From: Pseudomonas fulva
Lineage (GTDB): Bacteria > Pseudomonadota > Gammaproteobacteria > Pseudomonadales > Pseudomonadaceae
Direction: 5' to 3'
Length of the DNA stretch: 64,000 nt
Assembly (NCBI RefSeq): GCF_023517795.1
Contig: NZ_CP082928.1
Coordinates: 4,464,001 to 4,528,000 of the forward strand
Positions within the stretch are counted from its first letter, which is position 1; each line of letters opens with the position of its first letter. Shown one piece after another: positions 1 through 64,000 of this stretch. The position numbers were made by a program, and so were the translations under genes. Under the pieces are notes generated by a model that saw only the letters and a program-made list of their open reading frames with translations, made no database searches and was not told where the DNA came from.

Positions 1-1034
1 ATGCCCACTGGCAGGCCGATTCCTTCGGCCTCGGCATTCACCGCGGGGTGTTGATGACCGCCTTGCTCGGTGCGGCACGTGCAGCCGGGGTGACCATCCG
101 TACCGGCGTATCGATTTCGCGCTTCGTGCAGGCGCCCACCCATGTGCGTCTGCTTACCGACGATGGTCAGGGCAACGAGTCGGTGCTGGGCGAACACGGA
201 GCGCTGATCCTGGCCGACGGCACCCGCTCGCAGCTGCGTGCGCAGATGCAGGTGCGCCAGGTGGTCAAGGCCTACCCCTGGGGCGCGTTGTGGAGCATCG
301 TGCCGACCCCGGAGGGCGCCGACTCCACCGACCTGCGCCAGTGGTACCGCGGCTGCTCGCAGATGTTCGGCATCATGCCGACCGGCGTGACCCACAGCCA
401 GCGGCAAACCAAGCTGAGCAGCCTGTTCTGGAGCCTGCCGATAGTCAATCACGCTGCCTGGCAGCAGGCGGGCCTGGAGGCCTGGAAGGATTCGGTGCGC
501 AAGCTGGCAGGCGAGCCGGCCGACGCCTTTCTGCGCGCCATCGAGTCGCCGGAGCAGCTGATGCTGGCGAGCTACGCCGACGTGCGCATGCACCAATGGC
601 ATGACCGCCGGGTGCTGGCTATCGGTGACTGCGCCCATGCCATGAGCCCGCAGCTGGGGCAGGGCGCCAACATGGCCCTGGTCGACGCCGTGGCGCTGGC
701 CGATGCCCTGGGTACTTGCGGCATCGGCCAGGCTGCCGATCCTGCTGCCTGCTTCGCCGCCTATGGCGCGGTGCGCGGTGCTCACCTGGGTTATTACCGC
801 CAGGCCAGCCGCCTGCTGACGCCGTTGTTCCAGTCGCACAGCAGCGTGCTGGCGGTGCTGCGCGACAGCGCGCTGTTCGTGGCGCGGCATCTGCCTCTGG
901 GCCGCCAGCATGCCGTGACCACCCTGGTTGGCGCGCGTACCGGCTGGCTGTTCTCGGGCAAGGGTGCGGCGCCGCTGCATGCCTGGCGCAAGCCAGCTCC
1001 GGCAGAGCCGGTGCTGGAAGCGACTTCGGCCTAA
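1..1034 (+). CDS. FAD-dependent monooxygenase, 5' truncated
   Basis: The reading frame is open from base 3, so the gene begins before the window and the GTG/ATG codons near 48-56 are internal. The C-terminal half of a PF01494-type flavin monooxygenase is visible: a DG motif (ILADGTRS) and the FAD ribityl/pyrophosphate motif GDCAHAMSPQLGQGANM followed by an alpha-helical C-terminus. Proteins of this family hydroxylate aromatic or quinone-like substrates with NAD(P)H and O2; the substrate cannot be read here because the N-terminal GxGxxG segment is outside the window. Its stop overlaps the 3' end of the convergent MFS gene by 4 nt. Class is clear; reaction is unknown. Confidence 0.85.
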   Translation, partial: AHWQADSFGLGIHRGVLMTALLGAARAAGVTIRTGVSISRFVQAPTHVRLLTDDGQGNESVLGEHGALILADGTRSQLRAQMQVRQVVKAYPWGALWSIVPTPEGADSTDLRQWYRGCSQMFGIMPTGVTHSQRQTKLSSLFWSLPIVNHAAWQQAGLEAWKDSVRKLAGEPADAFLRAIESPEQLMLASYADVRMHQWHDRRVLAIGDCAHAMSPQLGQGANMALVDAVALADALGTCGIGQAADPAACFAAYGAVRGAHLGYYRQASRLLTPLFQSHSSVLAVLRDSALFVARHLPLGRQHAVTTLVGARTGWLFSGKGAAPLHAWRKPAPAEPVLEATSA

Positions 1035-2236
1035 GCGGTGGCCCGGGTCTTCTGCACGTGCCAAGCCCAGAGGAACACCAGGAGGCCGGCTACTGCGGTC
1101 GCCGCGCCGATATAGCCGGTCGAGGTCCAGCCGAACCCGGCGCTGATCGCCAGGCCACCGAGCCACGGGCCCAGGGCATTGGCGATGTTGAAGGCGGCAT
1201 GGTTGGACGCCGCGGCGAGCGTCTGGGCGCCGGTGGCCACGTCCATCAGGTGGGTCTGCAAGGCTGGTGACAGGGCGGCGATGGTGCCCAGGGCGAGAAT
1301 CGCCGGCAGCACCGTCCACAGCGAGTGGGTGGCGGTCGGCAGCACCAGCAGTACCAGCGCGCTCCACAGCAGGATCCAGGCCACCGACTTGAAGCGCAGG
1401 CGGTCGAACAGCCAGCCGCCGGCCATGTTGCCGAGAATGCAGCCGACACCGAATATCGCCATGGCCACCGGAATCATCCCCGGGCTGACCCGGGTGACTT
1501 CCAGCAGGGTTGGCGCCATGTAGCTGAACACGCAGAACATGCCGGCAAAGCCGATCGAGCCGATGCCCAGTGCCAGCCAGATCGGTGCGCGATTGAAGGC
1601 GCGCAGCTCGTTGATCGGGCTGCTGCGCACTTCGCTGCGGTCCAGCGGCAGGAGCAGGGCAATCATCGCCACGGTGGCCAGCGCAATTACGCTGACCAGG
1701 GCGAAGGCGAAGCGCCAGCTGGCGCTCTGGCCCAGCCAGGTGGCCAAGGGGTTGCCGACCAGAATGGCCACGCTCAGGCCCATCAGTACCCGACTGACCG
1801 CCTTGGCGCGCTTGTGGGGCGGTGCCATGGAGGCTGCGACTAGCATGGCGATACCGAAATAGGCGCCATGGGGCAGCCCGGCAAAGAAGCGAAACACCAG
1901 CAGCGACAGGTAATCGGGCGCCAGGGCGCTGGCCAGGTTGCCCACGGCGAACACGCCCATCAGCAGCAACAGCAGGTGCTTGCGCAGCAGGCGCGAGCCC
2001 AGCAGGGCGAGGATCGGCGCGCCGACCACCACGCCCAGGGCGTAGCTGCTGATCACATGGCCGACCTGGGGTTCGCTGACGCCCAGATCCTGAGCCACGT
2101 TGGGCATCAGGCCCATGATGGAGAATTCGCTGGTGCCGATGGCGAAGCCGCCCAGGGCCAGGGCCAGTTCGATCAACAGGATCGCCCCGGCGCTCAGGCG
2201 CGGGGCGGCGTGGGCGGCGTGGGCGGAGCCACTCAT
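1031..2236 (-). CDS. MFS transporter, DHA1/AraJ-like
   Basis: A 401-residue inner-membrane protein with about 12 hydrophobic segments. It has the typical DHA1 N-terminal half (EFSIMGLMPNVAQDLGV) and a cytoplasmic loop of the GSRLLRKHLL type after TM2. The family contains proton-driven drug and sugar efflux carriers such as AraJ and YdhP. The ATG follows a GAGGT ribosome site. It is convergent with the monooxygenase gene (4-nt overlap) and lies 86 nt downstream of the binding-protein gene on the same strand. No substrate can be assigned. Confidence 0.88.
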   Translation of the reverse strand: MSGSAHAAHAAPRLSAGAILLIELALALGGFAIGTSEFSIMGLMPNVAQDLGVSEPQVGHVISSYALGVVVGAPILALLGSRLLRKHLLLLLMGVFAVGNLASALAPDYLSLLVFRFFAGLPHGAYFGIAMLVAASMAPPHKRAKAVSRVLMGLSVAILVGNPLATWLGQSASWRFAFALVSVIALATVAMIALLLPLDRSEVRSSPINELRAFNRAPIWLALGIGSIGFAGMFCVFSYMAPTLLEVTRVSPGMIPVAMAIFGVGCILGNMAGGWLFDRLRFKSVAWILLWSALVLLVLPTATHSLWTVLPAILALGTIAALSPALQTHLMDVATGAQTLAAASNHAAFNIANALGPWLGGLAISAGFGWTSTGYIGAATAVAGLLVFLWAWHVQKTRATA

Positions 2237-2322
2237 GGTTTACCTCATCGGGGGCGACGGATCAGGCGGGGCATTATTCACGCATTGGCAGGCCGAGAAA
2301 ACCTCGTTGGCCTGCCCGGCAT

Positions 2323-3111
2323 TCAGCGATAGCGCTGCAGGATGGCAGTGAACTCGCCGTTTTCCTGCATTCGCCGCATCGCCTCGAGCACTGCCTGGGT
2401 CGGTAGGTCGGGCGCGTCGCGCACCAGACACGCCACCTCGTCGCGCGTCAGCTCGTGGACTTCGTGAAGCTTGTCGGCCTCGCTGCGGCCTCGATTGAAC
2501 CACAGCAGCGCCAGTTCGTTGCTGATTGCATAATCGTAACGTCCGGCTGCCAGCTTGCGCAGTACCAGACCCTGGGTTCGCGCATCGTTGCGCCGCAGCT
2601 GGCCATTGTCGAACAGGGCGTTTAGGGTCGGGTAGTTGAAGCCCAGTACGGTGCCGATGGACTGCCCGGCGAGGCCCTCGGGGGCGACCGGTTGCGCGGA
2701 GCGGCTGACCAGCAGGTCGCGCTGCACCATGAACGGGGCGCTCCACAGGTATCCGGGATAGCTGTCGGTCAGCCAGTCCGGATTGACGTAGCAGCGCACG
2801 TCGATCTCCCCGTTCAGCAGCGCGCGGTGCACGCGCATGCGCGGCAGCACCAGCAGCCGGGCCTGGCGGCCGACCTTGTCGGCGAGGCTCATGGAGAGAT
2901 CACGGAGTATGCCGTCGACTGCCTGGCCATCGCGGATCTGCACCATCGGCATGACACCGCTCTCGATGATGGAAAACCGCAACGGATCTTCCTCGGCCAG
3001 GGCGGTGCCGCTCATCAGGGCAAGCGGCAAGGTGAGCCAATACGCCAGATGGCAGCGAACCAGGCGGGAAAAGGTGGTGTCGCACACAGAAGTGGTCTGA
3101 AATCTGGTCAT
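2323..3111 (-). CDS. periplasmic substrate-binding protein (SBP_bac_3-like)
   Basis: About 262 residues. I start at the second ATG (MTRFQTT...) because the first, 14 codons upstream, would add a charged extension before the signal peptide. A signal sequence ends near SGTALA-EE, so the mature protein is periplasmic. The fold is that of polar amino-acid-type binding proteins: a first lobe with GILRDLSMSLADKVG, then GQSIGTVLGFNYPTL, and a return segment near the C-terminus (VACLVRD). No permease or ATPase genes lie beside it, so it may be an orphan receptor or a binding-fold enzyme or sensor. Ligand unknown. Confidence 0.8.
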   Translation of the reverse strand: MTRFQTTSVCDTTFSRLVRCHLAYWLTLPLALMSGTALAEEDPLRFSIIESGVMPMVQIRDGQAVDGILRDLSMSLADKVGRQARLLVLPRMRVHRALLNGEIDVRCYVNPDWLTDSYPGYLWSAPFMVQRDLLVSRSAQPVAPEGLAGQSIGTVLGFNYPTLNALFDNGQLRRNDARTQGLVLRKLAAGRYDYAISNELALLWFNRGRSEADKLHEVHELTRDEVACLVRDAPDLPTQAVLEAMRRMQENGEFTAILQRYR

Positions 3112-3216
3112 CGGTCGCTCGCGTATGCTGAACGTTCGCCCATTGCAGAGCACGAAATTTTCAGATTACTGTTTTAAAAGGCTTTTTATGTGGTTCGATT
3201 GACTCGGCTTATTGGT

Positions 3217-3233
3217 TTGATGCTTTCAATCAA
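3217..3233. promoter_or_regulatory. dyad upstream of ahpC (candidate LysR-type/OxyR site)
   Basis: TTGAT-N7-ATCAA lies about 70-85 nt before the ahpC start codon. Pseudomonas ahpC is known to be OxyR-activated and LysR-type proteins bind dyads of this size, but the sequence does not match the ATAG-N7-CTAT OxyR consensus well. Weak call. Confidence 0.25.
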
Positions 3234-3302
3234 TGGGCTCTTTGGTCCACATGGGGCTACTATCCCTCCTGTAAATTTTTCAACCCTCGAAGGAGTTCAC
3301 AG

Positions 3303-3866
3303 ATGTCTTTGATTAACACTCAAGTTCAGCCGTTCAAGGTCAATGCCTTCCACAATGGCAAATTCATCGAAGTCACCGAAGAAAGCCTGAAAGGCAAGTG
3401 GTCGGTACTGATCTTCATGCCGGCAGCCTTCACCTTCAACTGCCCGACCGAGATCGAAGACGCCGCCAACAACTACGAAGCCTTCCAGAAGGCCGGTGCC
3501 GAAGTGTACATCGTTACCACCGACACCCACTTCTCCCACAAGGTATGGCACGAAACTTCGCCAGCCGTTGGCAAGGCTCGCTTCCCGCTGATCGGCGACC
3601 CGACTCACCAGCTGACCAACGCTTTCGGCGTGCACATCGCTGAAGAAGGTCTGGCACTGCGCGGCACCTTCGTGATCAACCCGGAAGGCCAGATCAAGAC
3701 CGTCGAAATCCACTCCAACGAGATCGCTCGTGACGTGGCCGAGACTCTGCGCAAGCTGCAAGCCGCTCAGTACACCGCTGCCCACCCGGGTGAAGTGTGC
3801 CCAGCCAAGTGGAAAGAAGGCGCTCAGACTCTGGCTCCTTCCCTGGACCTGGTCGGCAAGATCTAA
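3303..3866 (+). CDS. ahpC: alkyl hydroperoxide reductase subunit C (2-Cys peroxiredoxin)
   Basis: 187 residues, full length for AhpC. It reduces H2O2, organic peroxides and peroxynitrite in the cytoplasm and is recycled by AhpF. The peroxidatic Cys47 sits in FTFNCPTE and the resolving Cys166 in GEVCPAKW, so it is a typical 2-Cys enzyme that should form the disulfide-linked dimer/decamer. The start is set by AAGGAG about 10 nt upstream. ahpF follows 302 nt later on the same strand, with a hairpin repeat and a terminator in between, so the two are probably separate transcripts or a partly attenuated one. Confidence 0.98.
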   Translation: MSLINTQVQPFKVNAFHNGKFIEVTEESLKGKWSVLIFMPAAFTFNCPTEIEDAANNYEAFQKAGAEVYIVTTDTHFSHKVWHETSPAVGKARFPLIGDPTHQLTNAFGVHIAEEGLALRGTFVINPEGQIKTVEIHSNEIARDVAETLRKLQAAQYTAAHPGEVCPAKWKEGAQTLAPSLDLVGKI

Positions 3867-3912
3867 AAACGGCCGGGAAACTACTGCGCGTCGTCGATGC
3901 GGCGTTGAAACC

Positions 3913-3959
3913 AGGCTCGGGCTCGTCATTTACAGCTCGTAAACTCCTCGCCCGAGCCT
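3913..3959. repeat. REP-like hairpin in the ahpC-ahpF spacer
   Basis: A perfect 10-bp outer arm (AGGCTCGGGC / GCCCGAGCCT) encloses a second dyad, TTTAC / GTAAA, about 45 nt after the ahpC stop. Nested palindromes like this are common intergenic repeats in Pseudomonas and can stabilise the upstream mRNA end. There is no T tract, so it is not a classic terminator. Confidence 0.6.
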
Positions 3960-3979
3960 GATTTACTCGCTGGCGCTCG

Positions 3980-4007
3980 CCCTTCGGGCCAGCCTTTGGC
4001 TGTTACT
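3980..4007 (+). repeat. 28-nt repeat module, copy 1
   Basis: This segment starting CCCTTCGGGCCAGCC and ending GGCTGTTACT recurs with 1-2 changes at 5910-5937 (same strand) and at 6421-6448 (opposite strand) inside element A. Here it lies alone in the ahpC-ahpF spacer, which suggests it is a separately dispersed unit. Confidence 0.65.
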
Positions 4008-4105
4008 CCCGATGGTCGTTGCGCCTTGCCTCGACACCGCTCGCTACGTTTCCCAATCCGTTTTCCGCGCTGACCAATCATCCGCTGATTCTGGAAGCGC
4101 GCCCG

Positions 4106-4139
4106 AACGCCCGGGCGTAACCCGTCCGGGCGTTTTATT
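4106..4139 (+). terminator. intrinsic terminator before ahpF
   Basis: Stem AACGCCCGG / CCGGGCGTT with an 11-nt loop, followed by TTATT. It ends about 30 nt before the ahpF ATG, so it can end ahpC transcription or act as an attenuator of read-through into ahpF. Confidence 0.65.
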
Positions 4140-4168
4140 GCCCGAATTTCGTCATTGAGGACTCGTAT

Positions 4169-5722
4169 ATGTTGGACGCAACCCTTAAATCCCAGTTGAA
4201 GGCGTACCTGGAAAAGGTCAGCCAGCCGTTCGAGATCGTCGCGTCCCTCGATGACAGCGACAAATCTCAGGAGCTCAAAGGCCTGCTCGACGATATCGTC
4301 AGCCTGACCGACAAGATCACCCTGAAGACAGACGGCACCGACGCCCGCGTGCCGTCGTTCGCCCTGAATCGCCCGAATGGCAACATCAGCCTGCGTTTCG
4401 CCGGTCTGCCGATGGGCCACGAATTCACGTCGCTGGTGCTGGCCCTGCTGCAAGTCGGTGGCCACCCGTCGAAGCTCGCCGCCGAAGTGATCGAGCAGAT
4501 CCAGAACCTGGAAGGCGAATTCAACTTCGAGACCTACTTCTCGCTGTCCTGCCAGAACTGCCCGGACGTGGTCCAGGCGCTGAACCTGATGGCCGTGCTC
4601 AACCCGAACATCCGCCATGTCGCCATCGACGGCGCGCTGTTCCAGGATGAAGTCGAGTCCCGCCAGATCATGTCGGTACCGAGCATCTACCTGAACGGCG
4701 AATTGTTCGGCCAGGGCCGTATGGACGCCGAGCAGATCCTCGCCAAGATCGACACCGGCGCTTCGGCCCGCGATGCCGAGAAGCTCAACGCCAAGCAAGC
4801 TTTCGACGTGCTGGTCATCGGTGGCGGCCCGGCCGGTGCTGCAGCGGCCATCTACGCCGCCCGTAAAGGCATCCGCACCGGCGTCGCCGCCGAGCGTTTC
4901 GGCGGCCAGGTGCTCGACACCATGGCCATCGAGAACTTCATCTCGGTGCAGGAAACCGAAGGCCCGAAACTGGCCCGCGCCCTGGAAGAGCACGTCAAGC
5001 AGTACGAAGTCGACATCATGAACCTGCAGCGTGCCAGCGCGCTGATCCCGGCCTCCAGCGAAGGTGGCCTGCATGAAGTGAAGTTCGAGAGCGGCGCGAG
5101 CCTGAAAGCCAAGACCGTGATTCTGTCCACCGGCGCACGCTGGAGAGAGATGAACGTGCCGGGCGAGAAGGAATACCGCAACAAGGGCGTGGCCTATTGC
5201 CCGCACTGCGACGGCCCGCTGTTCAAGGGCAAGCGCGTGGCGGTGGTCGGCGGTGGCAACTCCGGCGTGGAAGCGGCCATCGACCTGGCCGGTATCGTCG
5301 CCGAAGTGACTCTGCTCGAGTACGACAGCAAGCTGCGCGCCGACGCCGTGCTGCAGAAGAAGCTCTACAGCCTGCCCAACGTCAAGGTGATCACCAGCGC
5401 CCTGACCAGTGAGGTGAAAGGCGACGGCCAGAAGGTCACCGGCCTGGTCTACAAGGATCGCAACTCCGATGCGTTCATCCCCGTAGAGCTGGAAGGCATC
5501 TTCGTGCAGATCGGCCTGCTGCCCAACTCCGAGTGGCTCAAGGGCTCGGTGGAGCTGTCGGACCGCGGCGAGATCATCGTCGACGCCCGTGGTGAAACCT
5601 CGCTGCCCGGCATCTTCGCCGCCGGCGACGTGACTACCGTGCCGTACAAGCAGATCGTCATCGCCGTAGGCGAGGGTGCCAAGGCTTCGCTGAGCGCGTT
5701 CGATCACCTGATCCGTAGTTGA
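4169..5722 (+). CDS. ahpF: alkyl hydroperoxide reductase subunit F (AhpC reductase)
   Basis: 517 residues, close to the 521 of the E. coli enzyme. It moves electrons from NADH through FAD and two dithiol centres to AhpC. The N-terminal double thioredoxin-fold domain carries Cys128-x-x-Cys131 (SCQNCP). The FAD-binding GGGPAG lies near 218-223, the thioredoxin-reductase-like CPHC pair is Cys344/Cys347, and the NADH-binding GGGNSG follows shortly after. The C-terminal FAD motif is GIFAAGDVT. It is transcribed with ahpC and followed by a strong terminator. All redox residues are intact. Confidence 0.98.
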
Positions 5723-5738
5723 TCAACTGATGCATATG

Positions 5739-5766
5739 AAAACGGGCCCAGCGGGCCCGTTTTTTT
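5739..5766 (+). terminator. intrinsic terminator after ahpF
   Basis: ACGGGCCC-AGC-GGGCCCGT stem, A tract before and seven T after, beginning 17 nt after the ahpF stop. The A tract makes it potentially bidirectional. Confidence 0.9.
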
Positions 5767-5796
5767 GTGTTCCGCAGAGCTTGGGGGATGGTGACA

Positions 5797-6634
5797 CCGG
5801 ACTGGCAATAAAGCGTTCGTTGCCGATGGCTTGGCACTCTCCATTAACCCGCCGCCTGGTCTGATAGGTTTCGCCCCTTACGGGCGAGTCACTTGATTCG
5901 CTGCGCTTACCCTTCGGGCCAGCCTACGGCTGTTACTTCGCTGCGCTTCGTAGCTCTTGCTTGCCCAAGAGAAAGTAACCAAAGAGAAGGGCACCCCACC
6001 ATCCGGGCTAGGCGCCCCCGCCCTGCTGCGCCGGGGTTCCCTCGCTCCATCACCACTCCAGGGGCACGTCCGGATGCGGCCCACTGACTAAGGGCCATCC
6101 CTGCCTAGGCGGCCCCGGCCATCGCAGCTCTCGCGGCATCCATGCCGCTCAACCCCTTACACAGCGATTCCACTCGGCCTCCTGAAGGGGACTTGGGCGT
6201 CGTCTGTGAGATCGCAGCTCAAGAGCAAAAGCAGACGCTGCCGAACTTGAGTCCGTGGAAATCTTGCAAGCTCGCGCTTCGGTCCCGTCAGGAGGCCGAG
6301 TGGAGGTGTTGCGTAGGGGAGCGAGCCGCATGGATGCGGCGAGAGGCTTAATGGGCCAGGGAAGGCCCATGTAAGCCGGCCCCCGGAGCGGCGCCGGAGC
6401 GAGGAAACGCAGCGAAGCGGAGTAACAGCCGCAGGCTGGCCCGAAGGGTGAGCAAAGCGAATCAAGTTTCGCGCAGCGAAACCCGGATGTCGGGGTGCCC
6501 TTCTTTGCCACACCTTTCTTGGGCAAGCAAGAAAGGTGTGGCGCCCGTAAGGGGGGCAACACAATGGTTCAGTAGACGCGGTAATGGATAGTGCGAAGCC
6601 GGTAGGTGATACGCACACAAACTTGTCAGTCCGG
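5797..6634. repeat. long inverted-repeat element, copy A (non-coding)
   Basis: About 838 nt without a credible gene fill the ahpF to 6696 interval. The ends are inverted (CCGGACTGGCAA at the left, the complement of CCGGACTGACAA at the right), as are successive inner segments, so the whole unit is an imperfect palindrome. A second copy lies at 20716-21393. Copy A also carries an inverted pair of about 60-nt modules (about 5892-5955 and 6402-6468), containing the 28-nt repeat, that copy B lacks. A central core (6193-6281) is flanked by 22-23-bp inverted repeats at 6170-6192 and 6282-6303. No transposase is encoded. It resembles a non-autonomous mobile or REP-derived composite. Confidence 0.8.
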
Positions 6635-6695
6635 CGTCAAGCGTATCCTCCCCGCAAAAATGCGATGCCTTCTTTATGCCTGCTGGCGCCGCGAC

Positions 6696-7091
6696 TCAGT
6701 CGGTCTCGTCGTCACGGATCAGCACGTAACTGCTGCCATTCTCGTCATCCAGGCGCTCGCAAACGAAGTACATCTCCACCTTGCCCGCGTTCATGGCGGC
6801 CAGCAGGTCGCCAGCCTGGGGCGTGAAAAAGCCCTTGGCGCCGGGCTCGGCTTCGCAGGCGATCAGCGCGGTGACGAACAGTGCCGGGTCGGTGCCATCG
6901 AAGTAATCCTCGCGCTCGGCGGCGTCCCATTCCCGGGGCGGCTCGAACGGGCCGGTGAACAGTACCTTGGCGTCGCCCAGGTCCTCTTCCTCGGCGTCCA
7001 GGTCGTCTTCGTCCGGGCGGTAGACCGTGCAGTCCAGCGCGTCGGCGGCGTCCAGCACGTGCTGGCGGTTGGGGTCATCGGCTAGGGACAC
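6696..7091 (-). CDS. conserved-looking acidic hypothetical protein
   Basis: 131 residues from a GTG start (MSLADDPNRQHVL...), chosen because GGAG lies 5-6 nt upstream; the frame stays open much further but that extension is antisense to the carboxypeptidase gene. The protein is strongly acidic (a DEDDLDAEEEDLGD segment near 27-40) with an alternating beta/alpha pattern and no signal peptide or membrane segment. It is divergent from the M14 carboxypeptidase gene, with starts 139 nt apart. I do not recognise the family and assign no function. Confidence 0.7.
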   Translation of the reverse strand: MSLADDPNRQHVLDAADALDCTVYRPDEDDLDAEEEDLGDAKVLFTGPFEPPREWDAAEREDYFDGTDPALFVTALIACEAEPGAKGFFTPQAGDLLAAMNAGKVEMYFVCERLDDENGSSYVLIRDDETD

Positions 7092-7229
7092 GTTGGCTCC
7101 GGCTCTCAGTACAAGGAAGGCGCCAGTGTGCGGCGCAGCACCGCGCGCTGCAATCGTCGCGTGTGCATTTCCTCGGCGTCGGGAACCTGCGATGCTGCCG
7201 CCACCGTGAACACAGCAACGAGAACAGCC

Positions 7230-8360
7230 ATGAAGATCAGCTCGGATTTCGACAGCGGCAATATCCTCGTGCAGGACGCCAGCGACCCGCACAAGGTGCT
7301 GCTGGCCATGCGCAAGGATCTCAACAGCGATCACTTCCAGTGGTTTCATTTCCATGTCGAGGGTCTGACGCCGGGCGCGCGCCATGACTTCAGCATCACC
7401 AATGCCGGGCAGTCCGCCTACAGCCATGCCTGGACCGGTTACAACGCGGCCGCCTCCTATGATCAGCAGACCTGGTTCCGGGTGCCCAGCCGCTTCGACA
7501 ATGGCGCGCTGAACTTCGGCCTGGAGCCCGAGCATGAGCAGATCTGGTTCGCCTATTTCGAGCCCTACAGCCGTGAGCGCCACGCCGCGCTGATCGAACG
7601 GGCACTGGCATTGCCAGGCGTCGAGCTGCAGGCCAGCGGGCGCAGCATCGAGGGCCGTGACATCGAGCTGCTGCGCGTGCACCGCCATGGCAGCGCGAAC
7701 CGCAAGGTATGGATCATCGCCCAGCAACATCCGGGCGAGCACATGGCCGAGTGGTTTATGGAAGGCATCATCGAGCGCCTGGGTGACTCGACCGATAGCG
7801 AGCTGGATTCGCTATTGCAACAGGCCGATCTGTACCTGGTGCCGAACATGAACCCCGATGGCGCCTTCCGTGGCCACCTGCGCACCAACGCGGCAGGGCA
7901 GGACCTCAATCGTGCCTGGCAGTCGGCGAGCGCCGAGCGCAGCCCGGAAGTGCTGTTCGTCCAGCAGGCGATGCGCGGGATCGGCGTGGATCTGTTTCTG
8001 GATATCCACGGCGACGAGGAAATTCCCCACGTGTTCACCGCCGGTTGCGAGGGCAACCCTGGCTTCACGCCGCGCCTGGAGGCCCTGGAAAGCGAGTTTC
8101 GCCAGCGCCTGGTGGATAGCGGCGCCGAGTTTCAGACCCGCTTCGGTTACCCGCGCAGCGCCCCTGGCAAAGCCAACCTGGCGCTGGCCTGCAATTCGGT
8201 GGGGCAGGAATTCGACTGCCTGTCGTTCACCCTGGAAATGCCCTTCAAGGACCATGACGATACGCCGAACCCGCGGACCGGCTGGAATGGCCAGCGCTCG
8301 ATGAAACTGGCCGCCGACATGCTTGGCGTGGTCGGTCAGATGGTCGACCGCCTGCGCTGA
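7230..8360 (+). CDS. M14-family zinc carboxypeptidase (cytosolic carboxypeptidase-like)
   Basis: 376 residues from ATG 7230; the longer frame upstream lacks a ribosome site. An N-terminal beta domain (about 1-115, starting with the FDSGNI motif of the Nna1/CCP subgroup) precedes the catalytic domain. Zinc ligands are His167 and Glu170 (QQHPGEHM) and His260 (DIHGDEE). The substrate-carboxylate region shows NPDG at 208-211 and TN...DLNR at 219-228, and the catalytic glutamate is Glu336 (FTLEMPF). No signal peptide, so cytoplasmic. Bacterial members trim C-terminal residues from peptides or proteins; the target is unknown. It abuts the convergent hypothetical gene with no gap. Confidence 0.92.
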   Translation: MKISSDFDSGNILVQDASDPHKVLLAMRKDLNSDHFQWFHFHVEGLTPGARHDFSITNAGQSAYSHAWTGYNAAASYDQQTWFRVPSRFDNGALNFGLEPEHEQIWFAYFEPYSRERHAALIERALALPGVELQASGRSIEGRDIELLRVHRHGSANRKVWIIAQQHPGEHMAEWFMEGIIERLGDSTDSELDSLLQQADLYLVPNMNPDGAFRGHLRTNAAGQDLNRAWQSASAERSPEVLFVQQAMRGIGVDLFLDIHGDEEIPHVFTAGCEGNPGFTPRLEALESEFRQRLVDSGAEFQTRFGYPRSAPGKANLALACNSVGQEFDCLSFTLEMPFKDHDDTPNPRTGWNGQRSMKLAADMLGVVGQMVDRLR

Positions 8361-8891
8361 TCAGGCATGCTCGTGCAGGCTGCCGGGTTCATCCTGGGTG
8401 GCCTGCAACTCCTGAAGAATCTTCATCTTCTCGGCGATTTCCCTCTCGGCGGCGGCGCGCTGTTCAGGCAGCATGTTCTCCAGGTCTTCCTCGGTGATGC
8501 CGACCTCCTTGAGGATCTTGTCGCGCATCTTCTCCGCCGGGGTCATGGCCATGTAGGCCATGAACTCATCCCTGGCGCTCGGCTTGGACGGGGCCTTCTG
8601 CTCGTCGCTGGCCGACAGCGTGCCGGTATCCTGCAGGGCGTCTTCGCTCGCCCGATGGGGCGAGCTGTTGAGGGTCACGAGCATCCGTGCGAAGGCTTCG
8701 TCATAGGCCTGCTGGTGGGCATTCGCCTCATCGCTCCTGAACGTCGGCGCGACCCGCCCGTTTTCCCGTGGCTTGCCGGGCTCGGCGAGCAGTGCTGCAT
8801 CGCTGCTCTTCTTGAAATCCAGTTCCTCGGCGCGGGTGCGCTGCAGGGACGTGGCCATCGTGTAGGGATTGAGCGAACCGATGATGCTCAT
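8361..8891 (-). CDS. hypothetical protein, helical and charged
   Basis: 176 residues from ATG 8891, fixed by AAGGAGG 8 nt upstream; an in-frame TTG 48 nt earlier has no such site. The N-terminal half is low in order (rich in Ser, Ala, Lys). The C-terminal half carries a segment DEFMAYMAMTPAEKMRD followed by a long charged helix (about 130-165). No signal peptide or membrane segment. Proteins with this C-terminal pattern recur in pseudomonads without known function, to my recollection. It is convergent and adjacent to the carboxypeptidase gene. Confidence 0.75.
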   Translation of the reverse strand: MSIIGSLNPYTMATSLQRTRAEELDFKKSSDAALLAEPGKPRENGRVAPTFRSDEANAHQQAYDEAFARMLVTLNSSPHRASEDALQDTGTLSASDEQKAPSKPSARDEFMAYMAMTPAEKMRDKILKEVGITEEDLENMLPEQRAAAEREIAEKMKILQELQATQDEPGSLHEHA

Positions 8892-9045
8892 GGCGGGCCT
8901 CCTTGTCGTGAGCTTCTGGCTCAGCAAGGCCCGTGCCACTGCATCTCAATAAAGTAAGTCGCTGATATTCAAGTATATCTTTCATGAGGCTGACGCTTGG
9001 CGGGCAGCGCGTTGCCACCGGCGGCAATGCGCTGCCGGTGGTCTT

Positions 9046-11424
9046 TCAGCCAGGTGGATCGAAAAGACCACGCTGGGCAAGGGCAGGCAGGCGTTCGCTC
9101 GAGGTCGGCTGCTGTACAGGTGGTGCCGGCCGCCGAGCCATGGGCGGCAGCACTGGCGTTTGCGGCACGCGACTGCGCTGCACGTGCCACCAGCCAGGCA
9201 GCAGGGCACGTACTTCGGGCAGGGTGAAGCGGTCGTCCATCAGGTGTACCACACCGTTGTCCTGCGGCGTGCGGATCACCCGCCCGGCGGCCTGCACGAC
9301 CTTCTGCAGGCCGGGATACAGGTAGGTGTAGTCGTAGCTGCTGCCGAACATCTCGGCCATGCGCAGCTTGATCTGCTCGTTGATCGGGTTGATCTGCGGC
9401 AGCCCCAGGGTGGCGATGAACGCGCCGATCAGCCGATCCCCCGGCAGGTCGATGCCTTCGCCGAACACCCCGCCGAGTACCGCGAAGCCGATTCCCTGGC
9501 CGCCGGGTCTGAAGCGCTCGAGAAATTGCTGACGCTCGGCCTCGTCCATCTGCCGGGCCTGCACCCAGCGGGTGAGCTGCGGGTGCTCGCGGTCGAACAG
9601 CTCCAGCACCTGCTGCAGGTAGGCGTAACTGCTGAAGAACGCCAGGTAGTTGCCCGGGCGCTTGGCGAACTGCCGGGCCATCAGCGCGACGATGGGCGCC
9701 AGGGAGCGCTCGCGGTGCTGGTAGCGGGTCGATAGGTTGCTCACCGCCTGCACCTCGAGCTGCGCGGCCTGGAAGGGCGACTCGACATCCACCCAGGGCG
9801 TTGCCTCGGGCAGGCCGAGCAGGTCGGCGTAGTAGCGGGCGGGGCTCAGGGTGGCGGAAAACAGCGTGGTGCTGTGGCTGTCCTCGAAACGCGGTGCCAG
9901 AAAGGGCGCCGGCACCACGTTGCGCAGGCACAGCACCGAGTGGCTACGGCCACGGCCATCCGCCTGGCGGCTGATATCGAACAGCGAGTGGGGGCCGAAG
10001 GCCTCGGCCAGGCGGCAAAAGGCCATGGCGTCGAGGTAGAACTGCAGCAACTCGCCATCGTTGCCGGTGGGCTGGTCGGTCAGGTGATCGGTTAGGGCAC
10101 TGACCGCTTTTTGCAACGACAGGAGCAGCAGATCCGGCGGCTGCGGGTAGGTCTGGTAGTCCTTGCTCTGCTCCTTGTGCAGCTGCTTCCAGTGCCGGCT
10201 GATGCGCGACAGCACCGCATTCAGGCCCTTGGGCGCGTTGCTGCGCATGGCCTCGAAGCGCGCCTGGTCGAGTTCGGCGCTGTACATGCGCCGGGCGCGT
10301 TCGATCAGGTTGTGGGCCTCGTCGACCAGCAGCGTCACCCGCCATTCGTTGATCAGGGTCAGGCTGTAGAGCAGGGCGCTGAGGTCGAAGTAATAGTTGT
10401 AATCGCACACCACCACGTCGGCCCAGCGGGTCAGTTCCTGGCTCAGGTAGTAGGGGCAGACTTGGTGCTGCAGGGCGATCTCGCGCACCGCGGCCTGGTC
10501 CAGCCAGACGCGCTCGACCGCGGCCTGGCGCGCAGCCGGCAGGCGGTCGTAGAAGCCGCGGGCCAGCGGGCAGGACTCGCCATGGCAGGCCTTGTCCGGG
10601 TGTTCGCAGGCCTTGTCCCGCGCCACGTGTTCGAGCACGCGCAGGGGCAGTGATTCGCCGCGCAGAATATCCAGGGCATGTAGCGCCAGTTGGCGGCCCG
10701 GGGTCTTGGCGGTCAGGAAGAACAGGCGATCGAGCTGCTTTTCCGGGAACGCCTTGAGCTGCGGAAACAGCGTGCCCAGGGTCTTGCCGATGCCGGTGGT
10801 GGCCTGGGCCATCAGGCAATGGCCATCGCGTGCTGCGCGGTAAACGGCCTCGGCCAGTTGCCGCTGGCCATGGCGAAAGCCGGCATGGGGAAAGCGCAGT
10901 TCGGCCAGCGCGGCATCGCGGCTCAGGCGGTGCGCCTGCTCCCGCTCGGCCCAGGTGATGAAGCGCTGGCACAGGGTCTCGAAGAACGCCTGCAGCTCGG
11001 CGGCCGTGCGGCTTTCGCGAAACAGGCTTTCCTTCTGGGTGAGCACGTTGAAGTACACCACGGCCAGGTCGATCCGCGCCAGGCCGCGGCTCTGGCAGAG
11101 CAGCCAGCCATACACCCGCGCCTGGGCCCAGTGCAACTGGCGGTGGTTTTCCGGAATGCGGCTGACGTCGCCGCGATGGGTCTTGATCTCCTCGAGCAGG
11201 TTGCCCTGCGGGTCGAAGCCGTCGGCGCGGCCACGCACCTGCAGCGAGGCGTATTCCCCAGCCAGCGGGACCTCGGATTCATAACCGTCGCCGCGCCGGG
11301 CGACCACCGTGGCATGCCCGGCCATGCCCTCCTGGGCGGTGGGCGAGGGCGTGAAACGCAGGTCGAGATCGCCACACTTGGCGGTGAACTCGCACAGGGC
11401 GCGCACCGCCACGCGGTAACTCAT
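9046..11424 (-). CDS. XPD/DinG-like Fe-S helicase with N-terminal PD-(D/E)XK domain
   Basis: 792 residues. Residues about 1-165 hold a Cas4/RecB-like nuclease fold with Asp68 (RGRADGF) and the E79-I-K81 motif. The helicase part follows: a modified Walker A QATTGIGKT ending Lys214-Thr215, four cysteines suited to a 4Fe-4S cluster (273, 280, 285, 323), and DEAH at 368-371, with the second RecA domain to the C-terminus. XPD-family enzymes unwind 5' to 3' and act in repair. The ATG overlaps the fan1 stop as ATGA, so the two are translationally coupled. Start MSYRV is preferred over the GTG 12 nt upstream for this reason. Domain calls are by motif; DNA substrate is inferred. Confidence 0.92.
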   Translation of the reverse strand: MSYRVAVRALCEFTAKCGDLDLRFTPSPTAQEGMAGHATVVARRGDGYESEVPLAGEYASLQVRGRADGFDPQGNLLEEIKTHRGDVSRIPENHRQLHWAQARVYGWLLCQSRGLARIDLAVVYFNVLTQKESLFRESRTAAELQAFFETLCQRFITWAEREQAHRLSRDAALAELRFPHAGFRHGQRQLAEAVYRAARDGHCLMAQATTGIGKTLGTLFPQLKAFPEKQLDRLFFLTAKTPGRQLALHALDILRGESLPLRVLEHVARDKACEHPDKACHGESCPLARGFYDRLPAARQAAVERVWLDQAAVREIALQHQVCPYYLSQELTRWADVVVCDYNYYFDLSALLYSLTLINEWRVTLLVDEAHNLIERARRMYSAELDQARFEAMRSNAPKGLNAVLSRISRHWKQLHKEQSKDYQTYPQPPDLLLLSLQKAVSALTDHLTDQPTGNDGELLQFYLDAMAFCRLAEAFGPHSLFDISRQADGRGRSHSVLCLRNVVPAPFLAPRFEDSHSTTLFSATLSPARYYADLLGLPEATPWVDVESPFQAAQLEVQAVSNLSTRYQHRERSLAPIVALMARQFAKRPGNYLAFFSSYAYLQQVLELFDREHPQLTRWVQARQMDEAERQQFLERFRPGGQGIGFAVLGGVFGEGIDLPGDRLIGAFIATLGLPQINPINEQIKLRMAEMFGSSYDYTYLYPGLQKVVQAAGRVIRTPQDNGVVHLMDDRFTLPEVRALLPGWWHVQRSRVPQTPVLPPMARRPAPPVQQPTSSERLPALAQRGLFDPPG

Positions 11425-13061
11425 GCTGGCGCCCACTGCACGTAGCAGACGTCTACCGGCATGCCGTGCTCGGCGCAGAACGCCAGCCAGCGGCGCTGGT
11501 TGTCCTGCAGGCGATCGCCGGGGCCTTTCACTTCGATCATCCGGTAGCGCTTTTCCTCGGGCCAGAACTGGATCAGGTCCGGCATGCCCGAGCGGTTCGC
11601 CTGGACATCGCCCAACAGGCGGCGAAACCAGGCTTGCAGGTGAGCCGCCGGCAGGCAGTCCAGGGCCTGTTCGAGCAGGGTTTCGCTGAGTACTCCCCAG
11701 TGCACGAACGGCGACTGGATGCCGAACTTGTCACGGTAGGTCTGGCGAATGCTGTCGCGGTAGCGATGGTCGTCCAGCTGCGCCAGGTACTCGGCGAACA
11801 GCGCACGCCGGCGCGGGTAGAATTCCGCGCTCAGCAGATCCGCGGGGCCATGCTGGAACGGATGAAAGAACGCGCCGGGAATCGCGGCGAAGATCGCTGG
11901 CCAGCAGAGCAGGCCGAACAGGCTGCAGATCAGCGTGTTCTCGACGTAATGCACCGGCGCCTCGCTGCAGTGCAGATGCTGTTGCACCAGCCGCTCGACT
12001 GCCAGCATGGGCGTTTTCGGCAGGTGCAGATCCAGGCGCGCGGGGGCCTGCACCTTGCCGCGTTTCTGCGCTGGCAGGCCCAGATGACGGGCCAGGCGCA
12101 CCAGTGCCCGTTCGGCCAGCTGTAGTTCGCCATCGCTGACCGGTTCGGCCACGGCCTGGCTGGCCAGTTCGAAGGCCTCGCGGTGCTGCAGGGTGCGTTC
12201 CAGCACGCGGATGCAGCGCTGCCGCGCCGCGCCGTAGCCACTGCTGGCGTACACCTGCAGCGCCAGGTCGAAGTCGGCGCCGCGCTCCAGGTGCTGGCCG
12301 ATGCGAAACAGCAGCTTGGCGCGACGTTCGGCGATATAGGGGTTGTCGTAGCGACGGGCGTCGATGCGGGCGAGCAGCTCGTCGCTGACCTCGCCGGCTT
12401 CGAAGGCTTCGCGGCAGCGCTGCAGGTGCAGGTAGTCGTCGACGTCCTCGCGACAGCGCAGGGCCCGTGAGTCCGCCGGAAAGTCGACCCGCTCGTAACG
12501 GAAGATACCCAGGTCGGCGAGCACGAATTCCGACCATTCCTGGCGCAGGTTGCCAAAGAACATCAGGCGCAGGCGCTCGCTCAGGTCATCGATGGTCAGG
12601 CTGTAGAGCACGTCGTCGAGGGCCGGGCACCAGGCGGCGAACGACTGGCTGGCCGCGAACTGGGCGGCCAGCTGCTGGGCCAGGTCATCCTTGCGGGCGC
12701 GTCGGTCGCTGAGCTGCGCGGTGAAACTGGCGACGATTTCGTCCTTGCGCAGCAGGGCCAGCAGCACATCGAGTGGCAGCGGTGCATCGTCGAGCACCCA
12801 GCCATTGGCGATCAGCGCCGCGGCGGCCTGCCGGCAGCAACCGATTTCCTCGTAATTGAGCTTGCTGGCGCGAAAGTGCACGCCCTTGCGCATGATCATC
12901 CGTACCAGCAGGGCCTGGGCCCCCCAGTCCAGCGCATCGAAGGCCTGCAGGAAGGCCTGTTCGCGGGCATCGAGCAGGTCGGCGTGGCGATCGCCGATCC
13001 AGGCCAGGGCCTTGCGAAAGTTGTGCAGGTAGTAGAAACGTGGATCAATGCTTGAAGACAT
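11421..13061 (-). CDS. fan1: FAN1-type VRR-NUC structure-specific nuclease
   Basis: 546 residues, close to the P. aeruginosa FAN1 homologue. The C-terminal VRR-NUC domain carries the catalytic set MPD (Asp495), then EVK (Glu510, Lys512) in the context IEVKGPGDRLQDNQ, a hallmark of FAN1. Upstream lie helical regions matching the SAP-like/TPR part. FAN1 cuts 5' flaps and unhooks interstrand DNA crosslinks. Start ATG 13061 (MSSSIDPRFYYLHNF) is chosen because the frame upstream is antisense to the kinase gene. It leads a two-gene operon with the Fe-S helicase, so the pair plausibly handles crosslinks or flaps together. Confidence 0.93.
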   Translation of the reverse strand: MSSSIDPRFYYLHNFRKALAWIGDRHADLLDAREQAFLQAFDALDWGAQALLVRMIMRKGVHFRASKLNYEEIGCCRQAAAALIANGWVLDDAPLPLDVLLALLRKDEIVASFTAQLSDRRARKDDLAQQLAAQFAASQSFAAWCPALDDVLYSLTIDDLSERLRLMFFGNLRQEWSEFVLADLGIFRYERVDFPADSRALRCREDVDDYLHLQRCREAFEAGEVSDELLARIDARRYDNPYIAERRAKLLFRIGQHLERGADFDLALQVYASSGYGAARQRCIRVLERTLQHREAFELASQAVAEPVSDGELQLAERALVRLARHLGLPAQKRGKVQAPARLDLHLPKTPMLAVERLVQQHLHCSEAPVHYVENTLICSLFGLLCWPAIFAAIPGAFFHPFQHGPADLLSAEFYPRRRALFAEYLAQLDDHRYRDSIRQTYRDKFGIQSPFVHWGVLSETLLEQALDCLPAAHLQAWFRRLLGDVQANRSGMPDLIQFWPEEKRYRMIEVKGPGDRLQDNQRRWLAFCAEHGMPVDVCYVQWAPA

Positions 13062-13211
13062 GGGGCAGGCAGGGTACTGTTTTTTTATACAGATATCAGG
13101 CCGCCCGTCATCTGGCAATCGCCACGGGATGGGCGGATGGTACAACTCACTGTCACTCGGCATCGGTCGCGGACTACACTGCACCTCCATCGCCGCCTGG
13201 AACGGGCCACC

Positions 13212-14372
13212 ATGAACAGCCAGTTTGCGCCTCTCTCTCCAGGCACCCTGACCGAGCGACACTACGAGATGCTGGTTCAGGCGGTCGTCGACTACGCCAT
13301 CTTCATGCTCGACCCGGCGGGGGTCGTGGTGTCCTGGAACGCCGGGGCGGCGCGCATCAAGGGCTACGCCGCCGGCGAGGTGATCGGTCAGCATCTGTCC
13401 ATTTTCTATACCGACGAAGACCGCCGCGCCGGCAAGCCCGGCTACCTGCTCGACCGGGCGCTGCGTGAGGGCCGTGCCCAGGACGAAGGCTGGCGGGTGC
13501 GCAAGGATGGCACGCGCTTCTGGGCCCTGGTGGTGATCGATGCGATCCGCAACGAGCAGGGTGAACTCATCGGCCTGGCCAAGATCACCCGCGACATCAC
13601 CGACCGCCGCGAAGCCGAAGGCCGCTATGACGCCTTGCGTGCGCAGCTGTTCCAGGCTCAGAAGCTGGAGGCCCTCGGGCAACTGAGCGGCGGCATGGCC
13701 CACGACTTCAACAACCTGCTGACCATCATCCTCAGCGCCGCCAAGCTGGCCAGCCGTACCGACGATCCACAGCGCCTGGCCAGCCTGCTGGACAACATCC
13801 AGACCGCTGGCGAGCGCGGCGCGCAGATGACCCGCAACCTGCTGACCTTCGCCCGTTGCGAGCCCAAGCCCAGTCGCCTGGTCGACCTCAACCAGTTGCT
13901 TGATGCAGCCTCGACCTTCATTAGCCAGGCGCTGCCCAAGAGCATGACCCTGCAGATGCAGATCGATGACGGATTGCACCCCGTGCAACTGGATCCCAGC
14001 GAACTGGACATGGCGCTGCTCAACCTGATTCTCAACGCCCGCGATGCCATGGGCGGCGTCGGCACGGTGCAGTTGCAGGCGGGCAATCGCCAGTTGGCAG
14101 GGGAGGTCGATGGGCTGCACGGTGCGTTCGTGGCGATCGCCGTGGCCGACCAGGGCTGCGGCATCGATCCGGCGATCCGTCCGCGCCTGTTCGAGCCTTT
14201 CTTCACCACCAAGGACACCGGCAAGGGAACCGGCCTGGGCCTTTGCCAGGTCTATGGGTTCGCGCGTCAGGCGGGCGGAGCCGTGCAGGTCGAAAGCGTC
14301 AACGGCCACGGAACGACCATGATTCTGTATTTGCCGGCGTCCTCCGGTCAGTCGGCAGATGCGCAGGCATGA
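13212..14372 (+). CDS. cytosolic PAS-domain sensor histidine kinase
   Basis: 386 residues from ATG 13212. A PAS domain spans about 17-130 (ends GLAKITRDITDRREAE). The H-box is His164 in GMAHDFNNLL, followed by the N-box LNLILNARDAMG, D-box VADQGCGID and G-box GKGTGLGL. There is no membrane segment, so it senses an intracellular cue. It lies 108 nt upstream of the KaiC-like gene and in the same direction as a lone receiver, an arrangement suggesting one signalling unit. The ligand or cofactor of the PAS domain is not visible. Confidence 0.93.
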   Translation: MNSQFAPLSPGTLTERHYEMLVQAVVDYAIFMLDPAGVVVSWNAGAARIKGYAAGEVIGQHLSIFYTDEDRRAGKPGYLLDRALREGRAQDEGWRVRKDGTRFWALVVIDAIRNEQGELIGLAKITRDITDRREAEGRYDALRAQLFQAQKLEALGQLSGGMAHDFNNLLTIILSAAKLASRTDDPQRLASLLDNIQTAGERGAQMTRNLLTFARCEPKPSRLVDLNQLLDAASTFISQALPKSMTLQMQIDDGLHPVQLDPSELDMALLNLILNARDAMGGVGTVQLQAGNRQLAGEVDGLHGAFVAIAVADQGCGIDPAIRPRLFEPFFTTKDTGKGTGLGLCQVYGFARQAGGAVQVESVNGHGTTMILYLPASSGQSADAQA

Positions 14373-14480
14373 ACATGGTAGTATCGCCAATCACTTTTTC
14401 AGCCAGCGCTGCGGGGTTTGGGTGACCCATGTGTCAACCCAGGCCATATTTGCGTAATTTCGACTGAGGCAAGCCAGATC

Positions 14481-15923
14481 TTGGAACAGCTACAACGCCT
14501 TCAAAGTGGGATCGAGGGACTTGACGCTCTATTGAAGGGCGGTCTGGTGGCCGGTGCATCCTATATCGTTCAGGGGCGCCCCGGCTCTGGCAAGACGATT
14601 CTCGCCAACCAGGTCGCGTTCAACCATGTGCGCGACGGGGGCCGTGTTCTGGTGGCCACCCTGTTGGCCGAGTCCCATGAAAGGCTCTTTCAATTCCTTT
14701 CCACGATGAGCTTCTTCGACCCGGGCAAGGTCGGCGCGGAGATCCAGTTCGTCAGCGCCTTCGACACCCTGGAAAACGAGGGGCTCGACGAAGTCGTCAA
14801 GCTGCTGCGCCGCGAGATCAGTCGCCAGAAGGCCACGTTGCTGATCGTCGACGGCCTGCTCAACGCCCGCTCCAAGGCGGAGAACCAGATCGACACCAAG
14901 AAATTCATCTCCGAGCTGCAGGGCCATGCGGCCTTCGCCGGTTGCACGGTGCTGTTTCTGACCAGCTCGCGGCTGGACGACGGCAGCCCCGAGCACACCA
15001 TGGTCGATGGCGTGATCGAGCTGGGCGAGGAACTGTTCGGTGCCCGCTCGGTGCGCCGCATTCACCTGCGCAAGACCCGTGGCAGCGGCGCCCTGTCCGG
15101 CCTGCACGAGTGCGAGATCACCGACGACGGGTTGGTGATCCACCCGCGCCTGGAAAGCCTGTACAGCCAGCCGAGCCAACCCGACAGCGAAACCCTGGGG
15201 CAGATTTCCAGTGGCATCCCGAGTCTTGATGAGCTGATCGGCGGTGGGCTGGCGGCATCCTCGGTCACCCTGATCATGGGGCCCTCGGGCGTCGGCAAGA
15301 CCACCCTGGGGCTCAACTTCCTGGCGCAATCCACCGTCGAGGCGCCGGGCCTGCACTTTGGTTTCTATGAAACGCCGCAACGCCTGCGCCTGAAGGCCGA
15401 GGCACTGGGCATCGACTTCGGTGCCCTGGAGGCCAGCGGCGCGCTGCATATCCTGTGGCAGCCGACTACCGAGGGGCTGCTCGATGGTCTGGGCGCCAAG
15501 GTCATCGATGCGGTACGCGCGAGGGGGATCAAGCGTCTGCATATCGATAGCCTCGGCGGCATGGCCCGCCTGGCGACAGGCAACGCACGGTTGATCGAGT
15601 TCTTCAGCGCGCTGATGAACCAGCTGCGGGCCATGGGCGTCACGGTATTCGCCACCTGGGAAATGCGCGACCTGTTCACCGCCGAGATCAATGCCCCGGC
15701 CCCGGAGCTGTCGAGCATCGTCGACAACCTGATTCTCATGCGTTTCGTGGAGAAAGACGCTGAACTAAAGCGGCTTCTGTCCATCCTTAAGATGAGGGAC
15801 AGGTGTTACGATCCCACGCTTCTGGAAGTGGTCATCAGTGATCATGGTATTGAACTCAGCAAGGCCTTTAGACATGCGGCGGGTGCGCTGTCGGGCAATG
15901 CCGTCCCTGCGCAGGACGCCTGA
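14481..15923 (+). CDS. double-domain KaiC-like ATPase
   Basis: 480 residues from TTG 14481, preceded by GAGG 11 nt upstream; an alternative TTG at 14418 adds 21 residues and no good ATG exists. Two RecA/KaiC domains are present: domain 1 with Walker A GRPGSGKT (32-39) and Glu-Ser-His-Glu in place of the paired catalytic glutamates, domain 2 with GPSGVGKT (267-274) and FYETPQRL. In cyanobacteria KaiC is the clock ATPase; in non-photosynthetic bacteria relatives act in stress or signalling. No kaiA or kaiB is nearby. Flanked by a histidine kinase and a receiver. Start uncertain, family certain. Confidence 0.9.
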   Translation: MEQLQRLQSGIEGLDALLKGGLVAGASYIVQGRPGSGKTILANQVAFNHVRDGGRVLVATLLAESHERLFQFLSTMSFFDPGKVGAEIQFVSAFDTLENEGLDEVVKLLRREISRQKATLLIVDGLLNARSKAENQIDTKKFISELQGHAAFAGCTVLFLTSSRLDDGSPEHTMVDGVIELGEELFGARSVRRIHLRKTRGSGALSGLHECEITDDGLVIHPRLESLYSQPSQPDSETLGQISSGIPSLDELIGGGLAASSVTLIMGPSGVGKTTLGLNFLAQSTVEAPGLHFGFYETPQRLRLKAEALGIDFGALEASGALHILWQPTTEGLLDGLGAKVIDAVRARGIKRLHIDSLGGMARLATGNARLIEFFSALMNQLRAMGVTVFATWEMRDLFTAEINAPAPELSSIVDNLILMRFVEKDAELKRLLSILKMRDRCYDPTLLEVVISDHGIELSKAFRHAAGALSGNAVPAQDA

Positions 15924-15953
15924 GCCATGTGTGCCTGACCGAGCCGATAAACT

Positions 15954-16316
15954 ATGACAACCATCTTGATAGTCGACGACGAATACCTGATTGCGGATAT
16001 TCTCGGCTATGCCATGGAAGACGAGGGCTACATGGTGGTGAAGGCCAGCAATGGCCGTCGCGGCCTCGAGGTGCTCGACCGTGAGCGCCCCGAGCTGGTG
16101 ATCACGGATTTCATGATGCCGGTCATGGACGGTCTCGAGTTCGCCCGGGCCATCCGCGCCCGGCCAGGGTCGGCGGATCTGCCGATCATCCTCATGAGTG
16201 GCGCCCAGGCTAGCATCGGGCGCGCCAGCCCCGAATTGTTCGCCGCGGTGTTCGACAAACCCTTCGATATCAATCAGGTCATCGCCAAGGTCAAGGAGCT
16301 GATCGGCCCGAGCTGA
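15954..16316 (+). CDS. stand-alone response regulator receiver
   Basis: 120 residues, a CheY-like domain with no output domain. Acidic pocket Asp8-Asp9 (VDDE), phospho-acceptor Asp52 (ITDFMMP), Ser82 (MSGA) at the Thr/Ser position and Lys102 (FDKPF). It starts 30 nt after the KaiC-like gene, so co-transcription is likely. It may receive phosphate from the upstream PAS kinase and act by protein contact, possibly with the KaiC-like protein; that partnership is inference. Confidence 0.93.
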   Translation: MTTILIVDDEYLIADILGYAMEDEGYMVVKASNGRRGLEVLDRERPELVITDFMMPVMDGLEFARAIRARPGSADLPIILMSGAQASIGRASPELFAAVFDKPFDINQVIAKVKELIGPS

Positions 16317-16420
16317 TCGCACCCATTGTGTTGGTGACGGCACGGCAACCCTTGCGCTCTCTGTATCACAAGCGGAACGCTTCATGGCCCGATGGTCGAA
16401 CGCTGCGCAAGCCCGGGCGC

Positions 16421-16609
16421 ATGTCCATGGGCATCCTGATCTGCAGCGACGAATCCCACCAGCTCCTGCCGCTGCTCACCCACCACAAGGCCGCGGCGGC
16501 GGATAGCGGTCAGCTGGCCGCGGCGCCTGCGCTGAAAAGCATCGCCAAACCATTCTCCCTGCGCGAGTTGGGCGAGACCCTCGACGAGCTGCTGCCAGGG
16601 CCATCCTGA
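16421..16609 (+). CDS. short ORF resembling a degenerate receiver domain
   Basis: 62 residues from ATG 16421 (in frame up to 16328). The start MGILICSDESHQLL looks like a receiver beta-1 strand, and the end AKPFSLRELGETLDELL matches the lysine-proline turn and last helix of receivers, but the middle with the phospho-acceptor aspartate is missing. It follows the true receiver by about 100 nt, so it may be a decayed duplicate or a shrunken partner. Ribosome site is weak; it may not be expressed. Confidence 0.35.
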   Translation: MSMGILICSDESHQLLPLLTHHKAAAADSGQLAAAPALKSIAKPFSLRELGETLDELLPGPS

Positions 16610-17006
16610 CCGCTCGCAACGCCCTGCCACGGCCTTTCGGCAACTTTTTTCACGCAAAGCATGCGGATGCGGAATCAAAGCGTTGCTCCGTAGTCCTAAA
16701 CCCTGACAACGAATAGCGGCACCCCAGAGCGCCGCCTCCAACACCCTCGAAACACCGGGTTGGATGTCGAACCGTTGCAGCACCAGACGCCGTTTTTCGC
16801 GCTGCCCTCTACCCGTGTAGGCAGCTGCAGGACGGGTGGTTGCCAAGGGAAGGGATGCTGCAGCCTGCACTGCCTCGACAAGCATTGGCGGGCGTGCAGA
16901 TGCCTGTGGTTCGGCTTAGAACTGCCAGCGTCCATCAATCGAGTGTCGCCGTACCGTTACGGCGATTGTGGGGGAGATATTAACCATTGAACGGTAATCA
17001 CAGCCT
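16610..17006. other. intergenic region upstream of the nitroreductase gene
   Basis: About 400 nt with no credible gene. It probably holds the promoter of the plus-strand polysaccharide trio. The only clear structure is the small hairpin at 16947-16964. ORFs read across it on either strand have no ribosome site. Confidence 0.5.
16947..16964 (+). promoter_or_regulatory. hairpin in the leader of the nitroreductase-wzx transcript
   Basis: CGCCGTA-CCGT-TACGGCG, a perfect 7-bp stem 43 nt before the start codon. It could be an operator or an RNA stem in the leader; no T tract follows. Confidence 0.35.
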
Positions 17007-18116
17007 ATGAAAATGTTGAAGGAATCCCTCAAGAAGGTCTTGCCGCGGGACAGTATCGATAACCTCAAGACCTTGCAGAAGAGACTCGCCATGGGCTGGA
17101 TCCGGGCGTTGTCGCGCTCGGCCATGTTGCGCCGTTTCCATTATTCGTTCTTCTCCTCGGCCTTCGACCGGGAAGCCTATGCAGTGGTCGTCGGCCACCT
17201 GCAGCATGAGCAGAACCTGTCCGGCGCCGAGCCGGTGAACTACTTCCTGCGCCGCGCCGTGCACCGCATCGAGAAAGGCCTGATCATGCAGCCGCGGCGT
17301 CAGGTGTTCGCCCTCGACTACATCAACGATACGGTCGACAGCTACATCGCCTCGCTCAATGGCAACGTCGATCGCGACGAGGTCAGCTGGGCCCACGACG
17401 TGCTCGCCGAATACTTTGCCGTCACCGGCGACCACCCGGTGCTCAACCGCGCCCGCGAGAAGTTCGCCCGTTTCGAGCGCCCCAGCGGCTCGCCCGCAAC
17501 CCTGCGCCACCCGGATGCCGAGCGTGTGCCGTTCGCCGCCGACGTGAGCACGCCGAGCGTCGATTTCACCGCCATGCGTCAACTGGCGATGAAGCGTCGC
17601 TCAGTGCGCTGGTACCAGCAGGGCCGTCCGGTGCCGCGGGAGGTGATCGACAAGGCCGTGGAAGTCGCCGTGCAGTCGCCGAGCGCCTGTAACCGCCAGC
17701 CTTATCGCTTCGTGGTGTTCGATGACCCCGCCTCGGTGGCCCAGGCGTCGCGCCTGCCCATGGGCGTGGCCGGCTTCGATCATAATTTCCCGGCCATCGT
17801 CGCCGTGGTCGGTCGCCTGCGCGCCTATCCCCATGTGCGCGACCGCCACGTGATCTACATCGACGGCGCCCTGGCGGCAATGTCCTTCATGTTCGCGCTG
17901 GAGACCCAGGGCGTGTCGTCCTGCTCGATCAACTGGCCGGACATTCCCGAGCGTGAAGAGGCCGCGGCCAAGCTGCTCAAGCTCGACCCGGACGAGCGCA
18001 TCGTGATGTTCATTTCCCTGGGCTACGCCGCCGATACCGGCCTGGTGCCGTACTCGCAGAAGCTCTCGCTGGAGGAAGCCCGCAGCTATATGCGCCTGGA
18101 GTCGCCCGCTCGATGA
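17007..18116 (+). CDS. nitroreductase-fold protein of the polysaccharide locus
   Basis: 369 residues. An N-terminal region of about 190 residues with no motif I know precedes a C-terminal FMN nitroreductase-type domain that begins KRRSVRWYQQGRPVP and contains SPSACNRQPYRF and a late VMFISLGYA. The family uses FMN and NAD(P)H, although members linked to polysaccharide loci have unclear roles. The first ATG is used; a second lies 6 nt on and neither has a strong ribosome site. Its TGA overlaps the wzx ATG, so its product is made together with the flippase. A sugar or lipid-linked redox role is only a guess. Confidence 0.85.
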   Translation: MKMLKESLKKVLPRDSIDNLKTLQKRLAMGWIRALSRSAMLRRFHYSFFSSAFDREAYAVVVGHLQHEQNLSGAEPVNYFLRRAVHRIEKGLIMQPRRQVFALDYINDTVDSYIASLNGNVDRDEVSWAHDVLAEYFAVTGDHPVLNRAREKFARFERPSGSPATLRHPDAERVPFAADVSTPSVDFTAMRQLAMKRRSVRWYQQGRPVPREVIDKAVEVAVQSPSACNRQPYRFVVFDDPASVAQASRLPMGVAGFDHNFPAIVAVVGRLRAYPHVRDRHVIYIDGALAAMSFMFALETQGVSSCSINWPDIPEREEAAAKLLKLDPDERIVMFISLGYAADTGLVPYSQKLSLEEARSYMRLESPAR

Positions 18117-19429
18117 GTGCTTCGCGTGTCCAGGAGGGCATGAAGTACCTCCTCAACTCCGGCTGGATGCTGGCCGAGAAATTCCTCATGCTGGCCATCG
18201 GCCTGGCCACCACGGTGGTGCTGGCGCGCTACCTGGGGCCCGAGGATTTCGGTTACCTGAACTACGCGCTGGCGCTGCTGGGTCTGCTCAGCATCGTTGT
18301 GCACCTGGGGCTCACCGGCCTGGTGGTCAAGGAGCTGCGCAGCAACCCGGACAACGAGGACCAGATCCTCTCCACGGTATTCGTGATCAAGGTGGGCTGC
18401 TCGGTGATCGCCTTCGCGATCATGATGAGCACCTACCTGTTCGGCAACGACCAGAACTTCCTGGTGCTGCTGTTCACCGCCCTGGCGCTGTTCTTCACCC
18501 CGTTCGAAATGCTCATCGACTGGTTCCAGGCGCGGGTGCAGGCCAAGTACGCGGCGGTGGCCGGCTTCGTCGGCCAGCTGGGCGGCAACGGCCTGAAGAT
18601 GATCCTGGCCATCGCCGGCGCGGGCCTGGTGTACATCGCCCTGGCCCACGTGGTGGTGGTGATGGTCACTTCGGCGATCCTGGTCTGCTACGCGGTGATG
18701 CTCAAGCGCGATTTCCGCTTCGACTTTTCCTGGCCACTGGGCAAGACGCTGCTCAAGAAGAGCTTCCTCATCTTCCTGGGCTCGCTGTCGGCGGTGATCT
18801 ACCTCAAGGTCGACCAGATCATGCTGCAGTACATGCTCGGCGAGTACGCCGTGGGGGTGTATTCGGCGGCGTCGCGGCTGTCCGAGGCCTGGTACCTGAT
18901 CCCGACCATTCTCATGGCGTCGGTCTTCCCGAAGATGATCGATCTGCACAAGACCGACACCGCCGGCTACAACCGCTTCATGCAGGTGGCGCTGGACGTG
19001 CTGTTCTTCATGGCCTTCGCCCTGGCCGTGGTGGTGTTCTTCCTTTCCGACTGGATCGTGCACCTGCTCTACGGCGCCCAGTACGTCGACGCCGGGCCGG
19101 TGCTGGCGATCCATATCTTCGCCGCGACCTTCGTGTTCATGCGCGCGCTGTTCAGCAAGTGGATCATCATCGAGGAAGCCTTCATCTTTTCCCTGGTCAC
19201 CCAGGGCCTCGGCGCGCTGAGCAACATCGTGCTCAATTACTACCTCATCCAGAGCCACGGCGTGGTCGGCTCGGCCTGGGCGACGCTGATTTCCTATTCC
19301 ATCGCCGGTTACGTGAGCTTGCTGCTGTCACGCAAGACACGGCCGCTGTTCATCATGATGACCAAGAGTATTTGCCTGCACGTGTTCATTAGCGTGCCCC
19401 AGTTGATTCGTGAATTCAGGAGAAGGTGA
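18113..19429 (+). CDS. wzx: Wzx-type oligosaccharide flippase
   Basis: 438 residues with about 12-14 membrane helices, a member of the MOP/PST exporter family. The N-terminus shows the usual ARYLGPEDFGYLNYALALL segment. It would flip undecaprenyl-diphosphate-linked repeat units to the periplasm for the Wzy polymerase encoded at 25469-26752. It overlaps the nitroreductase gene by ATGA and is followed by the pyruvyl transferase gene after 1 nt. The E. coli colanic acid locus likewise has a flippase next to the pyruvyl transferase gene wcaK. Confidence 0.93.
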   Translation: MSASRVQEGMKYLLNSGWMLAEKFLMLAIGLATTVVLARYLGPEDFGYLNYALALLGLLSIVVHLGLTGLVVKELRSNPDNEDQILSTVFVIKVGCSVIAFAIMMSTYLFGNDQNFLVLLFTALALFFTPFEMLIDWFQARVQAKYAAVAGFVGQLGGNGLKMILAIAGAGLVYIALAHVVVVMVTSAILVCYAVMLKRDFRFDFSWPLGKTLLKKSFLIFLGSLSAVIYLKVDQIMLQYMLGEYAVGVYSAASRLSEAWYLIPTILMASVFPKMIDLHKTDTAGYNRFMQVALDVLFFMAFALAVVVFFLSDWIVHLLYGAQYVDAGPVLAIHIFAATFVFMRALFSKWIIIEEAFIFSLVTQGLGALSNIVLNYYLIQSHGVVGSAWATLISYSIAGYVSLLLSRKTRPLFIMMTKSICLHVFISVPQLIREFRRR

Positions 19430-19430
19430 T

Positions 19431-20624
19431 ATGTACGTCGAGATCCGCAAGGCCGGTTTCGTCAACAAGGGGGCGGCACTGATGCTGCACGCCGCCCTGC
19501 AGCAAGTGCGCAAGAACCTGCCAGCTGCCAAGGTAGTGATGGAGCCGGGCCGGGCCAAGAGCCCTTATCCTTATTTCAACCGTGCGTCCCTGGGGCTGTA
19601 CCAGAAGGCCTGGTTGTGGCGCAAAGGCATCCCGTTCGGTGACCTGGCGGCGGTGGTGCCGGCCGGTATCCGCGAGCAGTACGGCATCGTGCTCGACAAG
19701 GAAATCAACGTGGTGCTGGACGCCGCCGGCTTCGCCTACAGCGACCAGTGGGGCCCGGACCTGTCCGAGGAGCTGGCCCGTTCCAGCAAGCGCTGGAAGA
19801 AGCAGGGCTCCAAGGTGATTCTGCTGCCCCAGGCGTTCGGGCCGTTCCGCGACCCGCGTAGCCGCGAGGCGGTGAAGGCGTTCGTCGACAACTGCGACCT
19901 GATCTTCGCCCGCGAGCAGATCTCCTACGACTACCTGACCGAGATCGTCGGCGAGCGCGACAACATCAAGATCGCCCCGGACTTCACCAACCTGATCACC
20001 GGCCCGGTGCCGGACTACTTCGACCCTGAGATCCACCAGATCTGCCTGGTGCCCAACTGCCGTATGCTCGACAAGACCGACGACAGCGTCGCCAAGGGCT
20101 ATGCGCCGTTCCTCGAGCGCGCAGCCAAGGCACTGGTAGAGCGTGGCGCCAAGCCGTTCCTGCTGATCCATGAAGGCGAGGGCGATGCGCGCCTGGCCGA
20201 GCAGGTTTCCAAAGCGGTAGGCGGCCTGCCGATCCTGCGCGAGACCGATCCGCTGGCCATCAAGGGCATCCTCGGCGCCTGCCGCGGCACCCTGGGCAGC
20301 CGCTTCCACGGCCTGGTCAGTGCGCTGTCACAGGGCGTGCCGTCGCTGGCCACCGGCTGGAGCCACAAGTACCAGATGCTGTTCGCCGATTACGGGTTCT
20401 CCGAGGGCGTGCTGGACATCAACCTGAGCGACGAGGAGCTCAACCGCGCCCTCGACAACCTTACCGATCCGGTGCAGATGCAGGCGCTGTCCGCGCGCCT
20501 CAATGCTCACTCGGCTGAGCTGAAGACCCGCACCCAGGCCATGTGGAACGAAGTGTTCGCGCTGATCGAGCAGGGCCGCAACGTACGCAGCGAGAAGCCG
20601 GTTGCCGTGGCAACTGGGCGTTAA
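19431..20624 (+). CDS. polysaccharide pyruvyl transferase family protein
   Basis: 397 residues, start set by AGGAG 6 nt upstream of ATG 19431. A PF04230-type protein: N-terminal NKGAALML segment, central VILLPQAFGPFRD and C-terminal GSRFHGLVSALSQGVPSLATGWSHKY, the histidine-bearing motif of the family. Such enzymes transfer pyruvate from phosphoenolpyruvate to form ketals on sugars, as WcaK is thought to do in colanic acid. It is last in the plus-strand trio and is followed by a terminator. Acceptor sugar not visible. Confidence 0.9.
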   Translation: MYVEIRKAGFVNKGAALMLHAALQQVRKNLPAAKVVMEPGRAKSPYPYFNRASLGLYQKAWLWRKGIPFGDLAAVVPAGIREQYGIVLDKEINVVLDAAGFAYSDQWGPDLSEELARSSKRWKKQGSKVILLPQAFGPFRDPRSREAVKAFVDNCDLIFAREQISYDYLTEIVGERDNIKIAPDFTNLITGPVPDYFDPEIHQICLVPNCRMLDKTDDSVAKGYAPFLERAAKALVERGAKPFLLIHEGEGDARLAEQVSKAVGGLPILRETDPLAIKGILGACRGTLGSRFHGLVSALSQGVPSLATGWSHKYQMLFADYGFSEGVLDINLSDEELNRALDNLTDPVQMQALSARLNAHSAELKTRTQAMWNEVFALIEQGRNVRSEKPVAVATGR

Positions 20625-20632
20625 ACGGACGA

Positions 20633-20664
20633 GGGCGATGCCGCATCGGCGGCATCGCCTTTTC
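20633..20664 (+). terminator. intrinsic terminator after the pyruvyl transferase gene
   Basis: GGCGATGCCGC / GCGGCATCGCC stem with a 4-nt loop and TTTT, starting 9 nt after the stop codon. Confidence 0.85.
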
Positions 20665-20715
20665 CAGCGTGCCAGACCAAGGTTCTTCGCTCTTTAGGGG
20701 AGCGCCTGGTTGATG

Positions 20716-21393
20716 CCGGACTGGCAAGTTTGTGTGCGTTGCCGATGGCTTGGCACTCTCCATTAGCACGCCGCCTGGCCGGGTGGGTTTCGCCCCTTAC
20801 GGGCGACTCACTTTCTGTGCTTGTGCAAAGAAAGTAAGCAAAGAAACACACCCCTACATCCGGCCCCGGCTGCGCCGGGGTTCCCTCGCTCCATCACCAC
20901 TCCAGGGGCACGCTGCGAAGGGCCATCCCTGGCCCATCGCAGCTCTCGCGACATCCATGTCGCTCAACCCCTTACATGGCGATTCCACTCGGCCTCCTGA
21001 AGGGGACCATGTCGCGAGCTTGCGACATCTGCGCAAGATCAAAGTCGGTAGCGTTTGGCTTTTGCTCTTGAAGCGCGATCTCACAGACGACGCCCAAGTC
21101 CCCTTCAGGAGGCCGAGTGGAGGTGTTGCGTAGGGGAGCGAGCCGCATGGATGCGGCGAGAGGCTTAATGGGCCAGGGATGGCCCATGTAAGCCGGCCCC
21201 CGGAGCGGCACCGGAGCGAGGGAAGTTTCGCGCAGCGAAACCCGGATGTCGGGGTGCCCTTCTTTGGCACACCTTTCTTGGGCAAGCAAGAAAGGTGTGG
21301 CGCCCGTAAGGGGCGCAACACAATGGTTCAGTAGACGCGGTAATGGATAGTGCCAAGCCAGTAAGTGATACGCACACAGACTTGCCAGCCCGG
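20716..21393. repeat. long inverted-repeat element, copy B (non-coding)
   Basis: About 678 nt between two convergent operons, homologous to copy A at 5797-6634. Ends CCGGACTGGCAAG and the complement of CCGGGCTGGCAAG are inverted. The central 90-nt core (21008-21097) is bounded by a perfect 23-bp inverted repeat (20985-21007 and 21098-21120). The arms align with copy A in the same direction while the core aligns only in reverse complement. The 28-nt repeat modules of copy A are absent, as if cleanly missing from both arms. No transposase or credible ORF inside. Confidence 0.8.
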
Positions 21394-21422
21394 TACCAAG
21401 GCTGATTTTCCTGAGATACCAC

Positions 21423-21457
21423 AAAAAAACGCCCGGACGATCACTCGTCCGGGCGTT
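21423..21457 (-). terminator. intrinsic terminator of the minus-strand polysaccharide operon
   Basis: On the minus strand, AACGCCCGGACGA / TCGTCCGGGCGTT stem with a 4-nt loop, followed by seven T. It lies 20 nt after the last gene of the operon. Confidence 0.9.
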
Positions 21458-21476
21458 CTAGTACCTGCAGTCGACC

Positions 21477-22271
21477 TCAGGACTTGCGGTCGTAGGCCCC
21501 TTGCTCGCTGACCGCGACCTTGCTGTCGCGACCGTTACGCACGATGTAGTAGAAGAACCGCGGAATGCCGATCACGTAGCGGGCGAACAGCCGGCGCGGC
21601 TCCATGAGCAGGCGATACGCCCATTCCATGCCGACCTTGCGCACCAGTTCGGGCGCCCGGTTGAAGCGCTGAGCGGCGAAATCCAGGATCGCGCCACCGC
21701 AGATCATCAGGGCAGGGCGGCTGAGGTTGCGCTGCAGGGTGACGGCCACCTCTTCCTGGCGTGGCATGCCCATGCCCATCACGATCAGCGGAATCTTGCC
21801 CGGCTGCAGGTGCTCAAGAACGAATTCCAGGTAGCGCTCCACGGGCTGGAAGCCGTCGATGGCATGGTAGTCACGACCGCGGAACAGGGCATTGGCGCCT
21901 TCGTCGGTCCACGGCTCGCAGGTACCCATGGCGAACAGCTGATACTGGTTGCTGCGCTCGCCCTGCAGGGCGTGCTCGATCAGCGCCGGAATGAAATCGG
22001 TACCGTTGAGGTTGGCGCCGGGCGCCAGGCCGTTCAGCTGGCAGGCCAGCTTGATGCCGATGCCATCGCGCAGCAGATGGTTGATCTGCAGGAAGTGGCG
22101 GCGTGCGCGCTTGTCCTGCTGGATCAGGTTGTAGCCATGCTGGTTGAGAAAACCAACGATGGTCGGTTTCTTCGGACTGCTCAAGTCTTCGAGCAACGGC
22201 GTCACATCATGTTCTTCCAGCAACTTCAGTTTGTGAATAACGGGGTCGTACAGGAGTTTGGAAGTTTTCAC
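21477..22271 (-). CDS. WecG/TagA/CpsF family glycosyltransferase (second copy)
   Basis: 264 residues from GTG 22271, preceded by GAGG; the frame upstream runs through the intergenic spacer. The GT26-family signature is clear: NGTDFIPALIEHAL, GMGMPRQEEVAV and RRLFARYVIGIPRFFYYIV near the end. GT26 enzymes add a sugar such as N-acetylmannosamine or a uronic acid to lipid-linked acceptors. It is the last gene of the operon, 228 nt after manC, a wider gap than elsewhere. A paralogue lies at 23927-24745; the two differ strongly in sequence, so they probably add different sugars. Confidence 0.87.
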   Translation of the reverse strand: MKTSKLLYDPVIHKLKLLEEHDVTPLLEDLSSPKKPTIVGFLNQHGYNLIQQDKRARRHFLQINHLLRDGIGIKLACQLNGLAPGANLNGTDFIPALIEHALQGERSNQYQLFAMGTCEPWTDEGANALFRGRDYHAIDGFQPVERYLEFVLEHLQPGKIPLIVMGMGMPRQEEVAVTLQRNLSRPALMICGGAILDFAAQRFNRAPELVRKVGMEWAYRLLMEPRRLFARYVIGIPRFFYYIVRNGRDSKVAVSEQGAYDRKS

Positions 22272-22499
22272 GGGCGAGCCTCGTTGTCGGAAAGTAGGAG
22301 AATTATCCGGAGTGTGTTCACGTGGGCTTCGCGCTTTGCTTGTTCTTGTAGAAAGTCCGTTTGATAGCGAAATGGGTGGCATTCCTTGCCCCATCGGGTG
22401 TGAACTGGCAGAGCCATGGGAGAGGTGGCGAACCACCCGGCGAAGGGGCCCCAGGGGGCCCCGGTGATGGGTGCCGGCGCAGTGAGCGCTGGCCCGGCC

Positions 22500-23930
22500 T
22501 CAGGCCGCGGAAACCTTGAGTTCCTTGACGCGGCCATAGTTGTCGGAGAAGCGGATGATATCGTCTTCGCCCAGGTACGTCCCGGACTGCACTTCGATCA
22601 GCTCGAGCGGAATCATGCCCGGGTTTTCCAGGGCATGGATCTGACCGATCGGAATGTAGGTCGACTGGTTTTCGGTGACCATGTAGGTCTCGTCGCCATT
22701 GGTCACCTGGGCGGTGCCACTGACCACGATCCAGTGCTCGGCGCGGTGGTGGTGCATCTGCACCGACAGCTTGGCGCCCGGCTTCACGGTGATGCGCTTG
22801 ACCTGGTAGCGCGCGCCATTGTCGATGGAGTCGTACATGCCCCACGGGCGGTACACTTCGCGGTTGTTGAGGTGCTCGCAACGCTCCTCGCGCTTGAGCT
22901 GCTCGACGATGCGCTTGACCTCCTGGGCCTTGTCCTTGTGCGCGACCATGACGGTGTCCTTGGTCTCGACGATGATCAGGTCCTCGACGCCGACTGTGGT
23001 CACCAGGCGGTAGTCGGCGTGCACGTAGTTGTTCTGGCTGTCGTGGCTGAGCACGTCGCCCTTGTGCACGTTGCCCTGTTCGTCCTTGTCGCTGACGTCC
23101 CACAGCGCGGACCAGGAGCCGATATCGCTCCAGCCGGCATCCAGGGGCACCATCACCGCATCTTCGGTCTTTTCCATCACCGCGTAGTCGATGGAGTCTT
23201 CCGGGCAGGCGGCGAAGGCCTCCTTGCCGATGCGCACAAAGTGCATGTCTTCTTCGCTCTGCGCGGTGGCGCGGCGGCAGGCGTCGAGAATCTCCGGCTG
23301 CCAGCGCTGCAGCTCTTCGAGGTAGCGGCTGGCGCGGAACATGAACATGCCGCTGTTCCAGAAGTGCTCGCCGGAGGCCAGGTAGCGCTCGGCGGTTTCG
23401 CTGTCGGGTTTCTCGACGAACTTGGCGACGGTGAAGCCGCCTTCACCGGCGGCCGCACCTTTCTGCAGGTAGCCGTAGCCGGTTTCGGCATGGGTCGGCA
23501 CGATGCCGAAGGTCACCAGTTTGCCGGCCTGGGCGAAGGGCAGGGCGGTTTCCACGGCGCGGTGGAAGGCGTCGACGTCCTTGATCAGGTGGTCGGCGGC
23601 GAGGATCAGCAGCACCGGGTCGTGTTCCTTTTCCAGCGCCTTGATCGCGGCCAGGGCAACCGCCGGCGCGGTGTTGCGGCCTACCGGCTCGAGCAGGATG
23701 CTGGCGTTGTCGATGCCTAGGGTGCGCAGCTGTTCGGCGGCGAGGAAACGGTGCTCCTCGTTGCAGATCAGGCACGGCTGGCTGGCCTTCAGGCCGTCCA
23801 GGCGGCGAATGGTCGCCTGCAGCATGGACAGCGAGTCATCGGCGATCGGCAGGAACTGCTTGGGGTTGAGTTGGCGCGAAAGCGGCCACAGGCGCGAGCC
23901 ATTACCGCCGGAAAGAATGACAGGAATCAT
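22500..23930 (-). CDS. manC: mannose-1-phosphate guanylyltransferase / mannose-6-phosphate isomerase
   Basis: 476 residues, type II bifunctional enzyme as in AlgA, PslB and CpsB. It makes GDP-mannose from mannose-1-P and GTP and also converts fructose-6-P to mannose-6-P. The N-terminal nucleotidyltransferase shows [14 protein letters not shown] and FVEKPD; the C-terminal cupin isomerase shows [10 protein letters not shown] with metal-binding histidines. GGAG precedes the ATG, which overlaps the stop of the upstream transferase gene. It supplies Gmd (28262-29386) with GDP-mannose. No phosphomannomutase gene is present, so that step must come from elsewhere (AlgC-like). Confidence 0.95.
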
Positions 23931-24745
23931 CGTGGAGCTCCTCCCATGAAGAGTGATTGCCGAAGTTTGAATTCCCTGAGCAGGATCGGCAGGATCAGGA
24001 ACGCGTCGCGGACGTAACGGCCGACCAGACGGCGTGGTTCGGTATAAGCGCGGTGCAGCCATTCCAGCGAATAACGCTGCATCCACATCGGGGCGCGGCG
24101 CAGCTTGCCGGACAGGAAATTGATCGAGGCGCCCACGCACAGGCCGATGCCGACGGCCTGGTCGGTCTCGAAGATCTTGTGGGCGAGAATTTCCTGGCGC
24201 GGGCAGCCCACCGACAGCACCACCAGGTGCGAGGGGTGCTCGACGACGAAGGACAGGCAGGCCTGGATCGCTTCTTCGCTGTCGATGAAACCCATCGGCG
24301 GGTTGTGGTGGTGGAAGGTGATATTGGGGAAGCGTTCACGCAGCCGGGCGATGTCATCGTCTTCGCAGCCGATGATGGTCACGTCCCAGGCGCGCTCCTC
24401 GGCAATGCCGATCAGCTCGGCGGTCAGGGTGCTGCCGGGGATGGCGTCCTCGACCGGCACCTTGAGCATGCGCAGCAGTGGCAACAGCACGCGGCTGTCG
24501 CAGATGCGGTGACGCGCCACGGCGTAGGCGCGCTTGAGGTCGCGGTCGGTTTCCAGCTGCACCACGTGATTCACGTTGGGCGTCACGATGTAGCTGTACT
24601 TGTCGGTGCTGTGCTCAACCAGGTCCTCGATCAGGCGATCCTTGGTGCCAGCGTAGAACTCGATGTCAAAGGCCTTCATCAACACCTCTTTGCGCCACTG
24701 GCGCGTATCACGGACGGGCAACGGCTGTTGTTGCTCGCGATTCAT
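23927..24745 (-). CDS. WecG/TagA/CpsF family glycosyltransferase (first copy)
   Basis: 272 residues from ATG 24745, which overlaps the stop of the GT2 gene (ATGA); its own stop overlaps the manC start the same way. GT26 motifs: [13 protein letters not shown], the [12 protein letters not shown] segment, [13 protein letters not shown] and [15 protein letters not shown]. It would add one sugar of the repeat unit on the cytoplasmic face. An internal ATG ([11 protein letters not shown]) 22 codons in is an alternative start, but the overlap supports the longer form. Confidence 0.9.
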
Positions 24746-25506
24746 TTGCCCAAGGCCGCTTTCAGCAGTTTGCTGTGGGTATGCACGTAGTGCAGGACAT
24801 ACAAAGAGATACTGTGCAACGGCGATAGTTTCATGACCTCCCGACGAATGCGCATGTCTTCCTTGAGCGCGTCGAAACGACGGCTGGTGGAAACCCCGGT
24901 GGTGTCGAAAATGCACAGCGGCGAATCGATCTTCAGCACGTCGCGCTGGTGATCCTGGCCCTGCAGGAATTCGACGATCATGCAGTAGTCCGCCGAGAGC
25001 TTGAAATCGTCGCGAAAGCGCACGTTGCGCAGCCGCTCGTTCTCGAAGTACATGGCCTGGTGGCTGGACGGCATGCCCAGCACCAGGTGCTCGATCTTCT
25101 TCGCCTTCTGCGGGGTGAGGCGACCTTCGGCGTTCTGCAGGTAATAATCACCGTAGACGTAACGTGGCTTGCTCTGTGCCTTGTCGATGGCGTCGGCGAC
25201 CTTCTGCAGCACGTTCTCGTCGTAGAAGAAGTCGCCGCTGTTGAGGAACAGGGTGTAGCCCTCGGTCGCCGAGCCCTTGATCAGGCCCTTGTTCATGGCG
25301 TCGTAGAGGCCCTTGTCACGCTCGCAGGTGATCTCGGCATAGGGCTCGTCGATGGTCGCCAGCCACTCGGCGCCGCCGTCCGTGGAGGCGCCGTCGACGA
25401 CGATCCAGCGGAAGTTGCGGTAGGTCTGGGCAGCCACACTCTGGTAGGTCTGCTTGAGACCCTCCAGGTTATTCCAGTTGATGGTTACGATACTGAATTG
25501 GGTCAT
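24742..25506 (-). CDS. family 2 glycosyltransferase
   Basis: 254 residues from ATG 25506 (MTQFSIVTINWNN). GT-A fold: WIVVDGASTDGG near 36-47 and the metal-binding region FLNSGDFF near 90. A WcaA/WcaE-like inverting transferase acting on a lipid-linked intermediate. The start lies inside the last codons of the wzy gene (38-nt overlap), and its stop overlaps the next gene. Donor and acceptor unknown. Confidence 0.9.
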   Translation of the reverse strand: MTQFSIVTINWNNLEGLKQTYQSVAAQTYRNFRWIVVDGASTDGGAEWLATIDEPYAEITCERDKGLYDAMNKGLIKGSATEGYTLFLNSGDFFYDENVLQKVADAIDKAQSKPRYVYGDYYLQNAEGRLTPQKAKKIEHLVLGMPSSHQAMYFENERLRNVRFRDDFKLSADYCMIVEFLQGQDHQRDVLKIDSPLCIFDTTGVSTSRRFDALKEDMRIRREVMKLSPLHSISLYVLHYVHTHSKLLKAALGK

Positions 25507-26752
25507 GGCGTGTGCCTCTGATCTCACGAGTCGGGGATGCTTGCGCGGCGTAGGCGCGGGAGTAGTACAGGAAGCAGGCGGCGCCGATGCCCAGAATATC
25601 GCCGCCGTACATCAGGGAGTTGGACAGGAACATGTTGAGCATCTGGAACCAGAAGATCAGCTGGAAGGCGCTGAGCAGCGGGCCCTTGTTGGGGCAGCGC
25701 TTCATGATGCGCAGGTAGCCGACGTAGAAGATCAGCGCGATCAGCGGCGTGAGGAACCCGTAGCGGTAGTACACGCCGAAGATGCCCACGTCCGACAGGT
25801 AGAAGTGCGGGTTGTAGAGGGCGCTGAAACCGCCTTTCCACTGCAGCGACAGCGAGCCCATGCCGATGTACAGGTTGTCCGCCACCGCGCCGATGATGAT
25901 GGACGTGGTGTTGTCGCGCACGCCCGGGCCGGTGGTGGCTTCGTCGAGCAACGCCTGGAACTTGTCGAACTGGGCGTAGTAGAACTCCGGGAACATGAAG
26001 AACGAGGCCACCAGGATGGTCGCGGCCAGCAGGCCCAGCTTGAGCAGCGAGTCGATGCGGTCGCGGAAGATCCACAGACCGGCCAGGCACCAGATGATCA
26101 TGGTCTGGCGGGTCTGCAGCACCAGCCACAGGTAGGACGCGAAGAACAGCAGGGTGCAGACCTTGGGCAGCGAGATACGGTCCTTCATGCTGTACATCAG
26201 CATGAAGGCGCAGATGGTCACGTAGCTCGAGCCGATGCGGAAGCGATTGGGGCGCAGCAGCACGTCGCCGGCGTCCTTGGCATCCACGGTAAAGGACACG
26301 TTGGTGTTTTCCGGGATGATCCCGAAGTAGTAGCAGTAGCCCACGAAGGCGCAGGCCAGGCCCGAGTAGAGAAAGAAGGTCTCCAGGTGCTTCTGGGTGG
26401 GCGCGGTCTTGATCATCAGGAACAGCGCCGGGAAGAACACCAGGTAGGCGAAGCTGCGGCGCTCCTCGAGCAGGCCGTAGATGAACGGCTGGTCGAAGTT
26501 GAGCTCGGCCATGATCGCCGAGACGACCGGCAGCACCAGGCCCATGAAGATGATCCACAGGCTGGTCTTGGACTGGTAGATACGCTTCCAGACCAGGAAC
26601 AGTGCCCCGGAGGCGCCCAGCAGCCCGAGCAGCCACAGCTCGCGCAGGTAGGGGATGCCAGCCTTCTTGTCGTCGGTCAGAAAGAAACAGGCCGAGTTCA
26701 GGACAAACAAGATCAGCAGCAGATTGCGGTATGCCAGGAGTTGCTTGAACAA
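25469..26752 (-). CDS. wzy: Wzy-type O-antigen/exopolysaccharide polymerase
   Basis: 427 residues with about 11-12 predicted membrane helices and a large periplasmic loop in the second half (roughly 265-335). This is the topology of Wzy/WaaL-family proteins. It would join flipped repeat units at the outer face of the inner membrane. It lies between gmm and a glycosyltransferase gene and is the only polymerase candidate in the locus. Sequence conservation in this family is poor, so the call rests on topology and context; WaaL-like ligase is the alternative. Confidence 0.82.
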   Translation of the reverse strand: MFKQLLAYRNLLLILFVLNSACFFLTDDKKAGIPYLRELWLLGLLGASGALFLVWKRIYQSKTSLWIIFMGLVLPVVSAIMAELNFDQPFIYGLLEERRSFAYLVFFPALFLMIKTAPTQKHLETFFLYSGLACAFVGYCYYFGIIPENTNVSFTVDAKDAGDVLLRPNRFRIGSSYVTICAFMLMYSMKDRISLPKVCTLLFFASYLWLVLQTRQTMIIWCLAGLWIFRDRIDSLLKLGLLAATILVASFFMFPEFYYAQFDKFQALLDEATTGPGVRDNTTSIIIGAVADNLYIGMGSLSLQWKGGFSALYNPHFYLSDVGIFGVYYRYGFLTPLIALIFYVGYLRIMKRCPNKGPLLSAFQLIFWFQMLNMFLSNSLMYGGDILGIGAACFLYYSRAYAAQASPTREIRGTRHDPIQYRNHQLE

Positions 26753-26821
26753 GCTCGCCTTCCCATATCGAAATTGTCTTGGCTCGCAGGCGCCGCCGCG
26801 TAGGCGTGGCTCGCGAGGTAT

Positions 26822-27283
26822 CTAGTACAGCGCCTGCAAATAGTCGCGGGTATTGCTGTGGATGCGCGGTTCGTCGCGCATCTGCTCGATCGGCCACCAG
26901 CGGTAGCGACCATGTTGCACGCTGGGCGGCTGCAGGCTCTGCCGTGCGCCCAGTTCCAGGGCGTAGGCGATGACCACGTAGTGGGCGTCCGGCGACTCGC
27001 CGAACACGCTGTCGTCATAGAAGTGCTCGTACACCCCGAGCAGCCTGCCCTGGTCACGGCTGAACGCCTGGCCCAGTTCTTCCCGGGTCAGGCGCGCGAA
27101 CGCCGCGTCCAGGGTTTCGTTCTTCAGAATCCGCCCGCCCGGGGCGAACCAGCTGCCCTGGGCGGGGCGGTTGAGCCGCTCGCCCAGCAGCAGTTCGCCC
27201 TGGGGGTTGCGTACCAGCAGGTCGATGGACACCAGCGGCGTGCTGGCGACCACCGTCCTGAAGGTGTCGGCCGGCAGGAACAT
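26822..27283 (-). CDS. gmm: GDP-mannose mannosyl hydrolase (Nudix)
   Basis: 153 residues, the usual length. It cleaves GDP-mannose (or GDP-fucose) to the sugar and GDP and may tune GDP-sugar pools. The altered Nudix box GGRILKNETLDAAFARLT-xEELG lacks the full REUxEE set, as is typical for Gmm. ATG 27283 is 1 nt after the fcl stop, so the longer in-frame start is rejected. Same gene order gmd-fcl-gmm as in colanic acid loci. Confidence 0.92.
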   Translation of the reverse strand: MFLPADTFRTVVASTPLVSIDLLVRNPQGELLLGERLNRPAQGSWFAPGGRILKNETLDAAFARLTREELGQAFSRDQGRLLGVYEHFYDDSVFGESPDAHYVVIAYALELGARQSLQPPSVQHGRYRWWPIEQMRDEPRIHSNTRDYLQALY

Positions 27284-27284
27284 G

Positions 27285-28259
27285 TCAGCCCCGTACGTCG
27301 TCGATGTTGTCGACGAACCAGCGGTAGGCATCACGCAGACCGGTTTCCAGATCGATGCTCGCCGTCCAGCCGAGCTTGGCCAGGCGCGACACGTCCATCA
27401 GCTTGCGCGGCGTGCCGTCGGGCTTGCTGGCGTCGAAGGTCAGGCGACCCTGGAACTCGGTGACCCGCGCGATGGTTTCGGCCAGCTCGCGAATGGTGCA
27501 ATCCTGGCCGGTGCCGACGTTGATGTGCGAAAGCATCGGCTGGGTGTGCGCCTGGTACGTGGCTTCATCCAGATTCATCACGTGGACGCTGGCCGCGGCC
27601 ATGTCGTCGACGTGCAGGAACTCGCGCATCGGCGTGCCGCTGCCCCAGATCACCACTTCATCGTCGCCGCGCAGGGTCGCTTCGTGGAAGCGACGCAGCA
27701 GGGCGGGGATGACGTGGCTGTTTTCCGGGTGGTAGTTGTCGTGGGGGCCGTACAGGTTGGTCGGCATCACGCTGCGGTAGTCGCGACCATGCTGGCGGTT
27801 GTAGCTCTCGCACAGCTTGATCCCGGCGATCTTGGCGATCGCGTAGGGCTCGTTGGTCGGCTCCAGCACGCCGGTCAGCAGCGCTTCCTCACGCATCGGC
27901 TGCTCGGCATGCTTGGGGTAGATGCACGAGCTGCCCAGCGACAGCAGCTTCTGCACGCCGGCCTCGTGGGCGGCGTTGATGACGTTGGCCTCGATCATCA
28001 GGTTCTGGTAGATGAAGTCGGCCGGGTACTGGTTGTTGGCGTGAATGCCGCCGACCTTCGCTGCGGCCAGGTAGACCTGGTCGATGCGTTGCTCGGCGAA
28101 GAAGCGTTTCACGCTGGCCGCATCGACCAGGTCCACGCTTTCGCGCGGCGCCGTGACGATGCTCTGGTAGCCCAGGCTCTGCAGGTGGCGCACGATCGCC
28201 GAACCGACCATCCCGCGATGGCCGGCGACGAAGACGCGCTGGTTGACAAGCGCGCTCAT
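27285..28259 (-). CDS. fcl: GDP-L-fucose synthase
   Basis: 324 residues from ATG 28259 ([16 protein letters not shown]). Converts GDP-4-keto-6-deoxymannose to GDP-L-fucose by epimerisation and NADPH reduction. Extended [12 protein letters not shown] nucleotide loop near 15-23, Ser in GSSCIYPK and the Tyr-x-x-x-Lys pair in [10 protein letters not shown]. It starts 2 nt after the gmd stop. With ManC and Gmd it completes GDP-fucose synthesis. Confidence 0.96.
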
Positions 28260-28261
28260 GC

Positions 28262-29386
28262 TCAGTTCTCCACGGAGACTGGCAGTTCGTGGCCGTGCTC
28301 CTTGAGCAGGGCGTGGCGCTGGGCGACCTTGAGGTCTTCGCTGACCATCTCGGCGCACATTTCCTGCACGGTGATCTCCGGGGTCCAGCCCAGTTTGGTC
28401 TTGGCCTTGGTGGGGTCGCCCAGCAGGGTTTCCACTTCGGCAGGGCGGAAGTAGCGCGGGTCGACACGCACGATCACGTCACCGACCTTCAGGGCCGGCG
28501 CCTTGTCGCCATCGATGCGCTCGACGATGCCTTGCTCGTCCACGCCGCTGCCTTCGAAGCGCAGGTGCACGCCCAGCTCGGCCGCCGACCAGGTGATGAA
28601 TTCACGTACCGAGTACTGCACGCCGGTGGCGATCACGAAGTCGTCCGGTTGCTCCTGCTGCAGCATCATCCACTGCATGCGCACGTAGTCCTTGGCATGG
28701 CCCCAGTCACGCAGCGCGTCCATGTTGCCCATGTACAGGCAAGGCTCCAGACCCTGGGCGATGTTGGCCAGGCCGCGGGTGATCTTGCGGGTCACGAAGG
28801 TCTCGCCACGGCGCGGCGACTCGTGGTTGAAGAGGATGCCGTTGCACGCGTACATGCCATAGGCTTCGCGGTAGTTGACGGTGATCCAGTAGGCGTACAG
28901 CTTGGCGACCGCATAGGGCGAGCGCGGGTAGAAGGGGGTGGTTTCCTTCTGCGGGATTTCCTGCACCAGGCCGTACAGCTCGGAGGTGGAGGCCTGGTAG
29001 AAACGGGTTTTCTTTTCCAGCCCCAGCAGGCGGATGGCCTCGAGGATACGCAGGGTGCCCATGGCATCGACGTCGGCGGTGTATTCCGGGGCTTCGAAGC
29101 TCACTGCAACGTGGGATTGCGCGCCGAGGTTGTAGACCTCGTCAGGCTGCACTTCCTGAATGATGCGGGTCAGGTTGGACGAGTCGTTGAGGTCGCCGTA
29201 ATGCAGGATGAAGTTCTGGTTGTCGACATGCGGATCCTGGTAGATGTGGTCCACACGCTGGGTGTTGAAGGACGACGCGCGGCGTTTGATGCCATGCACC
29301 TGGTAACCCTTTTCCAGCAGGAACTCGGCGAGGTAGGAACCGTCCTGACCTGTGATACCGGTGATGAGTGCTTTTTTCTGTGCCAT
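28262..29386 (-). CDS. gmd: GDP-mannose 4,6-dehydratase
   Basis: 374 residues. Makes GDP-4-keto-6-deoxy-D-mannose with tightly bound NADP. Motifs: [16 protein letters not shown] at the N-terminus, the catalytic TSELYG and the [11 protein letters not shown]yr-Lys pair, and [16 protein letters not shown]. The start ATG 29386 is preceded by AGGT and is preferred over an in-frame TTG 6 nt earlier. First gene of the GDP-fucose block. Confidence 0.97.
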
Positions 29387-29453
29387 TGCCAATTACCTGC
29401 GATGTCCAATTGATTAGAGAGCTGTAGCCAAATCGCTGCGCGCGGTCGGTGGA

Positions 29454-30602
29454 TCAGGCGCGCTTGAGCAGCATTTGCAGACGTTCCATGACGCCGAGAA
29501 AAATGATCCGTACCGACGGAAACTTGTAGAAGAAACGGTAGATGTCGTACTCCGCTTTCTGCCGCACTTTGCTGTCGCTGGTGAGGTCGGCGGAGTCGAT
29601 CAGGGCCAGGCCCTCACCTTCGATGTTGTGCAGGATGCTCAGTTCCATGGGCTTCATGGAAAGGGCGAAATTGTGCAGCCCGCGGGCGTGGGTACGGGTC
29701 AATTGCAGGCCTTTGCAGGTCTTGCTGCCGTACAGATTCACCGTGAAGTCGTAGTCGGCGAGCAGCGGGTTGCGGCGCTTGATGCACGACGGCAGCAGTT
29801 CGCAGTAGGCGTCGTAGACCGACAGACTGTCCTCGCGGCGAGGGAAGTTGTAGTCCATCGCTTTCTGCTGGATCGGCACCTGGAAGCGCGACGAGGCGAT
29901 GTTGAAGTGTTGGCCCGGGTCGCCGAAGTTGGTGGTCAGCGAGCGGAACGGGTACACGAAGTACAGGTCCCGGGAAATGATGTAGGCGGTGTACAGCTTG
30001 AGCCACGAGGACTCCGGCCAGCCGCGGATGTCCGCCGGGATGCCGTCGATGTGGCTGATGTCGGTGCCGTTGCTTTCCAGCCACTGACGAAAACCCTGCC
30101 AGTGCCGACGCGACCAGGCCTGGCCCCAGGAGGCGGCCATCTGGATGAAGTGCACGTGGGCGTCGCCATCGTCGACCGGCATGAAGGGCAGGTCGACGGT
30201 CTGGCTGAACTGCACGCTGTACAGGCTGATACCGGCCACGCCGGCGTCATCGGCATAGGCCTGCAGGGCCTTGTGGGTGTAGGCGTAGAAGAATGGTGAA
30301 ACGAACAGATCGTCCTCGAGGATGATCACGTCGCCGTACTGCTCGGTCAGGTCGCCACAGCTCAGCACGTGCTGGCGCAGGCCGAGGCGCTGCGGGTGGG
30401 CGATGATGCGTTTTTCCCCGTGGGGCCAGTCGAACGCTTCGGCGACCTGGCGCGGCTCCGGGTTGCCGGAGTTGTCGAGGCTGATCACCAGGCGCACGTT
30501 GCCTTCGGGGTACTGCGCCTGGATCAGGGAGCCCAGCAGACGGCTGAGGCTCTTGGGGCGGTTGTAGCCGATGACGACGATAGTGGGCAATTGTTCGGTC
30601 AT
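29454..30602 (-). CDS. glycosyltransferase (GT2-like)
   Basis: 382 residues. GT-A fold: PTIVVIGYNRPKSLSRLL at the start and the DxD-type motif ILEDDLFVSP near 94-103. It resembles family 2/GNT-I-like sugar transferases and has no membrane helix apart from a hydrophobic C-terminal patch. It lies between ugd and gmd, so it may use UDP-glucuronate or GDP-fucose; this is inference. The ribosome site is weak. Confidence 0.85.
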   Translation of the reverse strand: MTEQLPTIVVIGYNRPKSLSRLLGSLIQAQYPEGNVRLVISLDNSGNPEPRQVAEAFDWPHGEKRIIAHPQRLGLRQHVLSCGDLTEQYGDVIILEDDLFVSPFFYAYTHKALQAYADDAGVAGISLYSVQFSQTVDLPFMPVDDGDAHVHFIQMAASWGQAWSRRHWQGFRQWLESNGTDISHIDGIPADIRGWPESSWLKLYTAYIISRDLYFVYPFRSLTTNFGDPGQHFNIASSRFQVPIQQKAMDYNFPRREDSLSVYDAYCELLPSCIKRRNPLLADYDFTVNLYGSKTCKGLQLTRTHARGLHNFALSMKPMELSILHNIEGEGLALIDSADLTSDSKVRQKAEYDIYRFFYKFPSVRIIFLGVMERLQMLLKRA

Positions 30603-30841
30603 AGGATCGAAGCCGGTCTCTGTGGAAAAAGGGTTGAGCCGATCACGGCAGGCACCCCACGCCGGGCACCGCTTCGCACGCCTGAGCAGGTGCTAGGCGG
30701 GTGGCGGTGGCAGGCGAGGTGTGCAGCGTGCTGGCCCGGCGCAAAAGGTTCTGCGCCGCGCTGCTGCCGGCACGCCTGGTGGGCGTGCAGGGCAGGGTGG
30801 GCCGAGAGGGTGAGAGTGATGACGTCCATGTCAGCGGCGGC

Positions 30842-32188
30842 TCAGCCGTTCACTTGTTTACGGCCAATGCCGTAGTAGTCGAAGCCTTCGCGGTTCACCT
30901 GGCCGAGGTCGTACTGGTTGCGGCCGTCGATGATCACCGGCTGCTTGAGCAGCTTCTTCAGCGCCTTGAAGTCAGGACGACGGAACGGCTTCCACTCGGT
31001 CACCAGCACCAGGGCGTCGGCATCGATGGCGGCCTCGTACTGGCCGTCGACGATCTGCAGGCGACCTTCGCTGAACCAGTGCTCCGGGAACTCGCGCGCG
31101 GCGGTTTCACGGGCGATCGGGTCGAAGGCTTTGACCTTGGCACCGGCGTTGATCAGGCTGTTGATCAGCACCACGCTGGGTGCTTCGCGCATGTCGTCGG
31201 TACCGGGCTTGAACGCCAGGCCCCAGACCGCGAAGGTGCGGCCCTTGAGGTCGCCGTCGAAGTGGGCGGCCAGCTTGTTGAACAGCGACTGCTTCTGCTG
31301 GTCGTTGCGCGCCTCGACGGCCTGCAGCAGCTTGGGCTCGAAGTCGTTCTGGTGGGCGATGCTGATCAGCGCCTTGACGTCCTTCGGGAAGCACGAGCCG
31401 CCATAACCGCAGCCGGCGTAGATGAAGTGGTAGCCGATGCGCTGGTCGGAGCCGATACCCAGGCGCACGTTCTCGATGTCCACGTCGAGGCGGTCGCAGA
31501 GGCTGGCGATCTCGTTCATGAAGGAGATCTTGGTGGCCAGCATGGCGTTGGCCGCGTACTTGGTCATTTCCGCATCGCGCACGCCCATGAACTTGATGCG
31601 CGGGTTGTTGCGGATGAAGGGGGCGTACAGCTCGCTCATCACCTGGCGGGCGCGCTCGCTGTCGGTGCCGACGATGATGCGGTCCGGGTGCATGAAGTCG
31701 TCGACCGCAGCGCCTTCCTTGAGGAATTCCGGGTTGGAGACCACATCGAAACTGATGGTCTTGCCGCGCAGCTCGAGCTGCTCGAGGATCTCGGCGCGTA
31801 CCAGGTCGGCGGTGCCTACCGGCACGGTGGACTTGTTGATCACGGTGGTGTGGCGGGTCATCAGGCTGCCGATCTGGCGCGCCACTTCCAGCACGTAGCG
31901 CAGGTCGGCCGAGCCGTCTTCGCCGGGCGGCGTGCCGACGGCGATGAAGATGATGTCCGATTGCTCCATCGCTTCCGGCAGCGCGGTGGTGAACAGCAGG
32001 CGACCGGCCTCGAAGTTCTCTTCCACCACGGTCTCCAGACCCGGCTCGTAAATCGGCAGGATGCCTTTCTTGAGGTTCTCGATCTTTTTCGGATCGACAT
32101 CCACGCAGACAACCGTGTTGCCCATCTCGGCGATGCAGGCGCCGGTGACGAGGCCGACGTAGCCGGTTCCAACGACAGTGATATTCAT
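30842..32188 (-). CDS. ugd: UDP-glucose 6-dehydrogenase
   Basis: 448 residues. Oxidises UDP-glucose to UDP-glucuronate with two NAD. N-terminal Rossmann motif GTGYVGLVTG, conserved NPEFLKEG near 152-159, and catalytic Cys266 in GYGGSCFPKD. The related GDP-mannose dehydrogenase shares the fold, but the length and the NPEFLKEGAAVDDF segment favour the UDP-glucose enzyme. It supplies an acidic sugar for the polymer. A 239-nt spacer follows it. Confidence 0.93.
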   Translation of the reverse strand: MNITVVGTGYVGLVTGACIAEMGNTVVCVDVDPKKIENLKKGILPIYEPGLETVVEENFEAGRLLFTTALPEAMEQSDIIFIAVGTPPGEDGSADLRYVLEVARQIGSLMTRHTTVINKSTVPVGTADLVRAEILEQLELRGKTISFDVVSNPEFLKEGAAVDDFMHPDRIIVGTDSERARQVMSELYAPFIRNNPRIKFMGVRDAEMTKYAANAMLATKISFMNEIASLCDRLDVDIENVRLGIGSDQRIGYHFIYAGCGYGGSCFPKDVKALISIAHQNDFEPKLLQAVEARNDQQKQSLFNKLAAHFDGDLKGRTFAVWGLAFKPGTDDMREAPSVVLINSLINAGAKVKAFDPIARETAAREFPEHWFSEGRLQIVDGQYEAAIDADALVLVTEWKPFRRPDFKALKKLLKQPVIIDGRNQYDLGQVNREGFDYYGIGRKQVNG

Positions 32189-32242
32189 GGATAAACTTTC
32201 CTTGAGTGAGCGTTAATCGTTACGTGCGCCAAAGGGGCGCGT

Positions 32243-33634
32243 TCAATAAATGTCGCGCGAGAACAGGGTGAAGGGCGTCTTCACCAGGATCTTGATGTCC
32301 AGCCAGAGGGACCAGTTGTTGATGTAGGCCAGGTCCTTCTCCACGCGCTGCTGCATTTTTTCCAGGGTTTCGGTTTCACCACGGTGACCGGTCACCTGGG
32401 CCAGGCCGGTGATGCCGGGCTTGAGGCGGTGGCGGGCCATGTAGGCGAGGATCTTGTCGCTGTAGTAGTTGTTGTGGGCCACGGCGTGCGGGCGCGGACC
32501 CACCAGGGACATCTCGCCGCGCAGCACATTGATCAGCTGCGGCAGTTCGTCGATCGAGGTGCGGCGCAGGAAGCGGCCGACCGGGGTGATGCGCGGGTCT
32601 TCACGGGTCGCCTGCTTGACGACCTTGTCGTCGTGCATGCGCATGGAGCGGAATTTCCACACCAGGATCACCCCGCCGTTCCAGCCATGACGCGGCTGCA
32701 GGAAGAACACCGGGCCGGGCGAGGAAAGCTTCACGGCAATGGCCGCGACGAGGAACACCGGGCTCAGGGCCACCAACGCCAGGAAGGCCAGGGTGCGGTC
32801 CATCAGCTCCTTGCTGAATACCGCGGCCGGGTGCGAGCTGATCGGGCTTTCGTTGAGGTAGATGGCCGGCAACTGCTCGATCTGCGAGATCGACTGATTG
32901 AGCAGCGGCATGCTGCCGAAGTCCGGCACCCAGACCACGTCGACGCTCATGTCCAGCAGGTCGATGTAGAGCTTCTCGATGTGCGAGATCTCGTCCAGGG
33001 TCAGGGCGATGTACACGCGGCGCACGCCATGCTGCTCGGTGACGTCACGCAATTCCTGCAGCTTGCCGAGGATCGGGAAACGCCCGTCCTGGGTCTGGGC
33101 GTCGTCGCTGGAGGCGATCAGGCCGACCAGGGGTACGCGGTTGTTGGCGGTCAGGCGCTCGGCCAGCTCGTGGGCCTTCTCGCCCGAGCCGATGATCAGC
33201 GAGACGCGCTCGTTGCGCAGCTTCTCCGAGTGCAGGCGGGCGAAGTAGCGCAGCGGGATGAAGGCGATGGCCTGGGCCAGGAAGCCCAGCAGCGCCCACT
33301 CGCGCATGATCTCGAAGGAGAAGCGATCCAGGCTCTGGCTGAAGTAGGCGATGAACAACAGGCCCGCCAGTAGCGTCAACCAGCCGGCCAGCAGGTGAGC
33401 CAGGCCGGTCAGGTAGCCGAAGCGCTTGTGGTAGACGCGCAGCATGCCGTAGGCCGGTACCGAGCCCAGCACCGTGAGGACGATCAGCAGGCGGTACTCG
33501 GTGGGCACGTCGCCGTAGCGTTGAACCACCAGGTAGCAGAGCAGCATGCTGACCAGAGTAATGGCGCAGGTCCATTGACCCCAGAACGTGAGTCCCCTGC
33601 GGTTCTCGGCAGGATTGATCCGTTTGGAAATCAT
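32243..33634 (-). CDS. wcaJ: undecaprenyl-phosphate glucose phosphotransferase (initiating enzyme)
   Basis: 463 residues from ATG 33634, which overlaps the stop of a 55-codon ORF. Four to five N-terminal membrane helices, a soluble nucleotide-binding-like domain ([15 protein letters not shown] near 148), one more membrane segment near 275-300, and the catalytic domain with [21 protein letters not shown] and GPRPHA. It transfers hexose-1-phosphate, usually glucose, to undecaprenyl phosphate and so starts each repeat unit. The frame upstream of the ATG lacks a start signal. Confidence 0.94.
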
Positions 33635-33798
33635 TTGCGGCGATCCTCGTGCAAATCTTCGATGAAGTAAGTGGCCTCCGGAGAACGCACGAGAGGCGAC
33701 ATGTCCTTGGTTGATGCGGTGGCGGGCGTGCCCAGGGTCGTGCAGCGCATCAGCGCCTGCTGAAAGGGTTGCGCCCTGAAACTGAACTCTCGACGCAT
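33631..33798 (-). CDS. 55-residue small ORF translationally coupled to wcaJ
   Basis: ATG 33798 follows a strong GGAGG site with 9-nt spacing, and the TGA overlaps the wcaJ ATG as ATGA. The product is soluble, starts MRREFSFRAQPFQQALMRC and ends [11 protein letters not shown], with no membrane segment. It lies 70 nt after the phosphatase gene. It could be a real small protein, for example a regulator of WcaJ, or a leader ORF that sets WcaJ levels. Family not recognised. Confidence 0.65.
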   Translation of the reverse strand: MRREFSFRAQPFQQALMRCTTLGTPATASTKDMSPLVRSPEATYFIEDLHEDRRK

Positions 33799-33868
33799 GG
33801 TTTTCCAACCTCCAACAAATACGAATCCTGCGGCCTGAACCGACAGGCACGCGTTATCAGGCAGTCAA

Positions 33869-34594
33869 CTAAGCGAAATGCTGGTGTGCGATGCGCCAGG
33901 GCGTGTCGATGACCAGACGTTCGGCCTCTCTCTCGCCCAGGATCCGGGCGGCTTGCAGGAGACCTTCTTGTAATAGGGGAGGGCGGTGATCCAGGTTGTG
34001 GGCATCAGTCGCCATAATGCTGACCACGCGATTGCTCAGCAGTTCGTGAGCCAGGTGCATTGCCCGTTCGCCAAAACGACCAGCGGCAGAGGCGGCCGTT
34101 ACCTGCAGCAGGCAGCCCTGCTCGATGAACGGCTTGAGCTTGCTCGGGTTGTTCATCAGCGCCTTGTTGCGCTCCGGGTGGGCGATGATCGGCACCACGC
34201 CCTTGTCCAGCAGCCATTGGGTCAGGCGCTCGGCACCAAAGGGCATTTCCCCGTGGGGAAACTCCAGCAGCAGCACCTTCTTGCCTTGCCACTGGCCGAG
34301 AAACGGAATGCTGCCGTCCAGCACGCGGGTCATCAGCTCGCCGGAGAAGCGCACCTCGGCGGCGGCGCCGACCTTCAGGTCGATGCCGGCCTCCTGCAGC
34401 GCGGCATTGAAGCGGCTGCAGGTCTCGGCGATGTTGCGGCTGTCGTTGTCGTAGCGGCCGATATGGATGTGCGGCGTGCAGACCACGTGGCTGATGCCGT
34501 TGGCCACCGCCAGGCGGGCCATGTCCAGCGCGGTCGGCAGGTCTGCCGGGCCGTCGTCGATGCCCGGCAGCAGGTGATTATGCAGATCGATCAT
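33869..34594 (-). CDS. PHP-type tyrosine-protein phosphatase (CpsB/YwqE-like)
   Basis: 241 residues. Metal-dependent PHP phosphatase: MIDLHNHLLPGIDDGP at the start (His5, His7), CTPHIHIGRYDN, IIAHPERN, and the late ATDAHN. It dephosphorylates the tyrosine tail of BY-kinases in polysaccharide systems. Colanic acid loci of E. coli use a low-molecular-weight Wzb instead, so this Gram-positive-like type is a notable swap. It lies 43 nt after the wzc-type gene. Confidence 0.93.
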   Translation of the reverse strand: MIDLHNHLLPGIDDGPADLPTALDMARLAVANGISHVVCTPHIHIGRYDNDSRNIAETCSRFNAALQEAGIDLKVGAAAEVRFSGELMTRVLDGSIPFLGQWQGKKVLLLEFPHGEMPFGAERLTQWLLDKGVVPIIAHPERNKALMNNPSKLKPFIEQGCLLQVTAASAAGRFGERAMHLAHELLSNRVVSIMATDAHNLDHRPPLLQEGLLQAARILGEREAERLVIDTPWRIAHQHFA

Positions 34595-34637
34595 CGGGCA
34601 CCTCCTGCTGTCATGCGCTGGTGGGTCATGGCGGTCG

Positions 34638-36869
34638 TCAGGCCTTGCGGTCGCTGTAGCCGTAGTGGTCGTAGTAGCCGCTGTAGTCGCCGGAGCGCGC
34701 AGCCTTTTCCACGTCCACCTGGTTGAGCACCACGCCCATCACCGAAGCACCGCTCTGCAGCAGGTGGCCGACGCCACGCTGGGCCAGCGGGATGGAGGTG
34801 CCATCGGCCTTGACCACGTAGATCACCGCGTCGGCGAAGGTGGACAGCAGCACGGCATCGCTCACGGCCTGGCTGGGCGGCGAATCGATGATGATGTGGT
34901 CGTAACGCTCCTTGATCATGTCGAGGAACTTGGCGAAGCGCGGCGAGGCCAGCAGCTCCAGCGGGTTCGGCGGTACCGCGCCGGCCGGCAGCATGTCCAG
35001 GTTGGTGCCCATGTTGTGGATGCACTCCTCGACCTTGGCGCTGCCGGTGATCAGGTTGGCCAGGCCGGGGGTGCCGACCGGGAAGTCGAAGCTCTTGGCC
35101 AGGGTCGGGCGGCGCAGGTCGGCGTCGATCAGCAGCACGCGTTGCAACTGGCTGAGGGCGAACGCCATGTTGGCCACCAGGGTGCTCTTGCCTTCGCCCG
35201 GCGACGAGGAGGTGACCACCAGGACCTTCTGCGAGCGGTTGGTATCGGCCAGCATCAGGCTGGTGCGAATGGTGCGGATCGACTCGCAGAAGCGCGGATC
35301 CTCGCCATGCTCGAACAGATGCGCGGCGGTGTACTTGGAGTTGTTGGCGATCAGCGGAACGATGCCCAGTACCGGCAGGTTCAGCTTGGTCTCCACGTCG
35401 TCGGCGCTCTTGAAGGTGTTGTTGAGGAAGTCGCGAACGATGGCCAGGGCCATGGCGAATACCAGGGCCAGACCGGCGGCCAGGACGATCAGCAGCTTCT
35501 GGTTCGGCGCGGCCGGCTGCAGCGGGGCAATGGCCTGGTCGATGATGCGTGCGTTGCTGGAGTTGACGTCCTGGGTCGCTGCGGTTTCGCGCAGGCGGGT
35601 CATGAAGGTCTCGTACAGCGAGCGGTTGCTTTCCACGTCGCGGGTCAGCTCACGCACCTTGAATTCCTTGCGCGAGATGTCCTGGATCTGCTCCTTGTTC
35701 TTGTCGAACGAGGCGTTCAGCGAGTTCTCGTTGGCCACGGCCAGCTGGTAGTTGCGCTCGATGCTGGCGACCACCTGCTCGACCTGGGCACGCAAGCTTG
35801 CCGAGGCGGCACTGAGGTCGGACTTGGCGGCGAGCATGGCCGGGTGACGATCACCGTAGCGACGCGACAGCTCCTCGACCTTGGCGCGGGCACGGGCTTC
35901 CTCGGACTTGAACTGCTGGATCAGCGGGTTGCCGAGCACGGCCGGCACGCTGGCCAGGCGGCGCCAGTCGCCACTGCCCATGGACTGCACCTGACGGTAC
36001 TGGCTCTCGGCCTCGGCGCGCTGGCGACGGGCGTCGATCATGCGGTCGCCGGTCAGCGACAGTTCGTTGTTGCTGATGGTGGCCACGCCGTTGACGTCCA
36101 CCAGGCCTTCGGCCTCGCGGTAGGCCTGCAGGCGGTTCTCGGCTTCCTGCAGCGAGCTGCGCAGCTCGGTCAGGCGGGTGTTCATCCAGGTGGTGGCCGA
36201 CAGCGACATTTCCATCTGCGCTTCGAGCTGGCTGTCGATGTAGTTGCTGGCCAGGGAGTTGGCGATGGCCGCGGCGGTCAGGCGGTCCGGCAGGTCGACG
36301 GAGATGTTGACCAGCTGGCTCTTGCCTTCGACCCAGATGTTGGTGCGGTCCATGAGGATCTTGGTGACGATGTCGAGCAGCTCGGCTTCGGTCATCGGCT
36401 TGGCCGGCTCGGGCTCGTCCACCAGGCCGGTGATCGACAGGGCGCTCTGCAGGCCACGGGCGATGCCGCCGAAATTGATCAGCGCCTGGGGCTGTTGACG
36501 GGGGTCGAAGTCCGGGTGCTCGGTAAGGTTGAGCTCGCGCACCACCTTCTCGGCCACCACGCGGCTCTTGATCAGGCCGAGCTGGGTCTGCAGGTATTCG
36601 TTGACCGCACCGGTGGTATCGGTGACCTGCTGGAAGGACACCAGCTGGGTGCCCTTGGTCTCGATCATCACCGTGGCGACGGCGCGGTAGATCGGCGTCA
36701 TGCGGGAGACGGCAACCGCGGTGATCAGGGTGACCACCACGACGAACAGGGCGATGGCCCACTTGCGCATCCATACGGCATTCCAGATGCGCCGCAGGTC
36801 GATGTAATCGCTATCTGCTTCCGAGGGCGAAGGCTGCCACTGTCGGATCGTTCGTGCAGGACTGTTCAT
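34638..36869 (-). CDS. wzc: Wzc-type polysaccharide co-polymerase / BY-kinase
   Basis: 743 residues. N-terminal Wzz domain with a membrane helix near 35-55, a long periplasmic coiled-coil region (about 200-420), a second membrane helix near 465, then the cytoplasmic kinase: Walker A SSPGEGKST ending 563, Walker A' LLIDADLR near 579-586 and IIIDSPP near 658. The tail has five tyrosines (729, 732, 733, 736, 738), the autophosphorylation cluster. It governs polymer length and export together with the short Wza-type protein. Starts 2 nt after that gene. Confidence 0.95.
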   Translation of the reverse strand: MNSPARTIRQWQPSPSEADSDYIDLRRIWNAVWMRKWAIALFVVVVTLITAVAVSRMTPIYRAVATVMIETKGTQLVSFQQVTDTTGAVNEYLQTQLGLIKSRVVAEKVVRELNLTEHPDFDPRQQPQALINFGGIARGLQSALSITGLVDEPEPAKPMTEAELLDIVTKILMDRTNIWVEGKSQLVNISVDLPDRLTAAAIANSLASNYIDSQLEAQMEMSLSATTWMNTRLTELRSSLQEAENRLQAYREAEGLVDVNGVATISNNELSLTGDRMIDARRQRAEAESQYRQVQSMGSGDWRRLASVPAVLGNPLIQQFKSEEARARAKVEELSRRYGDRHPAMLAAKSDLSAASASLRAQVEQVVASIERNYQLAVANENSLNASFDKNKEQIQDISRKEFKVRELTRDVESNRSLYETFMTRLRETAATQDVNSSNARIIDQAIAPLQPAAPNQKLLIVLAAGLALVFAMALAIVRDFLNNTFKSADDVETKLNLPVLGIVPLIANNSKYTAAHLFEHGEDPRFCESIRTIRTSLMLADTNRSQKVLVVTSSSPGEGKSTLVANMAFALSQLQRVLLIDADLRRPTLAKSFDFPVGTPGLANLITGSAKVEECIHNMGTNLDMLPAGAVPPNPLELLASPRFAKFLDMIKERYDHIIIDSPPSQAVSDAVLLSTFADAVIYVVKADGTSIPLAQRGVGHLLQSGASVMGVVLNQVDVEKAARSGDYSGYYDHYGYSDRKA

Positions 36870-36871
36870 AT

Positions 36872-37411
36872 TCAGAAGAACCCTTGATCGATGGTGATGG
36901 TGTCACCCGGCTTGACGAGGGTGTCGAGCGTGGCTTTTTCCGAGGCGCGGGATTCGCCCGTGCCGCGTGCGATGGTGATGCGTTTGGTCGAGGCGCGCTC
37001 GGTCAGGCCGCCAGCCAGCGCGATGGCACGGTCCAGGGTCAGGCCGGGCTGATAGGGGTAGCCACCGGGGGCTTTCACTTCGCCGCTGATGTAGAACTCG
37101 CGGTAGGTCGTGACGGCGACCGAGACGCGGGGGTCGACCAGGTAGCCGTCGGCCTTCAGGCGTTCGGTGAGGATGCGTTCGATGTCGGCTGCGGTCTTGT
37201 CGCTGGCCTCGATCTGTCCCAGGAACGGATAGGAGAAGGTGCCGGCATCGTTGAGGCGGATTTCCTCGAAGGACAGATCCGGCTCGCCGAAGACACTGAT
37301 CTTGATCACGTCGCCAGAGCTCAGTCGATACTGCGGGTTGGCCTGTGCGCCGGCTGCAAATGCGAGCATCAGCAGCAGCGAGAAGGCTTTGAACAGATGG
37401 TGGACTGACAT
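36872..37411 (-). CDS. wza: short Wza-type polysaccharide export protein (OPX)
   Basis: 179 residues from ATG 37411, placed 7 nt after AGGAG; the ATG two codons earlier is only 1 nt from the site. A Sec signal ends near GAQA-NP. The Poly_export domain (YRLSSGDVIKISVFGEP) and one SLBB-like domain (SGEVKAPGGYPYQPGLTLDRAI) follow. It lacks a lipobox cysteine and the C-terminal outer-membrane helix of the 379-residue E. coli Wza, so it cannot form the outer-membrane pore alone. The barrel gene just upstream is the likely partner. Confidence 0.9.
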   Translation of the reverse strand: MSVHHLFKAFSLLLMLAFAAGAQANPQYRLSSGDVIKISVFGEPDLSFEEIRLNDAGTFSYPFLGQIEASDKTAADIERILTERLKADGYLVDPRVSVAVTTYREFYISGEVKAPGGYPYQPGLTLDRAIALAGGLTERASTKRITIARGTGESRASEKATLDTLVKPGDTITIDQGFF

Positions 37412-37543
37412 CCGCATACTCCTTGTAGTTGCTTGATCATCAGGCGCAGGAAAAAGGGCGCCCGCCGCTCGCCTGCAAGGGCAAACGGGAAAGGGTTGAT
37501 AAGGGTGGTGACGCCAGCGTCACCCTGTTGAGAAGCCCGGGTG

Positions 37544-38701
37544 TTAGAGGCTCAAGCTCAACGACAGCTGATAGATGTTCCGGTCATAGGATTTCTCCCG
37601 CACGCTCGAATCGTTTTCGGTGTGGCGGTAACCCAGTGATACATCAGCCCAGCGCAGCGGCGAGTAGGTCAACTCCAGCCCATAGCCGGTACGGTCGTCC
37701 TGGCGGTCGGTTGCCTTGTAGTCGCGTTCGGAGTAGCGATAGAACAGCTCCGAGCTGATGAAGGCCGACCATTCGTGCTCCCAACCCAGGCGCGTGGTGG
37801 TGTCCTGAACGGTACTGGCACCATCTTCGCCTTCGTCGAAAGAACGACGCGTGTCGACTTTGATGGTGGAGTAGGTGCGCGGTTCCCAGGCTACCCCCAC
37901 TTCCCACATCGGGCTGGTGTAGTCCTCGCGGCTGCTGCTGTCGAAATTCTTGCGCTGGGCGCCCAGGCGCACGGTGCCGGAGGTTTTGGCGGTGGCATCC
38001 CAGGTGGCGCCGAACAACAGGGCGTCATCGGTGCTGTCGCGGTCGCTCTCGCTGAGCACGTATTGGTTGACGGTATGGCGCAGCTCGACCAGGGAGCGTG
38101 TGCTGCCACCCAGGCGGTGGTACCAGACGGAGTTCAAGGTGGTGCTGTCGCGATCCTGGTCGTCGTTCAGGCCACCGCTGTTGCGATAGCGGATGGACTC
38201 GTAGTTGACACCAAAATCGATCTGGTTGAGCCCGGTCTGGGTACCGTAGGTGTACACGGCACCGGCCACGCCGCGATCGTACTTGTCGTTTTCGTCCCTG
38301 TCGGGGTCTTGCACGTCAGTGGTTTCCTCGACGCGGTGGTAGCCCAGATTCCAGCGCAGGCGGTTGCGCGAGTTGAATTCCATGATGCTGCGAAACCGCA
38401 GGTGCTGATCGGTATGGCTGGCCTTGTCGTCGGAATGGTAATTCTGGTCGTCGATTTCGTATTCGAGCTGGTAGCCGGTGTTGCGGGTTTCGGCGCTGAG
38501 CAGGAATTTAGGGTTGATGCTGGTCACCCAGGAGGATCTGGCCTTGTTGAGGCCGCGGTAGTTGCTGTCGTAGCTTTCGCCGACGTCCAGGGTTGGCGTG
38601 AACTCGAACCCAGCCAGGTCGATGTGTTGTGGGTCGGTGGCCCAACTGGCTGTAGACAGCGTACCTGCTAACGAAGCCGTCAGTATCTTGGTGAGTTTCA
38701 T
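37544..38701 (-). CDS. outer-membrane beta-barrel protein of the polysaccharide operon
   Basis: 385 residues from ATG 38701, preceded by GGAAGGG. Signal peptide ends near ASWA-TD. The rest is a string of amphipathic strands rich in Tyr, Arg and Asp, ending with an alternating LSLSLSL strand typical of a terminal barrel strand. It fits the BBP2-type barrel family found in exopolysaccharide loci. As the first gene of the operon before wza it may be the outer-membrane export channel. Strand count not certain. Confidence 0.85.
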   Translation of the reverse strand: MKLTKILTASLAGTLSTASWATDPQHIDLAGFEFTPTLDVGESYDSNYRGLNKARSSWVTSINPKFLLSAETRNTGYQLEYEIDDQNYHSDDKASHTDQHLRFRSIMEFNSRNRLRWNLGYHRVEETTDVQDPDRDENDKYDRGVAGAVYTYGTQTGLNQIDFGVNYESIRYRNSGGLNDDQDRDSTTLNSVWYHRLGGSTRSLVELRHTVNQYVLSESDRDSTDDALLFGATWDATAKTSGTVRLGAQRKNFDSSSREDYTSPMWEVGVAWEPRTYSTIKVDTRRSFDEGEDGASTVQDTTTRLGWEHEWSAFISSELFYRYSERDYKATDRQDDRTGYGLELTYSPLRWADVSLGYRHTENDSSVREKSYDRNIYQLSLSLSL

Positions 38702-39658
38702 GGTGCCAAATCCCTTCCCGGGGTCTATCGCTTGGTGTGGAGAGCCGTTCGGCATTGCGGCGGGAGGGCTGGCATGGGGATGTCAGTTACCTATCGCATT
38801 GACTTGCGGCCATTTTTCATGAGTCATTGGTTGTCGGCTCCCGTAAGAAGTTCCCCGGCCGCCCGCAAAGTCGTGATCCGCAGCACCATAAAAAAACACT
38901 GAACTTTTCCATGCCTGTTATTGGCGCATCTGGCGGCAGTACGCTGCATGGCGGTGCGGCAGTGAAGCAGATATCCAGGCAACTCACCTTGGTAGAGCGG
39001 CCGCTTCATGATCGGTTATTGGCGCTGGGCACCGGTAATTACCAGCAGACCATAAACTCGTTGCATGACAGGCAGGTTAATCCGCGCTGCAGTTAAATAG
39101 ACAAGAGCAATGTTCGTGCCGAAGCTCAATTGCTGTTGTCCGGAAAACAATAGTGACTATCGGCATAATATTGGCGGCGGTTTTTCGCTACCCGCTAGTT
39201 ATATAAGCCTTCATTCGATGGCAGCCTTATTGTTATTGCCAGATGCTCGAATAATAGAATTGCCCTCGGGTGTATCGCCCAGATTTGCTGGGCTGTAGCC
39301 ATTTGGTCATGGATCGTTGCTGGTGACCATGGGCGCTTGTGAGGTAGCTGTTCCAGTGACCTTGCACTGAACTCGAACATTCGCGCAGGCAGTCTTCTCT
39401 GATGGCTTTGCAATATTACATGTCAATTATCGAAGCGGCAGGCGGTGGCACGCTCCAGGATGCCTTATATAAGGCAGCGCGTGCTTTAGTTGCTGGCCAA
39501 CTGGCATCATACAAGTTGGCAGATACGGCATGACGACATCATGGCTTTATAAAGGCGGTTGATGTCGCAACAGGAAATTGCAGGTGGTCGCAGGTCGTCA
39601 ATAAGGTAACAACCTGCTGGTGAATGACCACCTCGCGCCGTTTACCGCGGCGTCATCA
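38702..39658. other. long intergenic region upstream of the polysaccharide operon
   Basis: About 950 nt, clearly more AT-rich than the surroundings in its middle part (39100-39300), with no ORF that has a ribosome site or coding-like composition. It must hold the promoter and probably regulatory sites of the minus-strand operon. Visible structure: the inverted repeat at 39582-39633. I could not place a convincing -35/-10 pair. Confidence 0.55.
39582..39633. repeat. nested inverted repeat near the 3' end of the dehydrogenase gene
   Basis: Outer arms AGGTGGTC / GACCACCT and inner arms GCAGGT / ACCTGC. No T tract on either strand. It may end the dehydrogenase transcript by another route or act as a distal operator for the polysaccharide operon. 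Confidence 0.4.
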
Positions 39659-40630
39659 TCAGGTTCTCGCAATGACCTGCGGATTGGCCAGCACACAGCT
39701 CTCGCCAGCAAAGAAGGCGCGTACGTTGGCGAAGGCATCGCCGAAATACAGTTCATAACCGTCGCGCTCCACGTAGCCCAGGTGCGGTGTGCATAGCACG
39801 CCAGGGTGGCGCAAAAGGGGATGGTCGATATCGACCAGCGGCTCCTGCTCGAAGACGTCCAGCGCCGCGAAGCCGGGCCTGCCCCTGTTCAGGGATTCGA
39901 GCAACGCGCCCGGCGCGATCAGTTCGGCGCGGCTGGTGTTGACCAGCAGCGCGCTGGGTTTCATCAACGCCAGGTCGGCGGTGGTCACCAGGTGCCGTGT
40001 GGCGGGTGCCAGGCGCAGGTGCAGGCTGAGCACATCGGCCTCGGCGAAAAAGGCTTCGCGCGACGACGCGGCCTGATGGCCATCGGCAACGGCCGCCTGC
40101 CGTGAGGCTTCGCTGCCCCATACCAGCACGGGCATCTCGAACGCCTGGGCATAGCGCGCCAGGCGCTGGCCGATCTTGCCGTAACCCCAGATGCCCAGGG
40201 TTTGGCCAGCCAGGCGCTGGCCGAGGTTGATCTGCCATTGACCCGCGTACAGTGCCTGCATGGCCGGGAACAGCTGACGCCGGGCATTGATGATCAGCGC
40301 CCAGGTCAGTTCGGCTGGCGCAATCGGCGAGCCACGGCCTTCCATCACCCCCACGCCATGGCGGGTGCAGGCGTCCATATCCAGGTGGCTGGAGACCTTG
40401 CCGGTCTGGCTGATCAGCTTGAGCTTGGGCAGGCGGCTCAGCAGCGCTTCATCTATACGGGTGCGTTCGCGGGTCAGCACCAGCGCATCGGCGTCGGCGA
40501 AGCGTTCGGCGAGCACCCGCACGTCGTCCACGGCATCGTGGTAGAGGCTGACCTGATGACCGGCCAGCGTGGCGAAGCAGTCGAGGCTGCGGATGACGTT
40601 CTGGTAGTCATCGGGAATGACGATATGCAT
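39659..40630 (-). CDS. D-2-hydroxyacid dehydrogenase family protein
   Basis: 323 residues. NAD(P)-dependent oxidoreductase of the 2-hydroxyacid family: Rossmann motif LGIWGYGKIGQRLARYA near 144-160, catalytic arginine in VNTSRAEL, glutamate in FEQEPL and histidine in CTPHLGY. It interconverts 2-keto and 2-hydroxy acids; exact substrate unknown. It lies 51 nt downstream of the tctA gene on the same strand, so it probably acts on a metabolite of the imported organic acid. Confidence 0.9.
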   Translation of the reverse strand: MHIVIPDDYQNVIRSLDCFATLAGHQVSLYHDAVDDVRVLAERFADADALVLTRERTRIDEALLSRLPKLKLISQTGKVSSHLDMDACTRHGVGVMEGRGSPIAPAELTWALIINARRQLFPAMQALYAGQWQINLGQRLAGQTLGIWGYGKIGQRLARYAQAFEMPVLVWGSEASRQAAVADGHQAASSREAFFAEADVLSLHLRLAPATRHLVTTADLALMKPSALLVNTSRAELIAPGALLESLNRGRPGFAALDVFEQEPLVDIDHPLLRHPGVLCTPHLGYVERDGYELYFGDAFANVRAFFAGESCVLANPQVIART

Positions 40631-40681
40631 GGCAGCTCCAAAAACGGTTCAGGCTCCCGGGGAGCCTGATTCGATGAAGTA

Positions 40682-42196
40682 TCAGCTGGCGCTCTGCAGC
40701 GCTGTTGCCTTGCGGCGGGCGCGCCAGATTCGCCAGATGGGCAAGGCTATCATCATAGCCACCAGCGCCCATACGGCCAGGCTGATCGAGCTGCTCCACA
40801 GGATGCTCAGGTCACCGTTGGACAGCGACAGGGCACGGCGCAGGTTCTGCTCCATCAAACCGCCGAGAATGAAGCCCAGCAGAATCGCCGACAGCGGGAA
40901 GTCCATCTTGCGCAGGATGTAACCAGCGACACCGATGCCGATCATCAGGTACAGGTCGAACGCGGTGGCGTGCACGGCGTAGACGCCGATCGAGGTGATG
41001 ATGGCGATGGCCGGCACCAGGGCCCAGTACGGCACGGCAAGGATCTTGGTGAAGATCTTGATCATCGGCACGTTCATCACGATAAGCATGATGTTGGCCA
41101 CGAACAGCGAGGCGATCAGGCCCCAGACGATGTCCGGCTGGTTCTGGAACAGCAGCGGGCCCGGGGTGATGTTGTACAACGTCAGGGCGCCGAGCATCAC
41201 CGCCGTCGTGCCGGAGCCAGGCACGCCGAGGGTCAGCATCGGCACCAGCGAGCCGCAGGCCGAGGCGCTGTTGGCGGTTTCCGGTGCGGCCAGGCCACGC
41301 AGGTCGCCATCACCGAACCTGTTGTCTTTCACCGCCAGGCGTTTCTCGCTCATGTAGGCCACGGCGCTGGCCAGGGTCGCGCCTGCGCCGGGCAGGATGC
41401 CCAGGCCGAAACCGACCGCGCCGCTGCGCAGGTTGGTGGCCAGCACCGAGAGGCCTTCCTTCAGGTTGAACAGCATGCGGCCCTTGGCTTCGATGGCCTT
41501 CTGGCCGTGGTGGGTACGCTCGAGCAGCACCAGAATCTCGCTGACCGAGAACAGACCCAGTACCAGCACCACGAACTGGATGCCATCGGCCAGGCCGAGG
41601 CTGCCGAAAGTGAAGCGGTACACGCCGCTGTTCGAATCGATACCGACGCACGACAGCAGCAGGCCGATGCAGCAGGCGATGGCGGTCTTCATCGGTTTGT
41701 TGCCCGCCATGCCGGCGAGGCAGGTGATGGCGAACACCATCAGCACGAAGTATTCGGCGGGGCCGAAGGCCACTGCCCATTTCGCCAGCAGGGGCGCGAA
41801 CAGCACCACGCCACAGGTGGCCATCAGGCCGCCGACGAAAGAACTCCAGGCGGAGATCGACAGGGCAACGCCAGCCTTGCCCTGACGGGCCAGCGGGTAG
41901 CCGTCCAGGGTGGTCATCACCGCCGAGGCTTCGCCCGGGATGTTCAGCAGGATCGAGGAAATACGGCCGCCGTATTCGCAGCCCAGGTACACGGCGGCGA
42001 GCAGGATCAGCGCGGTTTCCGGTGGCAGGCCGAGGGCGAAGGCGATCGGGATCAGCAGGGCCACGCCGTTGATCGGGCCCAGGCCCGGCAGCAGGCCGAC
42101 GATGGTGCCGATCAGGGTGCCGCACAGGGCGGTGAACAGGTTGTAGGGGCTCAGGGCGACGCCGAAGCCTTGTCCCAGGTAGCTGAAGGTATCCAT
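40682..42196 (-). CDS. tctA: tripartite tricarboxylate transporter large permease (TctA)
   Basis: 504 residues from ATG 42196 (MDTFSYLGQGFGVALSP). About 12 membrane helices and the family signature GTLIGTIVGLLPGLGPINGVALLIP, plus GLGILPGAGATLAS and VPMLTLGVPGSGTTAVMLGAL. It is the main ion-coupled translocator for a carboxylate delivered by the TctC receptor. It follows the tctB gene by 4 nt. Substrate class carboxylate, identity unknown. Confidence 0.95.
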   Translation of the reverse strand: MDTFSYLGQGFGVALSPYNLFTALCGTLIGTIVGLLPGLGPINGVALLIPIAFALGLPPETALILLAAVYLGCEYGGRISSILLNIPGEASAVMTTLDGYPLARQGKAGVALSISAWSSFVGGLMATCGVVLFAPLLAKWAVAFGPAEYFVLMVFAITCLAGMAGNKPMKTAIACCIGLLLSCVGIDSNSGVYRFTFGSLGLADGIQFVVLVLGLFSVSEILVLLERTHHGQKAIEAKGRMLFNLKEGLSVLATNLRSGAVGFGLGILPGAGATLASAVAYMSEKRLAVKDNRFGDGDLRGLAAPETANSASACGSLVPMLTLGVPGSGTTAVMLGALTLYNITPGPLLFQNQPDIVWGLIASLFVANIMLIVMNVPMIKIFTKILAVPYWALVPAIAIITSIGVYAVHATAFDLYLMIGIGVAGYILRKMDFPLSAILLGFILGGLMEQNLRRALSLSNGDLSILWSSSISLAVWALVAMMIALPIWRIWRARRKATALQSAS

Positions 42197-42200
42197 GCAG

Positions 42201-42656
42201 TCAGAACTCCAGGCCGGAAAGCAGGCCAAGTGGCAGCGGTACGTCGAGGGCTTTGTCGAACAGCAGGTACAGGCCCACCGCAAGCAGCACGCCGGAGGTC
42301 AGGCTGGCTTTCCAGGTGCCCTCGTACAGGCGCGCCATGGCGATGGCGAACAGGGTGCTGGCGATGATGAAGCCGGCCAGTTCGAACAGCGCGGAGTAGA
42401 TCAGCAGGGCGACGATGCACAGCACGATCTTGCGGATCACGTGGCGATCCAAGGCGGGCTCGGCACCTTCGCCACTGGCCCGTGACGGTTTGATCAGCAG
42501 GTAGATGGCGCCCAGGGCGATCATCACCAGCAGCAGCAGGGGAAAGGCCCGCGGCCCTACCGGCTCGTACGAGAACGGCGCGTGGTAGCTCCAGGCCGCC
42601 ATCGACAGGCCGAGACAGAGCAGCAGGCTGACGCCCGCAAAAATACGGTCTTGCAT
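42201..42656 (-). CDS. tctB: tripartite tricarboxylate transporter small subunit (TctB)
   Basis: 151 residues with four predicted membrane helices and the YEPVGPRAFPLLLLVM segment common to TctB. It completes the membrane complex with TctA. Between the tctC and tctA genes, 45 nt after the former. Confidence 0.92.
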   Translation of the reverse strand: MQDRIFAGVSLLLCLGLSMAAWSYHAPFSYEPVGPRAFPLLLLVMIALGAIYLLIKPSRASGEGAEPALDRHVIRKIVLCIVALLIYSALFELAGFIIASTLFAIAMARLYEGTWKASLTSGVLLAVGLYLLFDKALDVPLPLGLLSGLEF

Positions 42657-42701
42657 GGCAGTGCTCCATGGAGAGAGCCGAGCGGCTCTCCCGGAAGGGA
42701 T

Positions 42702-43682
42702 TTATTCGACCAGCCCGAACTCGCGGCCCAGTTCGCGATACTCGGCGACCTGCTTGTGGACCATCGCCTGCAACTCCGGCCCGCTCACGTACAGCGGCAG
42801 TACGTCACGGTCGACCATGTAGCGCTCGAACTCAGGAGAGGATTCCAGCTTGGTAAACGCCTCGCGCCACCACTGCACCTGCTCCTCGGGTACATCCGGG
42901 CCGAGGAAGTAGCCACGGATCAGCGGCCACTGGATCTCGTAGCCCTGCTCGCGAGCGGTCGGAATCTCGGCCAGGTCGCCCGGCAGGCGCTCTTCGCTGA
43001 AGACCGCCAGGGTGCGGATGTTGTTGCCTTGCTGCGAAGCGATTTCGCTGGCGCTGCCGGTTACCAGATCGACGTGCTTGCCCATCAGCGCCATGTAGTG
43101 CTCGGAGCCACCTTCGAAGGCGGCGTAGCGCAGTTCGCTCGGGTTGATGCCTGCCGCTTTGGCGAGCAGGGCGATCTTCATCCAGCCCTGACCGCCAATG
43201 CTGCCGCCGCCACCGACGACCACGCTTTTCGGATCTTTCTTCAGCGCTTTGACGACATCGTCGAGGGATTTGTAAGGCGAGTCGTCACGCACGGCCAGGG
43301 TGCCGTAGTCGGTGCCGATGGTGGTCAGCCACTGCACTTCGTTCTCGTCGAAACGACCGTATTTGCCGAGTGCCAGGTTCAGCAGCGAGGCGCCGGAGAA
43401 GGCCACCAGCGTGCCGGGATCATTGCGGCGGTTGGCGACGATCGCGTTGTAGGCCACGGCGCCGATCCCGCCTGGCATGTAGGTCACGCGCATCGGCGAT
43501 TTGAGAATGTCGTTGTCCTTCAAGCCGGCCTGGGCCAGTTTGCAGGTCAGGTCGAAGCCGCCGCCTGGTTTGCTCGGGGCGATGCATTCAGGGCGATTGG
43601 GCTGCGCCGCGTTGGCCTGCAGGCCGGTCAGCAGCACGGCGCCGGCGAGGGGCATAAGAAGGCAGTTTTTCAACAGTTTCAT
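42702..43682 (-). CDS. tctC: tripartite tricarboxylate transporter receptor (TctC/Bug family)
   Basis: 326 residues with a signal peptide ending near LQANA-AQ. Periplasmic Bug receptor: ECIAPSKPGGGFD near 31-43 at the ligand site, MPGGIGAVAYN, and VVVGGGGSIGGQG. It captures the carboxylate and hands it to TctA/TctB. Located between the porin gene and tctB, so outer- and inner-membrane uptake are encoded together. Confidence 0.94.
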   Translation of the reverse strand: MKLLKNCLLMPLAGAVLLTGLQANAAQPNRPECIAPSKPGGGFDLTCKLAQAGLKDNDILKSPMRVTYMPGGIGAVAYNAIVANRRNDPGTLVAFSGASLLNLALGKYGRFDENEVQWLTTIGTDYGTLAVRDDSPYKSLDDVVKALKKDPKSVVVGGGGSIGGQGWMKIALLAKAAGINPSELRYAAFEGGSEHYMALMGKHVDLVTGSASEIASQQGNNIRTLAVFSEERLPGDLAEIPTAREQGYEIQWPLIRGYFLGPDVPEEQVQWWREAFTKLESSPEFERYMVDRDVLPLYVSGPELQAMVHKQVAEYRELGREFGLVE

Positions 43683-43727
43683 CGGAGGTTTACCTGTATT
43701 GGAGTTATTGGTAGGTGGTTCGCCGTA

Positions 43728-44990
43728 TCACCAGATCGGCAGGGCGTAGCTCAGAATCAAGCGGTTTTCATCCATTCCACGGGTGAAATTGGCGCGGTAG
43801 ACCGCGTTGCGCCAGGTGACTTTCAGGTTCTTCAAAGGGCCCTCGCTGAAGGCGTAGGCGAGGTCGGTATTGCGTTCCCACTCATTGCCGCTGGTGCCGT
43901 TGGCCAGGTCGATGCCGCTGCCACGCACGTAACGGGTCATGAAGGTCAGGCCGGGGATGCCCACCTTGCTGAAGTCGTAGTCATAGCGAGCCTGCCAGGA
44001 GCGCTCGTCAGGCCCGGCGAAGTCGTTGAGCTGCAGGAAATTGGTCATGTACGGCGTGGCGCCGTTGACGTAGGTGAAACCGTCGTCGCCACGCATCTGC
44101 TGGTAGCCCACGCCCAGAGCATGGCCGGCCAGGCTGTAGGTGAACATGGCGTTGTACACCTGGTTGTCGATATCGCCGGCGCGAGCCTGGCCGCTTTCGC
44201 TGTTGGTGAAGTAGCGCAGGTCGCTTTTCAGCTTGCCCGGGCCCAGGGCCAGGGTATGCTGCACACCAAGGAAGTGCTGGCGATAGATGTCGGCGAGCTG
44301 GCCCTGGTGATAGCTGAGCTGGGTATTCGGGGTGAGCGCGTAATCCAGGCCGCCGAAGCGCAGGTGATCGCTGCTGGGGCTGGCGCCGAAGCGGCCGTTC
44401 TTGTTGTTCAAGGCCAGGTCGTTGGAGCCGGAAACGTCGCGTTGCACCACACGGGAAATCTGCCCGAACGAGGCCGTCAGGCGCTCGATATCCTTGCTCT
44501 GCAGCTGCCAGCCCTCGAAGGTCTGGGGCAGCAGGCGGCTGTTGCTGAACTGCAGGGTGGGCATCTTCGGCAGCAGGGTGCCGGCCTTCAGCACGCTCTC
44601 GCTGATGCGCACCTTGGCGGTCAGGCCAAGCTTGCTGTAGTCGTCTTCGGGGCGCTGTTTGCTGTCGCGCGGCAGCAGGGCGGTACCGGAACGGTCCGGC
44701 GATGAGTCGAGTTTGACGCCGAGCATGGCCAGCGCATCGACACCGAAACCGACCGTGCCGGTGGTGTAGCCGGACTCCATGTTGAAAATAAAGCCCTGGG
44801 CCCATTCTTCGCGCTTGTTCTGCCCGGGGCCGTCACGAAAGTCGCGGTTGAGGTAGAAGTTGCGCAGCTCCAGGCTGGCCTTGCTGTCTTCGATGAAGCC
44901 GTCGGCCAGCGCGGTGCCGACGGCCAGCGGCAGGCCGGCCAATACCGCAGCAGGGGCAACGGAGGCATGAAACAGGTGCTTTCTTGTCAT
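43728..44990 (-). CDS. OprD-family outer-membrane porin
   Basis: 420 residues with a signal peptide ending GTALA-DG. The mature start FIEDSKASLELRNFYLNRDF is the OprD-family hallmark, and the protein ends in the barrel strand LILSYALPIW. OprD/Opd channels admit small carboxylates or basic amino acids. Next to the tctCBA genes it resembles the OpdH-TctCBA tricarboxylate uptake set of P. aeruginosa. Confidence 0.94.
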   Translation of the reverse strand: MTRKHLFHASVAPAAVLAGLPLAVGTALADGFIEDSKASLELRNFYLNRDFRDGPGQNKREEWAQGFIFNMESGYTTGTVGFGVDALAMLGVKLDSSPDRSGTALLPRDSKQRPEDDYSKLGLTAKVRISESVLKAGTLLPKMPTLQFSNSRLLPQTFEGWQLQSKDIERLTASFGQISRVVQRDVSGSNDLALNNKNGRFGASPSSDHLRFGGLDYALTPNTQLSYHQGQLADIYRQHFLGVQHTLALGPGKLKSDLRYFTNSESGQARAGDIDNQVYNAMFTYSLAGHALGVGYQQMRGDDGFTYVNGATPYMTNFLQLNDFAGPDERSWQARYDYDFSKVGIPGLTFMTRYVRGSGIDLANGTSGNEWERNTDLAYAFSEGPLKNLKVTWRNAVYRANFTRGMDENRLILSYALPIW

Positions 44991-45026
44991 TATTATTTAC
45001 TCGTGGGTGTGCGGTGTTGGTTGGCA

Positions 45027-46112
45027 TCAGTTCTTGCGGGGCGTGCCTCGCAAGGCCTGCGGCACGTACACGTCGCCTGCGAACAGGCGGCGTGCAGTGC
45101 GAATCAGCGAGGCCTGCATGCTGTGTGGCTGGGCGTCTTCGCCGGGTGCCAGGGATACTTCGATCTCGCCCCCCGGATGTTCCAGGCGTACCAGCGCCGC
45201 GCCGGTGATGGGGGCGATGTCGAACGCCACGCTGCCGGGCAGGGCGCAGGCGCTGGCCAGGCCGATGGCACCGGTGGCGGCGATCGAGCGATGACAGTTG
45301 TGCGGCATGAAGTAACGGGTCGACAACGCGCCGCCCTGGCGCGGCGGGGCGAGCAGCACCGGCTTGGGGATGACCATCTGGCTGACGTCGCCCAGGCCCA
45401 TGGCGGCACCAGCCTGCAGGCGGATGCGCTCCAGGCGTGCGAGCAGTGCCGTGTCGGCATCCAGCTCGGCCGGGGTCTCGTAGCCGGTCTTGCCCAGCGC
45501 TTCGGCGTGCACCAGGACCATGGGCATGGCCATGTCGATGCAGGTCGCGTCGACGCCATCGAAGTGATCGCGCACCTTGCCGGTGGGCAGCAACTGGCCG
45601 GTCTTGGCACCGGCGGCATCGAGAAACGTCAGCTTGATCGGCGCGGCGCTGCCGGGTACGCCATCGATGCAGGTGTCACCTTCGTAGCGCACCTTGCCCT
45701 TGGGCGTCTGCACTTCCGAGTCGACCAGGGTATTGGTGTTGAGGTTGCGGATACGCACCCGGGTGACCGGCGTGCTGACGTTGACCAAGCCATGTTCGAT
45801 GGCGAACGGGCCAACGGCGCAGAGCATGTTGCCGCAATTGGGCGCCGTGTCGACGCGCCGCTGATGGACCATGACCTGCACGAACAGGTAGTCGACATCG
45901 GCGTCGGGATGATCGGAGGTGCTGACGATCGCCACCTTGCTGGTCTGCGGGCTGCCGCCGCCAATCCCATCGATTTCCAGCTCATGGCCGGAGCCCATCA
46001 CGTTGAGCAGCAGCTCGTCGCGCAGGGCGATATCCGTGGGCAGGTGGTTGGCCAGAAAGAACGGGCCGCGAGAGGTGCCGCCGCGCATCAATACGCAGGG
46101 AATGGCTTGCAT
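45027..46112 (-). CDS. PrpF/GalD-family isomerase (4-oxalomesaconate tautomerase-like), copy 1
   Basis: 361 residues. Cofactor-free PrpF superfamily: MRGGTSRGPFF near 9-19, the active-site cysteine in DTAPNCGNMLCAVGPFA, and the second half with MPMVLVHA and a PHNCHRS segment. Members move double bonds in unsaturated tricarboxylates: 4-oxalomesaconate (GalD), 2-methylaconitate (PrpF). A close paralogue lies at 47640-48713. No gallate dioxygenase (galA), hydratase or aldolase gene is near, so the substrate may be aconitate-like rather than a gallate product. Divergent from the LysR gene. Confidence 0.88.
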   Translation of the reverse strand: MQAIPCVLMRGGTSRGPFFLANHLPTDIALRDELLLNVMGSGHELEIDGIGGGSPQTSKVAIVSTSDHPDADVDYLFVQVMVHQRRVDTAPNCGNMLCAVGPFAIEHGLVNVSTPVTRVRIRNLNTNTLVDSEVQTPKGKVRYEGDTCIDGVPGSAAPIKLTFLDAAGAKTGQLLPTGKVRDHFDGVDATCIDMAMPMVLVHAEALGKTGYETPAELDADTALLARLERIRLQAGAAMGLGDVSQMVIPKPVLLAPPRQGGALSTRYFMPHNCHRSIAATGAIGLASACALPGSVAFDIAPITGAALVRLEHPGGEIEVSLAPGEDAQPHSMQASLIRTARRLFAGDVYVPQALRGTPRKN

Positions 46113-46210
46113 GATGTCTCCAGTGCAATAAATTCGCTTATTGTTGCTTTTTTTAAATGGTGGTTAGCCTGGTTTGTTTTGTAAATTGCATATATTTTTG
46201 TAATTAATGT

Positions 46211-46225
46211 ATTTAATGCATTAAT
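46211..46225. promoter_or_regulatory. TTTAATGC-type palindrome, site 1
   Basis: ATTTAATGCATTAAT, with a perfect 12-bp core TTAATGCATTAA, in the divergent region between isomerase 1 and the LysR gene. The same TTTAATGC unit recurs at 46270 and 47520, so it is a good candidate for the LysR binding site. Confidence 0.55.
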
Positions 46226-46269
46226 GCGTGCGGGCGAGTTTCGGGATGGGCGCAGATCGCCAGATGCCG

Positions 46270-46283
46270 TTTAATGCACTAAT
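46270..46283. promoter_or_regulatory. TTTAATGC-type palindrome, site 2
   Basis: TTTAATGCACTAAT, a near-perfect dyad 42 nt before the LysR start codon and 59 nt from site 1. Placement suits autoregulation of the LysR gene. Confidence 0.5.
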
Positions 46284-46324
46284 CTGTGGTGGAAAATAAA
46301 AATGCCGATTGATAGGTTTTTTGC

Positions 46325-47254
46325 ATGAATTACGAGCTTCAGGACCTGCGCGCCTTCGTCAAGATCGCCGAGTTCGGCAATTTCCACGAAGCCGCCAACG
46401 CCATCCATCTCTCCCAGCCGGCTCTTACCCGGCGCATGCAGAAGCTGGAGGAGGGGCTGGGCACCCAGCTGCTCGACCGCACCACGCGGCGGGTCAGCCT
46501 TACCGCCGTGGGGCGTGATTTCCTGCCCAAGGCCCGGCGCCTGCTCGACGATTTCGAGCGCTCCATTCTGGGCATCCGCGAGTTGGCCGAGCGCCAGTCC
46601 GGGCAGGTGACCTTGGCGTGCATCCCGACGGCGGCGTTCTATTTCCTGCCCACGGTTATCCGTGAATTCAATCGCCAGTACCCGAAGATCCGCATCCGCA
46701 TTCTTGACCTCAGTGCCCACGAGGGCCTGGAGGCGGTGCTGCGCGGCGAGGCGGATTTCGGCATCAACATGCTCAGCGGCCAGCACGCCGAGATCGACTT
46801 CACGCCGCTGGTCAACGAGCCGTTCGTGCTGGCCTGCAGGCGTGACCATCCGCTGGCCGAGCAACCCCAGGTGGCGTGGCGCGAGTTGAGCGATTACCGG
46901 TTGATCGGGGTCGGCCGGTTGAGTGGCAACCGCGTGCTTCTCGACCACGGCCTGGCGCACCTCGACTGGCGGCCCAGCTGGTTCTACGAAGTGCAGCACC
47001 TGTCCACATCCCTGGGCATGGTCGAGGCGGGCCTGGGTATCGCCGCCATGCCGAGCCTGGCGATGCCGGCCGAGGATCACCCGATACTGGTGCAACGCCC
47101 GCTGGTCGATCCTGTTATCAGCCGCACCCTGGGGCTGGTTCGTCGCCATGGTTCCTCGCTGTCGCCGGCCGCCGAGCAATTCGTCGATACCCTGCTCAAG
47201 CAGTGGCCCGGCTATACCGCCCTGGGCACGGACAAGCAGGCCCAGGGCGACTAG
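46325..47254 (+). CDS. LysR-family transcriptional regulator
   Basis: 309 residues. N-terminal winged helix with the classic pattern LRAFVKIAEFGNFHEAAN...LSQPALTRRMQKLE, then an effector-binding domain (about 92-295). It sits between two PrpF-family isomerase genes, divergent from the first, and the same candidate operator lies before both. It probably activates the carboxylate uptake genes in response to an organic acid. GalR-like by context only. Confidence 0.93.
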   Translation: MNYELQDLRAFVKIAEFGNFHEAANAIHLSQPALTRRMQKLEEGLGTQLLDRTTRRVSLTAVGRDFLPKARRLLDDFERSILGIRELAERQSGQVTLACIPTAAFYFLPTVIREFNRQYPKIRIRILDLSAHEGLEAVLRGEADFGINMLSGQHAEIDFTPLVNEPFVLACRRDHPLAEQPQVAWRELSDYRLIGVGRLSGNRVLLDHGLAHLDWRPSWFYEVQHLSTSLGMVEAGLGIAAMPSLAMPAEDHPILVQRPLVDPVISRTLGLVRRHGSSLSPAAEQFVDTLLKQWPGYTALGTDKQAQGD

Positions 47255-47315
47255 CTGTCGCCAGCGCTGTTCAATGTCTCTGGCATTTGGCGGCTAGGGG
47301 CGGCCATTGCGCTAA

Positions 47316-47350
47316 GCGGAATTTCGCCGATTTCATCGGCAGAATTCCGC
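47316..47350 (+). repeat. long hairpin downstream of the LysR gene
   Basis: GCGGAATT-tc-GCCGAT / ATCGGC-ag-AATTCCGC with a 3-nt loop, 62 nt after the LysR stop. No T tract follows, so it is either a REP-like unit or an unconventional terminator. The rest of the 385-nt spacer has no gene. Confidence 0.5.
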
Positions 47351-47519
47351 CCTGAAGTGGCACAGGTTCAGGCTGCCGCAGCGCGATTGCGCACCTTCTT
47401 CCCGCACCGCGACTTATCACTGACACTCATACATGGCGTCCCATTGGGCGCCAAATTGCTGTTTATCGCGACGCGATCGAGTCGAGAATTCCCATGGGGC
47501 AAGTCGATGGTTGGCGCTT

Positions 47520-47544
47520 ATTTAATGCGTCAAGTGCATTAAAT
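47520..47544. promoter_or_regulatory. perfect ATTTAATGC inverted repeat upstream of isomerase 2
   Basis: ATTTAATGC-N7-GCATTAAAT, two perfect 9-bp arms about 95 nt before the start of the second isomerase gene. It is the full-length version of the dyads at 46211 and 46270 and has the size expected of a LysR-type box. Confidence 0.6.
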
Positions 47545-47639
47545 TCTGAAATATTTGCATTTGATGGAATTGTCAGTGCGTGTGACTCTTTTGCTCAAGG
47601 CATCAATCGGCCTGATTGATCAGTAAAAGAGAAGAAGTC

Positions 47640-48713
47640 ATGCGTATTCCCTGTGTGCTCATGCGCGGAGGCACCTCAAAAGGCCCGGTTTTCCTTGCCA
47701 GCGACTTGCCTGAGTCGATTGACGAGCGAAACGAAGTGCTGCTGTCGGTCATGGGGGCAGGACACGAGCTGGAAATCGACGGCATCGGTGGTGGCAGCCC
47801 GCAGACCAGCAAGGTCGCCATCGTCAGTGCGTCCAGCCACCCGGATGCTGACGTCGATTATCTGTTCGTGCAGGTCATGGTGTCCGAGCGCCGCGTCGAT
47901 ACGGCGCCGAACTGCGGCAACATGCTCTGCGCGGTTGGCCCGTTCGCCATCGAGCAGGGTCTGGTCAAGGCCGGCCATCGCACCACTGACGTGCGTATCC
48001 GCAACCTGAATACCGGTACGTTCGTGTGCTCGAAGGTACAGACCCCTGGCGGCGCTGTGACCTATGCCGGCAACACCCGTATCGATGGTGTGCCAGGTGT
48101 CGCGGCGCCCATCGAGCTGACGTTCCTGGACGCTGCCGGCAGCAAGACCGGCAAGCTGTTCCCCACCGGCAACACTCGCGATCGGTTCGACGGTGTGCAA
48201 ACCACCTGCATCGACATGGCCATGCCGATGGTGCTGATCGACGCCGCCAGCCTCGGCAGGAGCGGCCGTGAATCGCCTGCCGAGCTGGATGCCGACAAAG
48301 CGTTTCTCGCCCGCCTCGAATCGATCCGCCTGCAGGCGGGCCTGGCCATGGGGCTGGGCGACGTCAGCGACAAGGTCATTCCGAAACCCGTCCTGCTGGC
48401 GCCTGCGTCCTCGGGCGGTACCATTCAGGTCCGCTACTTCATGCCCCACGCCTGTCATCGCGCCCTGGCGATCACCGGTTCGATCGGCCTGGCGACTGCC
48501 TGCGTCAGCCCGCACACCGTGGCGGCCGACCTGCTCGGGCTTGCTGACCATGCAGAGCGCCTGAACCAGGTGCGTATCGAGCACCCGAGCGGGTCGATCG
48601 ATGTCGCCTTGGGGTACAGCGGCAAGACGATTCGCGCCTCCGTGGTACGCACCGCCCGGCGGCTGTTTTCCGGAGAGGTACACGCCCCGGAAGGGCAACG
48701 TCTGGCCGGCTGA
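47640..48713 (+). CDS. PrpF/GalD-family isomerase, copy 2
   Basis: 357 residues from ATG 47640 with a purine-rich site upstream. Very similar to copy 1 throughout: MRGGTSKGPVF, NCGNMLCAVGPFAIEQG, MPMVLIDA and HACHRA; the active-site cysteine region is intact. It leads a plus-strand set with DctA-like and CitMHS carriers. The strong similarity suggests duplication, with each copy kept beside a different transporter, so the two may serve related substrates. Confidence 0.88.
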   Translation: MRIPCVLMRGGTSKGPVFLASDLPESIDERNEVLLSVMGAGHELEIDGIGGGSPQTSKVAIVSASSHPDADVDYLFVQVMVSERRVDTAPNCGNMLCAVGPFAIEQGLVKAGHRTTDVRIRNLNTGTFVCSKVQTPGGAVTYAGNTRIDGVPGVAAPIELTFLDAAGSKTGKLFPTGNTRDRFDGVQTTCIDMAMPMVLIDAASLGRSGRESPAELDADKAFLARLESIRLQAGLAMGLGDVSDKVIPKPVLLAPASSGGTIQVRYFMPHACHRALAITGSIGLATACVSPHTVAADLLGLADHAERLNQVRIEHPSGSIDVALGYSGKTIRASVVRTARRLFSGEVHAPEGQRLAG

Positions 48714-48773
48714 ACCGCCGGCCGGCACGAAAATTTGCGCATCCGAACAATTTCTATAAATGGGTGATGCCTG

Positions 48774-50084
48774 ATGAAAGTCGTCAGATCGTTATATTTC
48801 CAGATCCTCTGCGCCGTGCTGCTCGGTGTACTGGTCGGCCACTTCTGGGCGCAGCAAGCCACTGCCCTCAAACCACTAGGCGATGCGTTCATCAAGCTGG
48901 TGAAAATGATGATCGCCCCGGTGGTGTTCTGCACCATCGTCACCGGTATCGCCGGGATGACCGAGAAAAGCGCGCTGGGTCGCCTGATGGGCAAGACCCT
49001 GGGGTTGTTCCTCGGCCTCACGGTGATCAGCCTGATGATCGGCCTCTGTGCGGTTTATCTGTTCCAGCCGGGCGTCGGCATGAACGTCGACCCCAGCAAG
49101 CTCAATACCGAGGGGCTTTCCCAGTACACGGCTTCGGCAGCCAGGCTCGGCGTGGTCGAGTTCTTCATGCACATCATCCCCAGCACCTTCATGGGCGCCT
49201 TCGCCGAGGGTGAAGTGCTGCCGGTGCTGTTCATCGCCGTGCTCTCGGGCTTTGCCCTGTCGTCGATCGGGGATGCCGGCAAGCCGCTGCTCGATGTGCT
49301 CGAGGCTGCTTCGAAGATGGTCTTCAAGATCTTCTCCTACCTGATGCGCTTCGCGCCGATCGGCGCCTTCGGCGCCATTGCCTTCACCGTCGGCCAGTAC
49401 GGCATCACCTCCCTGGGCTCACTGGCCAAGCTGATCATGACGCTGTACATCGCCTGCGCCTTCTTCGTGTTCGTGGTGCTTGGCGGGCTATGCCGCCTGT
49501 ACGGTTTCAGCCTGTGGAAGCTGTTGCGCTACTTGCGCGAAGAGTTCCTGGTGGTGCTCGGCACCTCGTCTACCGAGCCGGTGCTGCCGCGCATGCTGGA
49601 AAAACTCCAGGCGCTCGGTTGCCGCAAATCGGTGGTCGGCCTGGTGCTGCCAACCGGCTACTCGTTCAACCTCGACGGCACGGCGATCTACCTGTCGCTG
49701 GCGGCGGTGTTTATCGCCCAGGCCTGCAACATCGACCTGTCGCTCACCCAGATCGTCACCATGCTGGCGGTCATGCTGCTGTCCTCGAAGGGCGCCGCCG
49801 GTGTCACCGGTAGCGGCTTCGTCGCCCTGGCGTCGACCCTGTCGGTGATGCACGACCTGCCGCTCGCCGGTCTGGCGCTGCTGATCGGCATCGACCGCTT
49901 CATGTCCGAAGCCCGCGCGCTTACCAGCCTGGCCAGCAACGCGGTGGCCACCGTGGTGGTGTCGCTCTCCGAAGGCGCCTGTGATCGCCGAACCCTGCAC
50001 GCCGTGCTCGACGAGCGGCCTGAGCCCCCAGGCAGCCAGACGCAGCCTGCCTGGCAGGCGGCTCCCCAGTCACCCTTGAAGTAA
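48774..50084 (+). CDS. dctA: DctA-like dicarboxylate:cation symporter
   Basis: 436 residues, DAACS family. Eight membrane helices with re-entrant loop motifs: GTSSTEPVLPRML (serine-rich HP1), GYSFNLDGTAIYLSLA and SSKGAAGVTGSGF (HP2). Sodium- or proton-coupled uptake of C4-dicarboxylates; related carriers take glutamate. The C-terminal tail is a little longer than usual (Pro/Gln-rich). It follows isomerase 2 by 60 nt. A second dctA elsewhere in the genome is likely, so this one may be specialised. Confidence 0.92.
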   Translation: MKVVRSLYFQILCAVLLGVLVGHFWAQQATALKPLGDAFIKLVKMMIAPVVFCTIVTGIAGMTEKSALGRLMGKTLGLFLGLTVISLMIGLCAVYLFQPGVGMNVDPSKLNTEGLSQYTASAARLGVVEFFMHIIPSTFMGAFAEGEVLPVLFIAVLSGFALSSIGDAGKPLLDVLEAASKMVFKIFSYLMRFAPIGAFGAIAFTVGQYGITSLGSLAKLIMTLYIACAFFVFVVLGGLCRLYGFSLWKLLRYLREEFLVVLGTSSTEPVLPRMLEKLQALGCRKSVVGLVLPTGYSFNLDGTAIYLSLAAVFIAQACNIDLSLTQIVTMLAVMLLSSKGAAGVTGSGFVALASTLSVMHDLPLAGLALLIGIDRFMSEARALTSLASNAVATVVVSLSEGACDRRTLHAVLDERPEPPGSQTQPAWQAAPQSPLK

Positions 50085-50168
50085 CCATTTGCCTGAACGC
50101 CTGCCGCAGCGGCTGTGCCGGTGCGGCAGCGAATGCTCGTCTCAATAACAGAACAAGAGAGAATTCAG

Positions 50169-51473
50169 ATGCTCGCTCTACTCGGGTTGGCGATGGTGGT
50201 CGTGTTCACCTACATGATCATGTCCAAGCGCATGTCGCCCATCGTGGCACTGACCTTCATTCCCATCGCGTTCGCCATTGCCGGCGGCTTCGGCGACTCC
50301 ACCGGCAAGATGATTCTCGACGGCCTGAAAATGGTCGCGCCATCGGCGGCCTTGCTGCTGTTCGCCATTCTGTTCTTTGGCCTGATGATCGACACCGGTC
50401 TGTTCGACCCACTGATCCGGGTGATCCTGCGCAAGGTCAATGGCGACCCGGTGAAGATCGCGGTCGGCACCGCCTTGCTGTCGCTGACCGTCGCCCTGGA
50501 CGGCGACGGCACCACCACCTACATGATCACCTGCGCGGCGATGCTGCCGCTGTACCGGCGCATCGGCATGAACCCCATGGTGCTCGCCACGGTGTCGATG
50601 CTGTCGTTGAGCATCATGAGCGGCATGACCCCGTGGGGCGGCCCGGCCACCCGGGCCATCGCCGCCCTGGGCCTGGATGCCTCCGACTACTTCGTCCCGC
50701 TGCTGCCGACCATGGTCGCTGGCGCCGCCTGCGTGGTGCTGATCGCCTATATCCTCGGCCGCAAGGAGCGCGCGCGTATCGGCAATACCGAACTGCAGGC
50801 CGGCGGTGGCGAGTGCTACATCAAGCAGATCCTCGGCGACCAGCCCTACAAGCGCCCGCGCTTCGTGTGGATCAACCTGCTGCTGGTGGTCGCGGTGATG
50901 ACCGCGCTGGTGATGGGCCTGGCCCACGCCGCGGTGCTGTTCCTGGTCGGTTTCGTGATCGCCCTGATGGTCAACTACCCGCAACTCGACATTCAGAAAG
51001 AACGCATCCTGGCTCACTCCGGCAACGCCATGACCGTGGTGCTGCTGGTGTTCGCCGCCGGGGTGTTCGCCGGCATCTTCTCGGGCACCAGGATGGTCGA
51101 CGCGCTGGCGCAGAGCATCGTCGACATGATTCCGCCGTCCTGGGGGCACCTGTTCCCGCTGGTGGTGGCGATCACCAGCATGCCGCTGACCTTCGTGCTG
51201 TCCAACGACGCCTACTACTTCGGCGTGGTGCCGATTCTGGCCAAGGCCGCGGCGGCCTACGGCATCAGCCCGCTGGAAATCGCCCGGGCATCGATCCTCG
51301 TCCAGCCGGTGCACCTGATGAGCCCGTTGGTGGCCTCCACCCTGTTGCTGGTCGGCATGGTCGACAAGGACATCGGCGATTTCCAGAAGGCCACCGTGAA
51401 GTGGGCCGTGCTGCTGTCGCTGGCCGTCACCTTCGTGGCGGTGATCACCGGGGCGATTTCCTTGCTGGTCTGA
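50169..51473 (+). CDS. CitMHS-family citrate/tricarboxylate carrier
   Basis: 434 residues from ATG 50169, after a GAGAGA site. About 11-12 membrane helices, with the family segment ALDGDGTTTYMIT near 115-127 and LSNDAYYFGVVPIL in the second half. CitM/CitH proteins import citrate as a metal complex with protons. It follows the DctA-like gene by 84 nt. Two secondary carriers after one isomerase suggest a broad unsaturated di/tricarboxylate diet. Confidence 0.92.
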   Translation: MLALLGLAMVVVFTYMIMSKRMSPIVALTFIPIAFAIAGGFGDSTGKMILDGLKMVAPSAALLLFAILFFGLMIDTGLFDPLIRVILRKVNGDPVKIAVGTALLSLTVALDGDGTTTYMITCAAMLPLYRRIGMNPMVLATVSMLSLSIMSGMTPWGGPATRAIAALGLDASDYFVPLLPTMVAGAACVVLIAYILGRKERARIGNTELQAGGGECYIKQILGDQPYKRPRFVWINLLLVVAVMTALVMGLAHAAVLFLVGFVIALMVNYPQLDIQKERILAHSGNAMTVVLLVFAAGVFAGIFSGTRMVDALAQSIVDMIPPSWGHLFPLVVAITSMPLTFVLSNDAYYFGVVPILAKAAAAYGISPLEIARASILVQPVHLMSPLVASTLLLVGMVDKDIGDFQKATVKWAVLLSLAVTFVAVITGAISLLV

Positions 51474-51489
51474 TCGGTCGGCTTCACAG

Positions 51490-51515
51490 GGCTGCCCGAG
51501 GGCAGCCGGTTTCGT
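51490..51515 (+). terminator. probable terminator after the CitMHS gene
   Basis: GGCTGCC-CGAG-GGCAGCC stem followed by GGTTTCGTT, 16 nt after the stop. The T tract is weak. Confidence 0.55.
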
Positions 51516-51606
51516 TCACGACCGGTTATCCGCCTGTCGGCAGGGTCGAACGCCAGGCCGCTGCGGTCAGTCGGTTGGATATCAATCACCGACTGGAGCG
51601 AACGCA

Positions 51607-51918
51607 ATGTCCATTTCCGATAAGCAAGGCAGCAGTAACGTCCAGGGTTGGGAGCGTGCGCTGTCCATCGGCAGCGGTATCGCCATGGCCCGTGGCGGCC
51701 TCAAGCGTGGCGGCATACTCGGCCTGGCCCGCGCGGCGTTTGGCGGCATGCTGGTGGCCCGCGGCCTGAGCGGCCACTGCCGCCTGAAGAGCATCATGGA
51801 GGACGCCCGCTCGATGCGCCCCGACGTGGACCGTATCGCCGACACCGTGACGCGCATCGAAGGCGAGATCGCCGAGCGCGTCAAACCCGTCGCCAAGAAG
51901 CTCAGCGACGGCGTCTGA
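51607..51918 (+). CDS. small DUF2892-like membrane protein
   Basis: 103 residues. The N-terminal half (WERALSIGSGIAMARGG then GILGLARAAFGGMLVARGLSGHC) has the hydrophobic glycine/alanine hairpin of YgaP-type DUF2892 domains. The second half is a charged helix (about 62-103) rather than a rhodanese domain. Probably an inner-membrane protein with a cytoplasmic tail; function unknown. A terminator follows. Confidence 0.78.
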   Translation: MSISDKQGSSNVQGWERALSIGSGIAMARGGLKRGGILGLARAAFGGMLVARGLSGHCRLKSIMEDARSMRPDVDRIADTVTRIEGEIAERVKPVAKKLSDGV

Positions 51919-51934
51919 TACGCTGCAATCCTCG

Positions 51935-51964
51935 ACCGCCCCGCCTCAACGGGGCGGTTTCGTT
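51935..51964 (+). terminator. intrinsic terminator
   Basis: ACCGCCCCG / CGGGGCGGT stem with a 6-nt loop and TTCGTTT, 16 nt after the DUF2892-like gene. Confidence 0.8.
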
Positions 51965-51987
51965 TGTGCCATCGGCAAGGAGACCCC

Positions 51988-52314
51988 ATGAGCAATTCCT
52001 ATAGCGCCACCGCCCCGACGCCCGCCGAGGTGCAGGCAATGCCCGGCATGACCCTGCTCGAGTTCGGCACCGACTGGTGCGGCCATTGCCAGGCCGCCCA
52101 GCCGCTGCTGGCCAAGGTGTTGCCGGATTACCCCGAGGTACAGCACCTGAAAATCGAGGACGGCAGTGGTCGCCCGCTGGGGCGTTCGTTTCGCGTCAAG
52201 TTGTGGCCGACGCTGGTGCTGTTGCGCGATGGTGTGGAGGTCACCCGCCTGGTGCGGCCGACCGGCAGCAGCGTGATCGAGGAGGCGATGGAGCAACTGG
52301 TCGGCGAAGGGTGA
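51988..52314 (+). CDS. thioredoxin-family protein
   Basis: 108 residues from ATG 51988 with AAGGAG 6 nt upstream. Thioredoxin fold with the redox pair Cys31-Gly-His-Cys34 (DWCGHC) and the cis-proline segment KLWPTLVLL. No signal peptide, so cytoplasmic. The CGHC centre is more oxidising than the CGPC of classic thioredoxin. Electron donor and targets unknown. Confidence 0.9.
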   Translation: MSNSYSATAPTPAEVQAMPGMTLLEFGTDWCGHCQAAQPLLAKVLPDYPEVQHLKIEDGSGRPLGRSFRVKLWPTLVLLRDGVEVTRLVRPTGSSVIEEAMEQLVGEG

Positions 52315-52384
52315 GGTCGTCACTTTTCCTGAATTTTCCCGCTGCAGGACAAGTCCACCAGATAGACCCACAGCGGAGATCATC

Positions 52385-52822
52385 ATGAGCACATCCAAGC
52401 AATCTGCCACGCCCCAGGAGATCGACGACATGGAGGATCGCATGGGGTCGATCGAGCAGCTCGACTTCAGCGATCGCCAGGATGATCGTGAAGGGCGTAT
52501 CGGCGACCGCCTTCCCGATGACGAAGTGCAGCACGAGTACCCCGACGAGCGCGTGCGCGAAGCAGGGCAGAGTGGTGGCGAAACCCTGAGGGAAGGCCGC
52601 CACGAGGATGGCGTAAGCCTCGACGACCTGAGTCCGGAGACACTGATCGACGACACTGGCGCACGCTCCCCCCGTGAGCGTGGCGACGACATGCCGGCCG
52701 ACCGCGACCTGAGCATCGTGAGCGAAGGCGATATCGGTGCCGGCGAAGGGCTCGACGAAGAGGAGATGGCGCGTCGCCGCCCCCTCGATGGCGTGCCGTG
52801 GGACGGCAAGCCGCAGCCTTGA
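52385..52822 (+). CDS. acidic hypothetical protein
   Basis: 145 residues, ribosome site GGAG. Extremely rich in Asp, Glu and Arg, with almost no hydrophobic core, so probably disordered. The N-terminal piece IDDMEDRMGSIEQLDFSD recurs, to my recollection, in other pseudomonads under the name HPr-related protein, but no phosphocarrier motif is visible. Followed by a strong terminator. Confidence 0.72.
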   Translation: MSTSKQSATPQEIDDMEDRMGSIEQLDFSDRQDDREGRIGDRLPDDEVQHEYPDERVREAGQSGGETLREGRHEDGVSLDDLSPETLIDDTGARSPRERGDDMPADRDLSIVSEGDIGAGEGLDEEEMARRRPLDGVPWDGKPQP

Positions 52823-52832
52823 GGGCAGCGTG

Positions 52833-52861
52833 AAGGCATGGCTTGGGCCATGCCTTTTTTA
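52833..52861 (+). terminator. intrinsic terminator
   Basis: AAGGCATGGC / GCCATGCCTT stem with a 4-nt loop and six T, just after the acidic-protein gene. Confidence 0.88.
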
Positions 52862-52907
52862 TTGCCTGCTTATGCGTCGCCGATTTGACAGGCTTGCAAT
52901 TGCAGGC

Positions 52908-52927
52908 TTACGTTTACGTAAAGGTAA
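52908..52927. promoter_or_regulatory. candidate LiuR operator/promoter
   Basis: TTACGTTTACGTAA followed by AGGTAA, a near-palindrome with the perfect core TTTACGTAAA, 21 nt before the liuR start. MerR proteins bind dyads in the promoter spacer, and liuR regulates its own operon in related bacteria. Confidence 0.5.
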
Positions 52928-52947
52928 CCTAAAGGCGCCGCCGCGAC

Positions 52948-53334
52948 ATGAGCGTTTCCCACAGCATTTCCGATCTGGCCCGGGAGCTGGGCGTCACTAT
53001 CCGCACCATTCGCTTCTATGAGGAGCAGGGCATGCTCGCGCCCGAGCGGCGAGGCCAGGAGCGCATCTACAGCGCCCGCGACCGGGTGACCTTGACGCTG
53101 ATCCTGCGTGGCAAGCGCATCGGCTTCTCCCTGGCCGAATGCAAAGAGTTGATCGACCTCTATGACCCGGCCGGCGGCAACCGCAAGCAGCTCGACCACT
53201 TTCTGGAGAAGATCACCGAGCGTCGCGAGCACCTCGCTCGCCAACTGCTCGACATCCAGCAGATGCAGCGCGAACTCGACACCGCCGAGCAGCGTTGCCT
53301 GAGCGCCCTGAAGGCCATTCCCACCACCGCCTGA
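52948..53334 (+). CDS. liuR: MerR-family regulator of the leucine/isovalerate operon
   Basis: 128 residues. N-terminal MerR helix-turn-helix and wing (ISDLARELGVTIRTIRFYEEQGML ... RIYSARD region), then a coiled-coil dimerisation helix (about 80-120). No metal-binding cysteine pair, which fits LiuR rather than a metal sensor. It lies 57 nt upstream of liuA in the same direction, the usual order in Pseudomonas. Confidence 0.93.
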   Translation: MSVSHSISDLARELGVTIRTIRFYEEQGMLAPERRGQERIYSARDRVTLTLILRGKRIGFSLAECKELIDLYDPAGGNRKQLDHFLEKITERREHLARQLLDIQQMQRELDTAEQRCLSALKAIPTTA

Positions 53335-53391
53335 ACCCCCGATCACCGACCGTTTGACGCTTCCTACAACTACAACAAGGAGAGTCGTTAC

Positions 53392-54573
53392 ATGAGCATC
53401 CTGCCAGGCCTGAATTTCTTCCTTGGCGAGGAAATCGACATGCTGCGCGACGCGGTCGCCGGCTTCGCTGCCAAGGAAATCGCCCCGCGCGCCGCCGAGG
53501 CCGACCGCACCGACCAGTTTCCCATGGACCTGTGGCGCAAGTTCGGCGACATGGGCCTGCTCGGCCTGACCGTCAGCGAAGAGTACGGCGGCGCCGGCAT
53601 GGGCTACCTGGCCCATATGGTCGCCATGGAGGAAATCTCCCGCGCCGCCGGTGGCATCGGCCTGTCCTACGGCGCCCATTCCAACCTCTGCGTGAACCAG
53701 ATCAACCGCAACGGCAGCGACGAACAGAAGCGCCGTTTCCTGCCCAAGCTGATCAGCGGCGAGCATATCGGCGCCCTGGCGATGAGCGAGCCCAACGCCG
53801 GCTCCGACGTGGTGTCGATGAAGCTGCGCGCCGACCGCAAGGGCGACCATTTCGTGCTCAACGGCAGCAAGATGTGGATCACCAACGGCCCGGACTGCGA
53901 CGTGCTGGTGGTCTACGCCAAGACCGATCCGGCAGCCGGCGCCAAGGGCATGACCGCCTTCATTGTCGAGAAGGGCAGCCGGGGCTTCTCCGTGGCGCAG
54001 AAGCTCGACAAGCTCGGCATGCGCGGCTCGCACACCGGCGAGCTGGTGTTCCAGAACGTCGAGGTGCCGGCCGAGAACGTGCTGGGCGGCGTTGGCGAGG
54101 GCGCGCGGGTGCTGATGAGTGGCCTGGATTACGAACGCGCCGTGCTCTCCGGCGGGCCGCTGGGGCTGATGCAGGCGGCGATGGACGTGGTGGTGCCCTA
54201 TATTCACGATCGCAAGCAGTTCGGCCAGAGCATCGGCGAGTTCCAGCTGATCCAGGGCAAGCTCGCCGACATGTACACCACCCAGCAGGCCTGCCGCGCC
54301 TACCTCTACGCGGTAGGCAAGCAGCTCGACGCGCTGGGCAGCGAGCACGTGCGCCAGGTGCGCAAGGACTGCGCCGGGGTGATTCTCTACGCCGCCGAAA
54401 AAGCCACCTGGCTGGCCGGCGAGGCGATCCAGATCCTTGGTGGCAACGGCTACATCAACGAATTCCCGGTCGGGCGGCTGTGGCGTGACGCCAAGCTCTA
54501 CGAGATCGGCGCCGGCACCAGCGAGATCCGCCGCATGCTGATCGGCCGCGAGCTGTTCAACGAAACGGCTTGA
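53392..54573 (+). CDS. liuA: isovaleryl-CoA dehydrogenase
   Basis: 393 residues. FAD enzyme converting isovaleryl-CoA to 3-methylcrotonyl-CoA, passing electrons to ETF. Acyl-CoA dehydrogenase motifs: [20 protein letters not shown], and the catalytic glutamate in the [16 protein letters not shown] region, the site used by isovaleryl-CoA dehydrogenases. The end has [19 protein letters not shown]. First structural gene of the liu operon. Confidence 0.96.
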
Positions 54574-54599
54574 TCTGAGCCCCTGGTTTTCATGGTTCA

Positions 54600-54638
54600 G
54601 GACAGGTTTAAAAACGCCGGTAATTTTTAAATCTGTCC
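54600..54638 (+). repeat. hairpin in the liuA-liuB spacer
   Basis: GGACAG-g-TTTAAAAA / TTTTTAAA-t-CTGTCC with a 9-nt loop: 15 bp with one G-T wobble, ending 19 nt before the liuB ATG. It could be an RNA processing or stability element, or an attenuator, that separates liuA from liuBCDE expression. Confidence 0.6.
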
Positions 54639-54656
54639 GTCAGTTGGAGCCTTGCC

Positions 54657-56264
54657 ATGGCCACACTGCACACGCAATTGAATACCCGTTCCCCCGAATA
54701 CGCTGCCAACCGCGACGCGATGCGCGCCCAGGTCGAGGAGCTGCGCACCTTGCTGGCGCGCACCCGCGAAGGCGGTGGTGCCAAGGCCCAGGCGCGACAT
54801 ACAGGCAAGGGCAAGCTGCTGCCGCGCGAGCGCATCGACCGGCTGCTCGACCCGGGCTCGCCGTTTCTGGAAGTCGGCGCGCTGGCCGCCTACCAGGTGT
54901 ATGACGAAGAGGTCGCTGCCGCCGGAGTGATCGCTGGCATCGGCCGTATCGAAGGCGTCGAGTGCATGGTCATCGCCAACGACGCCACGGTAAAGGGCGG
55001 CAGCTATTACCCGCTGACCGTCAAGAAGCACCTGCGCGCCCAGGCCATCGCCTGGGAAAACCGCCTGCCGTGCGTTTATCTGGTGGACTCCGGCGGCGCC
55101 AACCTGCCGCGTCAGGACGAGGTATTCCCGGACCGCGAGCACTTCGGACGGATTTTCTTCAACCAGGCCAACATGAGCGCTCAGGGCATCGCCCAGATCG
55201 CCGTGGTGATGGGCTCCTGCACCGCCGGCGGCGCCTATGTGCCGGCGATGAGCGACGAGACCATCATGGTGCGCGAGCAGGCGACCATCTTTCTCGCCGG
55301 GCCACCGCTGGTCAAAGCCGCCACCGGCGAGGTGGTCAGCGCCGAGGAGCTGGGTGGCGCCGATGTGCACTGCAAGACCAGCGGCGTGGCCGACCATTAC
55401 GCCGAGAACGACGAGCACGCCCTGGCCCTGGCCCGGCGCTGCGTGGCCAATCTCAACTGGCGCAAGCTCGGCCAGCTGCAAGCGCGCACGCCAATCGCCC
55501 CGCGCTATGCCGCCGACGAGCTGTACGGGGTGATTCCCGCCGATGCCAAGCAGCCGTTCGATGTGCGCGAGGTGATCGCCCGGATCGTCGACGACTCGCA
55601 GCTCGATGAATTCAAGGCACTGTTCGGCACCACCCTGGTGTGCGGCTTCGCCCATCTGCACGGTTACCCGATCGCCATTCTGGCCAACAACGGCATCCTG
55701 TTCGCCGAGGCGGCGCAGAAGGGCGCGCACTTTATCGAACTGGCCTGCCAGCGCGGCATCCCGTTGCTGTTCCTGCAGAACATCACCGGCTTCATGGTCG
55801 GCAAGAAATACGAGGAGGGCGGCATCGCCAAGCACGGCGCCAAACTGGTGACCGCGGTGGCCTGCGCCCGGGTGCCGAAGTTCACGGTGATCATCGGCGG
55901 CAGCTTCGGTGCCGGTAACTACGGCATGTGCGGTCGCGCCTACGACCCACGCTTCCTGTGGATGTGGCCCAACGCGCGGATCGGTGTGATGGGCGCCCAG
56001 CAGGCCGCGGGCGTGCTGGTACAGGTCAAGCACGAGCAGGCGCAGCGCGCCGGCCAGGTATTTTCCGCCGAAGACGAACAGCGCCTCAAGCAGCCCATCG
56101 TCGAGCAGTACGAACGCCAGGCCCATGCCTTCTATTCCAGCGCACGGCTGTGGGACGACGGGGTGATCGACCCGGCGCAGACCCGCGACGTGCTGGCCCT
56201 GGCGATTTCCGCCAGCCTCAATGCACCCATCGAGCCGACACGCTTCGGCGTGTTCCGCATGTAG
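54657..56264 (+). CDS. liuB: 3-methylcrotonyl-CoA carboxylase, carboxyltransferase (beta) subunit
   Basis: 535 residues, full length. Moves the carboxyl group from biotin to 3-methylcrotonyl-CoA. Carboxyltransferase motifs: [17 protein letters not shown], the acyl-CoA binding [16 protein letters not shown], and [20 protein letters not shown]. Works with the biotin subunit LiuD. Start ATG 54657 follows TTGGAGCC. Confidence 0.96.
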
Positions 56265-56277
56265 CGAGGACAGACCG

Positions 56278-57075
56278 ATGACCGACTTCAGCACCATCGA
56301 ACTGCAGCTTGATCCGCGCGGCGTCGCCACCCTGTGGCTGAACCGCGCGGACAAGCACAACGCCTTCAACGCCGAGATGATCGAGGAGCTGATCCAGGCG
56401 CTACGTCAGGTAGCGGCCGATGACAGCACGCGTTTTCTAGTCCTGCGTGGGCGCGGCAAGCACTTCAGCGCTGGCGCAGACCTGGCCTGGATGCAGGCCT
56501 CGGCCAGGCTGGATTACGCCGCCAACCTGCGCGATGCCCACGAGCTGGGCGAATTGATGAGCCAGCTCTACCACCTGCCGTGCCCGACCCTCGCCGTGGT
56601 GCAGGGCGCCGCGTTCGGCGGTGCGGTGGGGCTGACCGCCTGTTGCGACATCGCCATTGGCGCCAGTGATGCGCTGTTCAGCCTCTCCGAAGTGCGCATC
56701 GGCCTGGCGCCGGCGGTGATCAGCCCCTACGTGGTGCGGGCCATCGGCGAGCGCGCGGCGCGCCGTTATGCCCTGAGCGCCGAGCGCTTCAACGGCGAGC
56801 GGGCGCGGGAACTGGGCCTGTTGGCCGAGTGCTATGCGCCAGGCGAGCTGGAGAGCGAGCTGGAACAGTGGATCACCACGCTGTTGCTCAACAGCCCCCA
56901 GGCCATGCGTGAGACCAAGGCGCTGTTGCACGGCGTCGGCAGTGGCGTATTGAACGACGCCCTGCGCCAGCGTACGGAGAGCGTGATCGCCGGCATCCGC
57001 ATCAGTGAAGAAGGGCAGGAGGGCCTCGATGCCTTTCTGCAAAAACGTGCACCCGCCTGGCAGGCCCAGCCATGA
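56278..57075 (+). CDS. liuC: 3-methylglutaconyl-CoA hydratase
   Basis: 265 residues from ATG 56278 with GAGG upstream. Crotonase fold: oxyanion-hole segments HFSAGADLAWMQ and GAAFGGAVGLTACCDIAIG. Hydrates 3-methylglutaconyl-CoA to HMG-CoA. It lies 13 nt after liuB and its stop overlaps the liuD start (ATGA). Confidence 0.94.
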   Translation: MTDFSTIELQLDPRGVATLWLNRADKHNAFNAEMIEELIQALRQVAADDSTRFLVLRGRGKHFSAGADLAWMQASARLDYAANLRDAHELGELMSQLYHLPCPTLAVVQGAAFGGAVGLTACCDIAIGASDALFSLSEVRIGLAPAVISPYVVRAIGERAARRYALSAERFNGERARELGLLAECYAPGELESELEQWITTLLLNSPQAMRETKALLHGVGSGVLNDALRQRTESVIAGIRISEEGQEGLDAFLQKRAPAWQAQP

Positions 57076-58970
57076 AAACCATCACCACATTGCTGATCGC
57101 CAACCGTGGCGAAATCGCCTGCCGGGTCATGCGCACCGCCAAGGCCCTGGGGCTGACCACCGTGGCGGTGCACAGCGCCATCGACCACAGCGCCCGGCAT
57201 GTACGCGAGGCGGACAGGGCCATCGATTTGGGCGGCGCCAAACCAGCCGACAGCTACCTGTTGATGGACAGGATCATCGAGGCCGCCCTGGCCAGCGGCG
57301 CCGAAGCCATCCACCCCGGCTACGGCTTTCTCTCCGAGAACGCCACCTTCGCCCGCAAGCTCGAAGCCGCCGGGCTGATCTTTCTCGGCCCGCCGGCCAG
57401 CGCCATCGATGCCATGGGCAGCAAGTCGGCGGCCAAGGCGCTGATGGAAGAGGCCGGCGTGCCGCTGGTGCCCGGTTACCACGGCGAGGCCCAGGATCTG
57501 CAAACCTTCCGGGAGGCGGCCGAGCAGATCGGCTACCCGGTGCTGCTCAAGGCCACGGCGGGCGGCGGCGGCAAGGGCATGAAGATCGTCGAGCGTGAGG
57601 CCGATCTGGCCGACGCCCTGGCCTCCGCGCAGCGCGAAGCGCAGTCGGCGTTCGGTGACGGGCGCATGCTGGTGGAGAAATACGTGCTGCAGCCACGCCA
57701 CGTGGAGATCCAGGTGTTTGCCGATCAGCATGGCAACTGCCTGTACCTCAACGAGCGCGATTGCTCGATTCAGCGCCGCCACCAGAAGGTGGTCGAGGAG
57801 GCGCCCGCGCCGGGTCTGTCGCCTCAGCTGCGCCGGGCCATGGGCGAGGCCGCGGTGCGTGCCGCCCAGGCCATCGGCTATGTGGGCGCCGGCACCGTGG
57901 AATTTCTGCTCGATGCCCGCGGCGAGTTCTTCTTTATGGAGATGAATACCCGTTTGCAGGTCGAGCACCCGGTGACCGAGGCGATCACCGGCCTCGACCT
58001 GGTCGCCTGGCAGATCCGCGTGGCCCGTGGCGAGCCGCTGCCGATCCGCCAGGAGCAGGTGCCGCTCAATGGCCATGCCATCGAAGTGCGCCTGTATGCC
58101 GAAGACCCGGAAGGCGGCTTTCTGCCGGCCAGCGGGCATCTCGACCTGTATCGAGAGCCTGCGGTGGGGCCAGGGCGACGGGTCGACAGCGGCGTGGAGC
58201 AGGGCGATGAGGTATCGCCGTTCTATGATCCGATGCTGGCCAAGCTGATCGCCAGGGGAGAGAACCGCGAGGAGGCGCGCCAACGGCTGCTGGCCATGCT
58301 GGCCGAGACCCTGGTTGGCGGCTTCAAGACCAACCTGGCGTTCCTGCAGCGCATCCTCGCCCACCCGGCGTTCGCCGCCGCCGAGTTGGACACCGGCTTT
58401 ATCGAGCGGCACCAGGCGCAAGTGCTGCCGCCTGCGCAGCCATTGCCGGATGCCTTCTGGCAGCAGGCTGGCGCGGCCCTGCTGGCAACTGACATCGACC
58501 GCCAGCGGGCCGACGATCCGCACTCGCCCTGGGCAGCGCGTGATGCCTGGCGCAGCGTCTTGCCAGCCGCTACACCGATGACCCTGAGTTGCGGCGAGGT
58601 CACCCGCCGCTTGGAAATAGAACCAGCGACCGCCACGCCGAAAAACGCGCTGCGTGAAGGCGACACCCTGTATCTGCGCTGGGGCGTGGAGTGGCTGGCC
58701 GTGCGCCGTTTCGATCCGCTTGCCGCCGCCGACGCGAGCAATGCCCACGGCGGCGGGCTTACCGCGCCCATGAACGGCAGCATCGTGCGCGTGCTGGTGG
58801 CAGCGGGGCAGCAGGTCGAGGCGGGCGCTGCCCTGGTGGTGCTGGAGGCCATGAAGATGGAGCACAGCATTCGTGCGCCCCAGGCTGGCACCATCAAGAC
58901 CATCTACTGCGCCGAGGGCGAGCTGATCGGCGAAGGCACGGTGCTGGTCGAACTGGAGGGGCAGCCATGA
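57072..58970 (+). CDS. liuD: 3-methylcrotonyl-CoA carboxylase, biotin (alpha) subunit
   Basis: 632 residues. Biotin carboxylase at the N-terminus (ATP-grasp loop KATAGGGGKGMK, EMNTRLQVEHPVTE), a linker region, and a C-terminal biotinyl domain with Lys595 in EAMKME. It carboxylates its own biotin with bicarbonate and ATP. Overlaps liuC and liuE by 4 nt each, so the products are made in step. Confidence 0.96.
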   Translation: MKTITTLLIANRGEIACRVMRTAKALGLTTVAVHSAIDHSARHVREADRAIDLGGAKPADSYLLMDRIIEAALASGAEAIHPGYGFLSENATFARKLEAAGLIFLGPPASAIDAMGSKSAAKALMEEAGVPLVPGYHGEAQDLQTFREAAEQIGYPVLLKATAGGGGKGMKIVEREADLADALASAQREAQSAFGDGRMLVEKYVLQPRHVEIQVFADQHGNCLYLNERDCSIQRRHQKVVEEAPAPGLSPQLRRAMGEAAVRAAQAIGYVGAGTVEFLLDARGEFFFMEMNTRLQVEHPVTEAITGLDLVAWQIRVARGEPLPIRQEQVPLNGHAIEVRLYAEDPEGGFLPASGHLDLYREPAVGPGRRVDSGVEQGDEVSPFYDPMLAKLIARGENREEARQRLLAMLAETLVGGFKTNLAFLQRILAHPAFAAAELDTGFIERHQAQVLPPAQPLPDAFWQQAGAALLATDIDRQRADDPHSPWAARDAWRSVLPAATPMTLSCGEVTRRLEIEPATATPKNALREGDTLYLRWGVEWLAVRRFDPLAAADASNAHGGGLTAPMNGSIVRVLVAAGQQVEAGAALVVLEAMKMEHSIRAPQAGTIKTIYCAEGELIGEGTVLVELEGQP

Positions 58971-59875
58971 GCCTGCCCAGCCATGTGCGCCTGGTGGAGG
59001 TCGGCCCCCGTGATGGCCTGCAGAACGAGAAGCAGCCGATCGGCGTGGCCGACAAGGTACGCCTGGTCGACGACCTGAGCGCCGCCGGGTTGGGCTATAT
59101 AGAAGTCGGCAGTTTCGTGTCGCCCAAATGGGTACCGCAGATGGCCGGCAGCGCCGAGGTGTTCGGCAGCATCGCCCAGCGCCCCGGCGTTACCTATGCG
59201 GCGCTGACGCCCAATCTGCAGGGCCTGCAGGCCGCGCTGCAGGCCGGTGTACGCGAGGTGGCGGTGTTCGCCGCGGCGTCCGAGGCCTTCTCGCAGCGCA
59301 ACATCAATTGTTCCATCGCCGAGAGCCTGAAGCGCTTCGAACCGGTGATGGACGCGGCTCGGCAGCATGGCGTGCAGGTGCGCGGCTATGTGTCCTGCGT
59401 GCTCGGTTGCCCGTACGAGGGCGCCATCGCCGCCGAACAGGTGGTGGCGGTCGCGGGCGAGTTGCAGGCCATGGGCTGTTACGAGGTATCCCTGGGCGAC
59501 ACCATCGGCGTGGGCACCGCGGCTGGTGTGCGGCGGTTGTTCGAGGTGGTGGGCCGGCGAGTACCGCGTGATCGCCTGGCCGGGCATTTTCACGACACTT
59601 ACGGACAGGCCTTGGTCAACATCTATGCCAGCCTCCTGGAAGGCATCGCGGTATTCGACGCATCGGTGGCCGGGCTTGGTGGCTGCCCCTACGCCGAGGG
59701 GGCGACCGGCAACGTGGCCAGCGAGGACGTGCTCTATCTGCTGCAGGGGCTCGGCATCGAGACCGGGGTGGATTTGCCGCGGCTGATCGAGGCGGGGCAG
59801 CGCATCAGCCGCGTGCTCGGCCGGGAGTCCGCCTCACGGGTCGCCCGGGCGCGTTCCCAGGCAGGCCGTCAGTGA
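58967..59875 (+). CDS. liuE: hydroxymethylglutaryl-CoA lyase
   Basis: 302 residues. Splits HMG-CoA to acetoacetate and acetyl-CoA, ending the leucine/isovalerate route. Motifs: VGPRDGLQNE at the N-terminus, the metal-binding HFHDTYG, and the signature loop VAGLGGCPYAEGATGN with the active-site cysteine. ATG overlaps the liuD stop. Confidence 0.96.
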   Translation: MSLPSHVRLVEVGPRDGLQNEKQPIGVADKVRLVDDLSAAGLGYIEVGSFVSPKWVPQMAGSAEVFGSIAQRPGVTYAALTPNLQGLQAALQAGVREVAVFAAASEAFSQRNINCSIAESLKRFEPVMDAARQHGVQVRGYVSCVLGCPYEGAIAAEQVVAVAGELQAMGCYEVSLGDTIGVGTAAGVRRLFEVVGRRVPRDRLAGHFHDTYGQALVNIYASLLEGIAVFDASVAGLGGCPYAEGATGNVASEDVLYLLQGLGIETGVDLPRLIEAGQRISRVLGRESASRVARARSQAGRQ

Positions 59876-60111
59876 ACTTCTGCGAGCAGAAAAACTCTTA
59901 CCGGCTAGTCAGTTACGTCGCTGTTTCGCGAGATCGGCGCGGCGTGCTGAACGATCAGGTTGGCTTCGATGCCGCCGCTCGCCACTTCTCGCAGAGCGCG
60001 TGTGATCTGCCTGGATAAATCCAGGCGCCGCGGCTTGCGTTGACACACTCACACACCCTAAGCTCGCGCCTTCACTCGATAGCCCTAGGGCGCAGCGGAC
60101 AAGGAATCAGC

Positions 60112-60849
60112 ATGAAACAGCATCGTTTGGCAGCAGCGATCGCCCTGGTGGGCCTGGTGCTCGCCGGTTGTGATTCGCAAACCAGCGACGTAAAACTGGA
60201 AACTCCGGCGCAGAAGGCGTCCTACGGTATCGGTCTGAACATGGGCAAGAGCCTGGCTCAGGAAGGCATGGACGACCTGGATCCGAACGCCGTTGCCCAA
60301 GGCATCGAAGACGCCATCGGCAAGAAAGAACAGCGCCTGAAGGACGAAGAGCTGATCGAGGCTTTCGCCTCTCTGCAGAAGCGTGCCGAAGAGCGCATGA
60401 CCAAGATGAACGAAGAAGCCGCTACCGCCGGCAAGAAATTCCTCGAAGAGAACGGCAAGCGTGACGGCGTCACCACCACCGCTTCGGGCCTGCAGTACGA
60501 AGTGGTCAAGAAGGCCGACGGCCCGCAGCCCAAGGCTGACGACGTGGTCACCGTGCACTATGAAGGCAAGCTCACCGACGGCACCGTGTTCGACAGCTCC
60601 ATCGAGCGCGGCACCCCGATCGACCTGCCGGTTGGCGGCGTGATCCCGGGTTGGGTCGAAGGCCTGCAACTGATGCACGTGGGCGAGAAGGTCAAGCTGT
60701 ACATTCCGGCCGAGCTGGCCTACGGCGCCCAGAGCCCGAGCCCGGCCATTCCGGCCAACTCGGTATTGGTGTTCGACCTCGAGCTGCTGGGCATCAAGGA
60801 CCAGAACGCTGCCGAGCAAGCTGCTCCCGAGGCCGCTCCGGCCCAGTAA
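60112..60849 (+). CDS. FKBP-type peptidyl-prolyl isomerase lipoprotein
   Basis: 245 residues from ATG 60112 with AAGGAA upstream. Signal peptide II with lipobox LAGC (Cys20). N-terminal helical dimerisation domain (about 35-125) and C-terminal FKBP domain (about 140-232: VTVHYEGKLTDGTVFDSS, IPGWVEGLQLM, IPAELAYG). FkpA/Mip-like; helps fold periplasmic or outer-membrane proteins. The Ala/Pro-rich tail is probably disordered. Asp at the lipid +2 position (CDS) would favour retention at the inner membrane by the E. coli rule; Pseudomonas may differ. Confidence 0.94.
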   Translation: MKQHRLAAAIALVGLVLAGCDSQTSDVKLETPAQKASYGIGLNMGKSLAQEGMDDLDPNAVAQGIEDAIGKKEQRLKDEELIEAFASLQKRAEERMTKMNEEAATAGKKFLEENGKRDGVTTTASGLQYEVVKKADGPQPKADDVVTVHYEGKLTDGTVFDSSIERGTPIDLPVGGVIPGWVEGLQLMHVGEKVKLYIPAELAYGAQSPSPAIPANSVLVFDLELLGIKDQNAAEQAAPEAAPAQ

Positions 60850-60866
60850 GCGTCAGTTGCCTGGAA

Positions 60867-60897
60867 CAACGCCCCGCCTGTCGGGGCGTTGTCGTTT
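60867..60897 (+). terminator. intrinsic terminator after the FKBP gene
   Basis: CAACGCCCCG / CGGGGCGTTG stem with a 5-nt loop and TCGTTT, 18 nt after the stop codon. Confidence 0.82.
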
Positions 60898-61191
60898 GTG
60901 GGCGTTCCTAACCGCAAAAAACGCCGATTACAAGCCTTGACAGGGCGGTTATGCACACTGCGACAAAGCTTCCTATTCAGTTGGTCAGTTTTTTTACGAA
61001 ATCTTTTGATTTTTTTAACTGATTGATTTAGCAAGGTTTTATCGGCTGGATAAAAAATGTCCGATCTGTGGCGAGGCCGCATCACAGGGGGCTTTGGTAA
61101 GCTAATCCCATAACTGTTCACAAGGTTATCCACAGCTATGGTGGATAACCATAGACAGCCCAGCAGCCGTGCGGGCTGACGAGGAGTGGTC
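60898..61191. other. AT-rich spacer upstream of the YkvA-family gene
   Basis: About 290 nt with several T runs (60987-61017) and no gene. It ends in the DnaA-box-like inverted repeat at 61124-61150. Probably holds the promoter of the next gene. Confidence 0.5.
61124..61150. promoter_or_regulatory. perfect inverted repeat containing a DnaA box
   Basis: GGTTATCCAC-N7-GTGGATAACC, two perfect 10-bp arms. The left arm with the next base gives the consensus DnaA box TTATCCACA; the right arm gives an 8/9 match on the other strand. It lies 41 nt before the YkvA-family gene, so it is more likely regulatory than an origin. Confidence 0.6.
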
Positions 61192-61623
61192 ATGAAAGCA
61201 CCGTGGAATTTTGCCCGTTACCTGCCCATCGCGCAGCGCTTCCTCAAGCGCGGCCGTCTGCCGGCATTGCTGCTGGCCGTGACCCGTAAAAGCGGCGGTG
61301 GCGCGCGCAGCCTGTCGTCGTTGAAAGCCGACCTGGGCCTGCTGCAGGAACTGTGCGTGGCCTGGTGGCGGGGCAGCTACCGGGCGATCAACCCCCAGGC
61401 CCTGGTGGCGATCGTCGCTGGCCTGATCTACTTCGTGTCGCCGCTCGATGCGCTTCCCGATTTCATTCCCGGCCTCGGCCTGGTCGATGACCTGGCGGTA
61501 CTGGCCTGGGTGATGAAGACCTGGGGCGGCGAGCTGGACGCGTTCCGCACCTGGCGCGACGCCCAGGATCGGGAAACCCGCGAGGCCATCGCCAAGCTGC
61601 CGGTGGCCGAACGGGTAACCTGA
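61192..61623 (+). CDS. YkvA-family (DUF1232) membrane protein
   Basis: 143 residues from ATG 61192, 5 nt after GAGGAG. The DUF1232 core is clear: ALVAIVAGLIYFVSPLDALPDFIPG, a membrane helix followed by the PLDxxPD motif, then LVDDLAVLAW. Function of the family is unknown. Convergent with the SDR gene. Confidence 0.9.
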   Translation: MKAPWNFARYLPIAQRFLKRGRLPALLLAVTRKSGGGARSLSSLKADLGLLQELCVAWWRGSYRAINPQALVAIVAGLIYFVSPLDALPDFIPGLGLVDDLAVLAWVMKTWGGELDAFRTWRDAQDRETREAIAKLPVAERVT

Positions 61624-61636
61624 GCGAAGCGGGGTG

Positions 61637-62350
61637 TCAGGCGGCGAAGCCGCCGTCCAGGGTCAGCGCAGCCCCGGTGACCAGGCCCGCTTCGCTGCCG
61701 GCGAGCCAGGCCACCATGGCAGCGATCTCGTCGCTGCGGGCATGGCGCTTGATCGCCATGAAACTGTGCATCAACTCGTTCAGCGGGCCGTCGGCAGGGT
61801 TCATGTCGGTGTCGGTCGGGCCCGGCTGCACCACGTTGACGGTAATGCCGCGGGGACCGAGGTCGCGGGCCAGGCCCTTGGCCATGCCGGTCAGCGCGGC
61901 CTTGCTGGCGGCATAGGCGGCGACACCCGGCATCGCCGCACGGTCGGCGATGTTCGAGCCGATGAAGATGATCCGCCCGCCGTCCGGCATCCGCCGTGCG
62001 GCGCTGACCGCCGCGTGGTACGGGGCGTTGATGTTGATGGCGAACAATCTGTCGATGGCATCGGCCGCCAGTTCCAGCGGGTCGCCGGCGATGAACAGGC
62101 CGGCGTTGACCACCAGCACGTCGAGGGCACCCAGGCGTTCGATGGCCGAGCTCAGCGCCTCGCGCTCGGCGCTGTCCAGCTGCAGGGCGGTACTCCCGGT
62201 TTGCTCGGCGAGTTCGAGGGCCGATGCGGCCGAGCTGGCATAGGTGAAGGTGACCTGGGCGCCCTCGCCGGCGAAACGGCGCACGATGGCGGCGCCGATG
62301 CCGCGGCTGCCGCCGAGGACGAGAACGGATGGGCGAGTCGAGCGGGGCAT
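61637..62350 (-). CDS. SDR-family oxidoreductase
   Basis: 237 residues. Classical short-chain dehydrogenase: NAD(P) loop GGSRGIG near 13-19, NAG in VVNAGLF, serine in IGSNIAD and the Tyr-x-x-x-Lys pair in AAYAASKAAL. It lies 28 nt after the MFS gene on the same strand, so the two form an operon probably under the divergent TetR regulator. Substrate unknown. Confidence 0.92.
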   Translation of the reverse strand: MPRSTRPSVLVLGGSRGIGAAIVRRFAGEGAQVTFTYASSAASALELAEQTGSTALQLDSAEREALSSAIERLGALDVLVVNAGLFIAGDPLELAADAIDRLFAININAPYHAAVSAARRMPDGGRIIFIGSNIADRAAMPGVAAYAASKAALTGMAKGLARDLGPRGITVNVVQPGPTDTDMNPADGPLNELMHSFMAIKRHARSDEIAAMVAWLAGSEAGLVTGAALTLDGGFAA

Positions 62351-62378
62351 GGGGGTGTCTCCTGTGTGAAGGTTCGGG

Positions 62379-63581
62379 TCAATGGCCGGCGACCAGTACG
62401 TCGCTGCGCCGCTGGCCGGCAGGAAAGCCGTGCTGGCTGGCCGCCGAGGCGATCCACAGGGCGATCAGCAGCAGCGCCAGCATTGCCCAGGGGAATAGGC
62501 CGACGCCGAACTGGCCGAGCAGCAGGCCGCCAGCGAGGCCTGCGGCGGCGATGGCGCTGTTCCAGACCACCACGTTTAACGACATGGCCACGTCGGCACC
62601 GGAGCCGGCAGCATCGGCCAGGGCGGTCTGCAACAGCGTGGCGGCGCCGCCAAAGGTCAGCCCCCAGACGAACACGCCGAGGTACAACACGGCAGCCGAT
62701 TCGGCGTACAGGCCGAACAGCAGGGCGACCAGAGCAAAGGTGGCGAGGCTGGTGAGCACTGCCTGGCGCAGATGGCGGTCGACCAGCCGGCCGGTGATCC
62801 AGATGCCGATCAGCGCGGCGACGCCGAAGGCCAGCAGCACGACATCCACCTGGCTGGCCAGCCCGGCTGGGGCGATAAAGGGCGCGATGTAGGTGTAGAG
62901 CATGTTGTGGGCGAGCATCCAGGTCAGCACCACGGCCAGCACCGGGCGCACGCCGGGTGTCAGCAATACCCTGCGCAGGGGCACCCGCTGGGTACGCGCC
63001 TGGCCGGGGTAGTCGGGCACCTTGGCCAATACCCAGACGATCAGCACGATGCTCAGCAGCGACATCAGGCCGAATGCGCTGCGCCAGCCCACCACGCCGC
63101 CGAGCCAGGTGCCGATGGGCACGCCAAGGGACAAGGCGATGGGCGTACCGACCATGGCCAGCGCCAGGGCGCGACCTTGCTGGTGCGGGGCGACCATGCG
63201 CCGGGCGTAGCCGGCGATCAGACTCCAGGCCAGCCCTGCCGCCATGCCGGCGAAAAAGCGTGCGACCAGCGTCAGCACGTAGTCGGACGACCAGGCAGTG
63301 ATCGAGTTGAACAGCAGAAAGCCGACGATCGCCAGCAACAGCACGTTGCGTCGCCGCCAGCCCTGGGTGGCGATGGTCAGTGGAATGGCCGCCAGCAGCG
63401 AGCCCAGGGCGTAGAGGGTCACCAGCTGCCCGGCCAGGGCGGGCGACACGCCGAGACCGGCACTGATCTGCGGCAGCAGGCCCGCCGGCAGGGTTTCGGT
63501 GAGGATGCAGATAAAGCCGGTCATCGCCAGGGCGAGTAGGGCGGACACGGGGAGGGCGTCGGGTTTCGTAGCGGATGTCAT
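62379..63581 (-). CDS. MFS transporter, DHA1 family
   Basis: 400 residues from ATG 63581; the longer frame runs through the operator region. Twelve predicted membrane helices, with GFICILTETLPAGLLPQISAGLGV at TM1 as in YdhP/AraJ-type exporters. Divergent from the tetR-like gene with palindromes between, the usual layout of an efflux pump with its repressor. Substrate unknown. Confidence 0.92.
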   Translation of the reverse strand: MTSATKPDALPVSALLALAMTGFICILTETLPAGLLPQISAGLGVSPALAGQLVTLYALGSLLAAIPLTIATQGWRRRNVLLLAIVGFLLFNSITAWSSDYVLTLVARFFAGMAAGLAWSLIAGYARRMVAPHQQGRALALAMVGTPIALSLGVPIGTWLGGVVGWRSAFGLMSLLSIVLIVWVLAKVPDYPGQARTQRVPLRRVLLTPGVRPVLAVVLTWMLAHNMLYTYIAPFIAPAGLASQVDVVLLAFGVAALIGIWITGRLVDRHLRQAVLTSLATFALVALLFGLYAESAAVLYLGVFVWGLTFGGAATLLQTALADAAGSGADVAMSLNVVVWNSAIAAAGLAGGLLLGQFGVGLFPWAMLALLLIALWIASAASQHGFPAGQRRSDVLVAGH

Positions 63582-63598
63582 GGCGGATCGCTCATATA

Positions 63599-63668
63599 TG
63601 TATCGGTCGATACAAATGTAGGTCGATCGATACCTGGTGGTCAATGACTTTTGTATCGACTAGTATTT
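63599..63668. promoter_or_regulatory. operator region between the MFS and TetR genes
   Basis: A perfect 16-bp palindrome, TGTATCG-GT-CGATACA, at 63599-63614, a related dyad GGTCGATCGATACC at 63621-63634, and a half site TGTATCGAC at 63652-63660. Repeated TATCG/CGATA units fit binding by the TetR-family protein encoded next door, with control of both genes. Confidence 0.6.
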
Positions 63669-63692
63669 ATGTCGTCAGGCAGGAGGATGCAC

Positions 63693-64000
63693 ATGGCACA
63701 GATGGGGCGCCCACGCACATTCGATCGGCAAGCGGCACTGGTGCAGGCGATGCACCTGTTCTGGGAGCACGGCTACGAAGCCACCTCCCTGAGCCAGCTC
63801 AAGGCCGCCATCGCTGGCGGCATTTCCGCGCCGAGTTTCTACGCCGCGTTCGGCTCCAAGGAGGCGCTCTACAACGAAGTCATGGCGCTTTACATGGCGA
63901 CCCACGGGCGGGTAACCGAGAGCCTGTTCGACGATCAGCTACCGGCCCGCGAGGCCGTCGAGCTGGCGCTGCGGCGCTCGGCCAGGATGCAGTGTGAAGT
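63693..64000 (+). CDS. TetR-family transcriptional regulator, 3' truncated
   Basis: The first 102 residues or so are in the window; the gene runs past its end. ATG 63693 is preceded by AGGAGG with suitable spacing; another ATG 6 nt earlier touches the ribosome site. The N-terminal helix-turn-helix reads GRPRTFDRQAALVQAM...ATSLSQLKAA and SFYAAFGSKEALY. Probably represses the divergent MFS-SDR operon. Confidence 0.92.
   Translation, partial: MAQMGRPRTFDRQAALVQAMHLFWEHGYEATSLSQLKAAIAGGISAPSFYAAFGSKEALYNEVMALYMATHGRVTESLFDDQLPAREAVELALRRSARMQCE

What the first reader, a model, noticed from the sequence alone, without database searches (positions are those of the whole stretch)
20716..21393. Two long palindromic elements whose central core is inverted between copies
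Elements A (5797-6634) and B (20716-21393) align arm to arm in the same direction, yet the roughly 90-nt core aligns only when one is reverse-complemented (A 6193-6281; B 21008-21097). The core is bounded by inverted repeats of 22-23 bp, perfect in B (20985-21007 / 21098-21120), one mismatch in A. This is what inversion between flanking repeats would leave. Neither copy encodes a transposase or invertase, so the activity would be supplied in trans or by homologous recombination.
Basis: seen in the sequence. Interest (0 to 1): 0.75.

Follow-up and report, generated by a model that had tools for sequence, protein, structure and literature searches.

The report
Mobile palindromes with a flipping middle
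Non-coding mobile elements scattered between genes in some Pseudomonas carry a roughly 700-base palindromic middle that differs in orientation, relative to its own ends, between related species, which points to a DNA-inversion activity nobody has yet identified.

Summary
In the window's genome B's ~90-nt core is opposite, relative to the arms, to five other copies, and B's 23-bp inner repeats are perfect. But core inversion is rare: 3 of 82 classifiable elements in a sample of Pseudomonas genomes. The commoner event is one level out. The elements have ~35-bp ends like intact ISL3-family insertion sequences and 8-bp target duplications in terminator T-tracts. Just inside those ends sits CACCGGACTGGCAA in inverted orientation. 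The interior between the two sites (~0.7 kb) occurs in either orientation relative to the ends, 20:17 of 37, while outer and inner arms agree in 49 of 49. At orthologous loci interior orientation is mixed in 6 of 15 groups, end orientation in 1 of 12. Window B is inverted in P. punonensis; the cleanest pair has 97-99% flanks and a 98% inverted interior. Best explanation: site-specific inversion by an unidentified trans-acting recombinase. Not all crossovers map inside the site (20 of 32 junctions) and 28 of 114 pairs are mosaic, so template switching and inverted exchange remain serious rivals.

The parts
20681..20713 (+). left ISL3-like end of element B (d-type, GGTTCTTCGC...GGTTGA)
   Evidence: sequence; end families and target duplications; end order dc in 7 of 7 called members of the ortholog group
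20714..20727 (+). left subterminal site of B (TGCCGGACTGGCAA; consensus CACCGGACTGGCAA)
20728..20984 (+). left (L-type) arm of the interior of B
20985..21007 (+). left inner 23-bp repeat of B
   Evidence: exact match
21008..21097 (-). core of B, reversed relative to the arms compared with 79 of 82 classifiable elements
21098..21120 (-). right inner 23-bp repeat of B
   Evidence: exact match
21121..21381 (+). right (R-type) arm of the interior of B
21382..21395 (-). right subterminal site of B
21396..21430 (-). right ISL3-like end of B, tip decayed; c-type by its orthologs, not called in the window copy itself
   Evidence: sequence; window copy scored 'd?'; ortholog L159 scored c
5760..5794 (+). 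left ISL3-like end of element A (about 35 bp, type not called)
5795..5808 (+). left subterminal site of A (CACCGGACTGGCAA)
5809..6169 (+). left (L-type) arm of A
6170..6192 (+). left inner repeat of A
   Evidence: exact match
6193..6280 (+). core of A, common orientation relative to the arms
6281..6303 (-). right inner repeat of A (3 mismatches of 23)
6304..6622 (+). right (R-type) arm of A
6623..6636 (-). right subterminal site of A (2 mismatches)
6637..6671 (-). right ISL3-like end of A (a-type)
19410..20624 (+). gene left of B: polysaccharide pyruvyl transferase family, points towards B
   Evidence: Pfam PF04230 E 8.8e-31
21477..22436 (-). gene right of B: WecG/TagA/CpsF glycosyltransferase family, points towards B
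   Evidence: Pfam PF03808 E 1.7e-31

Best explanation
A and B belong to a family of non-autonomous mobile elements with ISL3-type ends that insert in the T-tracts of transcription terminators, leaving 8-bp duplications. Just inside the two ~35-bp ends lie inverted copies of a 14-bp site, CACCGGACTGGCAA. The palindromic interior between them (0.56-0.98 kb in the elements scored) is inverted as a unit by crossover at this site, while the ISL3 ends stay fixed to the flanking DNA. Shown: the anatomy, and opposite orientation of a near-identical interior at orthologous loci in two clear cases. Partly shown: the crossover place. Inferred: that a site-specific recombinase encoded elsewhere does it. 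The core flip in B is a rarer, separate event at the 23-bp inner repeats, most simply template switching or conversion from another copy in reverse.
For: Cleanest pair L241/L254: flanks 97.3% (590 bp) and 99.1% (640 bp) identical, interior 98.2% (596 bp) and 98.1% (105 bp) identical but inverted; the next hits of L241 among the loci held (top six by score listed) are 89-95%. Window B against P. punonensis L011: interior inverted at 94.6% over 645 bp; apart from the ortholog in G392 the other listed hits are at most about 88%. Interior orientation relative to the ends is 20:17 of 37 a/b elements and 3:2 of 5 c/d elements, yet outer and inner arms agree in 49 of the 49 rows where both are clear. 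Of 22 ortholog groups, 15 have two or more interior calls and 6 are mixed; 12 have two or more end calls and 1 is mixed. At locus B the flank tree needs at least 3 orientation changes (states, counted by hand). Both junctions of L242/L246 place the crossover at positions 4-14 of the site without conflict, the left junction of L241/L254 at 6-11; the 7 conflict-free junctions of 32 all overlap 4-14. The inner repeats have the longer or equal perfect run in 55 of 69 elements (median 17 against 13) but flip rarely (3 of 82), which argues against choice by homology length. Transposon origin: 8-bp flank match mean 5.29 against 2.91 (sd 0.25) for shuffled pairing over 59 rows (one locus twice), 11 exact; intact ISL3 elements with similar ends and perfect 8-bp duplications in G212 and G392.
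Against: No recombinase was identified and no strain was seen with both orientations. Crossover intervals overlap positions 4-14 at only 20 of 32 junctions; 11 of the other 12 lie beside the site within -6 to +26 and one at 38-43, with up to 10 conflicting positions; window B/L011 itself gives 17-26 (left) and 2-6 (right), and the left and right intervals of L241/L254 (6-11, 12-23) do not overlap unless one base of L241 is a later mutation. Of 114 ortholog pairs with both flanks matched, a crude score gives 43 direct, 43 inverted and 28 mosaic, and some of the 43 inverted rest on half an element: parts of the interior do move separately. Five of 91 rows have the same outer arm type at both ends, and many rows are unclassified, so 49 of 49 speaks only for the clear ones. 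In some pairs another locus is as close as the inverted ortholog (L246 to L249 93.9%, to L232 93.1%; L255 to L245 94.4%, to L247 89.4%; L254 scores highest with L197, 92.1% over a longer stretch). Nine of 15 groups show no change, and one group has its ISL3 ends inverted too. The site is also kept in divergent elements, so it may be conserved for transposition.
Confidence: 0.5

Rival explanations
1. Replication template switching or RecA-independent exchange between the imperfect arms flips whatever lies between two short identical inverted stretches; no dedicated enzyme is needed.
For: [quoted passage not shown] B's inner repeats are perfect and L222, also core-flipped, has a 46-bp perfect run at its outer ends, as homogenisation would leave. 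Mosaic pairs exist (28 of 114).
Against: The spacer inversions reported there involve 2-5 substituted bases, against ~0.7 kb here; [quoted passage not shown] The inner repeats are closer together and mostly longer but flip less often.
Confidence: 0.22
2. Ectopic exchange: interiors or parts of them are swapped between element copies, in either orientation because the element is nearly palindromic, so orientation differences reflect replacement rather than inversion in place.
For: Core type at one locus changes between species. Several interiors are as close to another locus as to the ortholog. Mosaic pairs (28 of 114) and mixed end types such as ad, bd, cb.
Against: L241/L254 and window B/L011 are closer to each other than to the other listed loci, apart from the same-orientation ortholog of B in G392 and the longer, less identical match of L254 to L197. 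Exchange through the arms should often split outer from inner arms, which is not seen in the 49 clear rows.
Confidence: 0.22
3. Independent insertions of elements at the same terminator in opposite orientations.
For: The elements target terminator T-tracts, and one ortholog group (L228 against L241/L254) also differs in ISL3-end orientation.
Against: In 11 of 12 groups with end calls the ISL3 ends keep one orientation, while interiors differ in 6 of 15 groups; the interiors of the two clear pairs are orthologous by identity.
Confidence: 0.03

Closest known systems
ISL3-family insertion sequences and their non-autonomous derivatives
   Same: ends resemble the ends of intact ISL3 elements in G212 and G392; 8-bp target duplications
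   Different: no transposase, long palindromic interior whose orientation to the ends varies; the two ISL3 elements read lack the CACCGGACTGGCAA site near their ends
Invertible DNA under a global invertase, e.g. Mpi of Bacteroides fragilis (13 regions; PMC4747536 passages), and the fim switch (recalled)
   Same: short inverted sites at many dispersed loci; one enzyme acting in trans would explain it
   Different: no enzyme identified, no promoter-like site found in B by a consensus scan, and the unit sits inside mobile elements between genes
Intergenic repeat families R0, R1, R2 and R6 of P. fluorescens (PMC2718517 passages)
   Same: non-coding, inverted repeats around a core, bias to positions between convergent genes; repeats of R0 and R2 shared with insertion sequences
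   Different: 80-177 bp long; no turning of an interior is described in the passages seen
Template-switch inversion of inverted-repeat spacers (PMC8604942 passages)
   Same: spacer between inverted repeats turns over, arms become identical
   Different: a few bases there, ~90 nt (core) or ~0.7 kb (interior) here

Membership tests
ISL3-family non-autonomous element (MITE-like) | terminal inverted repeats like those of an ISL3 element | tested here: met
   ends compared by eye with intact ISL3 elements L279 and L280
ISL3-family non-autonomous element (MITE-like) | 8-bp target duplication | tested here: met
   59 rows, mean 5.29 of 8 matching against 2.91 shuffled, 11 exact; that ISL3 elements make 8-bp duplications is seen in L279 and L280
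ISL3-family non-autonomous element (MITE-like) | no transposase of its own | tested here: met
   the three long ORFs inside A and B match no Pfam family
ISL3-family non-autonomous element (MITE-like) | moved in trans by an ISL3 transposase | not testable with these tools
   full-length ISL3 transposase matches in 2 of 15 genomes searched (G212, G392), broken pieces in G088; the window genome has only a weak partial match
Site-specific invertible DNA | short inverted repeats at the borders with crossover inside them | tested here: inconclusive
   20 of 32 junction intervals overlap positions 4-14, including all 7 without conflict; 12 do not
Site-specific invertible DNA | both orientations in one population | not testable with these tools
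   no reads available; only differences between species seen
Site-specific invertible DNA | recombinase gene next to the invertible segment | tested here: not met
   of the four ORFs taken as neighbours of A and B, three match metabolic Pfam families and one (6696-7742, gene call uncertain) none; wider surroundings not scanned
Site-specific invertible DNA | switches a promoter | tested here: inconclusive
   0 sigma-70-like sites in 20600-21500, 0.2 expected in shuffles
Template-switch spacer inversion | perfect repeat arms longer than about 9 bp around a short spacer | tested here: inconclusive
   median perfect runs 13 (outer) and 17 (inner), but spacers of ~90 nt and ~0.7 kb

The most novel reading that the evidence does not exclude
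A recombinase in these Pseudomonas continually inverts the non-coding interiors of many dispersed ISL3-type elements at CACCGGACTGGCAA, so that orientation is near equilibrium between species: a genome-wide inversion system whose substrates are mobile palindromes between genes.
Probability: 0.35. Interest if true: 0.75.

Novelty: new variant of a known kind. Interest (0 to 1): 0.6.

Why it matters
Invertible DNA is usually recognised beside its recombinase and a promoter (recalled). Here the unit is a mobile, non-coding palindrome at many loci, with orientation close to 1:1 relative to its own ends. If a recombinase is responsible, it is an unrecognised inversion system with many targets; if not, the elements are a natural test bed for how palindromes turn over or exchange parts. 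Either way orientation at orthologous loci is a trait that can now be scored and tested.

Tried and rejected
Rfam gave no match at gathering thresholds in 5700-21500. Blastn of B found nothing in the phage collection and one record with short matches, a Caballeronia plasmid. The idea that the 23-bp repeats are the main inversion site was dropped; independent insertion was dropped for the clear pairs. A larger autonomous version with the 14-bp sites and a recombinase was looked for: 32 of 398 genus genomes have the exact site, several of them a single hit that may be chance; of 20 regions then fetched, 14 hold a site pair, 519-937 bp apart, mostly with similar ends and, in the six compared, with arms related to B. 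I scanned no genes in those regions systematically, so this is not proof of absence. The two ISL3 elements read do not carry the site at their ends. A dyad TTGNCA-N6-TGNCAA around the site looked like a recombinase site, but TTGA belongs to the ISL3 end and varies, so it is not used as evidence.

Limits of the counts: loci for searches were chosen by an exact 21-mer of the inner repeat plus near relatives; one search lists only the first places of each genome, and 80 regions were fetched. One search left out 16 loci before counting (4 duplicates under another id and 12 judged unreliable, mostly cut by contig ends). One search prints 91 rows from 83 loci, including alternative and false pairings; its length limits (560-1000 bp) were set by me. 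Pair scores are crude. Related species are not independent observations. On re-checking, the statement that crossovers all fit the site was mended (20 of 32), and mosaic pairs were added; for that reason confidence was lowered from 0.55 to 0.5, the novel case from 0.4 to 0.35, and ectopic exchange raised from 0.18 to 0.22.

Literature: by title and start of abstract, the listings showed no paper on turning of the interior of ISL3-type elements; one search returned none. Passages only were read, of PMC2718517, PMC8604942 and PMC4747536. The fim switch comparison and general statements about invertible DNA and MITEs are recalled.

Full report
What was checked. The window lies in a 5.44-Mb genome in one contig (G000). 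Locus B is shared with Pseudomonas straminea, P. argentinensis, P. punonensis and kin. Elements A and B are present as described, except that A's right inner repeat has 3 mismatches of 23. The core of B is reversed relative to the arms compared with five other elements of this genome that hold 44 nt or more of it. A against reversed B scores 104, direct 21, and B against its own reverse complement 32, so the match is not internal symmetry.

How unusual is the core flip. Among 91 distinct arm-core-arm elements, taken from near relatives and from genomes that hold the exact inner repeat (22 of 398 genus genomes), 82 could be classified. In 79 the core end GGGCGTCGTC lies next to the L-type arm; in 3 it lies next to the R-type arm: window B (identical over 256 bp in G392, counted once), P. 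punonensis L011, and L222 in genome G313. At loci B, 184k and 1123k the window genome's core scores closer to the B core, while the relatives compared score closer to the A core, except G392 and P. punonensis at locus B; so the B core may have come by conversion in reverse.

What the elements are. The sequences outside the subterminal motif are themselves conserved: ~35-bp ends of the form GGTTCTTCGCA... next to A/T tracts and terminator hairpins. Over 59 rows the 8 bp outside the two ends match at 5.29 of 8, against 2.91 (sd 0.25) when pairs are shuffled; 11 are exact. A search with DDE_Tnp_ISL3 matched in 15 of 15 genomes, but full-length and intact only in G212 (3 copies) and G392 (6 copies); G088 has broken pieces and the rest are weak partial matches. 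The two copies read, L279 and L280, have similar ends and perfect 8-bp duplications. At locus B four species lack the element (L014-L017). At another locus four of six relatives show a plain intergenic stretch where G392 and G001 carry an element, and two carry other repeats.

What flips. Aligned by their flanks, orthologous loci often show the interior inverted. A crude score over 114 pairs with both flanks matched gives 43 direct, 43 inverted and 28 mosaic, and some of the inverted ones rest on half an element. The cleanest pair, L241 (G212) and L254 (G073), has flanks 97.3% and 99.1% identical and an interior 98.2% identical in inverse orientation. Window B and P. punonensis L011 are inverted at 94.6%; apart from the same-orientation ortholog in G392 the other listed hits reach at most about 88%. 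A tree of locus-B flanks with the orientations needs at least three changes, counted by hand. Interior orientation is mixed in 6 of 15 ortholog groups, ISL3-end orientation in 1 of 12. Across elements the interior lies either way round in its ends (20:17 of 37; 3:2 of 5), while outer and inner arms agree in 49 of 49 clear rows; five rows have the same outer arm type at both ends. So the interior mostly behaves as one unit inside fixed ends, with exceptions.

Where it crosses over. Sixteen pairs gave 32 junctions. Twenty intervals overlap positions 4-14 of CACCGGACTGGCAA, among them all seven without conflict (for example both junctions of L242/L246 at 4-14; L241/L254 at 6-11 and 12-23). Twelve do not: eleven lie beside the site within -6 to +26, one at 38-43, and conflicts reach 10 positions. 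For window B against L011 the intervals are 17-26 and 2-6. In L242/L246 the identical stretch is only about 10 bp. The inner repeats have as long or longer perfect runs in 55 of 69 elements (median 17 against 13) and are closer together, yet flip rarely. This is the main argument for site-specific inversion over homology-driven or template-switch inversion. It is an inference: no recombinase was found, several interiors are as close to another locus as to the inverted ortholog, and mosaic pairs show that parts can move separately.

Function. B lies between two genes that point at each other, a polysaccharide pyruvyl transferase and a WecG-family glycosyltransferase; A lies downstream of an AhpF-like reductase (a name from recall; Pfam gives Pyr_redox_2 and Thioredoxin_3), with an uncertain opposing ORF on the other side. 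In 20600-21500 no sigma-70-like site was found (0.2 expected) and four terminator-like sites (0.9 expected), one of them mostly outside the element. There is no evidence that orientation changes expression.

Verdict. The family is a new variant of known kinds (ISL3-type non-autonomous elements; invertible DNA).

Noticed in passing
L083, L085, L087, L088, L089 around positions 1000-1190 (G000 at 3162k, 1229k, 2443k, 932k, 3688k): A shorter single-arm repeat (155-175 bp matched) ends in or near the same CCACTCGGCCTCCTGAAGGGG motif but no second arm was matched; in L083 and L087 it is followed by CGATTGG-GTCGTC-like sequence.
   Followed up: partly
L156, L185, L170 (about 200 bp) and L153 (320 bp): Short derivatives with both subterminal sites kept; for L156, L185 and L153 the orthologs are 572-875 bp, so the interior was probably lost.
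   Followed up: partly
L271, about 354-1501 (G000 near 1558k): Where relatives carry an element or a plain intergenic stretch, this genome has an array of repeated units of roughly 100 bp.
   Followed up: no
L081 about 1149-1235, and L158: A ~87-bp self-complementary sequence (AGTTCGTAGGGTGGATGACG...) sits inside the element at the 4966k locus.
   Followed up: no
L291-L305 (G123, G008): Elements with the same 14-bp site, mostly similar ISL3-like ends, related arms and different cores; G123 has 21 exact sites but no exact inner repeat.
   Followed up: partly
L186, L192, L196, L215, L216, L220, L223, L262: Several draft contigs end inside or close to these elements, so drafts may undercount them.
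   Followed up: no
window:20801-20846 against NZ_CP084285.1: A short piece of B matches a Caballeronia plasmid at 89.6%, so small hairpin modules of the arms may be more widespread.
   Followed up: no
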